From: Archaeoglobales archaeon | GTDB taxonomy: Archaea > Halobacteriota > Archaeoglobi > Archaeoglobales > Archaeoglobaceae | Length of the DNA: 39,883 bases | NCBI GenBank assembly: GCA_003662995.1 | Contig: QMZC01000010.1 | Location: forward strand, 1 to 39,883 | Reading direction: 5' to 3' | In this document: positions 1 to 39,883 of the stretch, piece after piece | Position numbering within the stretch: the first letter of the stretch is position 1 | Layout: each line of letters starts with the position of its first letter | Notes under the pieces: generated by a model | The model's input: only the letters and a program-made list of their open reading frames with translations | Told to the model about the DNA's origin: nothing | Database searches by the model: none | Position numbers and translations under genes: made by a program

Positions 1-195
1 ATCGGTAGAGCTATATCAGTCTCCGCCCTAACGACGGCAGCCGGATTCTTCGCTTTAATGTTCTCGGACTTTCCAATAGCAAAGAGTGCCGGATTTTTAT
101 CATTTGTCGCTATAATACTCTGTCTGATAGCCGCAATTACTGTAGTCCCAGCATTTCTGATAATTACGGAACGGTTAAATACGAGGTCAAGGTAA
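1..195 (+). CDS. RND/MMPL-family exporter, C-terminal end (partial)
   Basis: The reading frame is open from the first base to a TAA at 193-195 and gives 64 residues. They form the last two membrane helices of an RND/MMPL permease: the stretch ISVSALTTAAGFFALMFSDF, a short loop, then a hydrophobic helix ending in VVPAFLIITERL. The sequence S-A-L-T-T-A-A-G-F is typical of the last transmembrane block of archaeal MMPL/SSD proteins, which export lipids or hydrophobic compounds using the proton gradient. The start lies outside the window. Exporter-type genes recur downstream (MFS, COG1361 protein), so this may be the end of a related transport locus. Family assignment is good; substrate is unknown. 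Confidence 0.8.
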   Translation: MGRAISVSALTTAAGFFALMFSDFPIAKSAGFLSFVAIILCLIAAITVVPAFLIITERLNTRSR

Positions 196-210
196 AATCA
201 TGATTCAAAT

Positions 211-447
211 ATGCGTGCTGAAATGGCTGGAAGCCAACCATACAATCTTTTGAGCGATAACGGTTTTAAAGTCTCTATTTACGATGTGAGAAGCAAAGTC
301 GACTGCAGATGTGCTTGGGGATTCAGCTACTCTGAAACCAAAGAACTTTACAAAGAGATTGATATTAACGTTGACGACTACCTTTTGTCAAAACCCGAAT
401 TTGTTATTAGGGTGTTTGTGATCTCACCACTCAGCCAGCTTCTGTAA
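211..447 (+). pseudogene. N-terminal remnant of a geranylgeranyl-reductase-type FAD oxidoreductase
   Basis: This 78-codon ORF starts with a nonsensical MRAEM and then reads AGSQPYNLLSDNGFKVSIYD, which resembles the second half of an FAD-binding beta-alpha-beta unit (after the GxGxxG turn) ending in the ribose-binding acidic residue. The next residues, with the C-R-C-A-W-G motif, resemble the segment after the FAD site in archaeal digeranylgeranylglycerophospholipid reductase relatives. The first glycine turn and the roughly 300 residues that should follow are missing. It is most simply a decayed gene fragment; translation as a real small protein is unlikely. The family call is from memory of the motif and is moderate. 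Confidence 0.45.
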
Positions 448-755
448 AGAGTTGATAATCTGCCCTATTGACTTTCTAAAGAATTCTTCTTCGAATTTTG
501 CCATGAAATTGTACAATTCTTTAATATCAGGAACCTCAGATATATTAAGAAGTTTTCTGAGCTTTTCCTGTTTTTAAGCTCTTCCACGAAGTAGTTGATG
601 ATAACAGGATTTTTAGCATGACAACAACTTTATCAACGATGTTATCCTATTCTTGCCAGAATTTTCTTTACTTCATCTTTCTCAAGCTTCTTAGCGATTT
701 TCTTCAAGATCTTGAACTTGCCATCTCTAAATTCAACTATTACCGGTGTCTTTAC
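424..755 (-). pseudogene. Decayed small gene with at least two frame changes
   Basis: On the minus strand three coding-looking pieces follow one another in different frames. The first, from about 755, reads VKTPVIVEFRDGKFKILKKI and continues to an ILARIG stop. The middle one includes NPVIINYFVEELKNRK. The last includes ELYNFMAKFEEEFFRKSIG and ends at the stop at 424-426. All are lysine/glutamate-rich and helical, as in a real archaeal protein, while no frame is open across. I do not recognise the family. The plus-strand ORF over the second half is a shadow of this gene. It sits with other remnants between the RND gene and the aldehyde dehydrogenase, suggesting a deletion- and mutation-prone stretch. 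Confidence 0.4.
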
Positions 756-940
756 TCAGATCACCGATTAATCGCTTGTAAAAGCTATGTTTTTAAATTT
801 TTTCATTTATATGATTCGTTTTTTGGTTTAGAATTTTTTAGAAGTTTACATGTTCACAAAATTGTACTTATGCTATCTATAAAATTAGTGTGGCTTGTAA
901 GATTATTATTGGATAGGGGTTAAAAAAGACACCCTAAGTA

Positions 941-961
941 TATTGGTAACCGATATACTTA
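941..961 (+). promoter_or_regulatory. Operator palindrome and TATA box of the aldehyde dehydrogenase gene
   Basis: TATTGGTAACCGATA at 941-955 is one mismatch from the perfect palindrome TATCGGTAACCGATA found upstream of padR. An A/T-rich TATA-like element (GATATACTTA) begins inside its right arm. The palindrome ends 33 nt before the ATG at 988, the same distance as at the other two sites, so a bound repressor would block TBP/TFB loading. Confidence 0.65.
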
Positions 962-987
962 TCTGACGATATGCTGTACTTCGGAAT

Positions 988-2257
988 ATGGAGCTTGAAG
1001 ATAGATTAGAACTCGTTCTTGCTCTTGCAGATAAAATGGTTGAGAAAAGGGATGAGCTAATTGAAGCAGCAATTAACGATATTGGGTTTACATTTAAAGA
1101 TATATCTGTTGAATTTGAACTTACAGTTGATCGATTGAGAAATTTTAGAAGGGCAATAAAGTTGATAGAAGATAGGGAGCCAATTTGTAGGGAAGATGAA
1201 GAAGTTGCACTGACTTTACCTTACAATGGAAGCGCTTGGTTAAACATAGCCATAGCATCCATATTTCTCGTTGGGAATAATGTCACGGTGAAATTCTCAT
1301 CCAAAGGCTCGGGAATTGCGAAGCTATATGAAAATATGTATGGCAAGATATTTGGTGAGATGATAAAATTCGATTACAGACATGGAAGAGAGTTTATGAA
1401 GCATGCAATTGAAAGTACGCAGGTTAAAGCCATAGTTGCGTTTGGATCGGATTCCACAGTTTTGCAGTATGAAAACGTAATCAAAAAAGCGAAGAAAAAA
1501 ACTCATATTTGAAGGACCGGGCAACGATCCTTTTATCGTTTTAAATGATGCAGATTTGGAGGCTGCTGTAGAGGAGCTTTTCTCCACTAAGTACATGTAC
1601 TCTGGGCAAGCATGTATAGCTCCAGAGAGGATATATGTGCAGAAAGAAGTCTATGAAACGTTTATCAATGAATTTGCGGACAAAACAAAGAGTTTGGTAA
1701 TAGGAGATCCAAAAAATCCTGAAACAGATGTATGCCCGCTTGCAAGTAGGAGAGCAGTTGAGAATATCAAGAGACAATTAGTAGATGCGAAAAAGAAAGG
1801 AGCTAGGATAATTTGTGGTGGAAAAATCGATGGTAACCTCGTATATCCGACAATTGTTGCAGATGCAAATCATAGCATGATTGGGATGCGAGAAGAAGTT
1901 TTTGGGCCAGTTAGCTATGTATGTAAGTTTGATAGTGCAGAAAAAGCTGTTGCTCTTGCAAAAGATAGCAAATATGGATTAAGGGCAATAATATATGGGA
2001 AAAAGGAGGCGAGATGGATTGCTAATGCTTTAAAGGGAGCAGATTATCTTGAAGATGTTGAAGATTATACGTTTGGAAAGTTTGGCACTTTAAGTATAAA
2101 CGAGCCTAGAGCTGTGACTTGGAGAGATGCACTCGTTACAAAGCCAATTGGAGGGTATGGCTATTCAGGCTGGGTATGGGACTTCAAGGATGGGAAGTTT
2201 ATACTTAGGCAAGGTCCAAAATTATTCAGTTTAGAAACTTCTGTAGCTATGAGTTAA
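988..2257 (+). pseudogene. Aldehyde dehydrogenase family protein, frameshifted
   Basis: Two ORFs (988-1512 and the frame ending at 2257) together make one NAD(P)-dependent aldehyde dehydrogenase of about 422 residues, which oxidises aldehydes to acids or acyl derivatives in the cytoplasm. The frames join at a run of seven A at 1495-1501; with six A the sequence reads through into FEGPGNDPFIVLNDADLE, the usual region of the general-base glutamate. The catalytic cysteine is in the motif SGQACIAPERIYV, and EEVFGPV and GGYGYSGW near the end are also family hallmarks. It is somewhat short at the N-terminus compared with the usual 450-500 residues. A PadR-type operator precedes it. The frameshift is either a real mutation or a homopolymer error; apart from it, the protein looks intact. 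Confidence 0.8.
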
Positions 2258-2279
2258 TTGCAGGTTTAATCAAGCTTTG

Positions 2280-2295
2280 TAACTCATATGAGTTA
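2280..2295. repeat. Perfect 16-bp palindrome between dehydrogenase and lactamase remnant
   Basis: TAACTCATATGAGTTA is its own reverse complement. It lies 23 nt after the aldehyde dehydrogenase stop and 6 nt before the ATG of the metallo-beta-lactamase remnant. It is different from the padR-type palindrome. It could be a binding site of a dimeric regulator or chance; nothing else supports a role. Confidence 0.35.
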
Positions 2296-2300
2296 TCTCC

Positions 2301-2600
2301 ATGTTTGGTACTCGCCAGAATGCGAGAATGCGCATCTCACTCGATAACTTTGGAGAAACAAACGTTAGAGTAATTCATACTCCTGGTCACTCAGTAGGAC
2401 ATTGTTGCTTTTTAATTGAAGACAATGTTAAAATCATTTATTTGGGAGATATCGATCTAACCTCTTTTGGTCCTTGGTATGGCTGTTTAGATTGCGATGT
2501 GGACGATTTTGTAAACTCTATAAACAATATAGCTGAAGTTGTCGATGCGGAAAAGGTTGAAATAGCAGTTTCGGTAATAGGTGGGCAGTCGTGGGAGTGG
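2301..2600 (+). pseudogene. Metallo-beta-lactamase fold hydrolase, truncated remnant
   Basis: The first 100 codons of this frame encode the middle of a metallo-beta-lactamase fold protein. HTPGHSVGHCCFLIEDN contains the third zinc-ligand histidine region and YLGDIDLTSFGPWYGCLDCD contains the bridging aspartate (GDID). The N-terminal HxHxDH zinc site is absent, and at the C-terminus the final histidine motif appears mutated (AVSVIGG in place of a usual S-S-H-K-G type end). The frame then runs without a stop into the padR gene, so a naive ORF call produces a false fusion. This looks like a dead gene whose 3' part was replaced by the padR promoter region. Confidence 0.6.
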
Positions 2601-2625
2601 AAAATATTATGGCAAGTTGACAGCA

Positions 2626-2650
2626 TATCGGTAACCGATATATTTTTATA
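2626..2650 (+). promoter_or_regulatory. Perfect PadR-type operator and TATA box of padR (autoregulation)
   Basis: TATCGGTAACCGATA at 2626-2640 is a perfect inverted repeat around a central base. A TATA-like TTTTTATA at 2643-2650 follows directly. It ends 33 nt before GTG 2673. Position and symmetry suit negative autoregulation by the dimeric PadR protein encoded just downstream. Confidence 0.7.
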
Positions 2651-2672
2651 CGTTCAAGTCAAAATTAAGCTG

Positions 2673-3149
2673 GTGTCAGAAGCTGAGAAAGATAGGGTAA
2701 GGGGAATTCTGAAGCTTTTAATCCTTAAAGAACTTGAGAAAAGCGATGCTACAGGATACGAATTGATTCAGAAGATTAGTGCCAAAGCGAAGAAGCCATC
2801 ACCAGGCTCCGTATACCCTCTCCTAAAGGAGCTTACCAATGCTGGCTTTCTTAATGTAAGGGTTGAAGGAAACAAGAAGATTTACTCTCTTTCCGAAAAA
2901 GGAAAAGCGGTTTTAGAGGAGGCATCAAAACGGGAAAAGGAGGCAATTCTGAGGAAGATCGAGGTTTTAAAAGCTTCAGGAATTATAAGCGAAGATGAAG
3001 CCAACAAAATGTTCCAATTCATCAGTATGAAAAGAGAACTCTGGATGAAGCTATACGAGCTAAGAAATTGGGCACAATTCATAAACTTACTTGCAGAAAT
3101 TGAAAAGTCGAAATCAGAAGTTGAAGAAATTATCGACGAGGTAATATGA
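2673..3149 (+). CDS. PadR-family winged-helix transcriptional regulator
   Basis: The protein (158 residues from GTG 2673) begins SEAEKDRVRGILKLLILKEL and has the PadR winged helix: helix 1 with LLILKELEKSDATGYELIQ, the recognition region KKPSPGSVYPLLKELTNAGF and a wing VEGNKKIYSLSEKGKAVL. A C-terminal helix of about 70 residues is the usual dimerisation part. PadR proteins are repressors of efflux and detoxification genes that respond to small hydrophobic ligands. GTG 2673 was chosen, not the much earlier in-frame ATG at 2301, because the TATA box and operator lie at 2626-2650 and a leaderless start there fits. Its likely targets are its own gene, the aldehyde dehydrogenase and the DUF169-exporter operon, all with the same palindrome. 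Confidence 0.9.
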   Translation: MSEAEKDRVRGILKLLILKELEKSDATGYELIQKISAKAKKPSPGSVYPLLKELTNAGFLNVRVEGNKKIYSLSEKGKAVLEEASKREKEAILRKIEVLKASGIISEDEANKMFQFISMKRELWMKLYELRNWAQFINLLAEIEKSKSEVEEIIDEVI

Positions 3150-3192
3150 AAACTTAAAAATTTAAAATAAAAATGATTTCAATTAATTTGAG

Positions 3193-3230
3193 TATCGCTT
3201 ACCGACTATCGATTACCGATACATTTATAC
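3193..3230 (+). promoter_or_regulatory. Tandem PadR-type operators and TATA box of the DUF169-exporter operon
   Basis: TATCGATTACCGATA at 3207-3221 is a near-perfect copy of the padR palindrome. An abutting weaker copy, TATCGCTTACCGACT, occupies 3193-3207. A TATA-like CATTTATAC follows at 3222-3230. The main palindrome ends 34 nt before GTG 3255. Tandem sites suggest cooperative binding. Confidence 0.65.
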
Positions 3231-3254
3231 ACCAAAAAGCAATGCCATTGAAAG

Positions 3255-4082
3255 GTGATTTACGTGGAAAGCAAAATTGCTAAAGCCTTAAAGCTGAAAT
3301 ACGAACCTGTTGCAATTCTCTGGAGCGATAGAAAACCTGAGGATGCTGTTCAATTTAAAGGAGGTAAATGGGGATGTGTAATGTGGATGCTTGCGAGAGC
3401 AGCAAAAGGCAAGACCGCTGTTTTCGACAGAAAAACATTTGGCTGCCAGGGAGGCGGAACGAGTTTGGGCTTTGGAAACCAGTATGAGAAATTCCTTGGT
3501 GGTATAGAAGGTTTTTGTCGTTTCTTATCCACCGGATTCGAGCAGTGGGAGGTAGGGAAAGAACTAATTGAAAAGTTACGTGACATGGTCGGAAAGGATA
3601 GATTCGAGAAAATGATGCATGGAGAAAGATACATAAAATCTCCCGAGTTAGTTAAAAAATTCGTTGAGCAATTGCCCATAATTGAAATCCCAAAGAAATA
3701 CGTTATTTTTAAACCTTTGAATATGGTAGATGAGGATGATGAGCCTGTGGTTATTGTTTTCATCGCAAATCCACATCAGCTTTCTGCTCTGATAATCCTA
3801 GCAAACTACAGCAGGGATGGCGTTAATAATGTTATTGTTCCGATGGGTGCTGGATGCCACCAGATAGGAATATACGCCTATAAAGAAGCGGAATCAGAGA
3901 ATCCGAGGGCTGTTATAGGTTTGACAGATTTAGATGCAAGACTGAATGTTAGAAGGCAGCTCGGCGATGACGTTTTTACGTTTGCAGTTCCGTATAAGAT
4001 GTTCAAAGAGATGGAAAATAACGTTGAGGGGAGCTTTTTGGAGATTGGAACTTGGCTGAAGCTGCTGAAATACGTAGGGTGA
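3255..4082 (+). CDS. DUF169 family protein
   Basis: A 275-residue protein that resembles the DUF169 family, whose biochemical role is unknown. Visible features are the N-terminal YEPVAILWSDRKPEDAVQFK, a glycine/cysteine region KWGCVMWMLARAAKGKTAVF followed by TFGCQGGGTSLGFG, and the C-terminal half with GAGCHQIGIYAYKEA and ENPRAVIGLTDLDAR. Conserved cysteines at about residues 36, 59 and 204 could bind metal or a cofactor. GTG 3255 is taken as start from its distance to the TATA box; GTG 3264 is the alternative. It heads an operon with the COG1361 protein (5 nt gap) and the MFS exporter and is under a PadR-type operator, which suggests a role linked to response to an exported compound. Confidence 0.75.
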   Translation: MIYVESKIAKALKLKYEPVAILWSDRKPEDAVQFKGGKWGCVMWMLARAAKGKTAVFDRKTFGCQGGGTSLGFGNQYEKFLGGIEGFCRFLSTGFEQWEVGKELIEKLRDMVGKDRFEKMMHGERYIKSPELVKKFVEQLPIIEIPKKYVIFKPLNMVDEDDEPVVIVFIANPHQLSALIILANYSRDGVNNVIVPMGAGCHQIGIYAYKEAESENPRAVIGLTDLDARLNVRRQLGDDVFTFAVPYKMFKEMENNVEGSFLEIGTWLKLLKYVG

Positions 4083-4086
4083 GAGC

Positions 4087-6066
4087 TTGAAACGATTTCT
4101 GCTTTCGCTAGCAATTTTAGTTTTGCTGGCAGGAGTGGCGAGCGCAGCTGAAGTAGAATTCCATGTCTCAATCGTTGGCGATGGAAAATTACATCTGGGA
4201 GATGACACGGCAATAACCATATTGATCGAGAACGAAGGTAAAGTAACAGATTTCCCGCTGAACGAGAACACATCCCAATTACTTCATCTCGTAACTACAG
4301 CTAAGGATTTAAGGGTTGAGATGGATGATACTGGGCCTATTAAAGTCGAAACCGTGAACCCTCAATTGGTCGGCGATTTACCGGCTGGGAGAATTGCCAA
4401 AGCAACGTTTAGGGTTAAAGTTGATAAAGATGCAAAGCTCGGAGAATACAACATTCCGGTGAAATTAAGGTACAACAAGGTCACATACACCATAACCTCT
4501 TCCGGTGTGGTGGTTTCATATCATGAGGATTTTGATGTAGAATACTTAAAAGTTGAAATAGTAAGGAAAGACTACGATTTCAGCGTTGTATCCGTAGATT
4601 CATCGCTAAAAACAGGTTCAGAGGGGAAAGTGGACGTTGTAATTAAAAATACGGGAAACAACAAAATTTACGATGCGGTTCTCATCATAAACACAACGCC
4701 GCCACTGATACCGAACACGAAAGCCATGTCAGCTTATTTGGGCGACATCGATGTTGATAAAGTGGCTAAAGCATCGTTCAAGGTTTATGTCATAGACGGG
4801 GCTTTAAATCAGACGTATCCGGCTACACTCATTCTGAAATTCAAAACATCCGCTGGAATGCCAATAGTTCTTTCACAATCCATCGGATTAAAGGTCGTTA
4901 ACAATGATTTCTTTATTGTTACGAGGGTAGTTAGTTTAATCACGTCGCCAAAAACAATCCCGAAAACTTCAGCATCCAAATCCAAAATACCCTCAAGAGG
5001 ATTCGTTTTGGTGAGCATTAAAAACGTTGGTGAAGATGTAAGTGATGCTGTAGCGATCTTGTCCTTTAACAATCCACTAATTCAGGTTGAAAATACTCCG
5101 TACATAGGTTATTTCAAGAAGGGTGAGAGTGAGAGCGTTCTGTTTTACGTTAAATCGAAAGCTCCAGCAGGAAAATATAGGGCATGCTTAATGTTGAAGT
5201 ACAGAAATGAGCTGGGGGATGAAGAGGTTAGCAAAAAGAAGTACATAGAAGTCGAGGTAAAACCCAACTCACTGCTGAAGTTTGAAAGAATTGAGGTGAA
5301 GAACCTTGGGGTCGGATTGAAGGGGGATGTGTACATTTTCATTAAGAACTACCTGAACGACACTATAACCGATGCAAAATTCACCATCGTAACTCCCGAC
5401 TCTTCAATAACACCACTCAGCTCAGTATCTTTTATTGATGAGCTGAAACCCAACGAATCTAAAGAAATAAAATTCAGACTCTCTGTTTCCGACGAAGCGA
5501 CAAGTGGCCCTTACGAGCTTTACTTAATTGAAAGGTACAGCTTAACCGATGCGGAAGATTTGGTGAGTATAGCTGAAATTCCGGTGATCGTAGAGTCGAA
5601 GACAGCGCATTTCGAAGTGCTCTCGATTGAAAGCTACCTCTACCCAGATGAAACTGGCGAAGTCATTGTTAAAATCAAAAACACTGGTAATCTAGTAATC
5701 CGCAACGCTGTGGTTGAGCTTGATGTTTCTACACCGTTAACAATCGCTGGTGGTAGCTCTTTGAGCGGATTGATTGGAAGATTGCAGCCCGGACTATACT
5801 TCATTGGAACTCTAAAACCAAATGAAGTTTCAATAGCCAAATTCAAGATAGACGTCGACAAGGATGCTGGAACTGGCTATTATCCAGCGACTGTGAAAAT
5901 TAAATACGACGATGATGCAGGATACACTCACGAATCGAATCCCATAACGGTCTCATTGGAAGTGAAGGAGAAACCCCTGTTGAATCCAGTTACAATCACA
6001 GCAACTGTACTGATAGCGATAGCCGTTATAGCCGGATTCAGATTTGCAAGGAGGAGAGCAAAGTGA
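4087..6066 (+). CDS. Secreted, membrane-anchored COG1361/NEW3-type repeat protein
   Basis: The 659-residue protein has a clear signal peptide (KRFLLSLAILVLLAGVASA, cut before AEVEF) and a single C-terminal helix (VTITATVLIAIAVIAGF) followed by a basic anchor RRRAK, so it faces outside and is held in the membrane. The exterior part is made of about five or six beta-sandwich repeats of roughly 100 residues. They share phrases such as VKIKNTGN, LKPNE and a GxYxxxVxxKY strand, as in COG1361 S-layer-like and CARDB/NEW3 modules. Such proteins are often encoded with RND or MFS exporters in archaea and may act as an external adaptor. The start is TTG 4087, preceded by GGTGAG. The stop overlaps the MFS start by four bases (GTGA). 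Confidence 0.8.
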   Translation: MKRFLLSLAILVLLAGVASAAEVEFHVSIVGDGKLHLGDDTAITILIENEGKVTDFPLNENTSQLLHLVTTAKDLRVEMDDTGPIKVETVNPQLVGDLPAGRIAKATFRVKVDKDAKLGEYNIPVKLRYNKVTYTITSSGVVVSYHEDFDVEYLKVEIVRKDYDFSVVSVDSSLKTGSEGKVDVVIKNTGNNKIYDAVLIINTTPPLIPNTKAMSAYLGDIDVDKVAKASFKVYVIDGALNQTYPATLILKFKTSAGMPIVLSQSIGLKVVNNDFFIVTRVVSLITSPKTIPKTSASKSKIPSRGFVLVSIKNVGEDVSDAVAILSFNNPLIQVENTPYIGYFKKGESESVLFYVKSKAPAGKYRACLMLKYRNELGDEEVSKKKYIEVEVKPNSLLKFERIEVKNLGVGLKGDVYIFIKNYLNDTITDAKFTIVTPDSSITPLSSVSFIDELKPNESKEIKFRLSVSDEATSGPYELYLIERYSLTDAEDLVSIAEIPVIVESKTAHFEVLSIESYLYPDETGEVIVKIKNTGNLVIRNAVVELDVSTPLTIAGGSSLSGLIGRLQPGLYFIGTLKPNEVSIAKFKIDVDKDAGTGYYPATVKIKYDDDAGYTHESNPITVSLEVKEKPLLNPVTITATVLIAIAVIAGFRFARRRAK

Positions 6067-7529
6067 GCCTGCTGAAAAGCTGGTTAGCTTTTCTGCCAGT
6101 AGCCTTAGGACTGTTCATGGTTTTGCTGGACGTTAGCGTCCTCAACGTGGCATTGCCCAGAATAGCTGAAGATTTTCATGCGAGGATGTCAGATCTGCAG
6201 TGGATTCTGAACGCCTACACACTCACAATGGTCACATTACTGGTTTTAGCTGGAAGAATAGGAGACATGGTTAGGAGGGATAGGTATTTCATACTCGGAA
6301 TGGGCTCATTTGTTTTGGGCAGTTTTCTATGTGCACAATCGTGGAGCATAAGTGCCTTAATAGCGTTCAGGATTTTTCAGGCAATTGGCGGGGCGATACT
6401 CAGCGCCAATACGCTCGCAATAGCCACGGAACTTTTCCCTCCTGGACAGAGAGGAACTGTGATGGGTTTGAATGCGATACTGGTTGCATCGAGCTTCGCT
6501 TTAGGCCCAATAATAGGTGGCTGGCTTACAACACATTTTAGCTGGCACTGGGTATTCTACATCAACGTCCCCGTTGGAATCGCATCAATCGCTTTGGCTT
6601 TCATGCTTTTACCCCCTCTAAAGCCAAAAGAAAGAGTACCCATGGACCTAGCAGGCACAATTTTGTTGGCAATCGGCTTGGGATCACTCACTTTGGGAAT
6701 AATAAAGGGTCAGGATTGGGGGTGGTACAACCAGAAAACCTTAGCCTGCTTCGCAATAGCCGTTCCCTATTTAATAGCCTTTGCAATAAGAGAAATTAAT
6801 TACGAGTACCCAATTCTCGACCTCAACTTGTTCAAGATCAGAAATTTTACTGTTTGCGTTAGCGGCACGGCTATAATATTTCTCGGAATCTCATCCTCGC
6901 TTTTCGTTGTTCCCTACTTTCTTCAGGGATTGAAGGGATTGAGTGCTGAAGAAGCCGGATACTGGATGATCGCTATTCCTATCATGAACACGTTTGTAGC
7001 TCCCATTGCTGGAAGGTTGAGCGATAGGATAAATCCGAAATACATGATGAGCTTGGGTCCTATTCTGTTCGCTTTAGGCATGTACAACATGATCGATGTG
7101 GATGTAAGCACTAAGTACTGGGAGTTCTTTTTTAGATTAATTCCAATGGGCATTGGGATGGGGTTGCTAACTTCTCCAGCTTTCAATGTAGCAATGTCTT
7201 CGGTTCCACAAGCAAAAGCGGGTATGGCAAACGGAACTCTCAGATCTATGAACACTCTCGCTCAAGCGATGGGTGTAGCTGTTGGAGGAGTTTTAGTTAC
7301 TCACAACATGAAAAACTACCTGCCGGGTTACGAGACCCTCGTCCCCGATCCTGGAACAATGTCAATGCTCGTTTCGCTCGCCAAATTCAATCCCCTTCCT
7401 CTTATAGGCATGGTTGAAGGATTTGTGGACAGCATGCATTTCGTTTTTTCAACAATGATGTGGCTTCCTGTGATAAGCTCATTGATAATAGCTGTTTTTC
7501 TGAGAGGGGAAGAGCACTTAAAGAGGTGA
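6063..7529 (+). CDS. MFS drug exporter, DHA2 (14-helix) family
   Basis: The 488-residue protein is a drug:proton antiporter of the DHA2 family. Helix 1 has FMVLLDVSVLNVALPRIAEDF, the family motif with a membrane aspartate (motif D1). Motif A follows helix 2 (GRIGDMVRRDRYFILG), and motif C in helix 5 reads ALGPIIGGWL. Length and hydrophobic pattern fit 14 helices. The start is GTG 6063, inside the end of the upstream gene, with the strong ribosome site AGGAGG about ten bases before it, so translation is coupled. It probably pumps a toxic organic compound, with its operon under PadR-type control. Substrate cannot be told from sequence. Confidence 0.9.
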   Translation: MSLLKSWLAFLPVALGLFMVLLDVSVLNVALPRIAEDFHARMSDLQWILNAYTLTMVTLLVLAGRIGDMVRRDRYFILGMGSFVLGSFLCAQSWSISALIAFRIFQAIGGAILSANTLAIATELFPPGQRGTVMGLNAILVASSFALGPIIGGWLTTHFSWHWVFYINVPVGIASIALAFMLLPPLKPKERVPMDLAGTILLAIGLGSLTLGIIKGQDWGWYNQKTLACFAIAVPYLIAFAIREINYEYPILDLNLFKIRNFTVCVSGTAIIFLGISSSLFVVPYFLQGLKGLSAEEAGYWMIAIPIMNTFVAPIAGRLSDRINPKYMMSLGPILFALGMYNMIDVDVSTKYWEFFFRLIPMGIGMGLLTSPAFNVAMSSVPQAKAGMANGTLRSMNTLAQAMGVAVGGVLVTHNMKNYLPGYETLVPDPGTMSMLVSLAKFNPLPLIGMVEGFVDSMHFVFSTMMWLPVISSLIIAVFLRGEEHLKR

Positions 7530-7533
7530 GAAC

Positions 7534-7666
7534 ATTGACAAGAAGTTTATCGCTCTGCTCATTACCGTTGTAGCATCCTTTCTAACACCTTTCATGGGTT
7601 CAGCAACGAACATAGCCACCCTCAATTGGCAGAGAGTTTAAAGTTGATGCAATAACCCTCGATTAA
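7534..7666 (+). pseudogene. Second MFS transporter, 5' remnant
   Basis: Directly after the MFS stop the sequence reads NIDKKFIALLITVVASFLTP, then FMGSATNIA. After a one-base slip it continues PSIGREFKVDAITLD to a stop at 7664-7666. This is the first helix and motif D1 of another DHA2-type MFS protein, whose usual text is of the form NIALPSIGREF. Everything beyond about 45 residues is missing. The point of loss coincides with the end of transposase debris on the minus strand, so an insertion sequence probably replaced the rest. A paired MFS gene in one operon suggests the original locus had two exporters. Confidence 0.65.
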
Positions 7667-8051
7667 GCGAGTGTTTCTCGCTCTTTTCTTCATTATAGAG
7701 TTTAGAATTCTTAGAATCATGGCTGTAAAGTCGTTTAAATCGAATTTCAAAAGGAAGGAGTAGATGTATCCGGCTTCCGGTACTATCTCTTCCTTTATTC
7801 TCAGAAACTCTCCTAAATCCTCTCTCTGCTCTAATTCTTCAACAACGTGAGAGACTCTGGTTGAGAACATGGAGGTGAAGAGTTATCTTCATGCAGTTGA
7901 TTGCAGTTTTTATTTGTGTGAATCTTGCAGTGATCTTTCTCGTCTTTCGCATTTCGAAAATGTTAAGTATTTTATCCAACAACTGCCTCCTGGGGTCGTT
8001 TGGGTCGACTACGAGCGGGATTTCCATGATTTTCACCCGGAGGAGGCTCAT
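7666..8051 (-). pseudogene. Remnant of a DDE-type insertion sequence transposase (N-terminal part)
   Basis: Two overlapping minus-strand frames make one broken protein. The upstream frame has KIMEIPLVVDPNDPRRQLLD and a basic segment. The downstream frame has VSHVVEELEQREDLGEFLRI, then GYIYSFLLKFDLNDFTAMIL and NSIMKKRARNTRLI. The second half resembles the N-terminal region of archaeal IS4-like transposases, where the next residues would hold the first catalytic aspartate (LIVD-type strand). The sequence departs from this pattern exactly where it meets the MFS remnant. The frames join near 7860. The call rests on remembered sequence style and is moderate; a broken gene is clear in any case. Confidence 0.4.
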
Positions 8052-8060
8052 GCCTCCTCC
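8039..8060. other. Perfect hairpin, 9-bp stem with 4-base loop
   Basis: GGAGGAGGC at 8039-8047 pairs perfectly with GCCTCCTCC at 8052-8060 around TCAT. It overlaps the upstream end of the transposase remnant, and on the minus strand its GGAGGAGG lies just before an ATG at 8051. It could be an end structure of the insertion sequence or a structure that hides the ribosome site of the transposase mRNA. Confidence 0.5.
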
Positions 8061-8089
8061 TACATAACTTTTACGGTTTATTTCTCGTG

Positions 8090-8530
8090 AAAATTAGTTT
8101 GGCTATGTCTCTTTGTGTGGAAAGGTTCATGAGCTGGTTGTTTGGTGATTGGATGGATTAGAGAAGAGACTAGATTGGAGGTTGTGTAAGCACCCTATAA
8201 CTTAAGCCAACACCTCTTGGAACTTTATCTTTTGCGGGCGGGAAGACTCCGTCCGTGAGGGCAGAGATGAAAGCCCGCTTTCACAGCACTCTCAACCCTT
8301 AAATATCTCCTGAACGGATTAAAAAACGTGCAAAACGAGAACATGAGGTGCCTTCTCATTCAACCCCATCTAACCAGGGAGCAGGAGATAGTTGCAGGAA
8401 ATAACAATACAACGCCGGCAAAGTATCCCCTTGGGGCGGTAAGGCTACGGCAAACCCGTCCCGAAGCCCCTCGCTCGCACAAGGGGGTGATTCACCGAAA
8501 ATTGATACAGATAAAAACATTAGATTTTAG
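8090..8530 (+). mobile_element. Possible decayed 3' ends of IS200/IS605-type tnpB elements
   Basis: No intact gene lies here. Two G/C-rich stretches stand out from A/T-rich surroundings: 8230-8285, where GCGGGC pairs with GCCCGC across a 30-base loop containing GAGATGAAAGCC, and 8395-8495, with AGCCCCT and AAGGGGG arms. Both resemble the structured 3' ends of tnpB genes and their guide RNA scaffolds. The short ORF 8328-8573 with NNNTTPAKYPLGAVR looks like the low-complexity tail of a TnpB protein. This is pattern resemblance only; comparison with the intact tnpB element at 34.1-35.5 kb shows a similar GATG-AAGCCC arrangement but no long identity. Confidence 0.25.
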
Positions 8531-8539
8531 GTTTTTCAT

Positions 8540-9221
8540 TCAAAGGACGCCCATCAACTCACTCATACAATAAATCACAAAATCTGCCTCTCTACCTTCT
8601 CTCTCAAAGAAGTTCCTATCTCCATACGCGGCATAAACCGTAACCATCCCGAGCTTTTTCCCAGCCTCAATGTCTCTCCTTATGCTGTCTCCAACTATAA
8701 TGGCTTCTTCGGCTTTAACTCCAAGCTTATCAAGGGCAAGTTTAATTGAATCCGGTTCTGGCTTTCTTTTCCCAGTCATGTCAGCTTGAAACAACAACAT
8801 CGAAAAAATGCAGCAATTTAGTCTTTTGCAGCCTATCTATTGCATTGCCGTTGCAAGCATCTGTTACAACGGCAAGCTTTAATCCCATTTCTTTCAGCTT
8901 CTCAAGCGTTTCCCTTACATGAGGATACGGCTTTATGCTGCTCAGCTTCACTTCCTCGTAAATCTTGCAGCACTCTTCAAATTTCTCCTTGCTGTAAGTA
9001 CCTTTATCTCTCATGTATTCTGCAATGTTTCTGTGATCTTCAAAGCCATATTTACCGCTAAGGAAGTATTGCAAAAGTTCCTCTTCGCTGCCGATACTGA
9101 TATAATCAATTACAGCCCTGCATGCCCTAATTTTAGCCTCAACAAAATCGAATAACGTGTTGTCCATATCAAATATAATAGCCCTTATCTTTCGATTTTT
9201 AACTCCATCAGCTTTCTGCAT
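8540..9221 (-). pseudogene. HAD-superfamily hydrolase, frameshifted
   Basis: Two minus-strand frames (9221 to 8781 and 8800 to 8540) form one HAD phosphatase of about 226 residues. Motif I is IIFDMDNTLFDF near residue 18, motif II is LAVVTDAC, the motif III lysine lies in TGKRKPEP and motif IV is VGDSIRRDIEAG. The frames meet near 8793, where VVVSS runs into a stop; removing one base from TTCAAGC restores VVSADMTGKRKPEP. The cap region of about 80 residues fits subfamily I. It overlaps the end of the PIN gene by 37 bases, so the two may be co-transcribed. All catalytic residues remain, so the frameshift is recent or a sequencing error. The substrate is unknown. Confidence 0.75.
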
Positions 9222-10192
9222 ATTTTAAGATCCCTCCTGAACTCTTTAGCAATCCTATCATCAAGAAACTTCAGCTTCAGCTCCTCATACCTGCTTTTTC
9301 CCCTAAACTCACCAAATATAAGTGTTGAGTTGAGTTTAATGACACCGAAAACAACGGCAAGATTATAAACAAGTTCAAGCATCTGCTCAGCCTTACAGTA
9401 ATCTGCCTTAATCGCATGAGGAATTTCAAATAGGAAATACTCAACACCCTCAATCTCACACAGATCAGTCATGGAAACATCGGCTGTGAGCAGCACTGGT
9501 AAGGCATTCTTCTCCCTCTCAAACCTCTTGATGGATTTAACTATGATCCTATCGTTCTCCTCCTTGTCTGAACTTCCAGCTCCTTCAATGCTTATTGCTG
9601 CATCCTTAACTCTCTTAAGCTCTCTGAGGGCTATGTAGGCAGCCCTTCTTGATCTCTTCATCCTTTTATTCACCCATTCATCGAGCAGGAAGCTCTGATA
9701 CCTAACAAGATTTTTGAGTTCATGTATCTGATGAGGCGAGAATTTGAAGTTAAGATTAGCTTCTATCTCACCCTTTACTGCATCAACTAAAACTATCTCG
9801 TTCTGCCTGAAGATTGAGGAGTTTGATATGAATCTGTGGTAGATCACGTTTGTGTCTGGGCAGAAGTAGACTTTTTTACTCATTCCCCTGTAATGCTTGA
9901 TTTTCTTCATGAATTTAGCCTCATTCTTATATTTCATTACTCCCGAGCTTAGTAGGCATTCGAGAAAATCGTTATAGTTGGGCATCTCATTCGAGTAATC
10001 GCCAAGCCTAGAACTTTTCACATCGAACTCTTGCCTGCCTACAAGCACCTTAATCCTGTATCCATCTTCATCTGACTTTGCTTTTAAAAGCTCGAATTTG
10101 TGGTAGAAGGGGAACATCACGCTCACCTCATCTTCCATGTTCAAAAGGATCTGCAGCTCATCCCTCGAAACTATTTCATCCATCTCCACCAC
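9185..10192 (-). CDS. PIN-domain nuclease paired with a CARF-like protein
   Basis: This 335-residue protein has an N-terminal domain of about 105 residues of unknown type and then a PIN-like nuclease domain. PIN acidic residues can be placed at D113 in FCPDTNVIYHRF, E142 or E144 in VKGEIEANL, D214 in ENDRIIVKS and D238 in LLTADVSMTD, the usual order for a metal-dependent RNase. The last 90 residues are helical and basic. The gene overlaps the CARF-like gene by 17 bases; the second methionine, ATG 10183, is an alternative start. Overlap suggests a coupled sensor-effector pair in which the nuclease is activated by the ligand bound to the CARF protein. That link is inference; the PIN call is from motif spacing. 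Confidence 0.65.
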   Translation of the reverse strand: MVEMDEIVSRDELQILLNMEDEVSVMFPFYHKFELLKAKSDEDGYRIKVLVGRQEFDVKSSRLGDYSNEMPNYNDFLECLLSSGVMKYKNEAKFMKKIKHYRGMSKKVYFCPDTNVIYHRFISNSSIFRQNEIVLVDAVKGEIEANLNFKFSPHQIHELKNLVRYQSFLLDEWVNKRMKRSRRAAYIALRELKRVKDAAISIEGAGSSDKEENDRIIVKSIKRFEREKNALPVLLTADVSMTDLCEIEGVEYFLFEIPHAIKADYCKAEQMLELVYNLAVVFGVIKLNSTLIFGEFRGKSRYEELKLKFLDDRIAKEFRRDLKICRKLMELKIER

Positions 10193-10672
10193 TTCTATAT
10201 GCCTTAACGTCTTCCATGAAGTCCTTTAGCTTTTGAATGTGCAGGGGAATCATCTTGTATGGCTTTGCTGCATTCTCAAGGCTCTTGATTGCCAAATAGA
10301 GGACGTAGTCAACGCCTATCTTCTCTGCAGACAGCAAAGCTCCAGCAACAAGCGCCTTTCTTCCTGGAGTTATGTCTATCGCTACCGTGTAATCCCTTTC
10401 TTTTAGACTCTTTATCGTGGAATTTATCCTCAAACCTGCCTCCACGAAATCTGCCTCTCTTATAACCTCACACTTTATCTCCGGCCTGAAGCCGAACTCC
10501 TTGGACAGAATTTCTATTCCTTTTACAGCTTTTTTGAGGCCATTTTCGTAAATCTCCTCGGCGAAGATGTAAATTACATCGGGATAGTAAGCTCTCTCAC
10601 TCAGCACGGCGTAGTAAGTGTTATCAGTGCCCAAGTTGATCTTCCCAATACCGTTATGTATGCCTTCTTCAT
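10176..10672 (-). pseudogene. CARF-domain-like sensor protein, N-terminus frameshifted
   Basis: The open frame from ATG 10634 gives 152 residues, but the true N-terminus lies upstream in another frame: ATG 10672 reads MKKAYITVLGRSTWALI, a classic first CARF strand and turn, and the frames join near 10621 if one A is added (TAACAC). The repaired protein has about 165 residues: a Rossmann-like fold with the ligand loop AIDITPGRKALVAGALL followed by a GVDYVLYL strand. This second motif (D-I/T-G-x-K) is a hallmark of CARF domains, which bind cyclic oligoadenylates made by type III CRISPR systems. There is no CRISPR locus in the window. It overlaps the PIN nuclease gene. If the shift is real, the ligand fold is destroyed. 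Confidence 0.65.
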
Positions 10673-10732
10673 GGTGTGGCCTTCCAATTTGGTTCTTACT
10701 AAACTCAATTTAAATTCAATCTGCCGATTTGC

Positions 10733-10846
10733 CTACACACAGAGTTTGCCTATTCTGTCGAGAATTTCGTAAACTTGCGGGATAGTTTGGAACCTTCTCA
10801 GCCCATCTCTTGTAGGTGGTCTTCTGTTCTTCCTCTTTTGCCCCAT
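10733..10846 (-). CDS. Short ORF of 37 codons, unknown
   Basis: ATG 10846 to TAG 10733 encodes MGQKRKNRRPPTRDGLRRFQ and then TIPQVYEILDRIGKLCV. It is strongly basic at the start with an amphipathic end and may be a small RNA- or DNA-binding peptide or the N-terminus of a truncated gene. It is preceded at 10858-10890 by a repeat also found at 11783, which may hold its promoter. No family recognised. Confidence 0.3.
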   Translation of the reverse strand: MGQKRKNRRPPTRDGLRRFQTIPQVYEILDRIGKLCV

Positions 10847-10857
10847 TCTAAACACAA

Positions 10858-10890
10858 TAGTTGATTGATTTAATAATACTTAAAGTTTTT
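10858..10890 (+). repeat. 33-base direct repeat, copy 1
   Basis: TAGTTGATTGATTT-ATAATACT-AAA-TTTTT recurs at 11783-11815 with three or four differences. The copies lie 925 bases apart on either side of the Sm-like gene. Read on the minus strand, the copy ends 12 bases before ATG 10846 and contains A/T-rich promoter-like sequence. It may be a promoter/operator duplication. Confidence 0.45.
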
Positions 10891-11078
10891 GTTCAATTAA
10901 ATGAAAAAATGTTAATTGGTATCAAAACTGGCAATGGTTTTTGGAGTTTTTTATACAAGCACCATAACTCTACCTGCCATGAAACTTCGTGGCAAGGTAA
11001 CAAGTCTCTTAAGAGCGTACTTTTGATGAGTATTCAACTGTCTCTACTTCCAGATATCTTTTGTCCAGAATAGATGCT

Positions 11079-11378
11079 TCACAACTCTTTAACCTCCACA
11101 ACGCAATTCGAGTTGATAAGAACCAATTTTCTACCTTCACTCCTCATAGCAAAAAAGTAATCCGGAACTCTGGACGGTTCGACCAGTTCTCCTTCTACCA
11201 CATCATTTTCTACCCAAATTTTAACTTTTGTTCCTGAAGGTACAACTTCGTTAGGCCTCTCCAGAACGCCTTTAAAAACAGTTCCGTCCTCCATTGTGAT
11301 TTCTACAACTTTACCGACCATTGTTCCTAATCTTGATTTGATGTTCTCTCTTTTCCTTCCAAACAGCTTCTTGAACAT
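11079..11378 (-). CDS. Small beta-barrel protein, possibly Sm-like
   Basis: A 99-residue protein with a basic N-terminus (FKKLFGRKRENIKSRL). The segment GTMVGKVVEITMEDGTVFKG resembles an Sm1 motif: a strand, a glycine turn and the D-G of the beta2-beta3 hairpin. The end, KLVLINSNCVVEVKEL, resembles the Sm2 motif, although the usual R-G is replaced by N-S. Sm/Lsm proteins form rings that bind U-rich RNA. The spacing between motifs is longer than in archaeal SmAP proteins, so another small beta-barrel is possible. It stands alone, about 550 bases from the Argonaute gene and divergently oriented. Confidence 0.4.
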   Translation of the reverse strand: MFKKLFGRKRENIKSRLGTMVGKVVEITMEDGTVFKGVLERPNEVVPSGTKVKIWVENDVVEGELVEPSRVPDYFFAMRSEGRKLVLINSNCVVEVKEL

Positions 11379-11782
11379 GCAAATCTCGCTCTAATAAACA
11401 TCTCAAAAATTCTTAAGTTTTGTTCTCTTGAGAGAGTAATCTCTTTACAGCCTTTCTTAGCTTCCAAGTATTGTTAGGTATTCTTCTCTATTCATAATCA
11501 CCACTCTGACAGTTTATGATTCCTTTAAAGACATCATAAAATTTCCAATCTGCTACAAGGTCAAAAGATTTTTTACATCTTATAAACAGTTTTGTTGGGA
11601 AACGTGTACTACTCCTCTTCTATGCTTAAATAAGAGATGAAAAGTTCGCTGGATAGTGCGCGTATCTGATGGAAGTCTTGCTGTAAGTTCTAAACTCTCT
11701 ATCTCTGCATTGAATAGCTATGTATCATTAGGTATTTGATACTTGAAACTTGGTGATTGTACAACGATTGCGTTAATGTCTA
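11379..11782. other. A/T-rich intergenic region without a recognisable gene
   Basis: No ORF with protein-like composition crosses this stretch. On the minus strand at about 11425-11490 short coding-like pieces occur in different frames (for example LRKAVKRLLSQENKT), which might be an old gene trace, but this is too short to support. The minus-strand promoter of the Sm-like gene should lie in the first 50 bases. Confidence 0.4.
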
Positions 11783-11925
11783 TAGTTGATTGATTTCATA
11801 ATACTCAAATTTTTTATTTAAACTTATATAGTTGACTGTTTCGATAACAGTTGAGAAAAATTTTTAAACTTGATCGTCGAATGTAATAATAGTAATGTGT
11901 CAACACCTAAATTGGAGGTTGAGTA
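11783..11925 (+). promoter_or_regulatory. Control region of the Argonaute operon, with repeat copy 2 and an inverted repeat
   Basis: Copy 2 of the TAGTTGATTGATTT repeat occupies 11783-11815. At about 11828-11851 a related TAGTTGACTGTTTCGATAAC contains the inverted repeat ACTGTT-TCGAT-AACAGT. A TATA-like TTTTTAAAC lies at about 11860-11868, and the ribosome site GGAGGTTGAG ends just before ATG 11926. The arrangement suggests a regulator binding just upstream of the TATA box. Confidence 0.4.
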
Positions 11926-14232
11926 ATGAAGTACCTTAACCTATACAGCTCAAGGGCTAAGTTACCCGAAAAAATTCCGGGATATTATATAAGACTTGAG
12001 AATATACCTGCAGAGAAAAAGGCCGATAGACGAGCGTTTCTCCAGTCAATTGCTAATCGTTTAAACATAAAAGGTGTTGACTGCGCTGTTGTTCCAAAAC
12101 AGCTTACAGACAGCTTTGACATAGCCATCTTAAACTTATCTGAGGACAAAATAAGCAAGATTGAGAAGGGTTTGAGCAGATACGCTCCTAAAGTGGTGGG
12201 AGTGGAGAATGTAGAATCTGGAATAATCAAAGCTGCGTGGCAGAACAGGGTTAGAACACACCTAACCAAAAAAGGACTTATCAAAATAGGAGACCGGTAC
12301 ATTCTAAAGAAGGACATGCTGAGTGACAGCAATTATAAATCAGCACTCAGAATTCAAGCTGTTATTCTGAATGGGTATCCTTCAATGTACATAGATCCCA
12401 GAACAAGAGTAATGATTTCCTTATCTAACGAAATCATCAGTAAAGCTGACGAACTTGATGGAGAGTCAGAAATCAGGGTCAGAGTTCTGCCCAACTGGAC
12501 TGGAGGAATACTTATGGGGAAGAGCGGATTCAAGGCTGGAGAAAAGGAGTTCCCTTATGGAAGTAAAATGTACAGCGGAGATAAATACTGGAGAGTTAGG
12601 TATAGTATTGATTTTATCACCGCTGAGGATGAGATGCTTGACGTTTACATCCCATCCTATGAGAGAACTTTCTCCTATCCCAGAAAGTGTGTTTTCTTAG
12701 AATTTAGAAGGGGCATGACTCTACCAGACAACCTCAAAAAGGATCCTGATTTGAGAGTCAAAGAATCCTTAGGGTTTATCAAGAGAATACAGCCTATACA
12801 GTTCATCAACAGAAGACTTGAGTTTGTTGGACCCATAACTGTCTCAGATATGGGATTTAAAGAGTATAATTATCCTTCGGGGAGCAACTTCTACGTTATA
12901 GTTGGAGGGCACAACAGAGTTGCCATCAGCAGAGTACATAGTGCCTTGAGAAAACACGGCCCCTTCGCCGGAGCAATTGGCGGAAGGTACATTGTGTTCT
13001 ACCCAGACGAAATCAACCGGAAACTCGTGGAAGATGCTTTTAATAAAGTTGAAAATACTTACTCAGGCTTAAAGCTGGGGGAGCTTAAGCCATATACTGG
13101 AGTAGGAGATAGAGGGTTTATTGAAACCGGAACCAAAGTAACTGATTACACGTCAGCCATCATGGAAGCTAGACCCAAGCTCAACTCATTTAAGGATAGG
13201 CTAATTACAGTCGTTGTTCTGCCTTCAAATTACGCATCTGAGGTTTACTATAAGTCCAGAAGCAAATTGTTTGACAGAATCTTTGGCTTCAATCCATTGA
13301 GGGTTCAGTCTGTCATGGCTGAAACAATAAACGAGATGGCTGAAAGTGGAAATACTGCCTATCCGGCTTCCGTCAACATCGCCTCACAGTGCTACATCAA
13401 GCTCGGAGGAACGGGGTCAGCAATATGGGTGCTTGATGAAGCAGCTGACACACCGATAAGAGGAATATCCGCTGGCTCATCCTGCTACGCATATCACGAT
13501 GTATCTAGGCGTCCAAAGATGAAGGCATCTGCAACAGCCTATAGTGCATTAACGGATCCTTACGGAAGGTTCATAGCAACTGGAACAAAGCCCGTGGGAG
13601 GTGAAAAGCTGACACCAACAACGTTCTACGATATCATCATCGAGCTGCTGGAGAAAATAGCCATCTTCAATGGAAGATTTAAAGAAATAGATAAAAGGAG
13701 GAAGTTCGAGTTCAAGCGACTTGTCTTTGCAAAGGATGGCATTATAAGAGATGAGGAGGCAGAGATGATGGAGAAAGTAATTCTTGAGGGAGTTCCAGAA
13801 GAGGGCAGAGATCCAATCTGGCAGGTGATTAAAAACATTCCAATGCTGCCGAACGATCTTGTAATGGACATAATTGGAGTAAACAAGTCTCCTAACAAAA
13901 GATTATTCGAATTCAATGGAAAATACAGGAATGTTGGCGAGGGAACTGCAATATCTTTCAACGAGAGAACAGGCCTTCTCGTTTCTTCATCAACCCATGT
14001 CGGAACGATTCAGCCATTAGAAATCACGCTGCACTGCCACATCTACCTCAATACCAATGTGCCCACGCCACATATTTCGGAAATAATGGACGAGTACTTC
14101 AGGCTGACTCATCTGGACTGGGCATCCATATTCAAACAAGGAAAATATGCGCTTCCGCAAATATTAACGCAGAATTTAGGAGAGAACGTGTCAGCTGGGG
14201 TAGTAGTTCCTGAGGACATGGTTCTGCTGTAA
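11926..14232 (+). CDS. Long prokaryotic Argonaute with degenerate catalytic site (long-B type)
   Basis: The 768-residue protein aligns by eye with the MID and PIWI domains of archaeal Argonautes such as that of Pyrococcus. MID has VVLPSNYASEVYYKSRSKLF and LRVQSVMAETIN (residues about 430-467), which could supply the Y/K...Q side of the 5'-phosphate pocket; a further lysine is in YIKLGG. In PIWI the first catalytic aspartate (G-I-D) is S515 in IRGISAG; E560 in VGGEKL may match the glutamate finger; D604 in FAKDGIIRDEE matches the R-D-G motif; and the last catalytic H/D falls at T748 in ALPQILTQN. It therefore probably binds a guide but does not slice. The roughly 430 residues before MID fit N, linker and PAZ. 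A strong ribosome site precedes ATG 11926. Three genes follow on the same strand and are candidate effectors. Confidence 0.85.
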   Translation: MKYLNLYSSRAKLPEKIPGYYIRLENIPAEKKADRRAFLQSIANRLNIKGVDCAVVPKQLTDSFDIAILNLSEDKISKIEKGLSRYAPKVVGVENVESGIIKAAWQNRVRTHLTKKGLIKIGDRYILKKDMLSDSNYKSALRIQAVILNGYPSMYIDPRTRVMISLSNEIISKADELDGESEIRVRVLPNWTGGILMGKSGFKAGEKEFPYGSKMYSGDKYWRVRYSIDFITAEDEMLDVYIPSYERTFSYPRKCVFLEFRRGMTLPDNLKKDPDLRVKESLGFIKRIQPIQFINRRLEFVGPITVSDMGFKEYNYPSGSNFYVIVGGHNRVAISRVHSALRKHGPFAGAIGGRYIVFYPDEINRKLVEDAFNKVENTYSGLKLGELKPYTGVGDRGFIETGTKVTDYTSAIMEARPKLNSFKDRLITVVVLPSNYASEVYYKSRSKLFDRIFGFNPLRVQSVMAETINEMAESGNTAYPASVNIASQCYIKLGGTGSAIWVLDEAADTPIRGISAGSSCYAYHDVSRRPKMKASATAYSALTDPYGRFIATGTKPVGGEKLTPTTFYDIIIELLEKIAIFNGRFKEIDKRRKFEFKRLVFAKDGIIRDEEAEMMEKVILEGVPEEGRDPIWQVIKNIPMLPNDLVMDIIGVNKSPNKRLFEFNGKYRNVGEGTAISFNERTGLLVSSSTHVGTIQPLEITLHCHIYLNTNVPTPHISEIMDEYFRLTHLDWASIFKQGKYALPQILTQNLGENVSAGVVVPEDMVLL

Positions 14233-14280
14233 ATAAGCTGTTGATTAGAAAGATTGAAAATTTCTTTTTGGTGAGAGACA

Positions 14281-15156
14281 ATGTTGATTTCCACTCATGT
14301 GCTTCTTGTAAAGGCAGCTGTTGATGTTGCAAGAAGAGAAGGCTACCTGATCAACAAGAGTGTGCTAGATCTCTGGGATTATGCTGTATGCGTGCAGAAA
14401 AGACTGCTTGGTGATAAAGCCTTTAGAGATTTCATACAGGAGAGAGAAAAGAGGAGCTGGATGTATGCAGAGTTGCCTAAACCGCTGGAAGAGGGTGTTT
14501 ATGCCACGTGCTGGTTGGAAGATTCCATAGAGAATAGGGAAAGAAAGAGTCGCGAGGAAGCTATACGTGAAGCTGTAAACCTCCTAAGGCTTGCAAGAGC
14601 GCTGTGGGTGCAAAATGGTGACAACTCTAAAGTTGCTATCGGCTCGCAAAAACTGAAAGGTGACAGAGCTGCAGCAATGTACCTTGCTGGCTGCGTTATG
14701 CGCACGGTTCATGATGCGATTTGCAACTTAAACAACTTACCTGAATGTGATAACATCCACGATGAAGTAAAAAAGGGTTTCAATGATGCCAATGAAACGG
14801 CTTTAAGGAAGATTTCAAAGGTTAAGCGGGAGAGGACACCAGAGAAGGCATTGAAGGGGGCAGCATACTATAGCGGGCTTACCATGGGCTACGTAATTAA
14901 AAATGCTGATCAAACCATTGCAGGAAAATACAAAATAGCTAGGGCCGTTTATAAAATAGCATCTCCGGCACTACTTGGATTCGGAGTTCTAGCAGGATAT
15001 ACATTGGCATCTGCAAGTGTTGTGGGCACGCTTCTACCACTGCTTGTTGTGAGCAGCATTTTGGTTGCGCTAAAGCTCATACAATCAGCTGTAAGTAGGC
15101 TTGGTGAGAAGATTAAGTGGGCTTACGGTGTTTTGGAAGAGAACTTGGTCGTTTGA
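14281..15156 (+). CDS. Unknown helical protein with C-terminal membrane hairpin, Argonaute operon
   Basis: I do not recognise this 291-residue protein. The first 220 residues are charged and helical, with a possible membrane-free domain including LINKSVLDLWDYAVCVQKRL and a cysteine-containing stretch AAMYLAGCVMRTVHDAICNL. Residues about 227-275 form two hydrophobic helices (ASPALLGFGVLAGYTLASAS and VVGTLLPLLVVSSILVALKL), followed by a short amphipathic tail. It lies 48 bases after the Argonaute gene with a GGTGAG ribosome site and 15 bases before the next gene, so it is very likely co-transcribed. By analogy with inactive Argonautes that act through a membrane protein, it could be a membrane-damaging effector; this is inference only. 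Confidence 0.6.
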   Translation: MLISTHVLLVKAAVDVARREGYLINKSVLDLWDYAVCVQKRLLGDKAFRDFIQEREKRSWMYAELPKPLEEGVYATCWLEDSIENRERKSREEAIREAVNLLRLARALWVQNGDNSKVAIGSQKLKGDRAAAMYLAGCVMRTVHDAICNLNNLPECDNIHDEVKKGFNDANETALRKISKVKRERTPEKALKGAAYYSGLTMGYVIKNADQTIAGKYKIARAVYKIASPALLGFGVLAGYTLASASVVGTLLPLLVVSSILVALKLIQSAVSRLGEKIKWAYGVLEENLVV

Positions 15157-15171
15157 GAAGGAGGATTAGTA

Positions 15172-16305
15172 ATGCTGAGCAATTCATATGCTAGATCAAG
15201 TGCATTAGTGGTAACCTTACTAACACTACTAGGGGTGTTCTTCAGCGTTAGTTCATACAAAACTGTCGGCACATTCTACCATGCTATCAATCTCAAACTT
15301 GGATTCATCAGTTCAACGATTGGATCAATAAATAAAGACTTCATCGATCTTCTTCTCATCGTTTACTTTGCATCCTTCATGTTCTCGGGTCTTAAGGAGA
15401 CTAAAGTACTGTATAAGGTTTTATACGTCGTACTTGCTGGGCCTTTCGCACTTAGCTTAGTTTTAGGAGATATAGAAGATGCAGCAGTATTATGGGGCAT
15501 CGTGCTGCTGTTGGGTGCATTGAAGCTTAGAGTTCAGCTGTTTGAGAAGTCTGGAGAGATTAAAAATGAGTGTGTGAAGATCTATGCTGCTAAATGCGTC
15601 TACAAAACAAGAATTACCCACAGAGAATTTGTCGATGCAGCTGGATGCATTGCTCCGCTTATAATAGCTTCAGCAGCACTCAAACCGTACATGAACGTTT
15701 ACGCGCTCTACCTCTTTGCAATTTACCTTACCATGTTTGTAATACCAGCATATGCAGTCGTTTCACGGTTTGCAGAAGAAGGTATAGATGGGGACTTGCT
15801 CGTCGGTGCTCTTACAGCAGCATTCTTTGGCTGGGGAACTTCTGGTTATTTAAGCCATCTTGGCTGGAGCGTTCCATCACATCCATTGATATTTGCGTTT
15901 GCAGTTTTTGGGGCGTTGATCGGATCTGATACAGTAAGGTATCTGATTGGCAGGTGGAAGTACAGATACAAGCTGAGAAACTACAGCTTCGAAAGCGTAG
16001 TAGGTGGTGCTGGCGTGTTCGATGGAATAATAACTGGAGGTATTCTTGCTGTCGTTGTCTACTACCTCTTAAACACGGACTGGTGGATTGTTGTTCTGGG
16101 GCTGGTGAGCCTTTACTTGCTCAGTCGCTACATGTCTACTGTAATAACAATCTTCACGTTTTTACTCTTTGGAGTTTTTCTTTGGATAGTCTGGGAAGCG
16201 ATAAAAGATGGTATGCCAATGGAATATGCTGTGATGGCTGTAATCGTCCTTGCGGCAATACTATTGGCAGGATTGAGTTATGCAAAGAAATCGATACGCT
16301 TTTAA
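15172..16305 (+). CDS. Polytopic membrane protein, DUF1614-like, Argonaute operon
   Basis: This 377-residue protein has about ten to eleven hydrophobic helices. The segment FGALIGSDTVRYLIGRW, then VVGGAGVFDGIITGGILAVV, closely resembles the DUF1614 signature (IGADL... GGAGTFDGI). DUF1614 proteins are archaeal and bacterial membrane proteins of unknown function. Compared with the usual form, I-G-A-D is I-G-S-D and the N-terminal part looks divergent. A strong ribosome site (GAAGGAGGA) precedes ATG 15172, 15 bases after the upstream stop. Presence of such a protein in an Argonaute operon is unexpected; it could be an effector, a membrane anchor or a neighbour without functional link. Confidence 0.6.
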   Translation: MLSNSYARSSALVVTLLTLLGVFFSVSSYKTVGTFYHAINLKLGFISSTIGSINKDFIDLLLIVYFASFMFSGLKETKVLYKVLYVVLAGPFALSLVLGDIEDAAVLWGIVLLLGALKLRVQLFEKSGEIKNECVKIYAAKCVYKTRITHREFVDAAGCIAPLIIASAALKPYMNVYALYLFAIYLTMFVIPAYAVVSRFAEEGIDGDLLVGALTAAFFGWGTSGYLSHLGWSVPSHPLIFAFAVFGALIGSDTVRYLIGRWKYRYKLRNYSFESVVGGAGVFDGIITGGILAVVVYYLLNTDWWIVVLGLVSLYLLSRYMSTVITIFTFLLFGVFLWIVWEAIKDGMPMEYAVMAVIVLAAILLAGLSYAKKSIRF

Positions 16306-16439
16306 TTTCCAGAACAGTTCCCATCAAACTTTCAAATTTTAATTTAATCTCTTTGTGGTAATCAGACATGTCCAGTCCAGTAATGTTTATATATGCTGAA
16401 TATAAAATTTTTACAATATCTTTTTCAGGTGGCGAATTC

Positions 16440-17264
16440 ATGGCCAATGATAAAAACAAAGATACTGAGAAGTTCAGAAAACACATAGATCGAGCCAAGC
16501 CATTAGTTCTGGATTTGGTCAATGAAAAAAGGTTTCTCATGAGGAGGGCTATCCAAGTACTTCTGGAGGAGAAACACTCGATATGGCAAAACGTTTCGTG
16601 GAATGCGATAGAAGAGCTTAAAAAGGAGGGCAAACTGAGAGTTGCCAAGTATCCTCCTAGAGGGAATTATCCGGTATGGGTATTCGGAGAAGATTTAAGA
16701 ATAAACAAAATAAAAGACGAGATTAAGAATAAATACATTCCAGTGTACAGGGAATTCGAATCAAAAAGCGAAGAAATGGGTGCATACGCTGAAAAGATAA
16801 TCGAAGCCGCTCTGACCAAAGCAAGGTTCATTACACTTTCTAAAGAGCCAAATACCAAGTATTTTCGTGGAAGAGAGTATCCGGGAAGGAGTACCCTTGA
16901 TTTTATAGCCTACAAGGAAGGTGTGTTTTACGGAATTGAGGTAAAAAACAGAGTTTCATATCCAAACTTTGAGAAAATACTGACAGACAAGAAAAAAGTA
17001 GCAGATTACCACGGTATACAGTTTTTACTCATTTCAAGGAGGTTGGGTCCATATGGGTATGAGCTTTTTAAATGTGGAGGAATGCATCTCGAGTTTGAGA
17101 TTCTCATTTGGAACCCTAAATATTCTTCAATCGCTGAAAAAGCCAAGAAAATGCTAGGATATCCGATTGAATGTATTAATGAGCCACCTAAAGAGCTGAT
17201 AGAAAAATTAAAAGAAATTCCGAAACTGCACGATAAACACTTCTACGGAATAGGAAAAATTTGA
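16440..17264 (+). CDS. Winged-helix and PD-(D/E)XK nuclease-like protein, candidate Argonaute effector
   Basis: The 274-residue protein starts at ATG 16440, seven bases after AGGTGG; an earlier ATG at 16368 lacks such a site. Residues 20-85 look like a winged helix (VNEKRFLMRRAIQVLLEEKH, then SWNAIEELKKEGKLR). The catalytic core follows: helix MGAYAEKIIEAALTKARF with a glutamate, then STLDFIAYKEGVFYGIEVKN, giving D154 and E167-V-K169, the D...ExK pattern of PD-(D/E)XK nucleases of the restriction and Holliday-resolvase type. It lies 134 bases after the DUF1614-like gene. Inactive long-B Argonautes in bacteria are known to act through a linked nuclease of this superfamily, so it is a strong candidate effector. 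It may have its own promoter. Confidence 0.75.
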   Translation: MANDKNKDTEKFRKHIDRAKPLVLDLVNEKRFLMRRAIQVLLEEKHSIWQNVSWNAIEELKKEGKLRVAKYPPRGNYPVWVFGEDLRINKIKDEIKNKYIPVYREFESKSEEMGAYAEKIIEAALTKARFITLSKEPNTKYFRGREYPGRSTLDFIAYKEGVFYGIEVKNRVSYPNFEKILTDKKKVADYHGIQFLLISRRLGPYGYELFKCGGMHLEFEILIWNPKYSSIAEKAKKMLGYPIECINEPPKELIEKLKEIPKLHDKHFYGIGKI

Positions 17265-17501
17265 TTTAAATTTCATGGCCATAGAATTGAGAACAATAAA
17301 TTAAAGGCGATATGCAACTACTACTCCTAGTATAGAATATCGTGTTTCAAAACAATCCGTGAACTCCATTTTATCGGGGTCACTCTATAAAACTAAACAT
17401 CGGTGAACCCTTTTAAAATATAAATAGCTTCTTTCATTAATTAAATTCAGTCTTACTTGCTAATCCTAAATTATAAAACCTGAATAACTCTAAGATTAAT
17501 T
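17265..17501 (+). promoter_or_regulatory. A/T-rich intergenic region with promoter of the following small gene
   Basis: No gene is visible. TTATAAAA near 17470-17478 lies about 26 bases before ATG 17502, so the next gene is probably transcribed from there as a leaderless mRNA. Confidence 0.45.
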
Positions 17502-17915
17502 ATGGATGAGAAAATTTTAAAAGAAATCTCTAAACAAAGATTAGAAGTTATTAGTACTAGACTTGAGAGAAAAATCAATACATATCTTGCTATTTCGATT
17601 ACTTTAATAGCTTCAGCTATTTTACTTACTGTTGATGTTTTATCATTAGCAATATCTAGCTATTACCAAATTAATGCAATTATGGTGAAAATAGTTGTAA
17701 TTTTCATAATTTCTTTAATTTCAATATTTTTTTATTCTAGAACTGCTAAACTGAGAGATACTATCTTTGTAAGTGAAAAGGGATACATAATAAGAATTAT
17801 TTCTGGTCCACGTAAAGTTGGAAATATCGAAGTATTTGATGTTCTAATTCGAGACCCAAGTACAGGAATTTGGCATGATGCTATATTTAAGAAAGATCAC
17901 TTATTTCCCAAATAA
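17502..17915 (+). CDS. Small protein with two membrane helices, unknown
   Basis: The 137-residue protein has a charged helical start (MDEKILKEISKQRLEVISTR), two membrane helices (YLAISITLIASAILLTVDVL and IVVIFIISLISIFFYSRTA) and a soluble tail of about 50 residues with a beta-rich look (GYIIRIISGPRKVGNIEVFD). No family recognised. Base composition is visibly more A/T-rich than the neighbours, as often seen for transferred defence genes. It is the last plus-strand gene before the convergent secretion cluster, and with its own promoter may be independent of the Argonaute operon. Confidence 0.6.
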   Translation: MDEKILKEISKQRLEVISTRLERKINTYLAISITLIASAILLTVDVLSLAISSYYQINAIMVKIVVIFIISLISIFFYSRTAKLRDTIFVSEKGYIIRIISGPRKVGNIEVFDVLIRDPSTGIWHDAIFKKDHLFPK

Positions 17916-18043
17916 TAAAAGATTAAAAAAGAGGATTAGAAATTTCTCTACAATGTGCTTTGAATTCTTTAGAATTATTCTATGCTGTAAGTATTGGCTT
18001 AATATCAAATACTTCTCATTCAGATTGTTAACCACTTACAACT

Positions 18044-20365
18044 TCACAAGTACTTCGGTGTTATACTTCTCGGCGAAATTGGGGGTGGCCTCATTCTGAG
18101 CATCGACCTGTATTCAAGATAGTACCAGTCGTCATCGTAAACCATAGCATGTCCAGTCCTAGTAAGCGTTTTGTGGAAGTCTCCGGCAGCTCTGGATATG
18201 TGTTCTCTCCATGAGGTAAGCCTTGCCTGCTCTTTTGCCGTTTCAGCAGTCAAATCCTTTAGATGTTTTGCCATACCGCTTTCAATCTGCCCGACTAAGT
18301 AGCCACCCTCTCTTATGAATTCTGCAAGCCTTCTCGCCGCTTCTGCCTTGTCCATCTCTGGCAGACTTATTCCATCCTCCATCGCCTTTTCACCCAAAAC
18401 TTCTATCGCTCTGTTTTTGCTTGACAACATTTGCCTTGCAAGTTGTTCTATCCCTTCATCGTCCAGTGTGTCTACGACATGCCTCACAACTTCCGGCCTT
18501 TCGTTTGCCGCCTCGGCTATCGTTTCTATTATCCTGTTATACCTCTCCTCTCCTCCCACACCTCTGAAGCCCTCTCCTGAATCCCAGTGTAATATCTCCA
18601 AATCCCTTCCCAAAGCCATTGCAACATCTTTTTCTGTTGCGGTTTCATTGAGGAGGACTTCAAATGTGTTGTAATATGCTCTCGCTGGCGATTTTGGATT
18701 GATGGCATCGTTGAGCCTATTTACTATCATTCTCGCTGCCTGCTCGTCCCCATACATCGCAGCCTCGACGTCTCTCTGCTTAACACCATATGTAGCAAGG
18801 TACGCTTTTGCGAAATCACTTTTTAAAACCCCTTGCACAAGCTTAATCTGCTTAAGAAAGTTCATCAGAGTTGGTGTGTCTCTTGCAGCAAGAATAAATG
18901 CTGGAAGTGCTACAGCTCCAAAATCTCTCCTCCTTACGGCATATTCATAGTTAGCCTTCAGTGCTTCAAGCAACCCATCCTGCAGGCTTAGCCGTTTCCC
19001 ATGTAGAGCTGAAAGAACTGACTCAAGCCTTTCAATTTCTTCAAAACCTCCACTTTCAGCAACTCTCTCAGCGTATCTACCAATGCGGTGCGAAATCGTT
19101 CTGAAAGCCGACTTGGCCTCTGGAATGTCTGGAGTTATAACATCTCCATCCTGCATTCTACTTCCAATCTCGTAAAGCTTTCCGAATGCAGAAGCTGGAA
19201 TGCCAATTTCCGCAAACGTTCTGGCAGATTGTCTGGCTTTAAATGCATGTGCACTTCTAAACTTTTCCGCAATCCCCATTTTGCTTGCTCCCCATGCAGC
19301 CAGTTTTGATGGCATCATTATAGTAAGTGGTGCAGCCCTTCCAAATGCCTGGTAGTGCCTCATATATCTGGCCATTCCCAATCCAGTCATTGCAGCTGAG
19401 AAAGGTCTTGCTATTGGATAAAGGGCGTGCATACCTGTATGAAACATGCCCAAAGCTGAAGTAAGCATCCAAGGATATGCAAGGATCAGAATGAATGCAG
19501 CAGCAATGAAAAGTGCGCCCATAATTCCTCCACCAGCTATCGACTGCCATGCAGTGGCGTAAAACAAAAGCTTCACAAGTCCAGCTCCTATGATGGAGAA
19601 AACAGGCAGAATTACTCCAGCACCCCATATGTATTCTGCCAAATCCGAGAGTCTCTTTAGTGGACCAACACCTATTATGAGGAAGAAGCAGAATATGGGC
19701 ATAGTTGCAGCTATAAACTGTATCGCTGCAACTCGGAGAGCGAGAATGAAGAAGGCTATGATTAAAATTATGGCTTCAAGCACACCCGCACCAACCATAG
19801 AAAGCAGAGCTATTATTCCTCCACCTCCCGCCAATGCACCAACGAGGACATTCGCAACATTTACTGAATGAACATCCACAATCAGACTTGCAAGCTTGTT
19901 TGTGAACCACACGAGCGTATCTATTATCGTGAAGGAAAAAAATGCCAGCAGAGTTGCGTATGATACTCTTTTTACGTATTCCTCAAACAGAACTCTGTTC
20001 GGTGGCTGGGATGAGAACATAATGTATATTCCAAGGAAAACCAGCGAGAGCGGAAGAAGCTGTGAGATGTAAATGTCAAAGCATTCAGACCAGTAGTCTT
20101 TCGTTGCCATGTTGTGCGGGATTGGCACCTCAACTAACAGCTTTATAATTGCCTGAACAAGAGAGTTTATGCTGCTTTTGACGGCTTCAACGATTTGATT
20201 GATGAGCCACGTCATTCCACTCTCAAACATTCCAACCGGATTGAAAACCGGAATAACTTGATCTGACTGAGCGACAGCATTCCCAATCATTGCCATGAGC
20301 AGAAGTGCAAGTGTCAGGAGTTTAATCAATCTCTTTTCTGATTTAGACATTCCAAGCTTAAACAT
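18044..20365 (-). CDS. VirB6/TrbL-like polytopic membrane protein of a type IV secretion system
   Basis: The 773-residue protein has a signal-like N-terminus (LIKLLTLALLLMAMIGNAVA), an exterior stretch with amphipathic helices, then about eight membrane helices between residues 100 and 330, including a glycine-rich one (VLVGALAGGGGIIALLSMVG) and a double helix with AFFILALRVAAIQFIAATMP. This layout is typical of VirB6/TrbL inner-membrane channel proteins. The C-terminal 440 residues are soluble, helical and charged. It is the last gene of a minus-strand operon with the VirB2-like, DNA-binding and 280-residue genes, ten bases after the latter, with a G-rich ribosome site. Role in DNA or protein transfer is inferred from layout and neighbours. 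Confidence 0.55.
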   Translation of the reverse strand: MFKLGMSKSEKRLIKLLTLALLLMAMIGNAVAQSDQVIPVFNPVGMFESGMTWLINQIVEAVKSSINSLVQAIIKLLVEVPIPHNMATKDYWSECFDIYISQLLPLSLVFLGIYIMFSSQPPNRVLFEEYVKRVSYATLLAFFSFTIIDTLVWFTNKLASLIVDVHSVNVANVLVGALAGGGGIIALLSMVGAGVLEAIILIIAFFILALRVAAIQFIAATMPIFCFFLIIGVGPLKRLSDLAEYIWGAGVILPVFSIIGAGLVKLLFYATAWQSIAGGGIMGALFIAAAFILILAYPWMLTSALGMFHTGMHALYPIARPFSAAMTGLGMARYMRHYQAFGRAAPLTIMMPSKLAAWGASKMGIAEKFRSAHAFKARQSARTFAEIGIPASAFGKLYEIGSRMQDGDVITPDIPEAKSAFRTISHRIGRYAERVAESGGFEEIERLESVLSALHGKRLSLQDGLLEALKANYEYAVRRRDFGAVALPAFILAARDTPTLMNFLKQIKLVQGVLKSDFAKAYLATYGVKQRDVEAAMYGDEQAARMIVNRLNDAINPKSPARAYYNTFEVLLNETATEKDVAMALGRDLEILHWDSGEGFRGVGGEERYNRIIETIAEAANERPEVVRHVVDTLDDEGIEQLARQMLSSKNRAIEVLGEKAMEDGISLPEMDKAEAARRLAEFIREGGYLVGQIESGMAKHLKDLTAETAKEQARLTSWREHISRAAGDFHKTLTRTGHAMVYDDDWYYLEYRSMLRMRPPPISPRSITPKYL

Positions 20366-20374
20366 TACAACCCC

Positions 20375-21217
20375 CTATGCTGTATACACCCATTCCACTT
20401 CTCTAACGTGCACATCTTCTCCCGGCAGATGTGCCAAAGCTGCAAGCTCCTCCAGAGACAGCACAACCTTCCTTCTCAACCTTGGAATCGATAAGCACCT
20501 GCTACGCATTTTCTCAAGCTCACCCATCTGATCCAATGGTATTTTTAGCTTAAATCCTTGTCCGGAAAGCGTGTTGTTGAACAATCTGAAAAAGGACTCG
20601 AAGTTTCTTATATATCCTTCTGTATTCTCACTGAATACAGCTATTCTTATTTCGGCAGCGAATGCTGGAAGTGCTGCTCTGCTCATCATCTTCTTCGCCA
20701 GCTCTTTTTCAGCTGCACTTGGTGGCTTTATTCTCGGATCGAGCAAACCTACAACCCTCCCCTTCATAAGCCCCTCTGCAGCTTTTGCCGCACTCTCCAT
20801 CCATTTTTGAGCTGCTGGTGTGAAAACAACTTGATAAATGGCTTTAAGCCCTATCATAGCTGTCAGAAGGGTGTTGAAGGGATCTACATCAAATTCTGTG
20901 TGGAGGGGCATAGCATATGCTTTTTTAAGCTCAGCTTTCGCAATGCAGAACTGCATACGCTTTTCACACTTGATCAAATCATCAACCACAAAGAACTTTT
21001 CAGGAAGGTATACCTCTGCTGAAGGGTAAAAGGATGCCACCTTTTTCCTGAGTTCTTGCAGAGGTTCGCTTGAGCATAAAAATATCTTCGCCTTCTCCTC
21101 CTTATGCCATATCTCAAAGCTGTATACGCCCTTTAAAGTCCTGAGAAAATCCTCTGCACAAACCTTGCTGCGTCTGTAAGGTCTGATGCCAATTATCGAT
21201 CTGCTGGCGCACCTCAT
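20375..21217 (-). CDS. Protein resembling the N-domain of conjugation ATPases
   Basis: The 280-residue protein has no P-loop. It shows a strand-helix pattern with LPLHTEF-like text (YAMPLHTEFDVDPFNTLLTA), QVVFTPAAQKWMESAAKAAE, a central helical insertion, EIRIAVFSENTEGYIRNFES, and the end LSLEELAALAHLPGEDVHVR. The order of a Q-V-V-F-T-P strand, a long helical insert, an R-I-A-V-F strand and a final L-A-H-L-P motif recalls the N-terminal part of VirB4/HerA-type ATPases and proteins annotated DUF8128 in archaeal mobile elements. Here that domain is a separate protein. The start overlaps the stop of the upstream gene (ATGA). A secretion or conjugation role is inferred. Confidence 0.4.
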   Translation of the reverse strand: MRCASRSIIGIRPYRRSKVCAEDFLRTLKGVYSFEIWHKEEKAKIFLCSSEPLQELRKKVASFYPSAEVYLPEKFFVVDDLIKCEKRMQFCIAKAELKKAYAMPLHTEFDVDPFNTLLTAMIGLKAIYQVVFTPAAQKWMESAAKAAEGLMKGRVVGLLDPRIKPPSAAEKELAKKMMSRAALPAFAAEIRIAVFSENTEGYIRNFESFFRLFNNTLSGQGFKLKIPLDQMGELEKMRSRCLSIPRLRRKVVLSLEELAALAHLPGEDVHVREVEWVYTA

Positions 21218-21993
21218 CCTGTCACCTCTCGAAAATCAATGAGCAGACATTCTTTTGATTCGCTCCTCCCTCCCTTTATCTCTGTCAACCTTGCTTTGTA
21301 AAGCCTGTACTTTCCTACATCCAGCCCTTTGATTCTGCCAACCCTAATTGCCAACTTTCCGTTGCGATGGCGTATTCTAAGCATACCATCAGGAACTATC
21401 ACAATGAAGTCATCGCCGACACCAATGCAGCAGTAGTTTGATTTTGTAATCGGAGGGAGTAAGAGGTATCTGATCTCTGTTTTATTTTCCGCCTTTCTAA
21501 CAATAACAATCTCTGCAGAACCTATCTTTTCTACAGCTTCTATCTCGTATCTCATTTCTTCGGGCTCTTCAACCTTTATCAAGCTAAGCATTCCCTTTCC
21601 GCAAACTTTCCAGCGGTATCTCCCACTTTTCATCACCCTTGCAATGGTTGCTGGCATGTAGACGACTCTCGATATGGAATTCCTGTGTCTTGCCAGCTTG
21701 TAGCCCACCTTTGCATAGGAGAGTTTCAGGGAGATTGCAGAGGAGATGTACCAAGACCCGTATATTTCTTTGTTCACATCCATTCCGGCATCCTTCAAAA
21801 TTGTTCCGGGAACTGAAACAACCCCTGCTCTTCCTACTATTCTTATCGGCTTTGTTCTTCCATGGCTGTGCTTTTGGATGCTGTACCTTGTCACACCGTA
21901 TTCTCTGCAGACCTCCTCCGCTGAAAGTCCGGCGTCTCTTAGCATCTGAAGGAATTTTGGATTCTCCCTGCGACTCAACCATCTTATCTTCAT
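21214..21993 (-). CDS. Putative DNA-binding protein of the secretion cluster
   Basis: The 259-residue protein begins with a helix-turn-helix: LRDAGLSAEEVCREYGVTRY, then SIQKHSHGR. It is followed by two beta-rich parts with AbrB-like text (GRAGVVSVPGTILKDAGMDV and SRVVYMPATIARVMKSG) and a C-terminal beta-rich domain with RIRHRNGKLAIRVGRIKGLD. It could regulate the cluster or bind the transfer origin. The ribosome site lies in the VirB2-like stop region, and the stop overlaps the next start, so the four genes form one operon. Confidence 0.45.
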   Translation of the reverse strand: MKIRWLSRRENPKFLQMLRDAGLSAEEVCREYGVTRYSIQKHSHGRTKPIRIVGRAGVVSVPGTILKDAGMDVNKEIYGSWYISSAISLKLSYAKVGYKLARHRNSISRVVYMPATIARVMKSGRYRWKVCGKGMLSLIKVEEPEEMRYEIEAVEKIGSAEIVIVRKAENKTEIRYLLLPPITKSNYCCIGVGDDFIVIVPDGMLRIRHRNGKLAIRVGRIKGLDVGKYRLYKARLTEIKGGRSESKECLLIDFREVTG

Positions 21994-22001
21994 CTAACCA
22001 C

Positions 22002-22337
22002 CTACGGAAAGTCGAAGTATATCGGCTCGATTTTTGGTGGGGTAAGCGAGGGTATTGCTGATGCAGCGAGGATGATTAGTAATCCTATCACCGCATTCTT
22101 CACGATGTTTTTGCCCTCCTCAAGCATTTTTGGATCTCCTCCAGCAGCAATCATCTTAGCAGAACCGTAAATCATTGCAAGAGTGAATATAGCTCCACCA
22201 ACAATTCTCAGAGCATCGATAATACCCTGAAATGAAGCTGAATAATCTGAATTCGGCTGAGCTGAAGCCTTTGAAGCTACAAAGAGCATGATTACCACAA
22301 ACACAATTTGCAACCTTCCGTTAATACTCTTCATCAT
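22002..22337 (-). CDS. VirB2/TrbC-like pilin or small two-helix membrane protein
   Basis: A 111-residue protein with a signal peptide (VFVVIMLFVASKASA, cut before QPNSD) and two membrane helices (RIVGGAIFTLAMIYGSAKMI and NAVIGLLIILAASAIPSL) joined by a short polar loop with GGDPKMLEEGK. This is the size and layout of VirB2/TrbC pilin subunits of type IV secretion systems, including the K-N-A-x-x-G-L start of helix two. It is first in the minus-strand operon. An ATG at 22337 or 22334 lies about 28 bases from the TATA box, so the mRNA is nearly leaderless. Confidence 0.6.
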   Translation of the reverse strand: MMKSINGRLQIVFVVIMLFVASKASAQPNSDYSASFQGIIDALRIVGGAIFTLAMIYGSAKMIAAGGDPKMLEEGKNIVKNAVIGLLIILAASAIPSLTPPKIEPIYFDFP

Positions 22338-22385
22338 ATACTGATACTGATACCGAAGAGTATTTATACTTATGCATCTAAGTAG
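22338..22385. promoter_or_regulatory. Shared divergent promoter of the two secretion blocks
   Basis: Only 48 bases separate the divergent starts 22337 and 22386. A TATTTATA element at 22361-22368 (TATAAATA on the minus strand) is placed to serve both directions. Beside it CTGATA is repeated in tandem (22351-22362, CTGATACTGATACC), a likely regulator contact. One site could switch both blocks together. Confidence 0.5.
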
Positions 22386-22412
22386 ATGAAGAAAAATAAG
22401 GGAGGTGATAGG

Positions 22413-22928
22413 GTGAGGAGAATGGGTTTTATTGAGGATGAGAGGGGTATCAGCAACGTTATAGGTGCAGCACTCTTAGTAGTTGCTGTTGTGCTTGGTG
22501 TTGGTGCACTGATGAGCGCAATGCAGAGCATGACAGACGTTCCAGAAGTGCCTCGCGCACAGTTTGACATCTCAGATCATCCAGATTCTGTAACTGCTGC
22601 TAATGCGAATGGGTTTATAGTCAGACACCTCGGCGGAGATCGCATAAACTACAACGATCTACTGCTTGTTGTTTATGATTCGAATGGCAACAAGATCTAC
22701 AGCAAAATAGTGAGCGATGCAGCTTCAGCAAATGAAGTAACTCAAGATCAGGTTTCCGGTGCACCTTATGACACCAACTTCTTCGAAGGAGGTGAGCAGA
22801 TAATTGCTGCAGCTTCAATTCTAGATCCAAACAATGACGGCACACCTGACGCAGGAACCTATGAGATTGCCTTATACTACAAACCAACGATGTCCGTGCT
22901 GGTGGATAGAAATGTAATGATTTCTTAA
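22413..22928 (+). CDS. Archaeal type IV pilin
   Basis: The mature N-terminus is a class III pilin signature: RRMGFIEDERGISNVIGAAL followed by LVVAVVLGVGALMSA. A prepilin peptidase should cut after the glycine of DERG, leaving the hydrophobic assembly helix. The remaining 130 residues are beta-rich, as in archaeal pilins of the Pilin_N group. GTG 22413 is chosen since GGAGGTGAT at 22401-22409 lies just before it; ATG 22386 is upstream of that site and ATG 22422 slightly far. The pilin is followed by a U-rich terminator. It is probably the major or a minor subunit of the pilus driven by the ATPase downstream. Confidence 0.8.
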   Translation: MRRMGFIEDERGISNVIGAALLVVAVVLGVGALMSAMQSMTDVPEVPRAQFDISDHPDSVTAANANGFIVRHLGGDRINYNDLLLVVYDSNGNKIYSKIVSDAASANEVTQDQVSGAPYDTNFFEGGEQIIAAASILDPNNDGTPDAGTYEIALYYKPTMSVLVDRNVMIS

Positions 22929-22946
22929 TTTTTATTTTTATTTCTT
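22929..22946 (+). terminator. U-rich transcription terminator after the pilin gene
   Basis: TTTTTATTTTTATTTCTT directly follows the pilin stop. Long U tracts are sufficient for termination in archaea. It separates the abundant pilin transcript from the genes that follow. Confidence 0.6.
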
Positions 22947-23124
22947 GGTACTTGCAAGACCCCCTTCCGCAAGGATAGAGTAGTTCACTGGAGTCACTGG
23001 AGATAATCACAATACACTCGGCGTCTGAAGGTGCTTTGTATACCCTTGAGATATTGAGTGAAATGCTCGATTCAATCTTGGAAAAGGATTTAAAACTTAA
23101 AGTAACAAAAACCTAGGTGTAAAT
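22947..23124 (+). other. Intergenic stretch with a short coding-like trace
   Basis: At about 23003-23116 one frame reads ITIHSASEGALYTLEILSEM and continues to LKVTKT and a stop, which looks like the tail of a lost gene rather than noise. No start codon or ribosome site is visible. The promoter of the mntA-like gene should lie near its end (GGATTTAAAACTTAAAG). Confidence 0.3.
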
Positions 23125-23433
23125 ATGATAACAGATGTATCAGTTGATGAAATAAAAAGAATTCTAAAAAAACATGAAAGCGAGCTAAAAGAAAAATATG
23201 GGGTCAAAAAGATCGGTGTTTTTGGATCCTATGTAAGGGGAGGGCAGAAAAAAGGTAGCGATATTGATATTCTCGTTGAATTTTATCCAGATGCTGAGAT
23301 GGATTTAATAAAATTTGTTGAACTTGAAGAATATCTGTCTGATTTATTAGGAATAAAAGTTGATCTGGTAATGAAATCTGCTCTTAAGCCACGGATAGGA
23401 AAGCATATACTGAAAGAGGTAGTTTATATATGA
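23125..23433 (+). CDS. MntA-type nucleotidyltransferase antitoxin
   Basis: The 102-residue protein has the minimal nucleotidyltransferase core: KKIGVFGSYVRGGQKKGSDI with the G-S turn followed by D-I-D-I-L-V, giving the two metal-binding aspartates. Proteins of this group adenylylate the HEPN toxin HepT on a tyrosine and so neutralise it. The stop overlaps the ATG of the HEPN gene (ATGA), the standard layout of the pair. It interrupts the pilus cluster, as a stabilising toxin-antitoxin module of a mobile region might. Confidence 0.9.
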   Translation: MITDVSVDEIKRILKKHESELKEKYGVKKIGVFGSYVRGGQKKGSDIDILVEFYPDAEMDLIKFVELEEYLSDLLGIKVDLVMKSALKPRIGKHILKEVVYI

Positions 23434-23777
23434 AAAGAGAAGTCGGTGACTTTATAGAAGACATTGTTAATGCAATGAACAAAGCATTAAAGTTTGTTGA
23501 AGGTATGTCTTATGAGGAGTTTGCCAAAGATGACAAAACTGTTTTTGCTGTTGTTAGGGCCATTGAAATAATTGGAGAGGCTGTAAAAAACATACCCGAA
23601 GATATAAGGGGGAAATATCCAGAAATTCCCTGGAAAGGGATGACTGGAATGAGAGACAAAGTTATCCATGGATATTTTGGAGTGGACTTGAAAGTTGTGT
23701 GGGATACAGTTAAAAAGAGAATTCCAGAAGTTAAACCGTTGTTTGAAAGAATGTTAGAAGAGTTGGGAGAAGGATAG
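23430..23777 (+). CDS. HepT-type HEPN toxin (DUF86)
   Basis: The 115-residue all-helical protein has the HEPN RNase motif R-x4-H in MRDKVIHGYFGVDLKVVW, with the G-Y-F following the histidine where the modified tyrosine of HepT lies. It also has the DUF86 phrase VVRAIEIIGEAVKNIPEDI. Family members are ribonucleases kept inactive by the paired nucleotidyltransferase. Length and motifs are complete. Translation is coupled to the antitoxin gene. Confidence 0.9.
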   Translation: MKREVGDFIEDIVNAMNKALKFVEGMSYEEFAKDDKTVFAVVRAIEIIGEAVKNIPEDIRGKYPEIPWKGMTGMRDKVIHGYFGVDLKVVWDTVKKRIPEVKPLFERMLEELGEG

Positions 23778-23885
23778 ATTTGACGTTAAGCAGGCTTAAA
23801 CACTCTGCAGTACTCGCACTTGCTTATTATTCTATGCTTGTTTATAATTTTTTAAGCATAAACTTCTTATTTCTCTTTAACTCGA

Positions 23886-23922
23886 AAAAGTATAAATATT
23901 GAGTAGGATGTTAAATATACTT
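23886..23922 (+). promoter_or_regulatory. Promoter of the secretion ATPase gene
   Basis: TATAAAT at 23891-23897 is a canonical archaeal TATA box. Transcription would start near 23918, which favours ATG 23923 as a nearly leaderless start over the earlier TTG 23899 and ATG 23908. Confidence 0.6.
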
Positions 23923-25407
23923 ATGAGTAAAAGTATACCTAAGAGTATAACGATCCGAAAGAAAAAGCCTGTTGAATTCTCTATGAAGGATCTGATCGCG
24001 CAGAGGATACCTCTTGTCGGAGAAGTACCAGAGAAATTTGAAGAGGTTGAGAGGTACTGGCTGCAGAGACCGTATTCAGCAGCAATTATTGTTTCGAACG
24101 ATGAAAAAGGGTACTTCTACTGCGTTTTCGAGCCTGTGGCGGATAACAAAGTTCTGGAGAGCATAAAGATGGAAGTGCTCGAGGCTGTGCCGAATTTCCT
24201 TTATGAGGACGAGGAAAAAACGCTTTTTGAGGCATTTAAGCACGTTGTCAGCAGAAGAATGCTATCAGTCGAAGAGGCATCGGTTCTGTGGTATTACTTA
24301 GAGAGAGACATCCTTAAGGCTGGCAAAATAACCCCCTTTCTGCATGATCCAGAGGTAGAAGATGTTGGATGCAGCGGATACGGCAAACCCATCTTTGTCT
24401 ACCACAGCAGATACGAAAACATGCCAACAAATGTGGTGATGGAGGAAGAGGAAGTAGATGACTTCGTTTTAACAGTTGCGCAGAAAAGAGGCATTGAACT
24501 CAGCATAGCAAATCCCATTGCCGATACAACACTGCACGACGGCAGCAGAATTCAGCTAACCTTCAGAAGTGAAGTGACAGATCATGGATCCACCTTTTCA
24601 GTCAGAAAGATTAGAAGGAATCCGATAACACCTCTTCAGCTGATTAAGTGGGGCACATTTAGTGCTGAGGAAATAGCCTTTCTCTGGCTGTGCCTGGAGT
24701 CGAACAGCAGCATGTTGTTTGCTGGCGGGACAGCCGGTGGAAAAACGACTGCAATGAATGCCATCGCACTCTTCATTCCTCCAAACGCAAAGATTGTTTC
24801 CATAGAGGACACGAGGGAAATAATTCTCCTGCACAAAAACTGGATACCGAGCGTTGCTCGAAGTGCTGACATGTTCTCACTTTTAAAAGTCGCCCTGAGA
24901 CAGAGGCCGGAGTACATCATAGTAGGTGAGGTGAGGGGAAAAGAAGTTGAAGTTATGTTTCAGGCGATGTCCTTGGGTCACACATGCCTTTCGACGATGC
25001 ATGGTGGATCTGCTAAGGCAGTTGTAGACAGGATTACAAGTCCACCTTACTCCGTTCCAAAAACCATGCTTCCCTTTCTTGATCTCATAATTCTGATGGG
25101 TAAGTATTCTATTAGCAAGAAAGTTGTGAGGAGATGTGCAGGAATATGGGATATGGGAGAGGATCCAGATTCCAAAGACTTTTTGAGGCAGATCTTCAGG
25201 TGGGATTCTTCAAAAGATGCCCACATTCAATCCAAACTGCCATTCGAAAAGATAGCGGTGAGAAAAGGGCTGAACATGAAGGAGGTTGAGAAGGAGTTTG
25301 ACAAAAGGGTTAGACTGCTAAAGCATCTTGTCGAGAGCGGGGCAGATTTCATCGATGCTGTTTCAAAATACCACTTCTCTCCTGATGCTGTGGTAGGAGG
25401 TGAATAA
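23923..25407 (+). CDS. GspE/TadA-like type II/IV secretion (pilus) ATPase
   Basis: The 494-residue protein belongs to the archaeal GspE2 group of hexameric assembly ATPases. Walker A is AGGTAGGKTT (residues 267-276), with A-G-G in place of the common S-G-S. The Asp box follows with KIVSIEDTREIIL, Walker B is EYIIVGEVRGKE at about 329-340, and the His box is CLSTMHGGSAKAVVDRI. An N-terminal domain of about 240 residues contains the arginine-bearing segment HGSTFSVRKIRRNPITP. It powers pilus assembly or secretion together with the GspF-like protein encoded two genes on. Its stop is followed within two bases by the next start, so 23923-29659 is one operon. Confidence 0.9.
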   Translation: MSKSIPKSITIRKKKPVEFSMKDLIAQRIPLVGEVPEKFEEVERYWLQRPYSAAIIVSNDEKGYFYCVFEPVADNKVLESIKMEVLEAVPNFLYEDEEKTLFEAFKHVVSRRMLSVEEASVLWYYLERDILKAGKITPFLHDPEVEDVGCSGYGKPIFVYHSRYENMPTNVVMEEEEVDDFVLTVAQKRGIELSIANPIADTTLHDGSRIQLTFRSEVTDHGSTFSVRKIRRNPITPLQLIKWGTFSAEEIAFLWLCLESNSSMLFAGGTAGGKTTAMNAIALFIPPNAKIVSIEDTREIILLHKNWIPSVARSADMFSLLKVALRQRPEYIIVGEVRGKEVEVMFQAMSLGHTCLSTMHGGSAKAVVDRITSPPYSVPKTMLPFLDLIILMGKYSISKKVVRRCAGIWDMGEDPDSKDFLRQIFRWDSSKDAHIQSKLPFEKIAVRKGLNMKEVEKEFDKRVRLLKHLVESGADFIDAVSKYHFSPDAVVGGE

Positions 25408-25408
25408 C

Positions 25409-26548
25409 ATGGTTTCAAAATTTAAAATGCTCTTAAAACCTAAAATTATCTCAGACGATAGAGCTGTCAGTCCCGTTGCTGGCTTCGCCATAATCCTGCT
25501 TACGATAACTGCTGCCTATACATACTACCAAGTAATGATAATTCCTGGAATATGCTCAGCGTACGAATCAAAGCATTTCGCTCAGCTTGAAGACGACTTC
25601 ATACTGCTTACAGCTAAAATCAAGGATGCAATCTTAGAGGGTAAATCGACGAGCGTTATAGTTAAGCTTGGAGCAAGGTATCCAGAAATACCATTCTTTT
25701 CCACACCTTCGGAGTTTTCAGGCACGCTTCAGAGCTATGAGGCGGAGGTTAGAATACAGAACGCTGTCGGTTTGGAAGAAGATATAAAAACTGTATGGGA
25801 CGGCAACGAAGTCGTCTGGACGGGCAGCTCGCTGAGATACATACCAAATTATGCTTTCTCTGATGAAGGATATGTGGTTTATGAATACGGTGTTGTTGCT
25901 GCAGGAAAGAACTCATACTCCTCGCTTGAAGGAGAGTTCATTAACGGAAGAACCATCTTTATACCACTCCTTAAAGTAGAAGTATCAGAGAGCTCAAGCT
26001 CCAATGCAGAGTACACCTTTCACGTTTTCAGCGGCGGGGGCATGGGAATCTCCGTAACGGACAATGGAAATCCAATCAAAATAATCCTGAAAACCTCTCT
26101 GCCCGAAAACTTTTGGAGGGAATATTTAAACGGGTTGAACAGCAGCTACATATCTGATGTAAGCTACAGCAACGGATATGTCACTATTACTTTATCGAGG
26201 GGAGTTATCTACAGACTTTTTGCCGGAGCTGTCAGCCTTGAGAATGAGAGGGCTGAGCAGCACTACTTATACCGTATAACATCAAAGGTTCAAACGGTCC
26301 CGGCTGAGCTTGCTGTTGAGGTGAGAGATATCTTCAACAACCCAGTTCCATGTGCTGAGGTTACTTTTAGGAGCAATTCAACACTCACCGATGGAGAGAA
26401 TACTGCAAAAACACTTACCGTTAAATCGGATGCAAGAGGTGTTGCAGCTGTCGTTGCAAAAGATGTTACCGGCAGCGATGTGGTTGTGGCATCGATAACG
26501 AGGCAAGACAGCACACCGTATGAGGTTGCATTCACGGTTTACGGGTGA
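25409..26548 (+). CDS. Large type IV pilin-like surface protein with C-terminal Ig-like domain
   Basis: The 379-residue protein starts at ATG 25409, five bases after GGAGGTGA. Its N-terminus has a pilin-type signal, DDRAVSPVAGFAIILLTITA, in which the hydrophobic helix follows D-R-A-V-S-P, as in archaeal pilin-like proteins with a variant cleavage site. A large beta-rich exterior domain follows. The last 85 residues, from PAELAVEVRDIFNNPVPCAE to VASITRQDSTPYEVAFTVYG, look like a bacterial Ig-like (Big_1) domain with the D-x-F-x-N-P-V turn. It may be a minor pilin or tip adhesin of the pilus. Its place between ATPase and GspF genes supports that. Confidence 0.7.
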   Translation: MVSKFKMLLKPKIISDDRAVSPVAGFAIILLTITAAYTYYQVMIIPGICSAYESKHFAQLEDDFILLTAKIKDAILEGKSTSVIVKLGARYPEIPFFSTPSEFSGTLQSYEAEVRIQNAVGLEEDIKTVWDGNEVVWTGSSLRYIPNYAFSDEGYVVYEYGVVAAGKNSYSSLEGEFINGRTIFIPLLKVEVSESSSSNAEYTFHVFSGGGMGISVTDNGNPIKIILKTSLPENFWREYLNGLNSSYISDVSYSNGYVTITLSRGVIYRLFAGAVSLENERAEQHYLYRITSKVQTVPAELAVEVRDIFNNPVPCAEVTFRSNSTLTDGENTAKTLTVKSDARGVAAVVAKDVTGSDVVVASITRQDSTPYEVAFTVYG

Positions 26549-26553
26549 TTTTT

Positions 26554-28173
26554 ATGCTCTCGTCAATTCTGCCCGGCGGATACAGTCAGAAGTTGCTTGC
26601 AGAAAACAGAATCAGGTTTCTGTGTGCAGACGTTTCGAATCCTGAAAAATTTCTCAGAAACGTTAGCATAACTGTGCATGTCCTCATGGCTTTTATTGCT
26701 TTAATCACTTTTCAGCTACCTTTGACATTCGAAGCTTATCGCCTTCTCGCTTCTCTGCTGATGTATGCATCTGCTCCCTTAATAGTTAAGCCAGTGGCAT
26801 TATCAATTCTATCTGCAAAGATTTCGTCGCGAAGGGAGAAGATCGAATCCAATTTACATAATGCTCTGGTTGCAATGCTGGGATTTGCAAAGGCTGGTTT
26901 GACAACTTCAGAGATTGTGAGAGAAGTTGCTACAATGGATCTTGGAGAGCTTTCAAAGGAGTTCAGAAGGGTTTACTACGCAACGATCTATGCCGGAATG
27001 AGCCTCAAGGCAGCTCTCCTTTCAGTAGCTGACGCAACACCATCTAAAGAGCTTGGAGAGCTTTTGAGGGGGCTTGTAGGCGTGTCGGAGGCTGGAGGTG
27101 ATGTTGCAAGGTATACAGAGGATAGACTTTCTGCACTTGAGGTAAGCAGAAAGGTTTGGTTTGCCGGCTACATCGGAAGGATTAGACCAATATCTGAAGC
27201 ATATCTTATCGTAACTCTCGTGATACCGATCATGGTGATTGTAATCGAGTCCTCGAAGATGCTGATGGGAAAGGGCTCGGTAGTGGCACTTAAAGGGATT
27301 ATTTACGTGATCATACCTCTCACATCCTTCGCATTAGCAGTGATTCTCAATGCATCGTCTCCAGAAAAAGATGTTGAGAGGAGAGGAATGAACCTCCTAC
27401 TCCTAATCCCAGCTGCATCTGCTGCAGGCTTAACAGCTGGGATTGTGTTAAAGGATGCTGAATTCTGGGGCGTTGCATTGGCGGTAGCATCTTCAGCCTT
27501 AGCAGCTATACTGCTGGAAAGATTTATTGCAGAGGAAAGCAAGATTTCTTCATCCCTACCACACTTCTTTAACCGGACAATTGCTCTGGTTGAGGGTGGG
27601 AAAGATATACCCACCGCATTCAGGATTGCTGCCGCCAATGAGTCTGAACCGCTGGGAAAGTATGTGAAGATTGTTGGAGTAATGCTCGGCAGCATACCAC
27701 GGCATAAAGCATTTGCGTGGCTGTCCAATGCACCGAGCCACGAGTTGAAAATGATTTCTAAGGTGTTAGCGAGGACTGCTTACGTCAGCGGAAGGCTTTC
27801 GGATGTGATGCTGGCAATACTGGGCGAGCTGAACAGAATTTTTGCGTTCAGAAAAGAGAGGCAGTCGATTGCGAGGGGCTTAGAAGGTGTCATGCTCGTG
27901 GCATTTATGCTCTATCTGGGGATATGCGCTCTGATTGCTACATACTTCTTCGCTCAATTCAGCAAATTCACACTGCATCCAGTTGCTGGATTTTCGATCA
28001 ATCTTGCTGTGCTGCCAACGGTAAAGGAGTTGATGAGGCACGCAGGATACATTACAGCCGTGGCAACTAGCGTGGGAATAGCAGCTGTGAAGGGAGACAT
28101 GCGATTCACCGCAAGATATCTTGCTATCCTGCTTTCTGCAGCTCTAATTGTGAACACTGTTTTTCTCTCGTAG
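26554..28173 (+). CDS. GspF/TadC-like pilus assembly membrane protein
   Basis: The 539-residue protein contains two T2SF-type repeats, each with a cytoplasmic helical bundle and membrane helices. The first is NALVAMLGFAKAGLTTSEIV and LLRGLVGVSEAGGDVARYTE; the second is FNRTIALVEGGKDIPTAFRI and LARTAYVSGRLSDVML. About nine membrane helices are visible, as in archaeal FlaJ/TadC-like proteins. It forms the platform on which the ATPase acts. ATG 26554 is preferred, with GGGTGAT four bases before it; GTG 26545 also overlaps the previous stop. Confidence 0.85.
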   Translation: MLSSILPGGYSQKLLAENRIRFLCADVSNPEKFLRNVSITVHVLMAFIALITFQLPLTFEAYRLLASLLMYASAPLIVKPVALSILSAKISSRREKIESNLHNALVAMLGFAKAGLTTSEIVREVATMDLGELSKEFRRVYYATIYAGMSLKAALLSVADATPSKELGELLRGLVGVSEAGGDVARYTEDRLSALEVSRKVWFAGYIGRIRPISEAYLIVTLVIPIMVIVIESSKMLMGKGSVVALKGIIYVIIPLTSFALAVILNASSPEKDVERRGMNLLLLIPAASAAGLTAGIVLKDAEFWGVALAVASSALAAILLERFIAEESKISSSLPHFFNRTIALVEGGKDIPTAFRIAAANESEPLGKYVKIVGVMLGSIPRHKAFAWLSNAPSHELKMISKVLARTAYVSGRLSDVMLAILGELNRIFAFRKERQSIARGLEGVMLVAFMLYLGICALIATYFFAQFSKFTLHPVAGFSINLAVLPTVKELMRHAGYITAVATSVGIAAVKGDMRFTARYLAILLSAALIVNTVFLS

Positions 28174-28174
28174 T

Positions 28175-29659
28175 ATGTTCCTCCTATTTTTGTTAGCTTT
28201 ACTTGCCTTGATTATTCCTGCATCTGCCGATCTGCCCAGATATTACCAGTCAGACGATGCAGATTTGATGGAAAGCTTTAACTCAACGGATCTCAACGAA
28301 ATTGCTGAGCACACCGATATACTTTTCTTAAAGTACCCATCAGCCGTATCAGAGCAGAATAGAAGGTTTATAAGCTCCTTTCCCTCAACTGGTGATGATG
28401 AAAGCGTTATCCCTTTAGGAGTTCAAACAGAAAGCAGTGATGTGATCAGGGATGCATACATTAAACTGATCCCCGTTAATGGGCTAATCAAGACACCTTC
28501 AGCATACTATGCCGATAAAGAAGTCACGATCGGATACGTTGCCGATTACCGCATCGTGCTTCCGCCCGACGATGATGAGGGTGACGTAAGGTACTACTAC
28601 TCCTTAAAGGGGGCAAGCATAACTGTTGAGGTTGAAGGAAAAGTGAGCGGTAGCAAGAAAGATGTTTTTACAGTGCATCCGACAGGAAATACGATAGAGG
28701 CAAAAGCAGAGATTAAAGCTGTCATCAATGTAAGAAAGGAGGTTGACGTTGAGGTTACAAGAAACAACACAACCTACATAGTGACCCACGTATACCACTA
28801 TACCCAGCATCACTCTTTAAGCGTAGCCGACAACATCCCGCTTGAATTCTGCAAACCCTCAGATGTGTATATGCTTAAAGATGAGAAAGGAATTCTAGAG
28901 TACTGGGTCTTTCCAAATCGATTCGTGGCAGAGATACGATCAAATGGGACTGCTGTTGGCGGCCTCATGTCTTTTCTTACATACAGAACGGTGAAGGATG
29001 CAGTAATTAAGCCGTTAAACTCGCATGAGGCTTTGTCAGAACCAGCATACGAGGTGCTCGCGCTTCCAGCATATCAGCTGACATCCAACAATGTGGCAAT
29101 TCTGGACAGAAAGGTGGAAGAGGCAGAGGTAAGTCTTGAAAAGGACTTTACAGTCGGTAGTTTATACAGAGTTAAAGCCCTTAGGATAAGCTTCACGAAA
29201 AATATAGAACTGGTCGATGCCTTTGGAAATGTTCTGTCATGCAACTTGCACGAAAAGTATTATCTGAGGCCTGATGTTGACGTAAAAGTTGAGGATGTAG
29301 GCGATAAGTATGCAGTTACAATAAGGATTTCAGCTACAGAAGAAGCATACAGCGGTCCTGTATACGTTACGGCTGGAAGGAAACAGTTTACACTGAATGC
29401 AAGTGATGGCGTTGTTTCCTTTGAGACGGATAAAGGATACAAAAAAGTTGGATATGCTATACCATCAACATTCATTGGGGAGTGGTATAAAAGCAATAGA
29501 TCCGTATTATTTAAACCTGTTTCAGGAACCTTAATAATAGGAGAGCCCGATTCACTTCTTTTGACGATGTACAAGCTGATCTACATAGGAATAGGAGTTT
29601 TACCATTTGTAATCGCTTATCTCCTTGTGAAGTGGATTCTATATGATGAGAATACGTGA
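28175..29659 (+). CDS. Secreted membrane-anchored protein of the pilus operon, unknown
   Basis: The 494-residue protein has a signal peptide (FLLFLLALLALIIPASA, cut before DLPRY) and a C-terminal membrane helix (LIYIGIGVLPFVIAYLLVKW). The exterior part is beta-rich with no domain I recognise. Residues such as VEVTRNNTTYIVTHVYHYTQ suggest glycosylation sites of N-x-T type. It starts one base after the GspF-like stop, so it belongs to the operon, where it might be a pilus-associated adhesin or an exterior assembly factor. Confidence 0.6.
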   Translation: MFLLFLLALLALIIPASADLPRYYQSDDADLMESFNSTDLNEIAEHTDILFLKYPSAVSEQNRRFISSFPSTGDDESVIPLGVQTESSDVIRDAYIKLIPVNGLIKTPSAYYADKEVTIGYVADYRIVLPPDDDEGDVRYYYSLKGASITVEVEGKVSGSKKDVFTVHPTGNTIEAKAEIKAVINVRKEVDVEVTRNNTTYIVTHVYHYTQHHSLSVADNIPLEFCKPSDVYMLKDEKGILEYWVFPNRFVAEIRSNGTAVGGLMSFLTYRTVKDAVIKPLNSHEALSEPAYEVLALPAYQLTSNNVAILDRKVEEAEVSLEKDFTVGSLYRVKALRISFTKNIELVDAFGNVLSCNLHEKYYLRPDVDVKVEDVGDKYAVTIRISATEEAYSGPVYVTAGRKQFTLNASDGVVSFETDKGYKKVGYAIPSTFIGEWYKSNRSVLFKPVSGTLIIGEPDSLLLTMYKLIYIGIGVLPFVIAYLLVKWILYDENT

Positions 29660-29660
29660 A

Positions 29661-29686
29661 TCTTTTCCCCTTTAATTTATTTTTTA
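29661..29686 (+). terminator. U-rich terminator of the pilus operon
   Basis: TCTTTTCCCC followed by TTTAATTTATTTTTTAA lies just after the last gene of the operon. Repeated U tracts without a hairpin are the archaeal form. Confidence 0.45.
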
Positions 29687-29750
29687 ACCTTGACTATGTC
29701 CTTTTTAAGGAATAATTCACAGTTAATCTTATCACAAAGGCGGTATCAGA

Positions 29751-30290
29751 TTACCTAACCCTTTTATATTTGGCAAGTTCCATATTCTGCGCAAAGAATT
29801 CTCCTCCTATGTGGCATAAAACATTACCAACATCAACAACATCTTTCCAGAATTCATCCTTCACTTCTACTTCCGAAACTTTTCCAACAACCCAGATGTG
29901 ATCTCCGATTTTGTGGTAAGATTCAAACCTGCATTCTATCCATGCTAAAGCTTCCTTAACCCTCGGAGGCTTTACTGTTTTTGCAGGCATCTTATTCAAT
30001 CCAGCCTTTTCAAGTTCATTAACACCATAGGGAAAATCAGTTTCAAGTATGTGCATATATTCACCAAGATTTTTACCCGCAATATTTACGACAAATTCGC
30101 CCGTTTTCTTTACATTCACCCATGTGTCATGCTCAGGATTGCATGCAAAGCCGTAAAGTGGGGGAGAAAAGCTTATCGGCGTGTTAAAGCTGAAAGGTGC
30201 AGCATTCACTTTACCATCTTCAGAAATTGTCGTTATCACGACAACTGGCCTGACCAACAACGTGTAGTATTTCTTTACCTCGAGTTTCAT
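29751..30290 (-). CDS. Flavin reductase-like FMN-binding protein
   Basis: The protein (179 residues from ATG 30290) is of the flavin reductase-like split-barrel family (flavoredoxin type). It has RPVVVITTISEDGKVNAAPF and SFNTPISFSPPLYGF, the FMN-phosphate binding strand pair, then VKKTGEFVVNIAG and the C-terminal VGKVSEVEVKDEF and VGNVLCHIGGEFF. Such proteins bind FMN and carry electrons in anaerobic metabolism. An earlier ATG at 30299 is possible. It reads toward the pilus operon and is separated from the next minus-strand gene by about 60 bases. Confidence 0.85.
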   Translation of the reverse strand: MKLEVKKYYTLLVRPVVVITTISEDGKVNAAPFSFNTPISFSPPLYGFACNPEHDTWVNVKKTGEFVVNIAGKNLGEYMHILETDFPYGVNELEKAGLNKMPAKTVKPPRVKEALAWIECRFESYHKIGDHIWVVGKVSEVEVKDEFWKDVVDVGNVLCHIGGEFFAQNMELAKYKRVR

Positions 30291-30349
30291 GAGAAGCATT
30301 TTTTTGCTGGAGTTTTTTGTTTTTTGCTTGTGTTACTTGTGTTAGGTTA

Positions 30350-31049
30350 CTAAACCTCAACAAATCTCCAATCTTCTCCAATCTTAAACCTCTTAAATCC
30401 CGGCTTTATGTCCATCACTATGCTCTGATCAACTCCAATCACATGTGTTTCTTCAAAACCTGCAAATTCCCCCTCTGTCCTTTCAACCCTTAAAACAACA
30501 TCATAAAATCTCCCCATGAGCTTTTCTGTTCTTTCATCATAGAGCTTTTCATGGTATTTGTTTATTAATGTGATGTTCTCAGAAATTGAGTCGAAAAGCT
30601 TGAGCATATCGATCATAGCCTTTTTCCCATACATGGCAGGAATTATTGAGAAACCGTGGAAGAGTATCACATCATCGTTACCAAGTCTTTTAACAACATC
30701 AACAAACTTTTGCCATTCATAATTTATGAGCTGATAAAGCTCACCAAAAGAAATTCTGTCATTGTTTCCAATTTTTATGATCTTTGCTCTATCAAGCAGC
30801 TTTGCTATATGCGGTGACGTTTCTGCCAGCGATTCATACATTTTCTCAAGCCTTCTGTACATTGTGTCTGAATATACAGCAATAAACAGGTTTTTAGAAG
30901 AAAAGTGTGGGAGTATGTGGTAGAATAGAAGGCTTCTTACCGCATACGGAGAATTGTATACTAACATTACTCTTAATCCATCTAACTTTGAGATCAGTTT
31001 ATTGAGATCAAGAATCTCACCCCCCCCCCCCCGAGCTGACTATGTCCAT
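30350..31049 (-). pseudogene. P-loop-less KaiC-like protein with a G tract after the start codon (frame off)
   Basis: The unbroken part from ATG 30967 has 205 residues, but coding continues upstream: ATG 31049 reads MDIVSSGGGG, the tract of 13 G follows, and after it the other frame gives EILDLNKLISKLDGLRVMLV and joins the main ORF. With 12 or 15 G the gene is open, giving about 232 residues; with 13 it stops after 18. The protein resembles the RecA/KaiC fold without Walker A: a strand-loop NDDVILFHGFSIIPAMYGKK and later GRFYDVVLRVERTEGEF as in KaiC-like proteins. It may be a regulatory partner of the KaiC proteins nearby. It is labelled broken because of the tract, which may be a switch and not decay. 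Confidence 0.55.
31020..31032 (-). repeat. Homopolymer tract of 13 G (minus strand) within a coding frame
   Basis: Thirteen consecutive C on the plus strand encode glycines just after the ATG of the minus-strand KaiC-like gene. The context on the coding strand is CTC-G13-TGAGA, the same as at 32174. Slippage by one base would turn the gene on. Confidence 0.8.
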
Positions 31050-31190
31050 AAATTATACCTCTACAAAAATTTAATAACTTTTTGGCTCAGCATTAATTAA
31101 TTAACACGCTTTCTTGTTTTCATCAACTTCGATATTTATAAAAATATTAAAAATCAAAAAATTAAAGATTAGATGTAATGACTAAAATCC

Positions 31191-31862
31191 ATGAGAGCTT
31201 CCATGGGAATACAAGAGCTCGATGAAATTTTGAATGGTGGTTTGCCAATTCCATCAGCTTTGCTTATCTTGGGAGATGTCGGGTCAGGTAAAAGCGTTTT
31301 GTGTCAGCAGTTTGTTTATGCTCAGGCTAAAGATGGTTTTAATTGCACTTATTTTTGCATAGATCACTCTCCCTACGATATCAGGACGAACATGGAAAGT
31401 TTGGGCTGGAATCCAAAGGATTTTGAGGATAAAGGTTTGATAAAGTTTGTTGATCTATTTGTAGGGAGAGAGGAGTCAGATGAGAAATACCAGGGAAATC
31501 CCAGAGACTACAATGAGCTCGTGTCAGCAATAAAAAGATATTTCATTCAAAATCAGAGGTTTGTTGTTGATTCTATCTCATCAATAGCATTTTTACATGG
31601 AGAAACAAAAGCTTACGATTTAATTCAGAGAATTCACGGTTGGGTTTTGAAAACAAAAGGCGTGGGAATAGTTAATGCTGTAAAAGGCATGCATTCGCAA
31701 TCATTTGAAGTTGCAATCCAACAGGCTTTGGGTAACGCAATAATTCTGGAAAGGGAAGTAGAGTCAGTCTACCTGCATGTTGCAAAAACAACAAGAACGC
31801 CTCATCAAAAGGGTAAGTTTGGTTTGGAAATAGATGAAAAAGGAATAAGAATATTAATTTGA
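31191..31862 (+). CDS. KaiC-like RecA-superfamily ATPase
   Basis: The 223-residue protein is a single-domain KaiC-family ATPase. It begins MGIQELDEILNGGLPIPSAL, has Walker A LGDVGSGKS at residues 27-35, a strand FNCTYFCIDHSPYDIRTNME typical of archaeal KaiC proteins, and Walker B in QRFVVDSISSIAF, although the usual acidic pair is D-S. It may act as a switch by phosphorylation or binding of partners. The gene lies between two P-loop-less KaiC-like genes that carry G tracts. ATG 31191 or 31203 may be the start; no clear ribosome site is visible. Confidence 0.8.
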   Translation: MRASMGIQELDEILNGGLPIPSALLILGDVGSGKSVLCQQFVYAQAKDGFNCTYFCIDHSPYDIRTNMESLGWNPKDFEDKGLIKFVDLFVGREESDEKYQGNPRDYNELVSAIKRYFIQNQRFVVDSISSIAFLHGETKAYDLIQRIHGWVLKTKGVGIVNAVKGMHSQSFEVAIQQALGNAIILEREVESVYLHVAKTTRTPHQKGKFGLEIDEKGIRILI

Positions 31863-31943
31863 TGAGTATATTATTAAGTTTAATAAAACTAAATTTCAGA
31901 TAAAACCGAAAATCATTTAAACTATTCCAGTTTTTTTGCATTC

Positions 31944-32496
31944 GTGCTTGAAGAGGAAAAAATCCTCATAATATCAAAGCCTGGAGTTGAAGGTTATTCT
32001 CTTCTCGCCAAATTAGCTTCTAAACGCGCAATCGTCTGGATTGCCTCAAGCCCCTACATTCCTTCCAAAATTCTTCAGGCTTATTCATGCAATAATGCGA
32101 AGCTTATCAGCTTCACCCCAATGAAGATCAGTCCAATAAACCTCAATGAAATAAGTATAGCGATTTCTAACTCGGGGGGGGGGTGAGAATTGCTGTGTGA
32201 TAATTTCATGCATTTCTGAGCTCATAATGTACCATGGTGTTTCTAAAGTATATCATTTCCTTCTGAACATTTCAAAAAATACAAAAAAGCTGATATGCAT
32301 GATGATCGATGGGGCGCAAAGCAAAAAGGACGAGTTCCTCATTTCAACTCTATTCGATGCAGTCTTCAGACTCGAAAAGAAACTTATAGGTCATGATTGG
32401 GAGATAAGGTTAATTCCAGAGATACACATCCAAAACAGGATGTACAGGCTCAGGTACGCCAAAGGGATAGTTGAAATACATCAAACGAATGAATAA
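31944..32496 (+). pseudogene. P-loop-less KaiC-like protein interrupted by a G tract (frame off)
   Basis: The first frame, from GTG 31944, encodes KILIISKPGVEGYSLLAKLA and KRAIVWIASSPYIPSKILQA, ending in NSGGG and an immediate TGA after ten G. The following frame continues GENCCVIISCISELIMYHGV, then KKLICMMIDGAQSKKDEFLI and LFDAVFRLEKK, and stops at 32496. With nine or twelve G the gene gives about 184 residues. The fold pattern matches the KaiC-like protein at 30350-31049: a RecA-type core with no Walker A. Function unknown; likely a paralogous partner of the neighbouring KaiC proteins, as the next KaiC gene begins 21 bases downstream. Confidence 0.55.
32174..32183 (+). repeat. Homopolymer tract of 10 G within a coding frame
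   Basis: Ten G lie in the context CTC-G10-TGAGA. In the present length the frame reads TCG GGG GGG GGG TGA. Loss of one G gives TCG GGG GGG GGT GAG and restores the long ORF. Confidence 0.8.
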
Positions 32497-32517
32497 ACTT
32501 ATAAGGGAGGTGGTTGT

Positions 32518-33887
32518 GTGAAGATTCCTTCCGGCATTCCCGGTTTTGATGAAGTTCTCAAAGGTGGTCTTGAGAAGGGTGGAGTTATTTGATGAAGAGT
32601 GAACCGGGAACGGGAAAAACAATCTTTGGCTTACAGTTTTTGCTTGAGGGAGATAAATCTGTATACATCTCGTTTGATGAGGTGTATGGCGAGGTAATAC
32701 TTCAGGCTGAGAAGTTTGGCTGGGATCTTAGCAAAATTCACTTCATCGACAAGGTTAAGGAGATGGACATTTTGGCGGGAGGCACCATTTTCTACGACTA
32801 CGATGCAGTAGCTGACATAACCGAGTTCATCGAGTCGATAACGAAGCTCGAAGAGCTCGAGGATGTTGAGAGAGTATTTATAGATGGGATGGGTGTTCTG
32901 AGGGATGCGACAAAAAACGAGTCCATTTACCGCAGGATAACCTCCTCGATAGTGAACTTCCTCAACTCCATCGGAGCGACAACGATAATTTCGGCAGAGA
33001 TGACTGATGAGATTGGAAAGGATATAATAAGCTACCGGGATGGAAAGGTTCTCAGAACTGTGGAGGTTCTCAAGTACAGGGGTGGAGATGCCCATCTGGG
33101 CGAACACTACTTCAGCATAACTCCCAAGGGCATCGTCGTATATCCTGTAATCCCCGTTTACAGGCCAAGGAATTTCGAGAGAGCATTGCTTTCAACCGGA
33201 AGTGATGAACTTGACAGACTGCTTGGGGGAGGAATATATAAAGGATCCAAAGTATACATTGCCGGAAAGACAGGGGTCGGAAAGACGAGTTTATGTTTTC
33301 AAATCCTCAAGGAAAACGATGAGAAGGGGAGATTGGGAATCCTTTACGCATTCGACGAGTCTGAGGATATTGTTTTGAGAAAATATGCAGAGATATTCGG
33401 ATACAGGCCGAAGAAATTGATTATAAGGCGGGTTAGAAACATGAGCCTTGGCGAATTCTACAGAATGGTTGTTGAAGATATAGAGTTGAAGCCCGAAATT
33501 GTCGTCATAGATCCCCTCAACGCTGTTGACGAGATGGCAATCTCAACAGATGAATTCCTGTCAATGCTTTCTCTGCTCACAGAACAGCTTGAAATGCTCG
33601 GAATAACCTTCATCGGAACTCAGAAGATCGCCCAGCCTCTGGGCGAGTTCCACTTCACAGGAGTTGGAATTAGCAGGTTTGCAGATTACCTGATTCTGGG
33701 AAGGCATATGGAGATTGGTGGAGAGCTGCTGAAGACGATTGCTGTTGTAAAGAACAGGTTCAGCAATCATGAGAGGACAATAAGAATTCTCGACATGGAG
33801 GATGGTAAGGGGTTAAAGATAGGAGAACCGCTGAAGGAGTACAGCGGACTGATGAGCGGTGTAGTACAAAAGCATATCTCTCCTTAA
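32518..33887 (+). pseudogene. Double-domain KaiC-like ATPase, frameshifted near the start
   Basis: GTG 32518, four bases after GGGAGGTGG, starts KIPSGIPGFDEVLKGGLEKG and GVI, then meets TGA at 32590. The next frame begins at once (stop and ATG overlap as TGATG) with MKSEPGTGKTIFGLQFLLEG, so one missing T in GTTATTTGATG explains the break. The whole would have about 456 residues with two KaiC domains. Walker A of the first is SEPGTGKT and of the second AGKTGVGKTS; Walker B strands are ERVFIDGMGVL and EIVVIDPLNAVDE. The break falls just before the first P-loop. TGATG could also allow re-initiation, giving a protein lacking only the first 24 residues. Confidence 0.75.
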
Positions 33888-34069
33888 TCCTGTCCTGCCC
33901 ATTTCAAGGTATTTTTTAACCTTCTGAGCTGATTTGTAAGAGTTCGAACATAGCGTATGACATGAGGGAGTAATAAATCTTTCTCCATTTTCCAATTGGT
34001 TCGGTAATCTTGCATGCAGCTGGCAACATCTAAAATGAGTTCATTGACCTCCAGGTTATGGAATTGCAT
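33884..34069 (-). CDS. Small helical protein or truncated gene beside the tnpB element
   Basis: ATG 34069 encodes 61 residues: MQFHNLEVNELILDVASCMQ, then DYRTNWKMEKDLLLPHVIRY and a basic helix LTNQLRRLKNTLKWAGQD. Composition is protein-like and amphipathic, and it overlaps the end of the KaiC gene by four bases, convergently. The start lies about 60 bases from the hairpin end of the tnpB element, so it may be the 3' remainder of a gene cut by that element. No family recognised. Confidence 0.35.
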   Translation of the reverse strand: MQFHNLEVNELILDVASCMQDYRTNWKMEKDLLLPHVIRYVRTLTNQLRRLKNTLKWAGQD

Positions 34070-34130
34070 TAGCTGATAAGCCTGATGCTACTGCAGCAAG
34101 TTTTAGCAACACAGTCGTTGATGTCAGCTT

Positions 34131-34150
34131 CTCCTCGATAAATCGAGGAG
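34131..34150 (-). other. Hairpin at the right end of the tnpB element
   Basis: CTCCTCGA and TCGAGGAG form a perfect 8-bp stem around a four-base loop. It lies about 25 bases beyond the tnpB stop codon and is probably both the end hairpin recognised for transposition and part of the omega-RNA scaffold. Confidence 0.55.
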
Positions 34151-34174
34151 CTTGCTCTCGGAGGATTAGCGATG

Positions 34175-35416
34175 CTATCTAACCTCCTCACCGAGCCAGA
34201 CACGGGGGCTGACATCCCCGCCAGCTCTGGAAAACTGGGGCTGAGTGCTGAGAGTGGAAACAAAAACAAAGCCCCGCTCCAGAGCCAGAGTTGCAATATT
34301 CCTACTCGCAGTTCTATCAGGGTTAGCCTCATAACCACATTTCCTGCACTTGAACAGTTTTCTTTTGTTGTCAAAGAACACCCAATTTCGTTTGCCCGTA
34401 TAACCACACTTAGGACACTTCTGCGAAGTCTTTGTAGCTGGAACTTCAACGACATCGATTCCATTCTGCCATGCCACAGATTGTATAGTAATCCTGAATT
34501 TGGCGAATGGTATGCGATGGATTCTCCTGTTTGCTCTCTTAGGCTTCTTACCCTTCCCATTCCTCTCTCTGAGGTTCTTGAGTTTCTCGATAGCTATAAC
34601 TGCATCATATCTCATTGCGATTTCAACAATTTCATGTGCTATTTGCCAGATTCTTGTATTGACAAAGTTTCTTTCTTTACCTCTAAGCTTCCGCAAAGCT
34701 CGCTGAGCCTTGCGGTTTCCTTTGTCTGCATAACTTTTGAGCTTGCTCCTTCGTTTCATAAACTTCCATTGCTTATGCCATATGTCCTGTCCCAAATAAA
34801 GCTGTTTCAGAGCTTTTCTACTCAAAACCGTAACAGCAAAGCTACCACTATTAACATCAACCCCTACAACTGCTTGATACTCTGTCTTAACCTTAAACTT
34901 CTTTTTGAGGTTTACAATGACAACGTATTGACCATTCTGCTTGTGCAATCTGAATTGAGTATATTTCCACCCATCATTAATGTGTTCTATAAATCTCTTA
35001 TAAGCACCATCCTGCTTTATTGGCATAGCGATTCTACCATTTCCATTGAACGAAGAAATAACAACAACAGGATTTCCTCGTTTGGTTTTGCTGAATTTAC
35101 CAGAACGGGGGATATTGAATCTGATTGGAACTTGCTTAAATCTATCTTTAATTGTCTTGTAGTTTTCCCATACTTGATGGATGCAATCAACGAGGATTTG
35201 AGAATGAAGGTTGTATTTTTGCTTGATAATAGGATAGGAGGTGGTGTGTAGAATGGCGAAGTTTTTAGGAGATTTGGATTTAGCAATTGCTAAAACATCG
35301 TTACAGCAAGCGATGACAGAGTTAAATAGCGTAGATAACAAGCGTTCTTTCCTATTTGATAAAGGAAGTAGATTGAGTTTCAGAGATTTAACTACCTCTC
35401 TTTCCACTCTCAGCAC
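34175..35416 (-). CDS. tnpB: TnpB RNA-guided nuclease (IS200/IS605 OrfB)
   Basis: The protein has 413 residues from GTG 35416; the frame is open further up but without family resemblance. The RuvC-like site is complete: D187 in AVVGVDVNSGSF, E277 in AVIAIEKLKNLRER and D367 in GYEANPDRTASRN. The zinc finger between them has C334-P-K-C337 and C357-R-K-C360. TnpB cuts DNA next to a target-adjacent motif with a guide RNA made from the element's end, which helps the element persist. The C-terminal tail (FVFVSTLSTQPQFSRAGGDV) is the usual low-complexity end that overlaps the RNA. It appears functional, in contrast to the many broken genes around. No tnpA is near, so movement would need help. Confidence 0.9.
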   Translation of the reverse strand: MLRVEREVVKSLKLNLLPLSNRKERLLSTLFNSVIACCNDVLAIAKSKSPKNFAILHTTSYPIIKQKYNLHSQILVDCIHQVWENYKTIKDRFKQVPIRFNIPRSGKFSKTKRGNPVVVISSFNGNGRIAMPIKQDGAYKRFIEHINDGWKYTQFRLHKQNGQYVVIVNLKKKFKVKTEYQAVVGVDVNSGSFAVTVLSRKALKQLYLGQDIWHKQWKFMKRRSKLKSYADKGNRKAQRALRKLRGKERNFVNTRIWQIAHEIVEIAMRYDAVIAIEKLKNLRERNGKGKKPKRANRRIHRIPFAKFRITIQSVAWQNGIDVVEVPATKTSQKCPKCGYTGKRNWVFFDNKRKLFKCRKCGYEANPDRTASRNIATLALERGFVFVSTLSTQPQFSRAGGDVSPRVWLGEEVR

Positions 35417-35464
35417 CCAATATGGAATTGTAGTTAAAAATACAAATAAATTTCGCCAATCCCT

Positions 35465-35484
35465 CCTATGGTTAAAACCATGGG
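35465..35484 (-). other. Imperfect palindrome at the left end of the tnpB element
   Basis: CCTATGGTT and AACCATGGG pair over nine positions with one G-U around a two-base loop, about 50 bases upstream of the tnpB start. It probably marks the element's left end. Confidence 0.4.
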
Positions 35485-35581
35485 CTTCCTTGGCGATAGG
35501 AGTGTGAAGATGCAAAATAATGGGTCGGGAAGGCCGGAGTAAAATTATCCCCGCTCGCATGGAGACTTCTCTCCGATTTAG

Positions 35582-35858
35582 TTAAAACTTTCCAAATTCT
35601 TCATACTTCTTCAACATTTTTTCGTTAATTGAGGGTGGTGTTTTATTTATTATTTTAACAACCAAATCTACTTTGAGCAATTCTTCATCTCCTGAAATCT
35701 CCCTTCTAAACATCTCATGCTTCGCCTCATCGCATATTAGTTTGATGTCGGCCCCACTGTATCCCTCTGTCACCTTCGCAAGTAAATCAAAATCAAGATT
35801 TTCACTTGGCACATCCAAATTAAGCTGAAATATTCTCTTTCTTGCTTCAAAGTGACAA
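35582..35858 (-). pseudogene. C-terminal fragment of a CDC48-type AAA ATPase
   Basis: The frame is open from about 35858 without a start codon and reads HFEARKRIFQLNLDVPSENL, then LLAKVTEGYSGADIKLICDE and AKHEMFRREISG. This is the lid of AAA ATPases, with the G-Y-S-G-A-D sensor-2 motif; Walker A and B are missing. The break at about 35858 joins unrelated sequence. About 92 residues remain, ending in KKYEEFGKF at TAA 35582. The whole gene would have been on the minus strand; the N-terminal part is not in the window. Confidence 0.7.
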
Positions 35859-35928
35859 AAAGAATAGAGAACTAAAGAAATTAACTGACAAATTAAGCCA
35901 GACTTCTCGGTCGAGATTATAGAAAGAG

Positions 35929-36066
35929 ATGTCTGAATATAGTATAGATAGGTTAGGATTTGAAACCATTAAAAAAGTTAAAGCAGAATTACTTGCCGTA
36001 ACAGACGAGAGTTTTGTGGATGTATGGGGCAGAGTAAAGCTCATTTTTACTATTTTTCAAATCTAA
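35929..36066 (+). CDS. Short ORF of 45 codons, unknown
   Basis: ATG 35929 encodes MSEYSIDRLGFETIKKVKAE, then LLAVTDESFVDVWGRVKLIF and a stop at 36066. The composition is protein-like. Upstream pieces in other frames (35851-35918, with KKNRELKKLTDKL; also VEIIERDV) suggest a decayed longer gene. No family recognised. Confidence 0.25.
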   Translation: MSEYSIDRLGFETIKKVKAELLAVTDESFVDVWGRVKLIFTIFQI

Positions 36067-36198
36067 TTGTGTGATTCTTATAGGGTTTTCAATTTCTTTT
36101 TGTCCTGCGTAGCTTGAAATAATCGGTAAAACATGTATACCCACACACCTCATAATTAAACCATAAAGAATTTTACTGGTCCACAATACTATAAACTG

Positions 36199-36903
36199 AT
36201 GCAAATAGATGATTCTTGGAAGGAATTTGTGGACAAGCTTGAGAAAATTGTTAACAGCAAAGATAAAGTCTGGGCAACTTCTCTGCTCAACGAGCTTGAA
36301 ACCTATAAATGGGAGAACTCCAAAGAAAAGCTTTCAGATGCAGAGATTAGAGAGCTGGGGAGAATAGTTGTAAGCTGGTTCATGAAAAATTATTGGGGTT
36401 TAGACGGAATTGCAAACCTTGGCTTCCGGAACTACCACAATACCGAAGACTGGAAATGTGAATTCTGCAGAAGGGAGATAAAAGCTAGAGAAGGATACTG
36501 GGGCTACATAGAGATGAAGTGTAGTGAGGGACCAAAGCTTTGTCATGAGTGCTTCCTCAGGTTCGTGTCACTCATAGAATGCAATCCTTATCTCTTCGAA
36601 CCACTCAGAGCATTCATCCATCTCTCAAAGCTACCCCAGAATGAAACCAGAAATAAGCCCGATCTGATTGAGAGGCTAAGAGATTATGAATTTTTCAATT
36701 TTGTTTTCGAGCTATCAAAACACTACGATGCTTTGAGAAACATGAGGTATCGGAGAGAGACCACAGAAGAGTTTGTGAGAAGGGTAAAAGAATGTTTAGG
36801 ATTTAAACATTTGTTACAGGATTTAAATAAGGTGGTAGACAAGCTAGAAGAACTAATGAAGTTAGTTGAAGTAACTCGTGAATCACGGAACAAGGAGCGG
36901 TAA
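36199..36903 (+). CDS. Unknown protein with a C4-type zinc-binding motif
   Basis: The 234-residue protein has helical ends and a central zinc-ribbon-like region: WKCEFCRREIKAREGYWGYI, then MKCSEGPKLCHECFLRF, giving C-x2-C ... C-x2-C with extra cysteine. The C-terminal 40 residues form a likely coiled coil (LQDLNKVVDKLEELMKLVEV). Such a zinc module resembles those in HNH-like or nucleic-acid binding proteins, but no catalytic histidines are evident. It lies 166 bases from the convergent TIR gene. Its function is unknown. Confidence 0.6.
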   Translation: MQIDDSWKEFVDKLEKIVNSKDKVWATSLLNELETYKWENSKEKLSDAEIRELGRIVVSWFMKNYWGLDGIANLGFRNYHNTEDWKCEFCRREIKAREGYWGYIEMKCSEGPKLCHECFLRFVSLIECNPYLFEPLRAFIHLSKLPQNETRNKPDLIERLRDYEFFNFVFELSKHYDALRNMRYRRETTEEFVRRVKECLGFKHLLQDLNKVVDKLEELMKLVEVTRESRNKER

Positions 36904-37069
36904 AGTATAGGTACCTTAAGTGTTTCTAAGGATTACTACAATGCATACCTGCAGAAGCGTTCTATTCACTTTACCTCTATTTAAATTTTTAAATTTTCTT
37001 CAGGCGGGCTGCAATTTCTGACAACTAGTGTTATTTGTACTTTTTTATCTGATATACACTTTGATTTCT
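36904..37069. other. Intergenic region between convergent genes
   Basis: A/T-rich, with T runs on the plus strand near 37040 that could end transcription of the zinc-protein gene. Nothing else seen. Confidence 0.4.
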
Positions 37070-38311
37070 TTAACGCTTGGCTGTTTCCAATTTTTTAATA
37101 ATCATTTCTGCTAACTGTTCTGGACTTTTCTCCTTTCCATCAACATAGCTGATAGTAGGTCTAATTCCAGGTACTTCTGTATCATTAAGTTTAACGGGTA
37201 GGATATATTCCCTTTGTTCTTGAAAAGCTCGTGCTTGTGCACTTCTACGCTCATGAGTGGTCCATACTTTACTAGCGTAATGTTTAGAAATAAACATTAC
37301 ACAATAACGCCCCTTCCTTCTATAAATCTCATCAAAATGCTCGTATAAGTCCTTTCCCCAAAGGTTTACCTCTTCAAACTTATCGTAAAACACTTTTACA
37401 CCTCTTTCTTTAAGAATGTTCGCAACCACCTCTACGTGCTCACGATCCTCACCTGCAAATGAAAGTACTACATCATATTCAAAAGCCTGTGTAGAGGTGG
37501 ATGGGTAATCCTTTGTAAATTCTTCTTTCCTCTCTATTAGGTCTCCTACTTTCCACGAACGTTTGTAGATTTCTCCGAGAGTATTGCTTCTTACTACAAT
37601 GATTATTTCATCATCTGGCGCTAGTTCTTCTGTGAATGTATGATCCAAATTGCAACTCACAAAGCTACCATCATGTTCGCGACACGGTAAACCTCTGATG
37701 TTGAAAGAGGGATTTTCGATAGTTTTTCTCTTCCTTCTTAATGCAAACTGGAACTTGAGCTTATTCTGCAACTTCTTATGAAGTTTAAATGATAAGTGAA
37801 TATCCATTCCATTCAAAATTGGTAAATCTAACTTGAAGTATATGGGTAATGTGAAAATGACGTTTATGGAGAATGGAAGAACCTCAGGTAATCTTAACCA
37901 TTGAGCTCCAACACCTTCTAGACCCTCAAAAATTGCCAATTCTTCTTTTATTCTTTTCTCGATATTTCTATAACATTTTGGCGAACTTCCGGAAAACGTC
38001 TGTTTAGCATGAAACTCATAACTTATTCCTTGATATCCCTCATACTCTCCAAAAGGCTCAATTCTATATCCTCCCCTTATATCTTCTCTTTTGTATCCCT
38101 CTCTTAGCTGGATAACTTTATCATCTAGCGTAATTTTACCTCTCCGCATCTCCTCAATGTATTTTGGTGTCTTCTTTGCCTCAACAATCTCATATGGTAG
38201 AGATAAATCTTCAATTTCAGTTACACCTTTTCGCCTAAGATTCTCATACTCAGCCTCTACTTCTGTTTTAACATCATCTACGTCTCTTTCACTGAGAAAA
38301 GCGACAGTCAT
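37070..38311 (-). CDS. TIR-domain protein with a novel N-terminal domain, paired with HerA
   Basis: The 413-residue protein ends with a TIR domain (residues 279-413): YDVVLSFAGEDREHVEVVAN starts the fold, NLWGKDLYEHFDEIYRRKGR carries the likely catalytic E324, and VMFISKHYASKVWTTHERRS follows. This pattern matches TIR_2 proteins that degrade NAD+ in bacterial and archaeal defence. The N-terminal 270 residues are not recognised. In the same frame upstream, ATG 38425 opens 34 codons (MSSPEIGFDELWNELGDCYN...) that end in TAG four codons before ATG 38311, so the real gene may start at 38425 and be cut by a stop, or ATG 38311 may be used. The HerA gene lies directly upstream, so the two form an operon. 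Confidence 0.8.
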   Translation of the reverse strand: MTVAFLSERDVDDVKTEVEAEYENLRRKGVTEIEDLSLPYEIVEAKKTPKYIEEMRRGKITLDDKVIQLREGYKREDIRGGYRIEPFGEYEGYQGISYEFHAKQTFSGSSPKCYRNIEKRIKEELAIFEGLEGVGAQWLRLPEVLPFSINVIFTLPIYFKLDLPILNGMDIHLSFKLHKKLQNKLKFQFALRRKRKTIENPSFNIRGLPCREHDGSFVSCNLDHTFTEELAPDDEIIIVVRSNTLGEIYKRSWKVGDLIERKEEFTKDYPSTSTQAFEYDVVLSFAGEDREHVEVVANILKERGVKVFYDKFEEVNLWGKDLYEHFDEIYRRKGRYCVMFISKHYASKVWTTHERRSAQARAFQEQREYILPVKLNDTEVPGIRPTISYVDGKEKSPEQLAEMIIKKLETAKR

Positions 38312-38323
38312 GATATTTTCCTA

Positions 38324-38425
38324 TACATTTCCTTTTCTCGCTGCCAGACAGCGAATGCTAAGGGAGTTGTAGCAATCTCCTAACTCGTTCCACAGTTCGT
38401 CAAAGCCTATCTCAGGAGATGACAT
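38324..38425 (-). other. 34-codon leader ORF in frame with the TIR gene
   Basis: ATG 38425 encodes MSSPEIGFDELWNELGDCYN, then SLSIRCLAARKGNV, and ends at TAG. It lies 34 bases after the HerA stop and is exactly in frame with the TIR ORF (114 bases upstream). The peptide looks like a genuine protein N-terminus. The TAG could be a nonsense mutation, a read-through site or mark a separate small gene. Confidence 0.5.
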
Positions 38426-38459
38426 GTTAAAACCCAGCCATTGTTATTATCAAAAATTT

Positions 38460-39641
38460 TTAAATTCTCTCCCATGTAGGGATTATTCTTAATTTTACTT
38501 TCTCTTCCCCAATTATCAATATACCTTCACCCTGTTTGAGATTTAAAAGCTCTTTTTCGCCAACTCCAAAGAACTTATCATTCTTTCTGGCTTGCTCTTT
38601 GTTTTCAGCCTTCATACAAAGTTTTACAGCAACGTTGGATAATATCTCATCTGTGAAGTGAGATATCAATTGAGATGCCAGTATTAAACCAACGCCAAAC
38701 TTTCTTAGTTCAGTTGCATATTTATTCAAGACAGCTTTATAGCCTTGTTTTTCACTTACAAGCAATTTAGCTTCATCGACAATAACAAACAATCTAAATC
38801 TCTCTTTGTCTGTTATGTTACCACGGGGTATCTCACCAAGGGCTTGTAAGGAGTAGTATATTTTTCTCAGAAACAGATCTGCATACAAAGATTTCAAAGA
38901 TTCTGGCAAAGGTCTCAAGTTTAGGTGTGTTATTCCCCCTTCAAGAATACTACCCACCGATATTTTCTCAGAACCTGAAAACAACTCGTAGTCAAAAATA
39001 TCATTCAAATAAGCTTTAAGACTTTGAGTTGTTTTGTCCTCACTAGACTTTATTTCATCTTCAATCTCCTTAAACTTTAATTCTCTGCTCCACGTTTCTT
39101 TATCGCTTGTTATCCCTGCCTTTTTATAGGCTCTTTTGACAATCTCTTTCAAATCATTTCTTTGCTGGATGCCTAGCGTCGGGAAATTTATGAAGATACT
39201 ATCTACAAAATCAGCAGTAGCTTTAAGAGGAGTGATCTCCTCAAATTTTGGATCGAGTTCAAGTGGATTAAAGTAATATTTGCTACCCTCTTTTATCTCA
39301 CAGGTTCTTATGTTGCAACCTTCGCAAGCCATATCTCCATGAAAATCCACCATTAAAACTGGATATCCTTGTTTATCTAATTCAGAGGCAATACATCTGA
39401 TTGTTTCTGTCTTTCCAGCTCCAGAACCACCTATGATTATAAAGTGTCCATTGTTCAGTTTACCCGGTTCCCAAAAAATTTTCTCATCATCTGAATAGCC
39501 AAGAAAAACCTCGATAGTATCCTTTTTATCAGGTTTCTCTGATTCAATTGTAATATGGACTCTTTTTTCAGACTCTTTAGGAGCTGTAACTTTTAGCGTT
39601 TCCTCAACAACTCCTTCCAATCCGTAAAACAAAGGTTGCAA
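38460..39641 (-). CDS. HerA/FtsK-like translocase ATPase (DUF87), paired with TIR gene
   Basis: The 393-residue protein has Walker A IIGGSGAGKTET at about 70-80, a strand PVLMVDFHGDMACEGCNIRT, Walker B FRLFVIVDEAKLLVSE and the sensor region VGLILASQLISHF, all as in the HerA group of hexameric ATPases. The start is set at TTG 39641, but coding-like sequence in the same frame (HSPEEFIEEVISLANLENLK) continues to a stop at 39753-39755 without ATG or GTG, so the N-terminus is uncertain and may be mutated. HerA proteins next to SIR2 or nuclease genes act in antiviral complexes; the adjacent TIR gene suggests a related HerA-TIR system that depletes NAD+. Confidence 0.8.
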   Translation of the reverse strand: MQPLFYGLEGVVEETLKVTAPKESEKRVHITIESEKPDKKDTIEVFLGYSDDEKIFWEPGKLNNGHFIIIGGSGAGKTETIRCIASELDKQGYPVLMVDFHGDMACEGCNIRTCEIKEGSKYYFNPLELDPKFEEITPLKATADFVDSIFINFPTLGIQQRNDLKEIVKRAYKKAGITSDKETWSRELKFKEIEDEIKSSEDKTTQSLKAYLNDIFDYELFSGSEKISVGSILEGGITHLNLRPLPESLKSLYADLFLRKIYYSLQALGEIPRGNITDKERFRLFVIVDEAKLLVSEKQGYKAVLNKYATELRKFGVGLILASQLISHFTDEILSNVAVKLCMKAENKEQARKNDKFFGVGEKELLNLKQGEGILIIGEEKVKLRIIPTWERI

Positions 39642-39814
39642 ACTTTTAGTTACCGACTTCAGGTTCTCAAGATTTGCTAAACTTATTACTTCTTCAATAA
39701 ATTCCTCTGGACTGTGCAGGACAGAACGTCGGTTTATCGGTTTATAATAGTATCATTAACTTTAAATATCATAAAGTAGGAAATGTGAATAATGAGAAAA
39801 AGAGAGGTGATAGA

Positions 39815-39883
39815 ATGGAATACGTCAAGATGGGTAAAAGGGGAGATGTCGTAATACCAATGGAAATTAGAAACAAGTACGGA
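39815..39883 (+). CDS. AbrB/SpoVT-type antitoxin (partial, cut by window end)
   Basis: ATG 39815 encodes MEYVKMGKRGDVVIPMEIRN and KYG at the window end. K-R-G-D-V-V-I-P-x-E-I-R is the swapped-hairpin AbrB signature, found in VapB-type antitoxins. GAGGTGAT at 39804-39811 is the ribosome site. A PIN toxin gene would be expected next, outside the window. Confidence 0.75.
   Translation, partial: MEYVKMGKRGDVVIPMEIRNKYG

Follow-up and report, generated by a model that had tools for sequence, protein, structure and literature searches.

Two neighbouring signalling-type genes on a contig from an uncultured archaeon are each disrupted by a single surplus nucleotide within a very long run of guanines, which raises the question whether these runs serve as a genetic switch. 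Phase variation by poly-G tracts is a textbook strategy of bacteria, mostly of pathogens, and poly-G contingency loci occur in Campylobacter, Helicobacter and Neisseria. A partial search of the literature yielded no report of poly-G switching in an archaeal gene; as far as it shows, systems of this kind are known from bacteria, and neither an archaeal host nor a KaiC context has been described before. The window, i.e., the whole stretch of DNA analysed here (39,883 nucleotides), is the entire contig 10 of an archaeal assembly with 2,609,224 bases on 187 contigs and a completeness of 97%. The features of the locus are compiled in Table 1.

Table 1. Coordinates of the two G tracts, the genes that carry them and the surrounding features in the window.
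Feature	Position	Strand	Remarks
Type IV pilus-type locus	22386-29659	+	Upstream of the KaiC cluster; profile matches
Archaeal pilin	22386-22928	+	Within the pilus-type locus
T2SSE ATPase	23899-25407	+	Within the pilus-type locus
T2SSF membrane protein	26545-28173	+	Within the pilus-type locus
Big_1-like protein; protein without assigned family		+	Members of the pilus-type locus
Gene A	30350-31049	-	232 aa at 12 G; unnamed archaeal family without Pfam match; 69% identical homologue in genome G006
Internal-ATG open frame of gene A	30350-30967	-	205 aa; may yield a truncated product at out-of-frame tract lengths
G13 tract	31020-31032	-	Gene A, codons 6-10 (C13 on the plus strand); TGA directly behind at 13 G
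KaiC-family ATPase	31191-31862	+	Intact, 223 aa; between the tracts; PF06745, E=6e-36
Gene B	31944-32496	+	183 aa at 9 G; weak DUF835/DUF7504 (inactivated KaiC-like) family
G10 tract	32174-32183	+	Gene B, variable loop preceding the conserved strand VIISCISEL; TGA directly behind at 10 G
C-terminal open frame of gene B	32197-32496	+	99 aa; GTG start about 10 nt past the SD-like tract end GGGGGTGA
Two-domain KaiC gene	32518-33887	+	Frameshifted; one base missing near 32588-32590 (TTT), upstream of Walker A

An earlier note on this DNA had described a 13-G tract in a minus-strand gene (gene A) and a 10-G tract in a plus-strand gene (gene B), both in coding sequence with the common context CTC-Gn-TGAGA, and had stated that one G too many breaks each frame, with 12 and 9 G giving full-length genes. 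Coordinates and sequence confirmed both statements. Starting from the ATG at 31049-31047, gene A encodes MDIVSSGGGG followed by TGA with 13 G, and 232 open codons with 12 G. Gene B, which starts with GTG at 31944, encodes 80 amino acids before TGA with 10 G, and 183 open codons with 9 G. Neither gene contains a further lesion once the tract is set in frame. A surplus of one G in both genes has a chance of one in nine at random lengths and is uninformative alone. Eight flanking bases are common to both tracts (31015-31035 vs. 32171-32188) despite the unrelated genes in which they lie, and the tract context has just two other matches in the genome, neither of which is a tract.

The tally of all G/C runs of at least seven nucleotides in the genome comprised 42 runs: 36 of seven, three of eight and one each of nine, 10 and 13. 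No other G/C run of the 2.6-Mb assembly is as long as the G13 and G10 tracts, which are located 1.14 kb apart. Extrapolation of the run spectrum predicts only 0.04-0.3 runs of at least 10 and fewer than 0.003 runs of at least 13 genome-wide; no dinucleotide-shuffled version of the window contained as many 8-G matches as the real one. Run spectrum, expectation and shuffles together rule out chance composition as the origin of the tracts. Codon use cannot account for them either, since GGG makes up 15% of the glycine codons and none of the 29 runs of at least three glycines found in sampled long ORFs begins with GGG-GGG-GGG.

Both genes had been called KaiC-like in the earlier note, a label which holds in part for gene B only. 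The gene B product weakly resembles DUF835, which is described as an inactivated KaiC domain (PMC5847659), with 21.6 bits (Pfam cut-off 33.1); this match below the cut-off was the only one, and the KaiC profile PF06745 was not matched. Within the gene B family, DUF835 was detected at an E-value of at most 0.05 in seven of 12 aligned members. For gene A the label does not apply: its product matched no family among the Pfam profiles, PF06745 included, and a profile comparison with the neighbouring KaiC protein detected no similarity. Searches by sequence found no relatives of solved structure for either family, and the single-sequence fold of the open part of gene A (pLDDT 41.6) was of too low confidence for use.

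The tract of gene B encodes glycines in a loop flanked by the conserved elements NLNEISIAIS and VIISCISEL, where homologues vary in length. The best homologue is 56% identical, and the closest one carries AGGGK in the loop, encoded by GCG GGA GGT GGA AAG and devoid of a G run. Identities at the three codon positions in comparison with genome G035 were 0.65/0.76/0.30 and 0.68/0.78/0.34 in the two halves of the gene. The halves are equally constrained, and gene B has therefore been a single working unit until recently or is one still. A junction artefact at the poly-G tract is unlikely, as the homology crosses the tract without loss. Of the 55 genomes of the family, 25 contain a homologue of gene A (best identity 69%), and comparison of these homologues places the tract within the non-conserved N-terminus. 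Downstream of it, the codon-position identities with the G006 homologue were 0.78/0.88/0.49. A junction artefact is unlikely here as well, since the start MDI resembles MEI of the G006 homologue, an argument which is weaker than that for gene B. An in-frame G9 gene in genome G014 is somewhat similar to gene A, with a profile similarity too weak for a link.

The product of the intact gene between the tracts belongs to the KaiC family with 124.4 bits against PF06745 (cut-off 26.6); NCBIfam KaiC/ArlH profiles are also matched, below the cut-off. For the frameshifted two-domain KaiC gene an intact homologue of 479 aa with 73% identity was found in genome G064. A KaiC paralogue on contig C47 (L222, about 1600-3030), likewise with two domains, is also frameshifted, with a single T missing in comparison with intact homologues. 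In total, the genome yielded 11 matches to the KaiC family. KaiC ATPases are frequently encoded in the vicinity of type IV pilus loci (PMC4858521). Inside the pilus-type locus of the window lies a HepT/nucleotidyltransferase pair of the toxin-antitoxin type (23125-23777). Downstream of the KaiC cluster, a gene for a TnpB-type RNA-guided nuclease of the IS605 family (34175-35560) was detected, and on the minus strand (37070-39641) a TIR-domain protein adjoins a HerA/VirB4-like ATPase, which may represent a defence pair.

To judge the reliability of the assembled frames, all 42 runs of at least seven G/C in the genome were examined. Among the clearly coding G7-G8 runs, 31 of 34 were in frame, for example in genes which, from their sequence, presumably encode replication factor C, a DNA polymerase and a tRNA amidotransferase. 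The three broken runs affect a GT2 glycosyltransferase (C5), a gene of no named function (C2) and an enoyl-CoA hydratase (C17) that is broken at G7 and matches successive sections of a single Pfam profile with its two halves. For two further runs on C29, both close to the end of a gene, the frame is ambiguous. A homology-based frameshift test covered 117 kb of the genome's own sequence aligned to relatives, mostly G006, and gave four candidates. Two of them, gene B and the GT2 gene, are credible gene-breaking frameshifts and both are located at G runs; the other two were rejected as a decayed transposase and as an antisense or adjacent-gene artefact. When the test was reversed, 137 kb of G006 revealed no frameshift. 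Broken frames were no commoner at A-runs of six to seven than at short runs; T-runs of six to seven scored higher, with small numbers and a criterion that also merges neighbouring genes. A generally indel-ridden assembly is thus ruled out by frameshift test and frame survey, because G7-G8 runs are mostly in frame, frameshifts are few and A-runs show no excess. A systematic error of one additional G was not seen, since the other broken runs require either +1 or -1. The length of a 13-G run in an assembly is not reliable to one base.

Two other loci of the genome may be mentioned here. Glycosyltransferases are classical phase-variable genes, and the GT2-type membrane glycosyltransferase (L106, 17900-19260; C5, G7 at 18258) is frameshifted at its G7 run, with an intact homologue in G006. 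On C29 (22359-26071; L115, 15860-19572) four G/C runs of seven to nine occur within 3.3 kb in tandem paralogues without known function, one of which is frameshifted at T7, and another may be one G off near its end.

In the family as a whole, runs of at least nine G are few per genome and recur across the genomes. Two closed genomes contain genes split by G9: in G023 (C1, 174964) the run divides OppD, with positions 2-34 of the ABC profile before and 38-137 after it, and in G033 (C1, 2094693) it divides a gene of 590 codons. Moreover, G9 breaks a transporter gene, presumably of MMPL type, in G031 (C25, 68749), and G10 breaks a methyltransferase gene in G032 (C38, 10482). Other runs of at least nine in the family are in frame, e.g., a 14-G run in G076 (C6, 7757-7770; L201), in a gene that we take to encode a PAS-like sensor. 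According to our own classification, coding runs of at least nine are broken in 6 of 13 cases, compared with 3 of 34 for runs of seven to eight (p=0.008); without the two tracts of the window the ratio is 4 of 11 to 3 of 34 (p=0.05). Runs of about 49 G at the start of contig C68 in G032 and about 36 G at the end of contig C181 in G069 are probably sequencing artefacts.

In profile searches of the genome neither a NucS above the cut-off nor a MutS_I was found, and MutS_V gave only a half-length match. The lack of a recognisable MutS1 or NucS is consistent with a weak repair of slippage in this archaeon; archaeal repair is incompletely known. No second strain was found in collection scans, the same-genus genome G001 contains no match to gene A or gene B, and closely similar loci were absent from the plasmids and the other genome contigs searched.

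From the sequences compared here, the best explanation appears to be that genes A and B vary in phase through slippage at their tracts and that the assembly has captured each of them in the off state; we assign it a probability of about one half. The G runs would act as slippage-prone mononucleotide repeats inside both genes, at which the polymerase presumably inserts or deletes a G in the cells. With 12 or 9 G, or lengths differing from these by three, a full-length protein would be made; with other lengths translation would end soon after the run. Each gene could thereby be turned on or off in a heritable and probably reversible manner, and in the assembled consensus neither would be expressed at full length. 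The intervening KaiC ATPase is probably a partner of gene B and possibly of gene A as well, so that a KaiC-type signalling module next to a type IV pilus locus would be subject to the switch, perhaps with a pilus-related output. This explanation, already proposed in the earlier note, is favoured because the halves of the genes are intact, the assembly appears sound overall, the loop in gene B is tolerant and relatives carry genes broken at long G runs. As in contingency loci, the mononucleotide runs are exceptionally long and lie in coding sequences which are intact save for the run and in frame at some lengths. Retention of the tract in relatives, a supporting rather than strictly defining property of such loci, was not observed: no relative has a G run at the site of gene A or of gene B, and judging from these comparisons both tracts are specific to the lineage of the present genome. 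Against a switch speak the missing Ts in the two-domain KaiC gene and in its C47 paralogue, which lie outside G runs and are not explained by slippage at such runs. Our confidence is reduced because these lesions suggest decay of the KaiC family or scattered errors.

Gene decay and errors in tract length are the two serious rivals. Under relaxed selection on the KaiC cluster in this lineage, the G runs would be neutral expansions in dispensable genes and the frameshifts recent pseudogene lesions. This would agree with the large KaiC family of the genome and with the finding that three of the four cluster genes and the C47 paralogue have a single frameshift apiece, two of the four being missing Ts. 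However, there is only a single lesion per gene, the halves have kept their coding constraint, and neutral drift would not easily place a genome's two longest G runs next to each other; we regard decay as rather unlikely, though the lesions outside G runs speak in its favour. Alternatively, the genes may be intact in the cells, with the long G runs miscounted by one and the single-T gaps of the two KaiC genes arising likewise. Runs of 10 to 13 G are easily miscounted, the assembly consists of 187 contigs, and two related assemblies contain the artefact-like runs of 36-49 G at contig ends. Nevertheless, shorter homopolymers are mostly in frame, genes broken at G9 occur in closed genomes of the family too, and the runs are exceptional even if their count is wrong, which makes a pure length error unlikely.

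RNA polymerase or the ribosome might slip on the G run and yield some full-length protein from an out-of-frame gene; polymerases and ribosomes are known to slip on homopolymers (PMC3711429). As the tracts are conserved in no relative, contrary to what is expected of programmed sites, and differ in length between genes A and B, such recoding is improbable. The tract end GGGGGTGA resembles a ribosome binding site and could drive separate translation of the downstream part, for which the GTG behind the tract in gene B, where re-initiation may take place at 32197, and the internal ATG in gene A would be available. Since each homologue of gene B runs through the site as one uninterrupted protein, we consider genuinely split genes very improbable. 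The earlier note had also suggested that recombination between the tracts could invert the KaiC segment. The tracts do form a perfect 15-nt inverted repeat with a spacing of 1144 nt, but the arms are very short and mostly G, a recombinase gene was not found among the neighbours scanned, and an inversion would swap the front parts of two unrelated genes, with relatives supporting the present contiguity of gene B as native; this suggestion is hardly credible.

Compared with the loci of Campylobacter, Helicobacter and Neisseria, the genes described here share a long coding G run, lengths in and out of frame, an otherwise intact gene and the occurrence of several such genes per genome. They differ in the archaeal host, in the small number of tracts per genome and in being known from assembled sequence. 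Moreover, they belong to a KaiC cluster instead of encoding surface structures or modification enzymes, although a glycosyltransferase is broken in the genome, too. In a survey including 18 archaeal genomes, homopolymer tracts in prokaryotic genes were recognised as inactivation-prone sites (PMC2831843); there, short poly-A/T tracts were overrepresented, whereas the long G runs of this study form a separate class. The sections of PMC5847659 and PMC4858521 on archaeal KaiC/DUF835 signalling and on pilus-adjacent KaiC ATPases present the same combination of a KaiC ATPase, here with a weakly DUF835-like protein, and a pilus-type locus. Repeat-tract switching is not mentioned in these sections, and gene A is a member of no named family. 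Phase variation in an archaeal setting is also on record for the haloarchaeal virus phiCh1, as cited in a passage of a review on tyrosine recombinases (PMC8371274); by that account it is a viral case and does not involve a homopolymer tract.

Since the family includes closed genomes with broken genes, phase variation by poly-G slippage can be tested directly in cultured strains. It is conceivable, if doubtful at present, that a family of apparently mismatch-repair-poor archaea randomly switches genes in this way, including a KaiC module in the neighbourhood of a type IV pilus locus, and that cells of equal genotype thereby differ in signalling or surface behaviour. If confirmed, the finding would provide a natural test of repeat handling in archaea without recognisable MutS1 or NucS, and it would add free-living archaea to the hosts of contingency loci and tie such loci to the archaeal KaiC signalling network.
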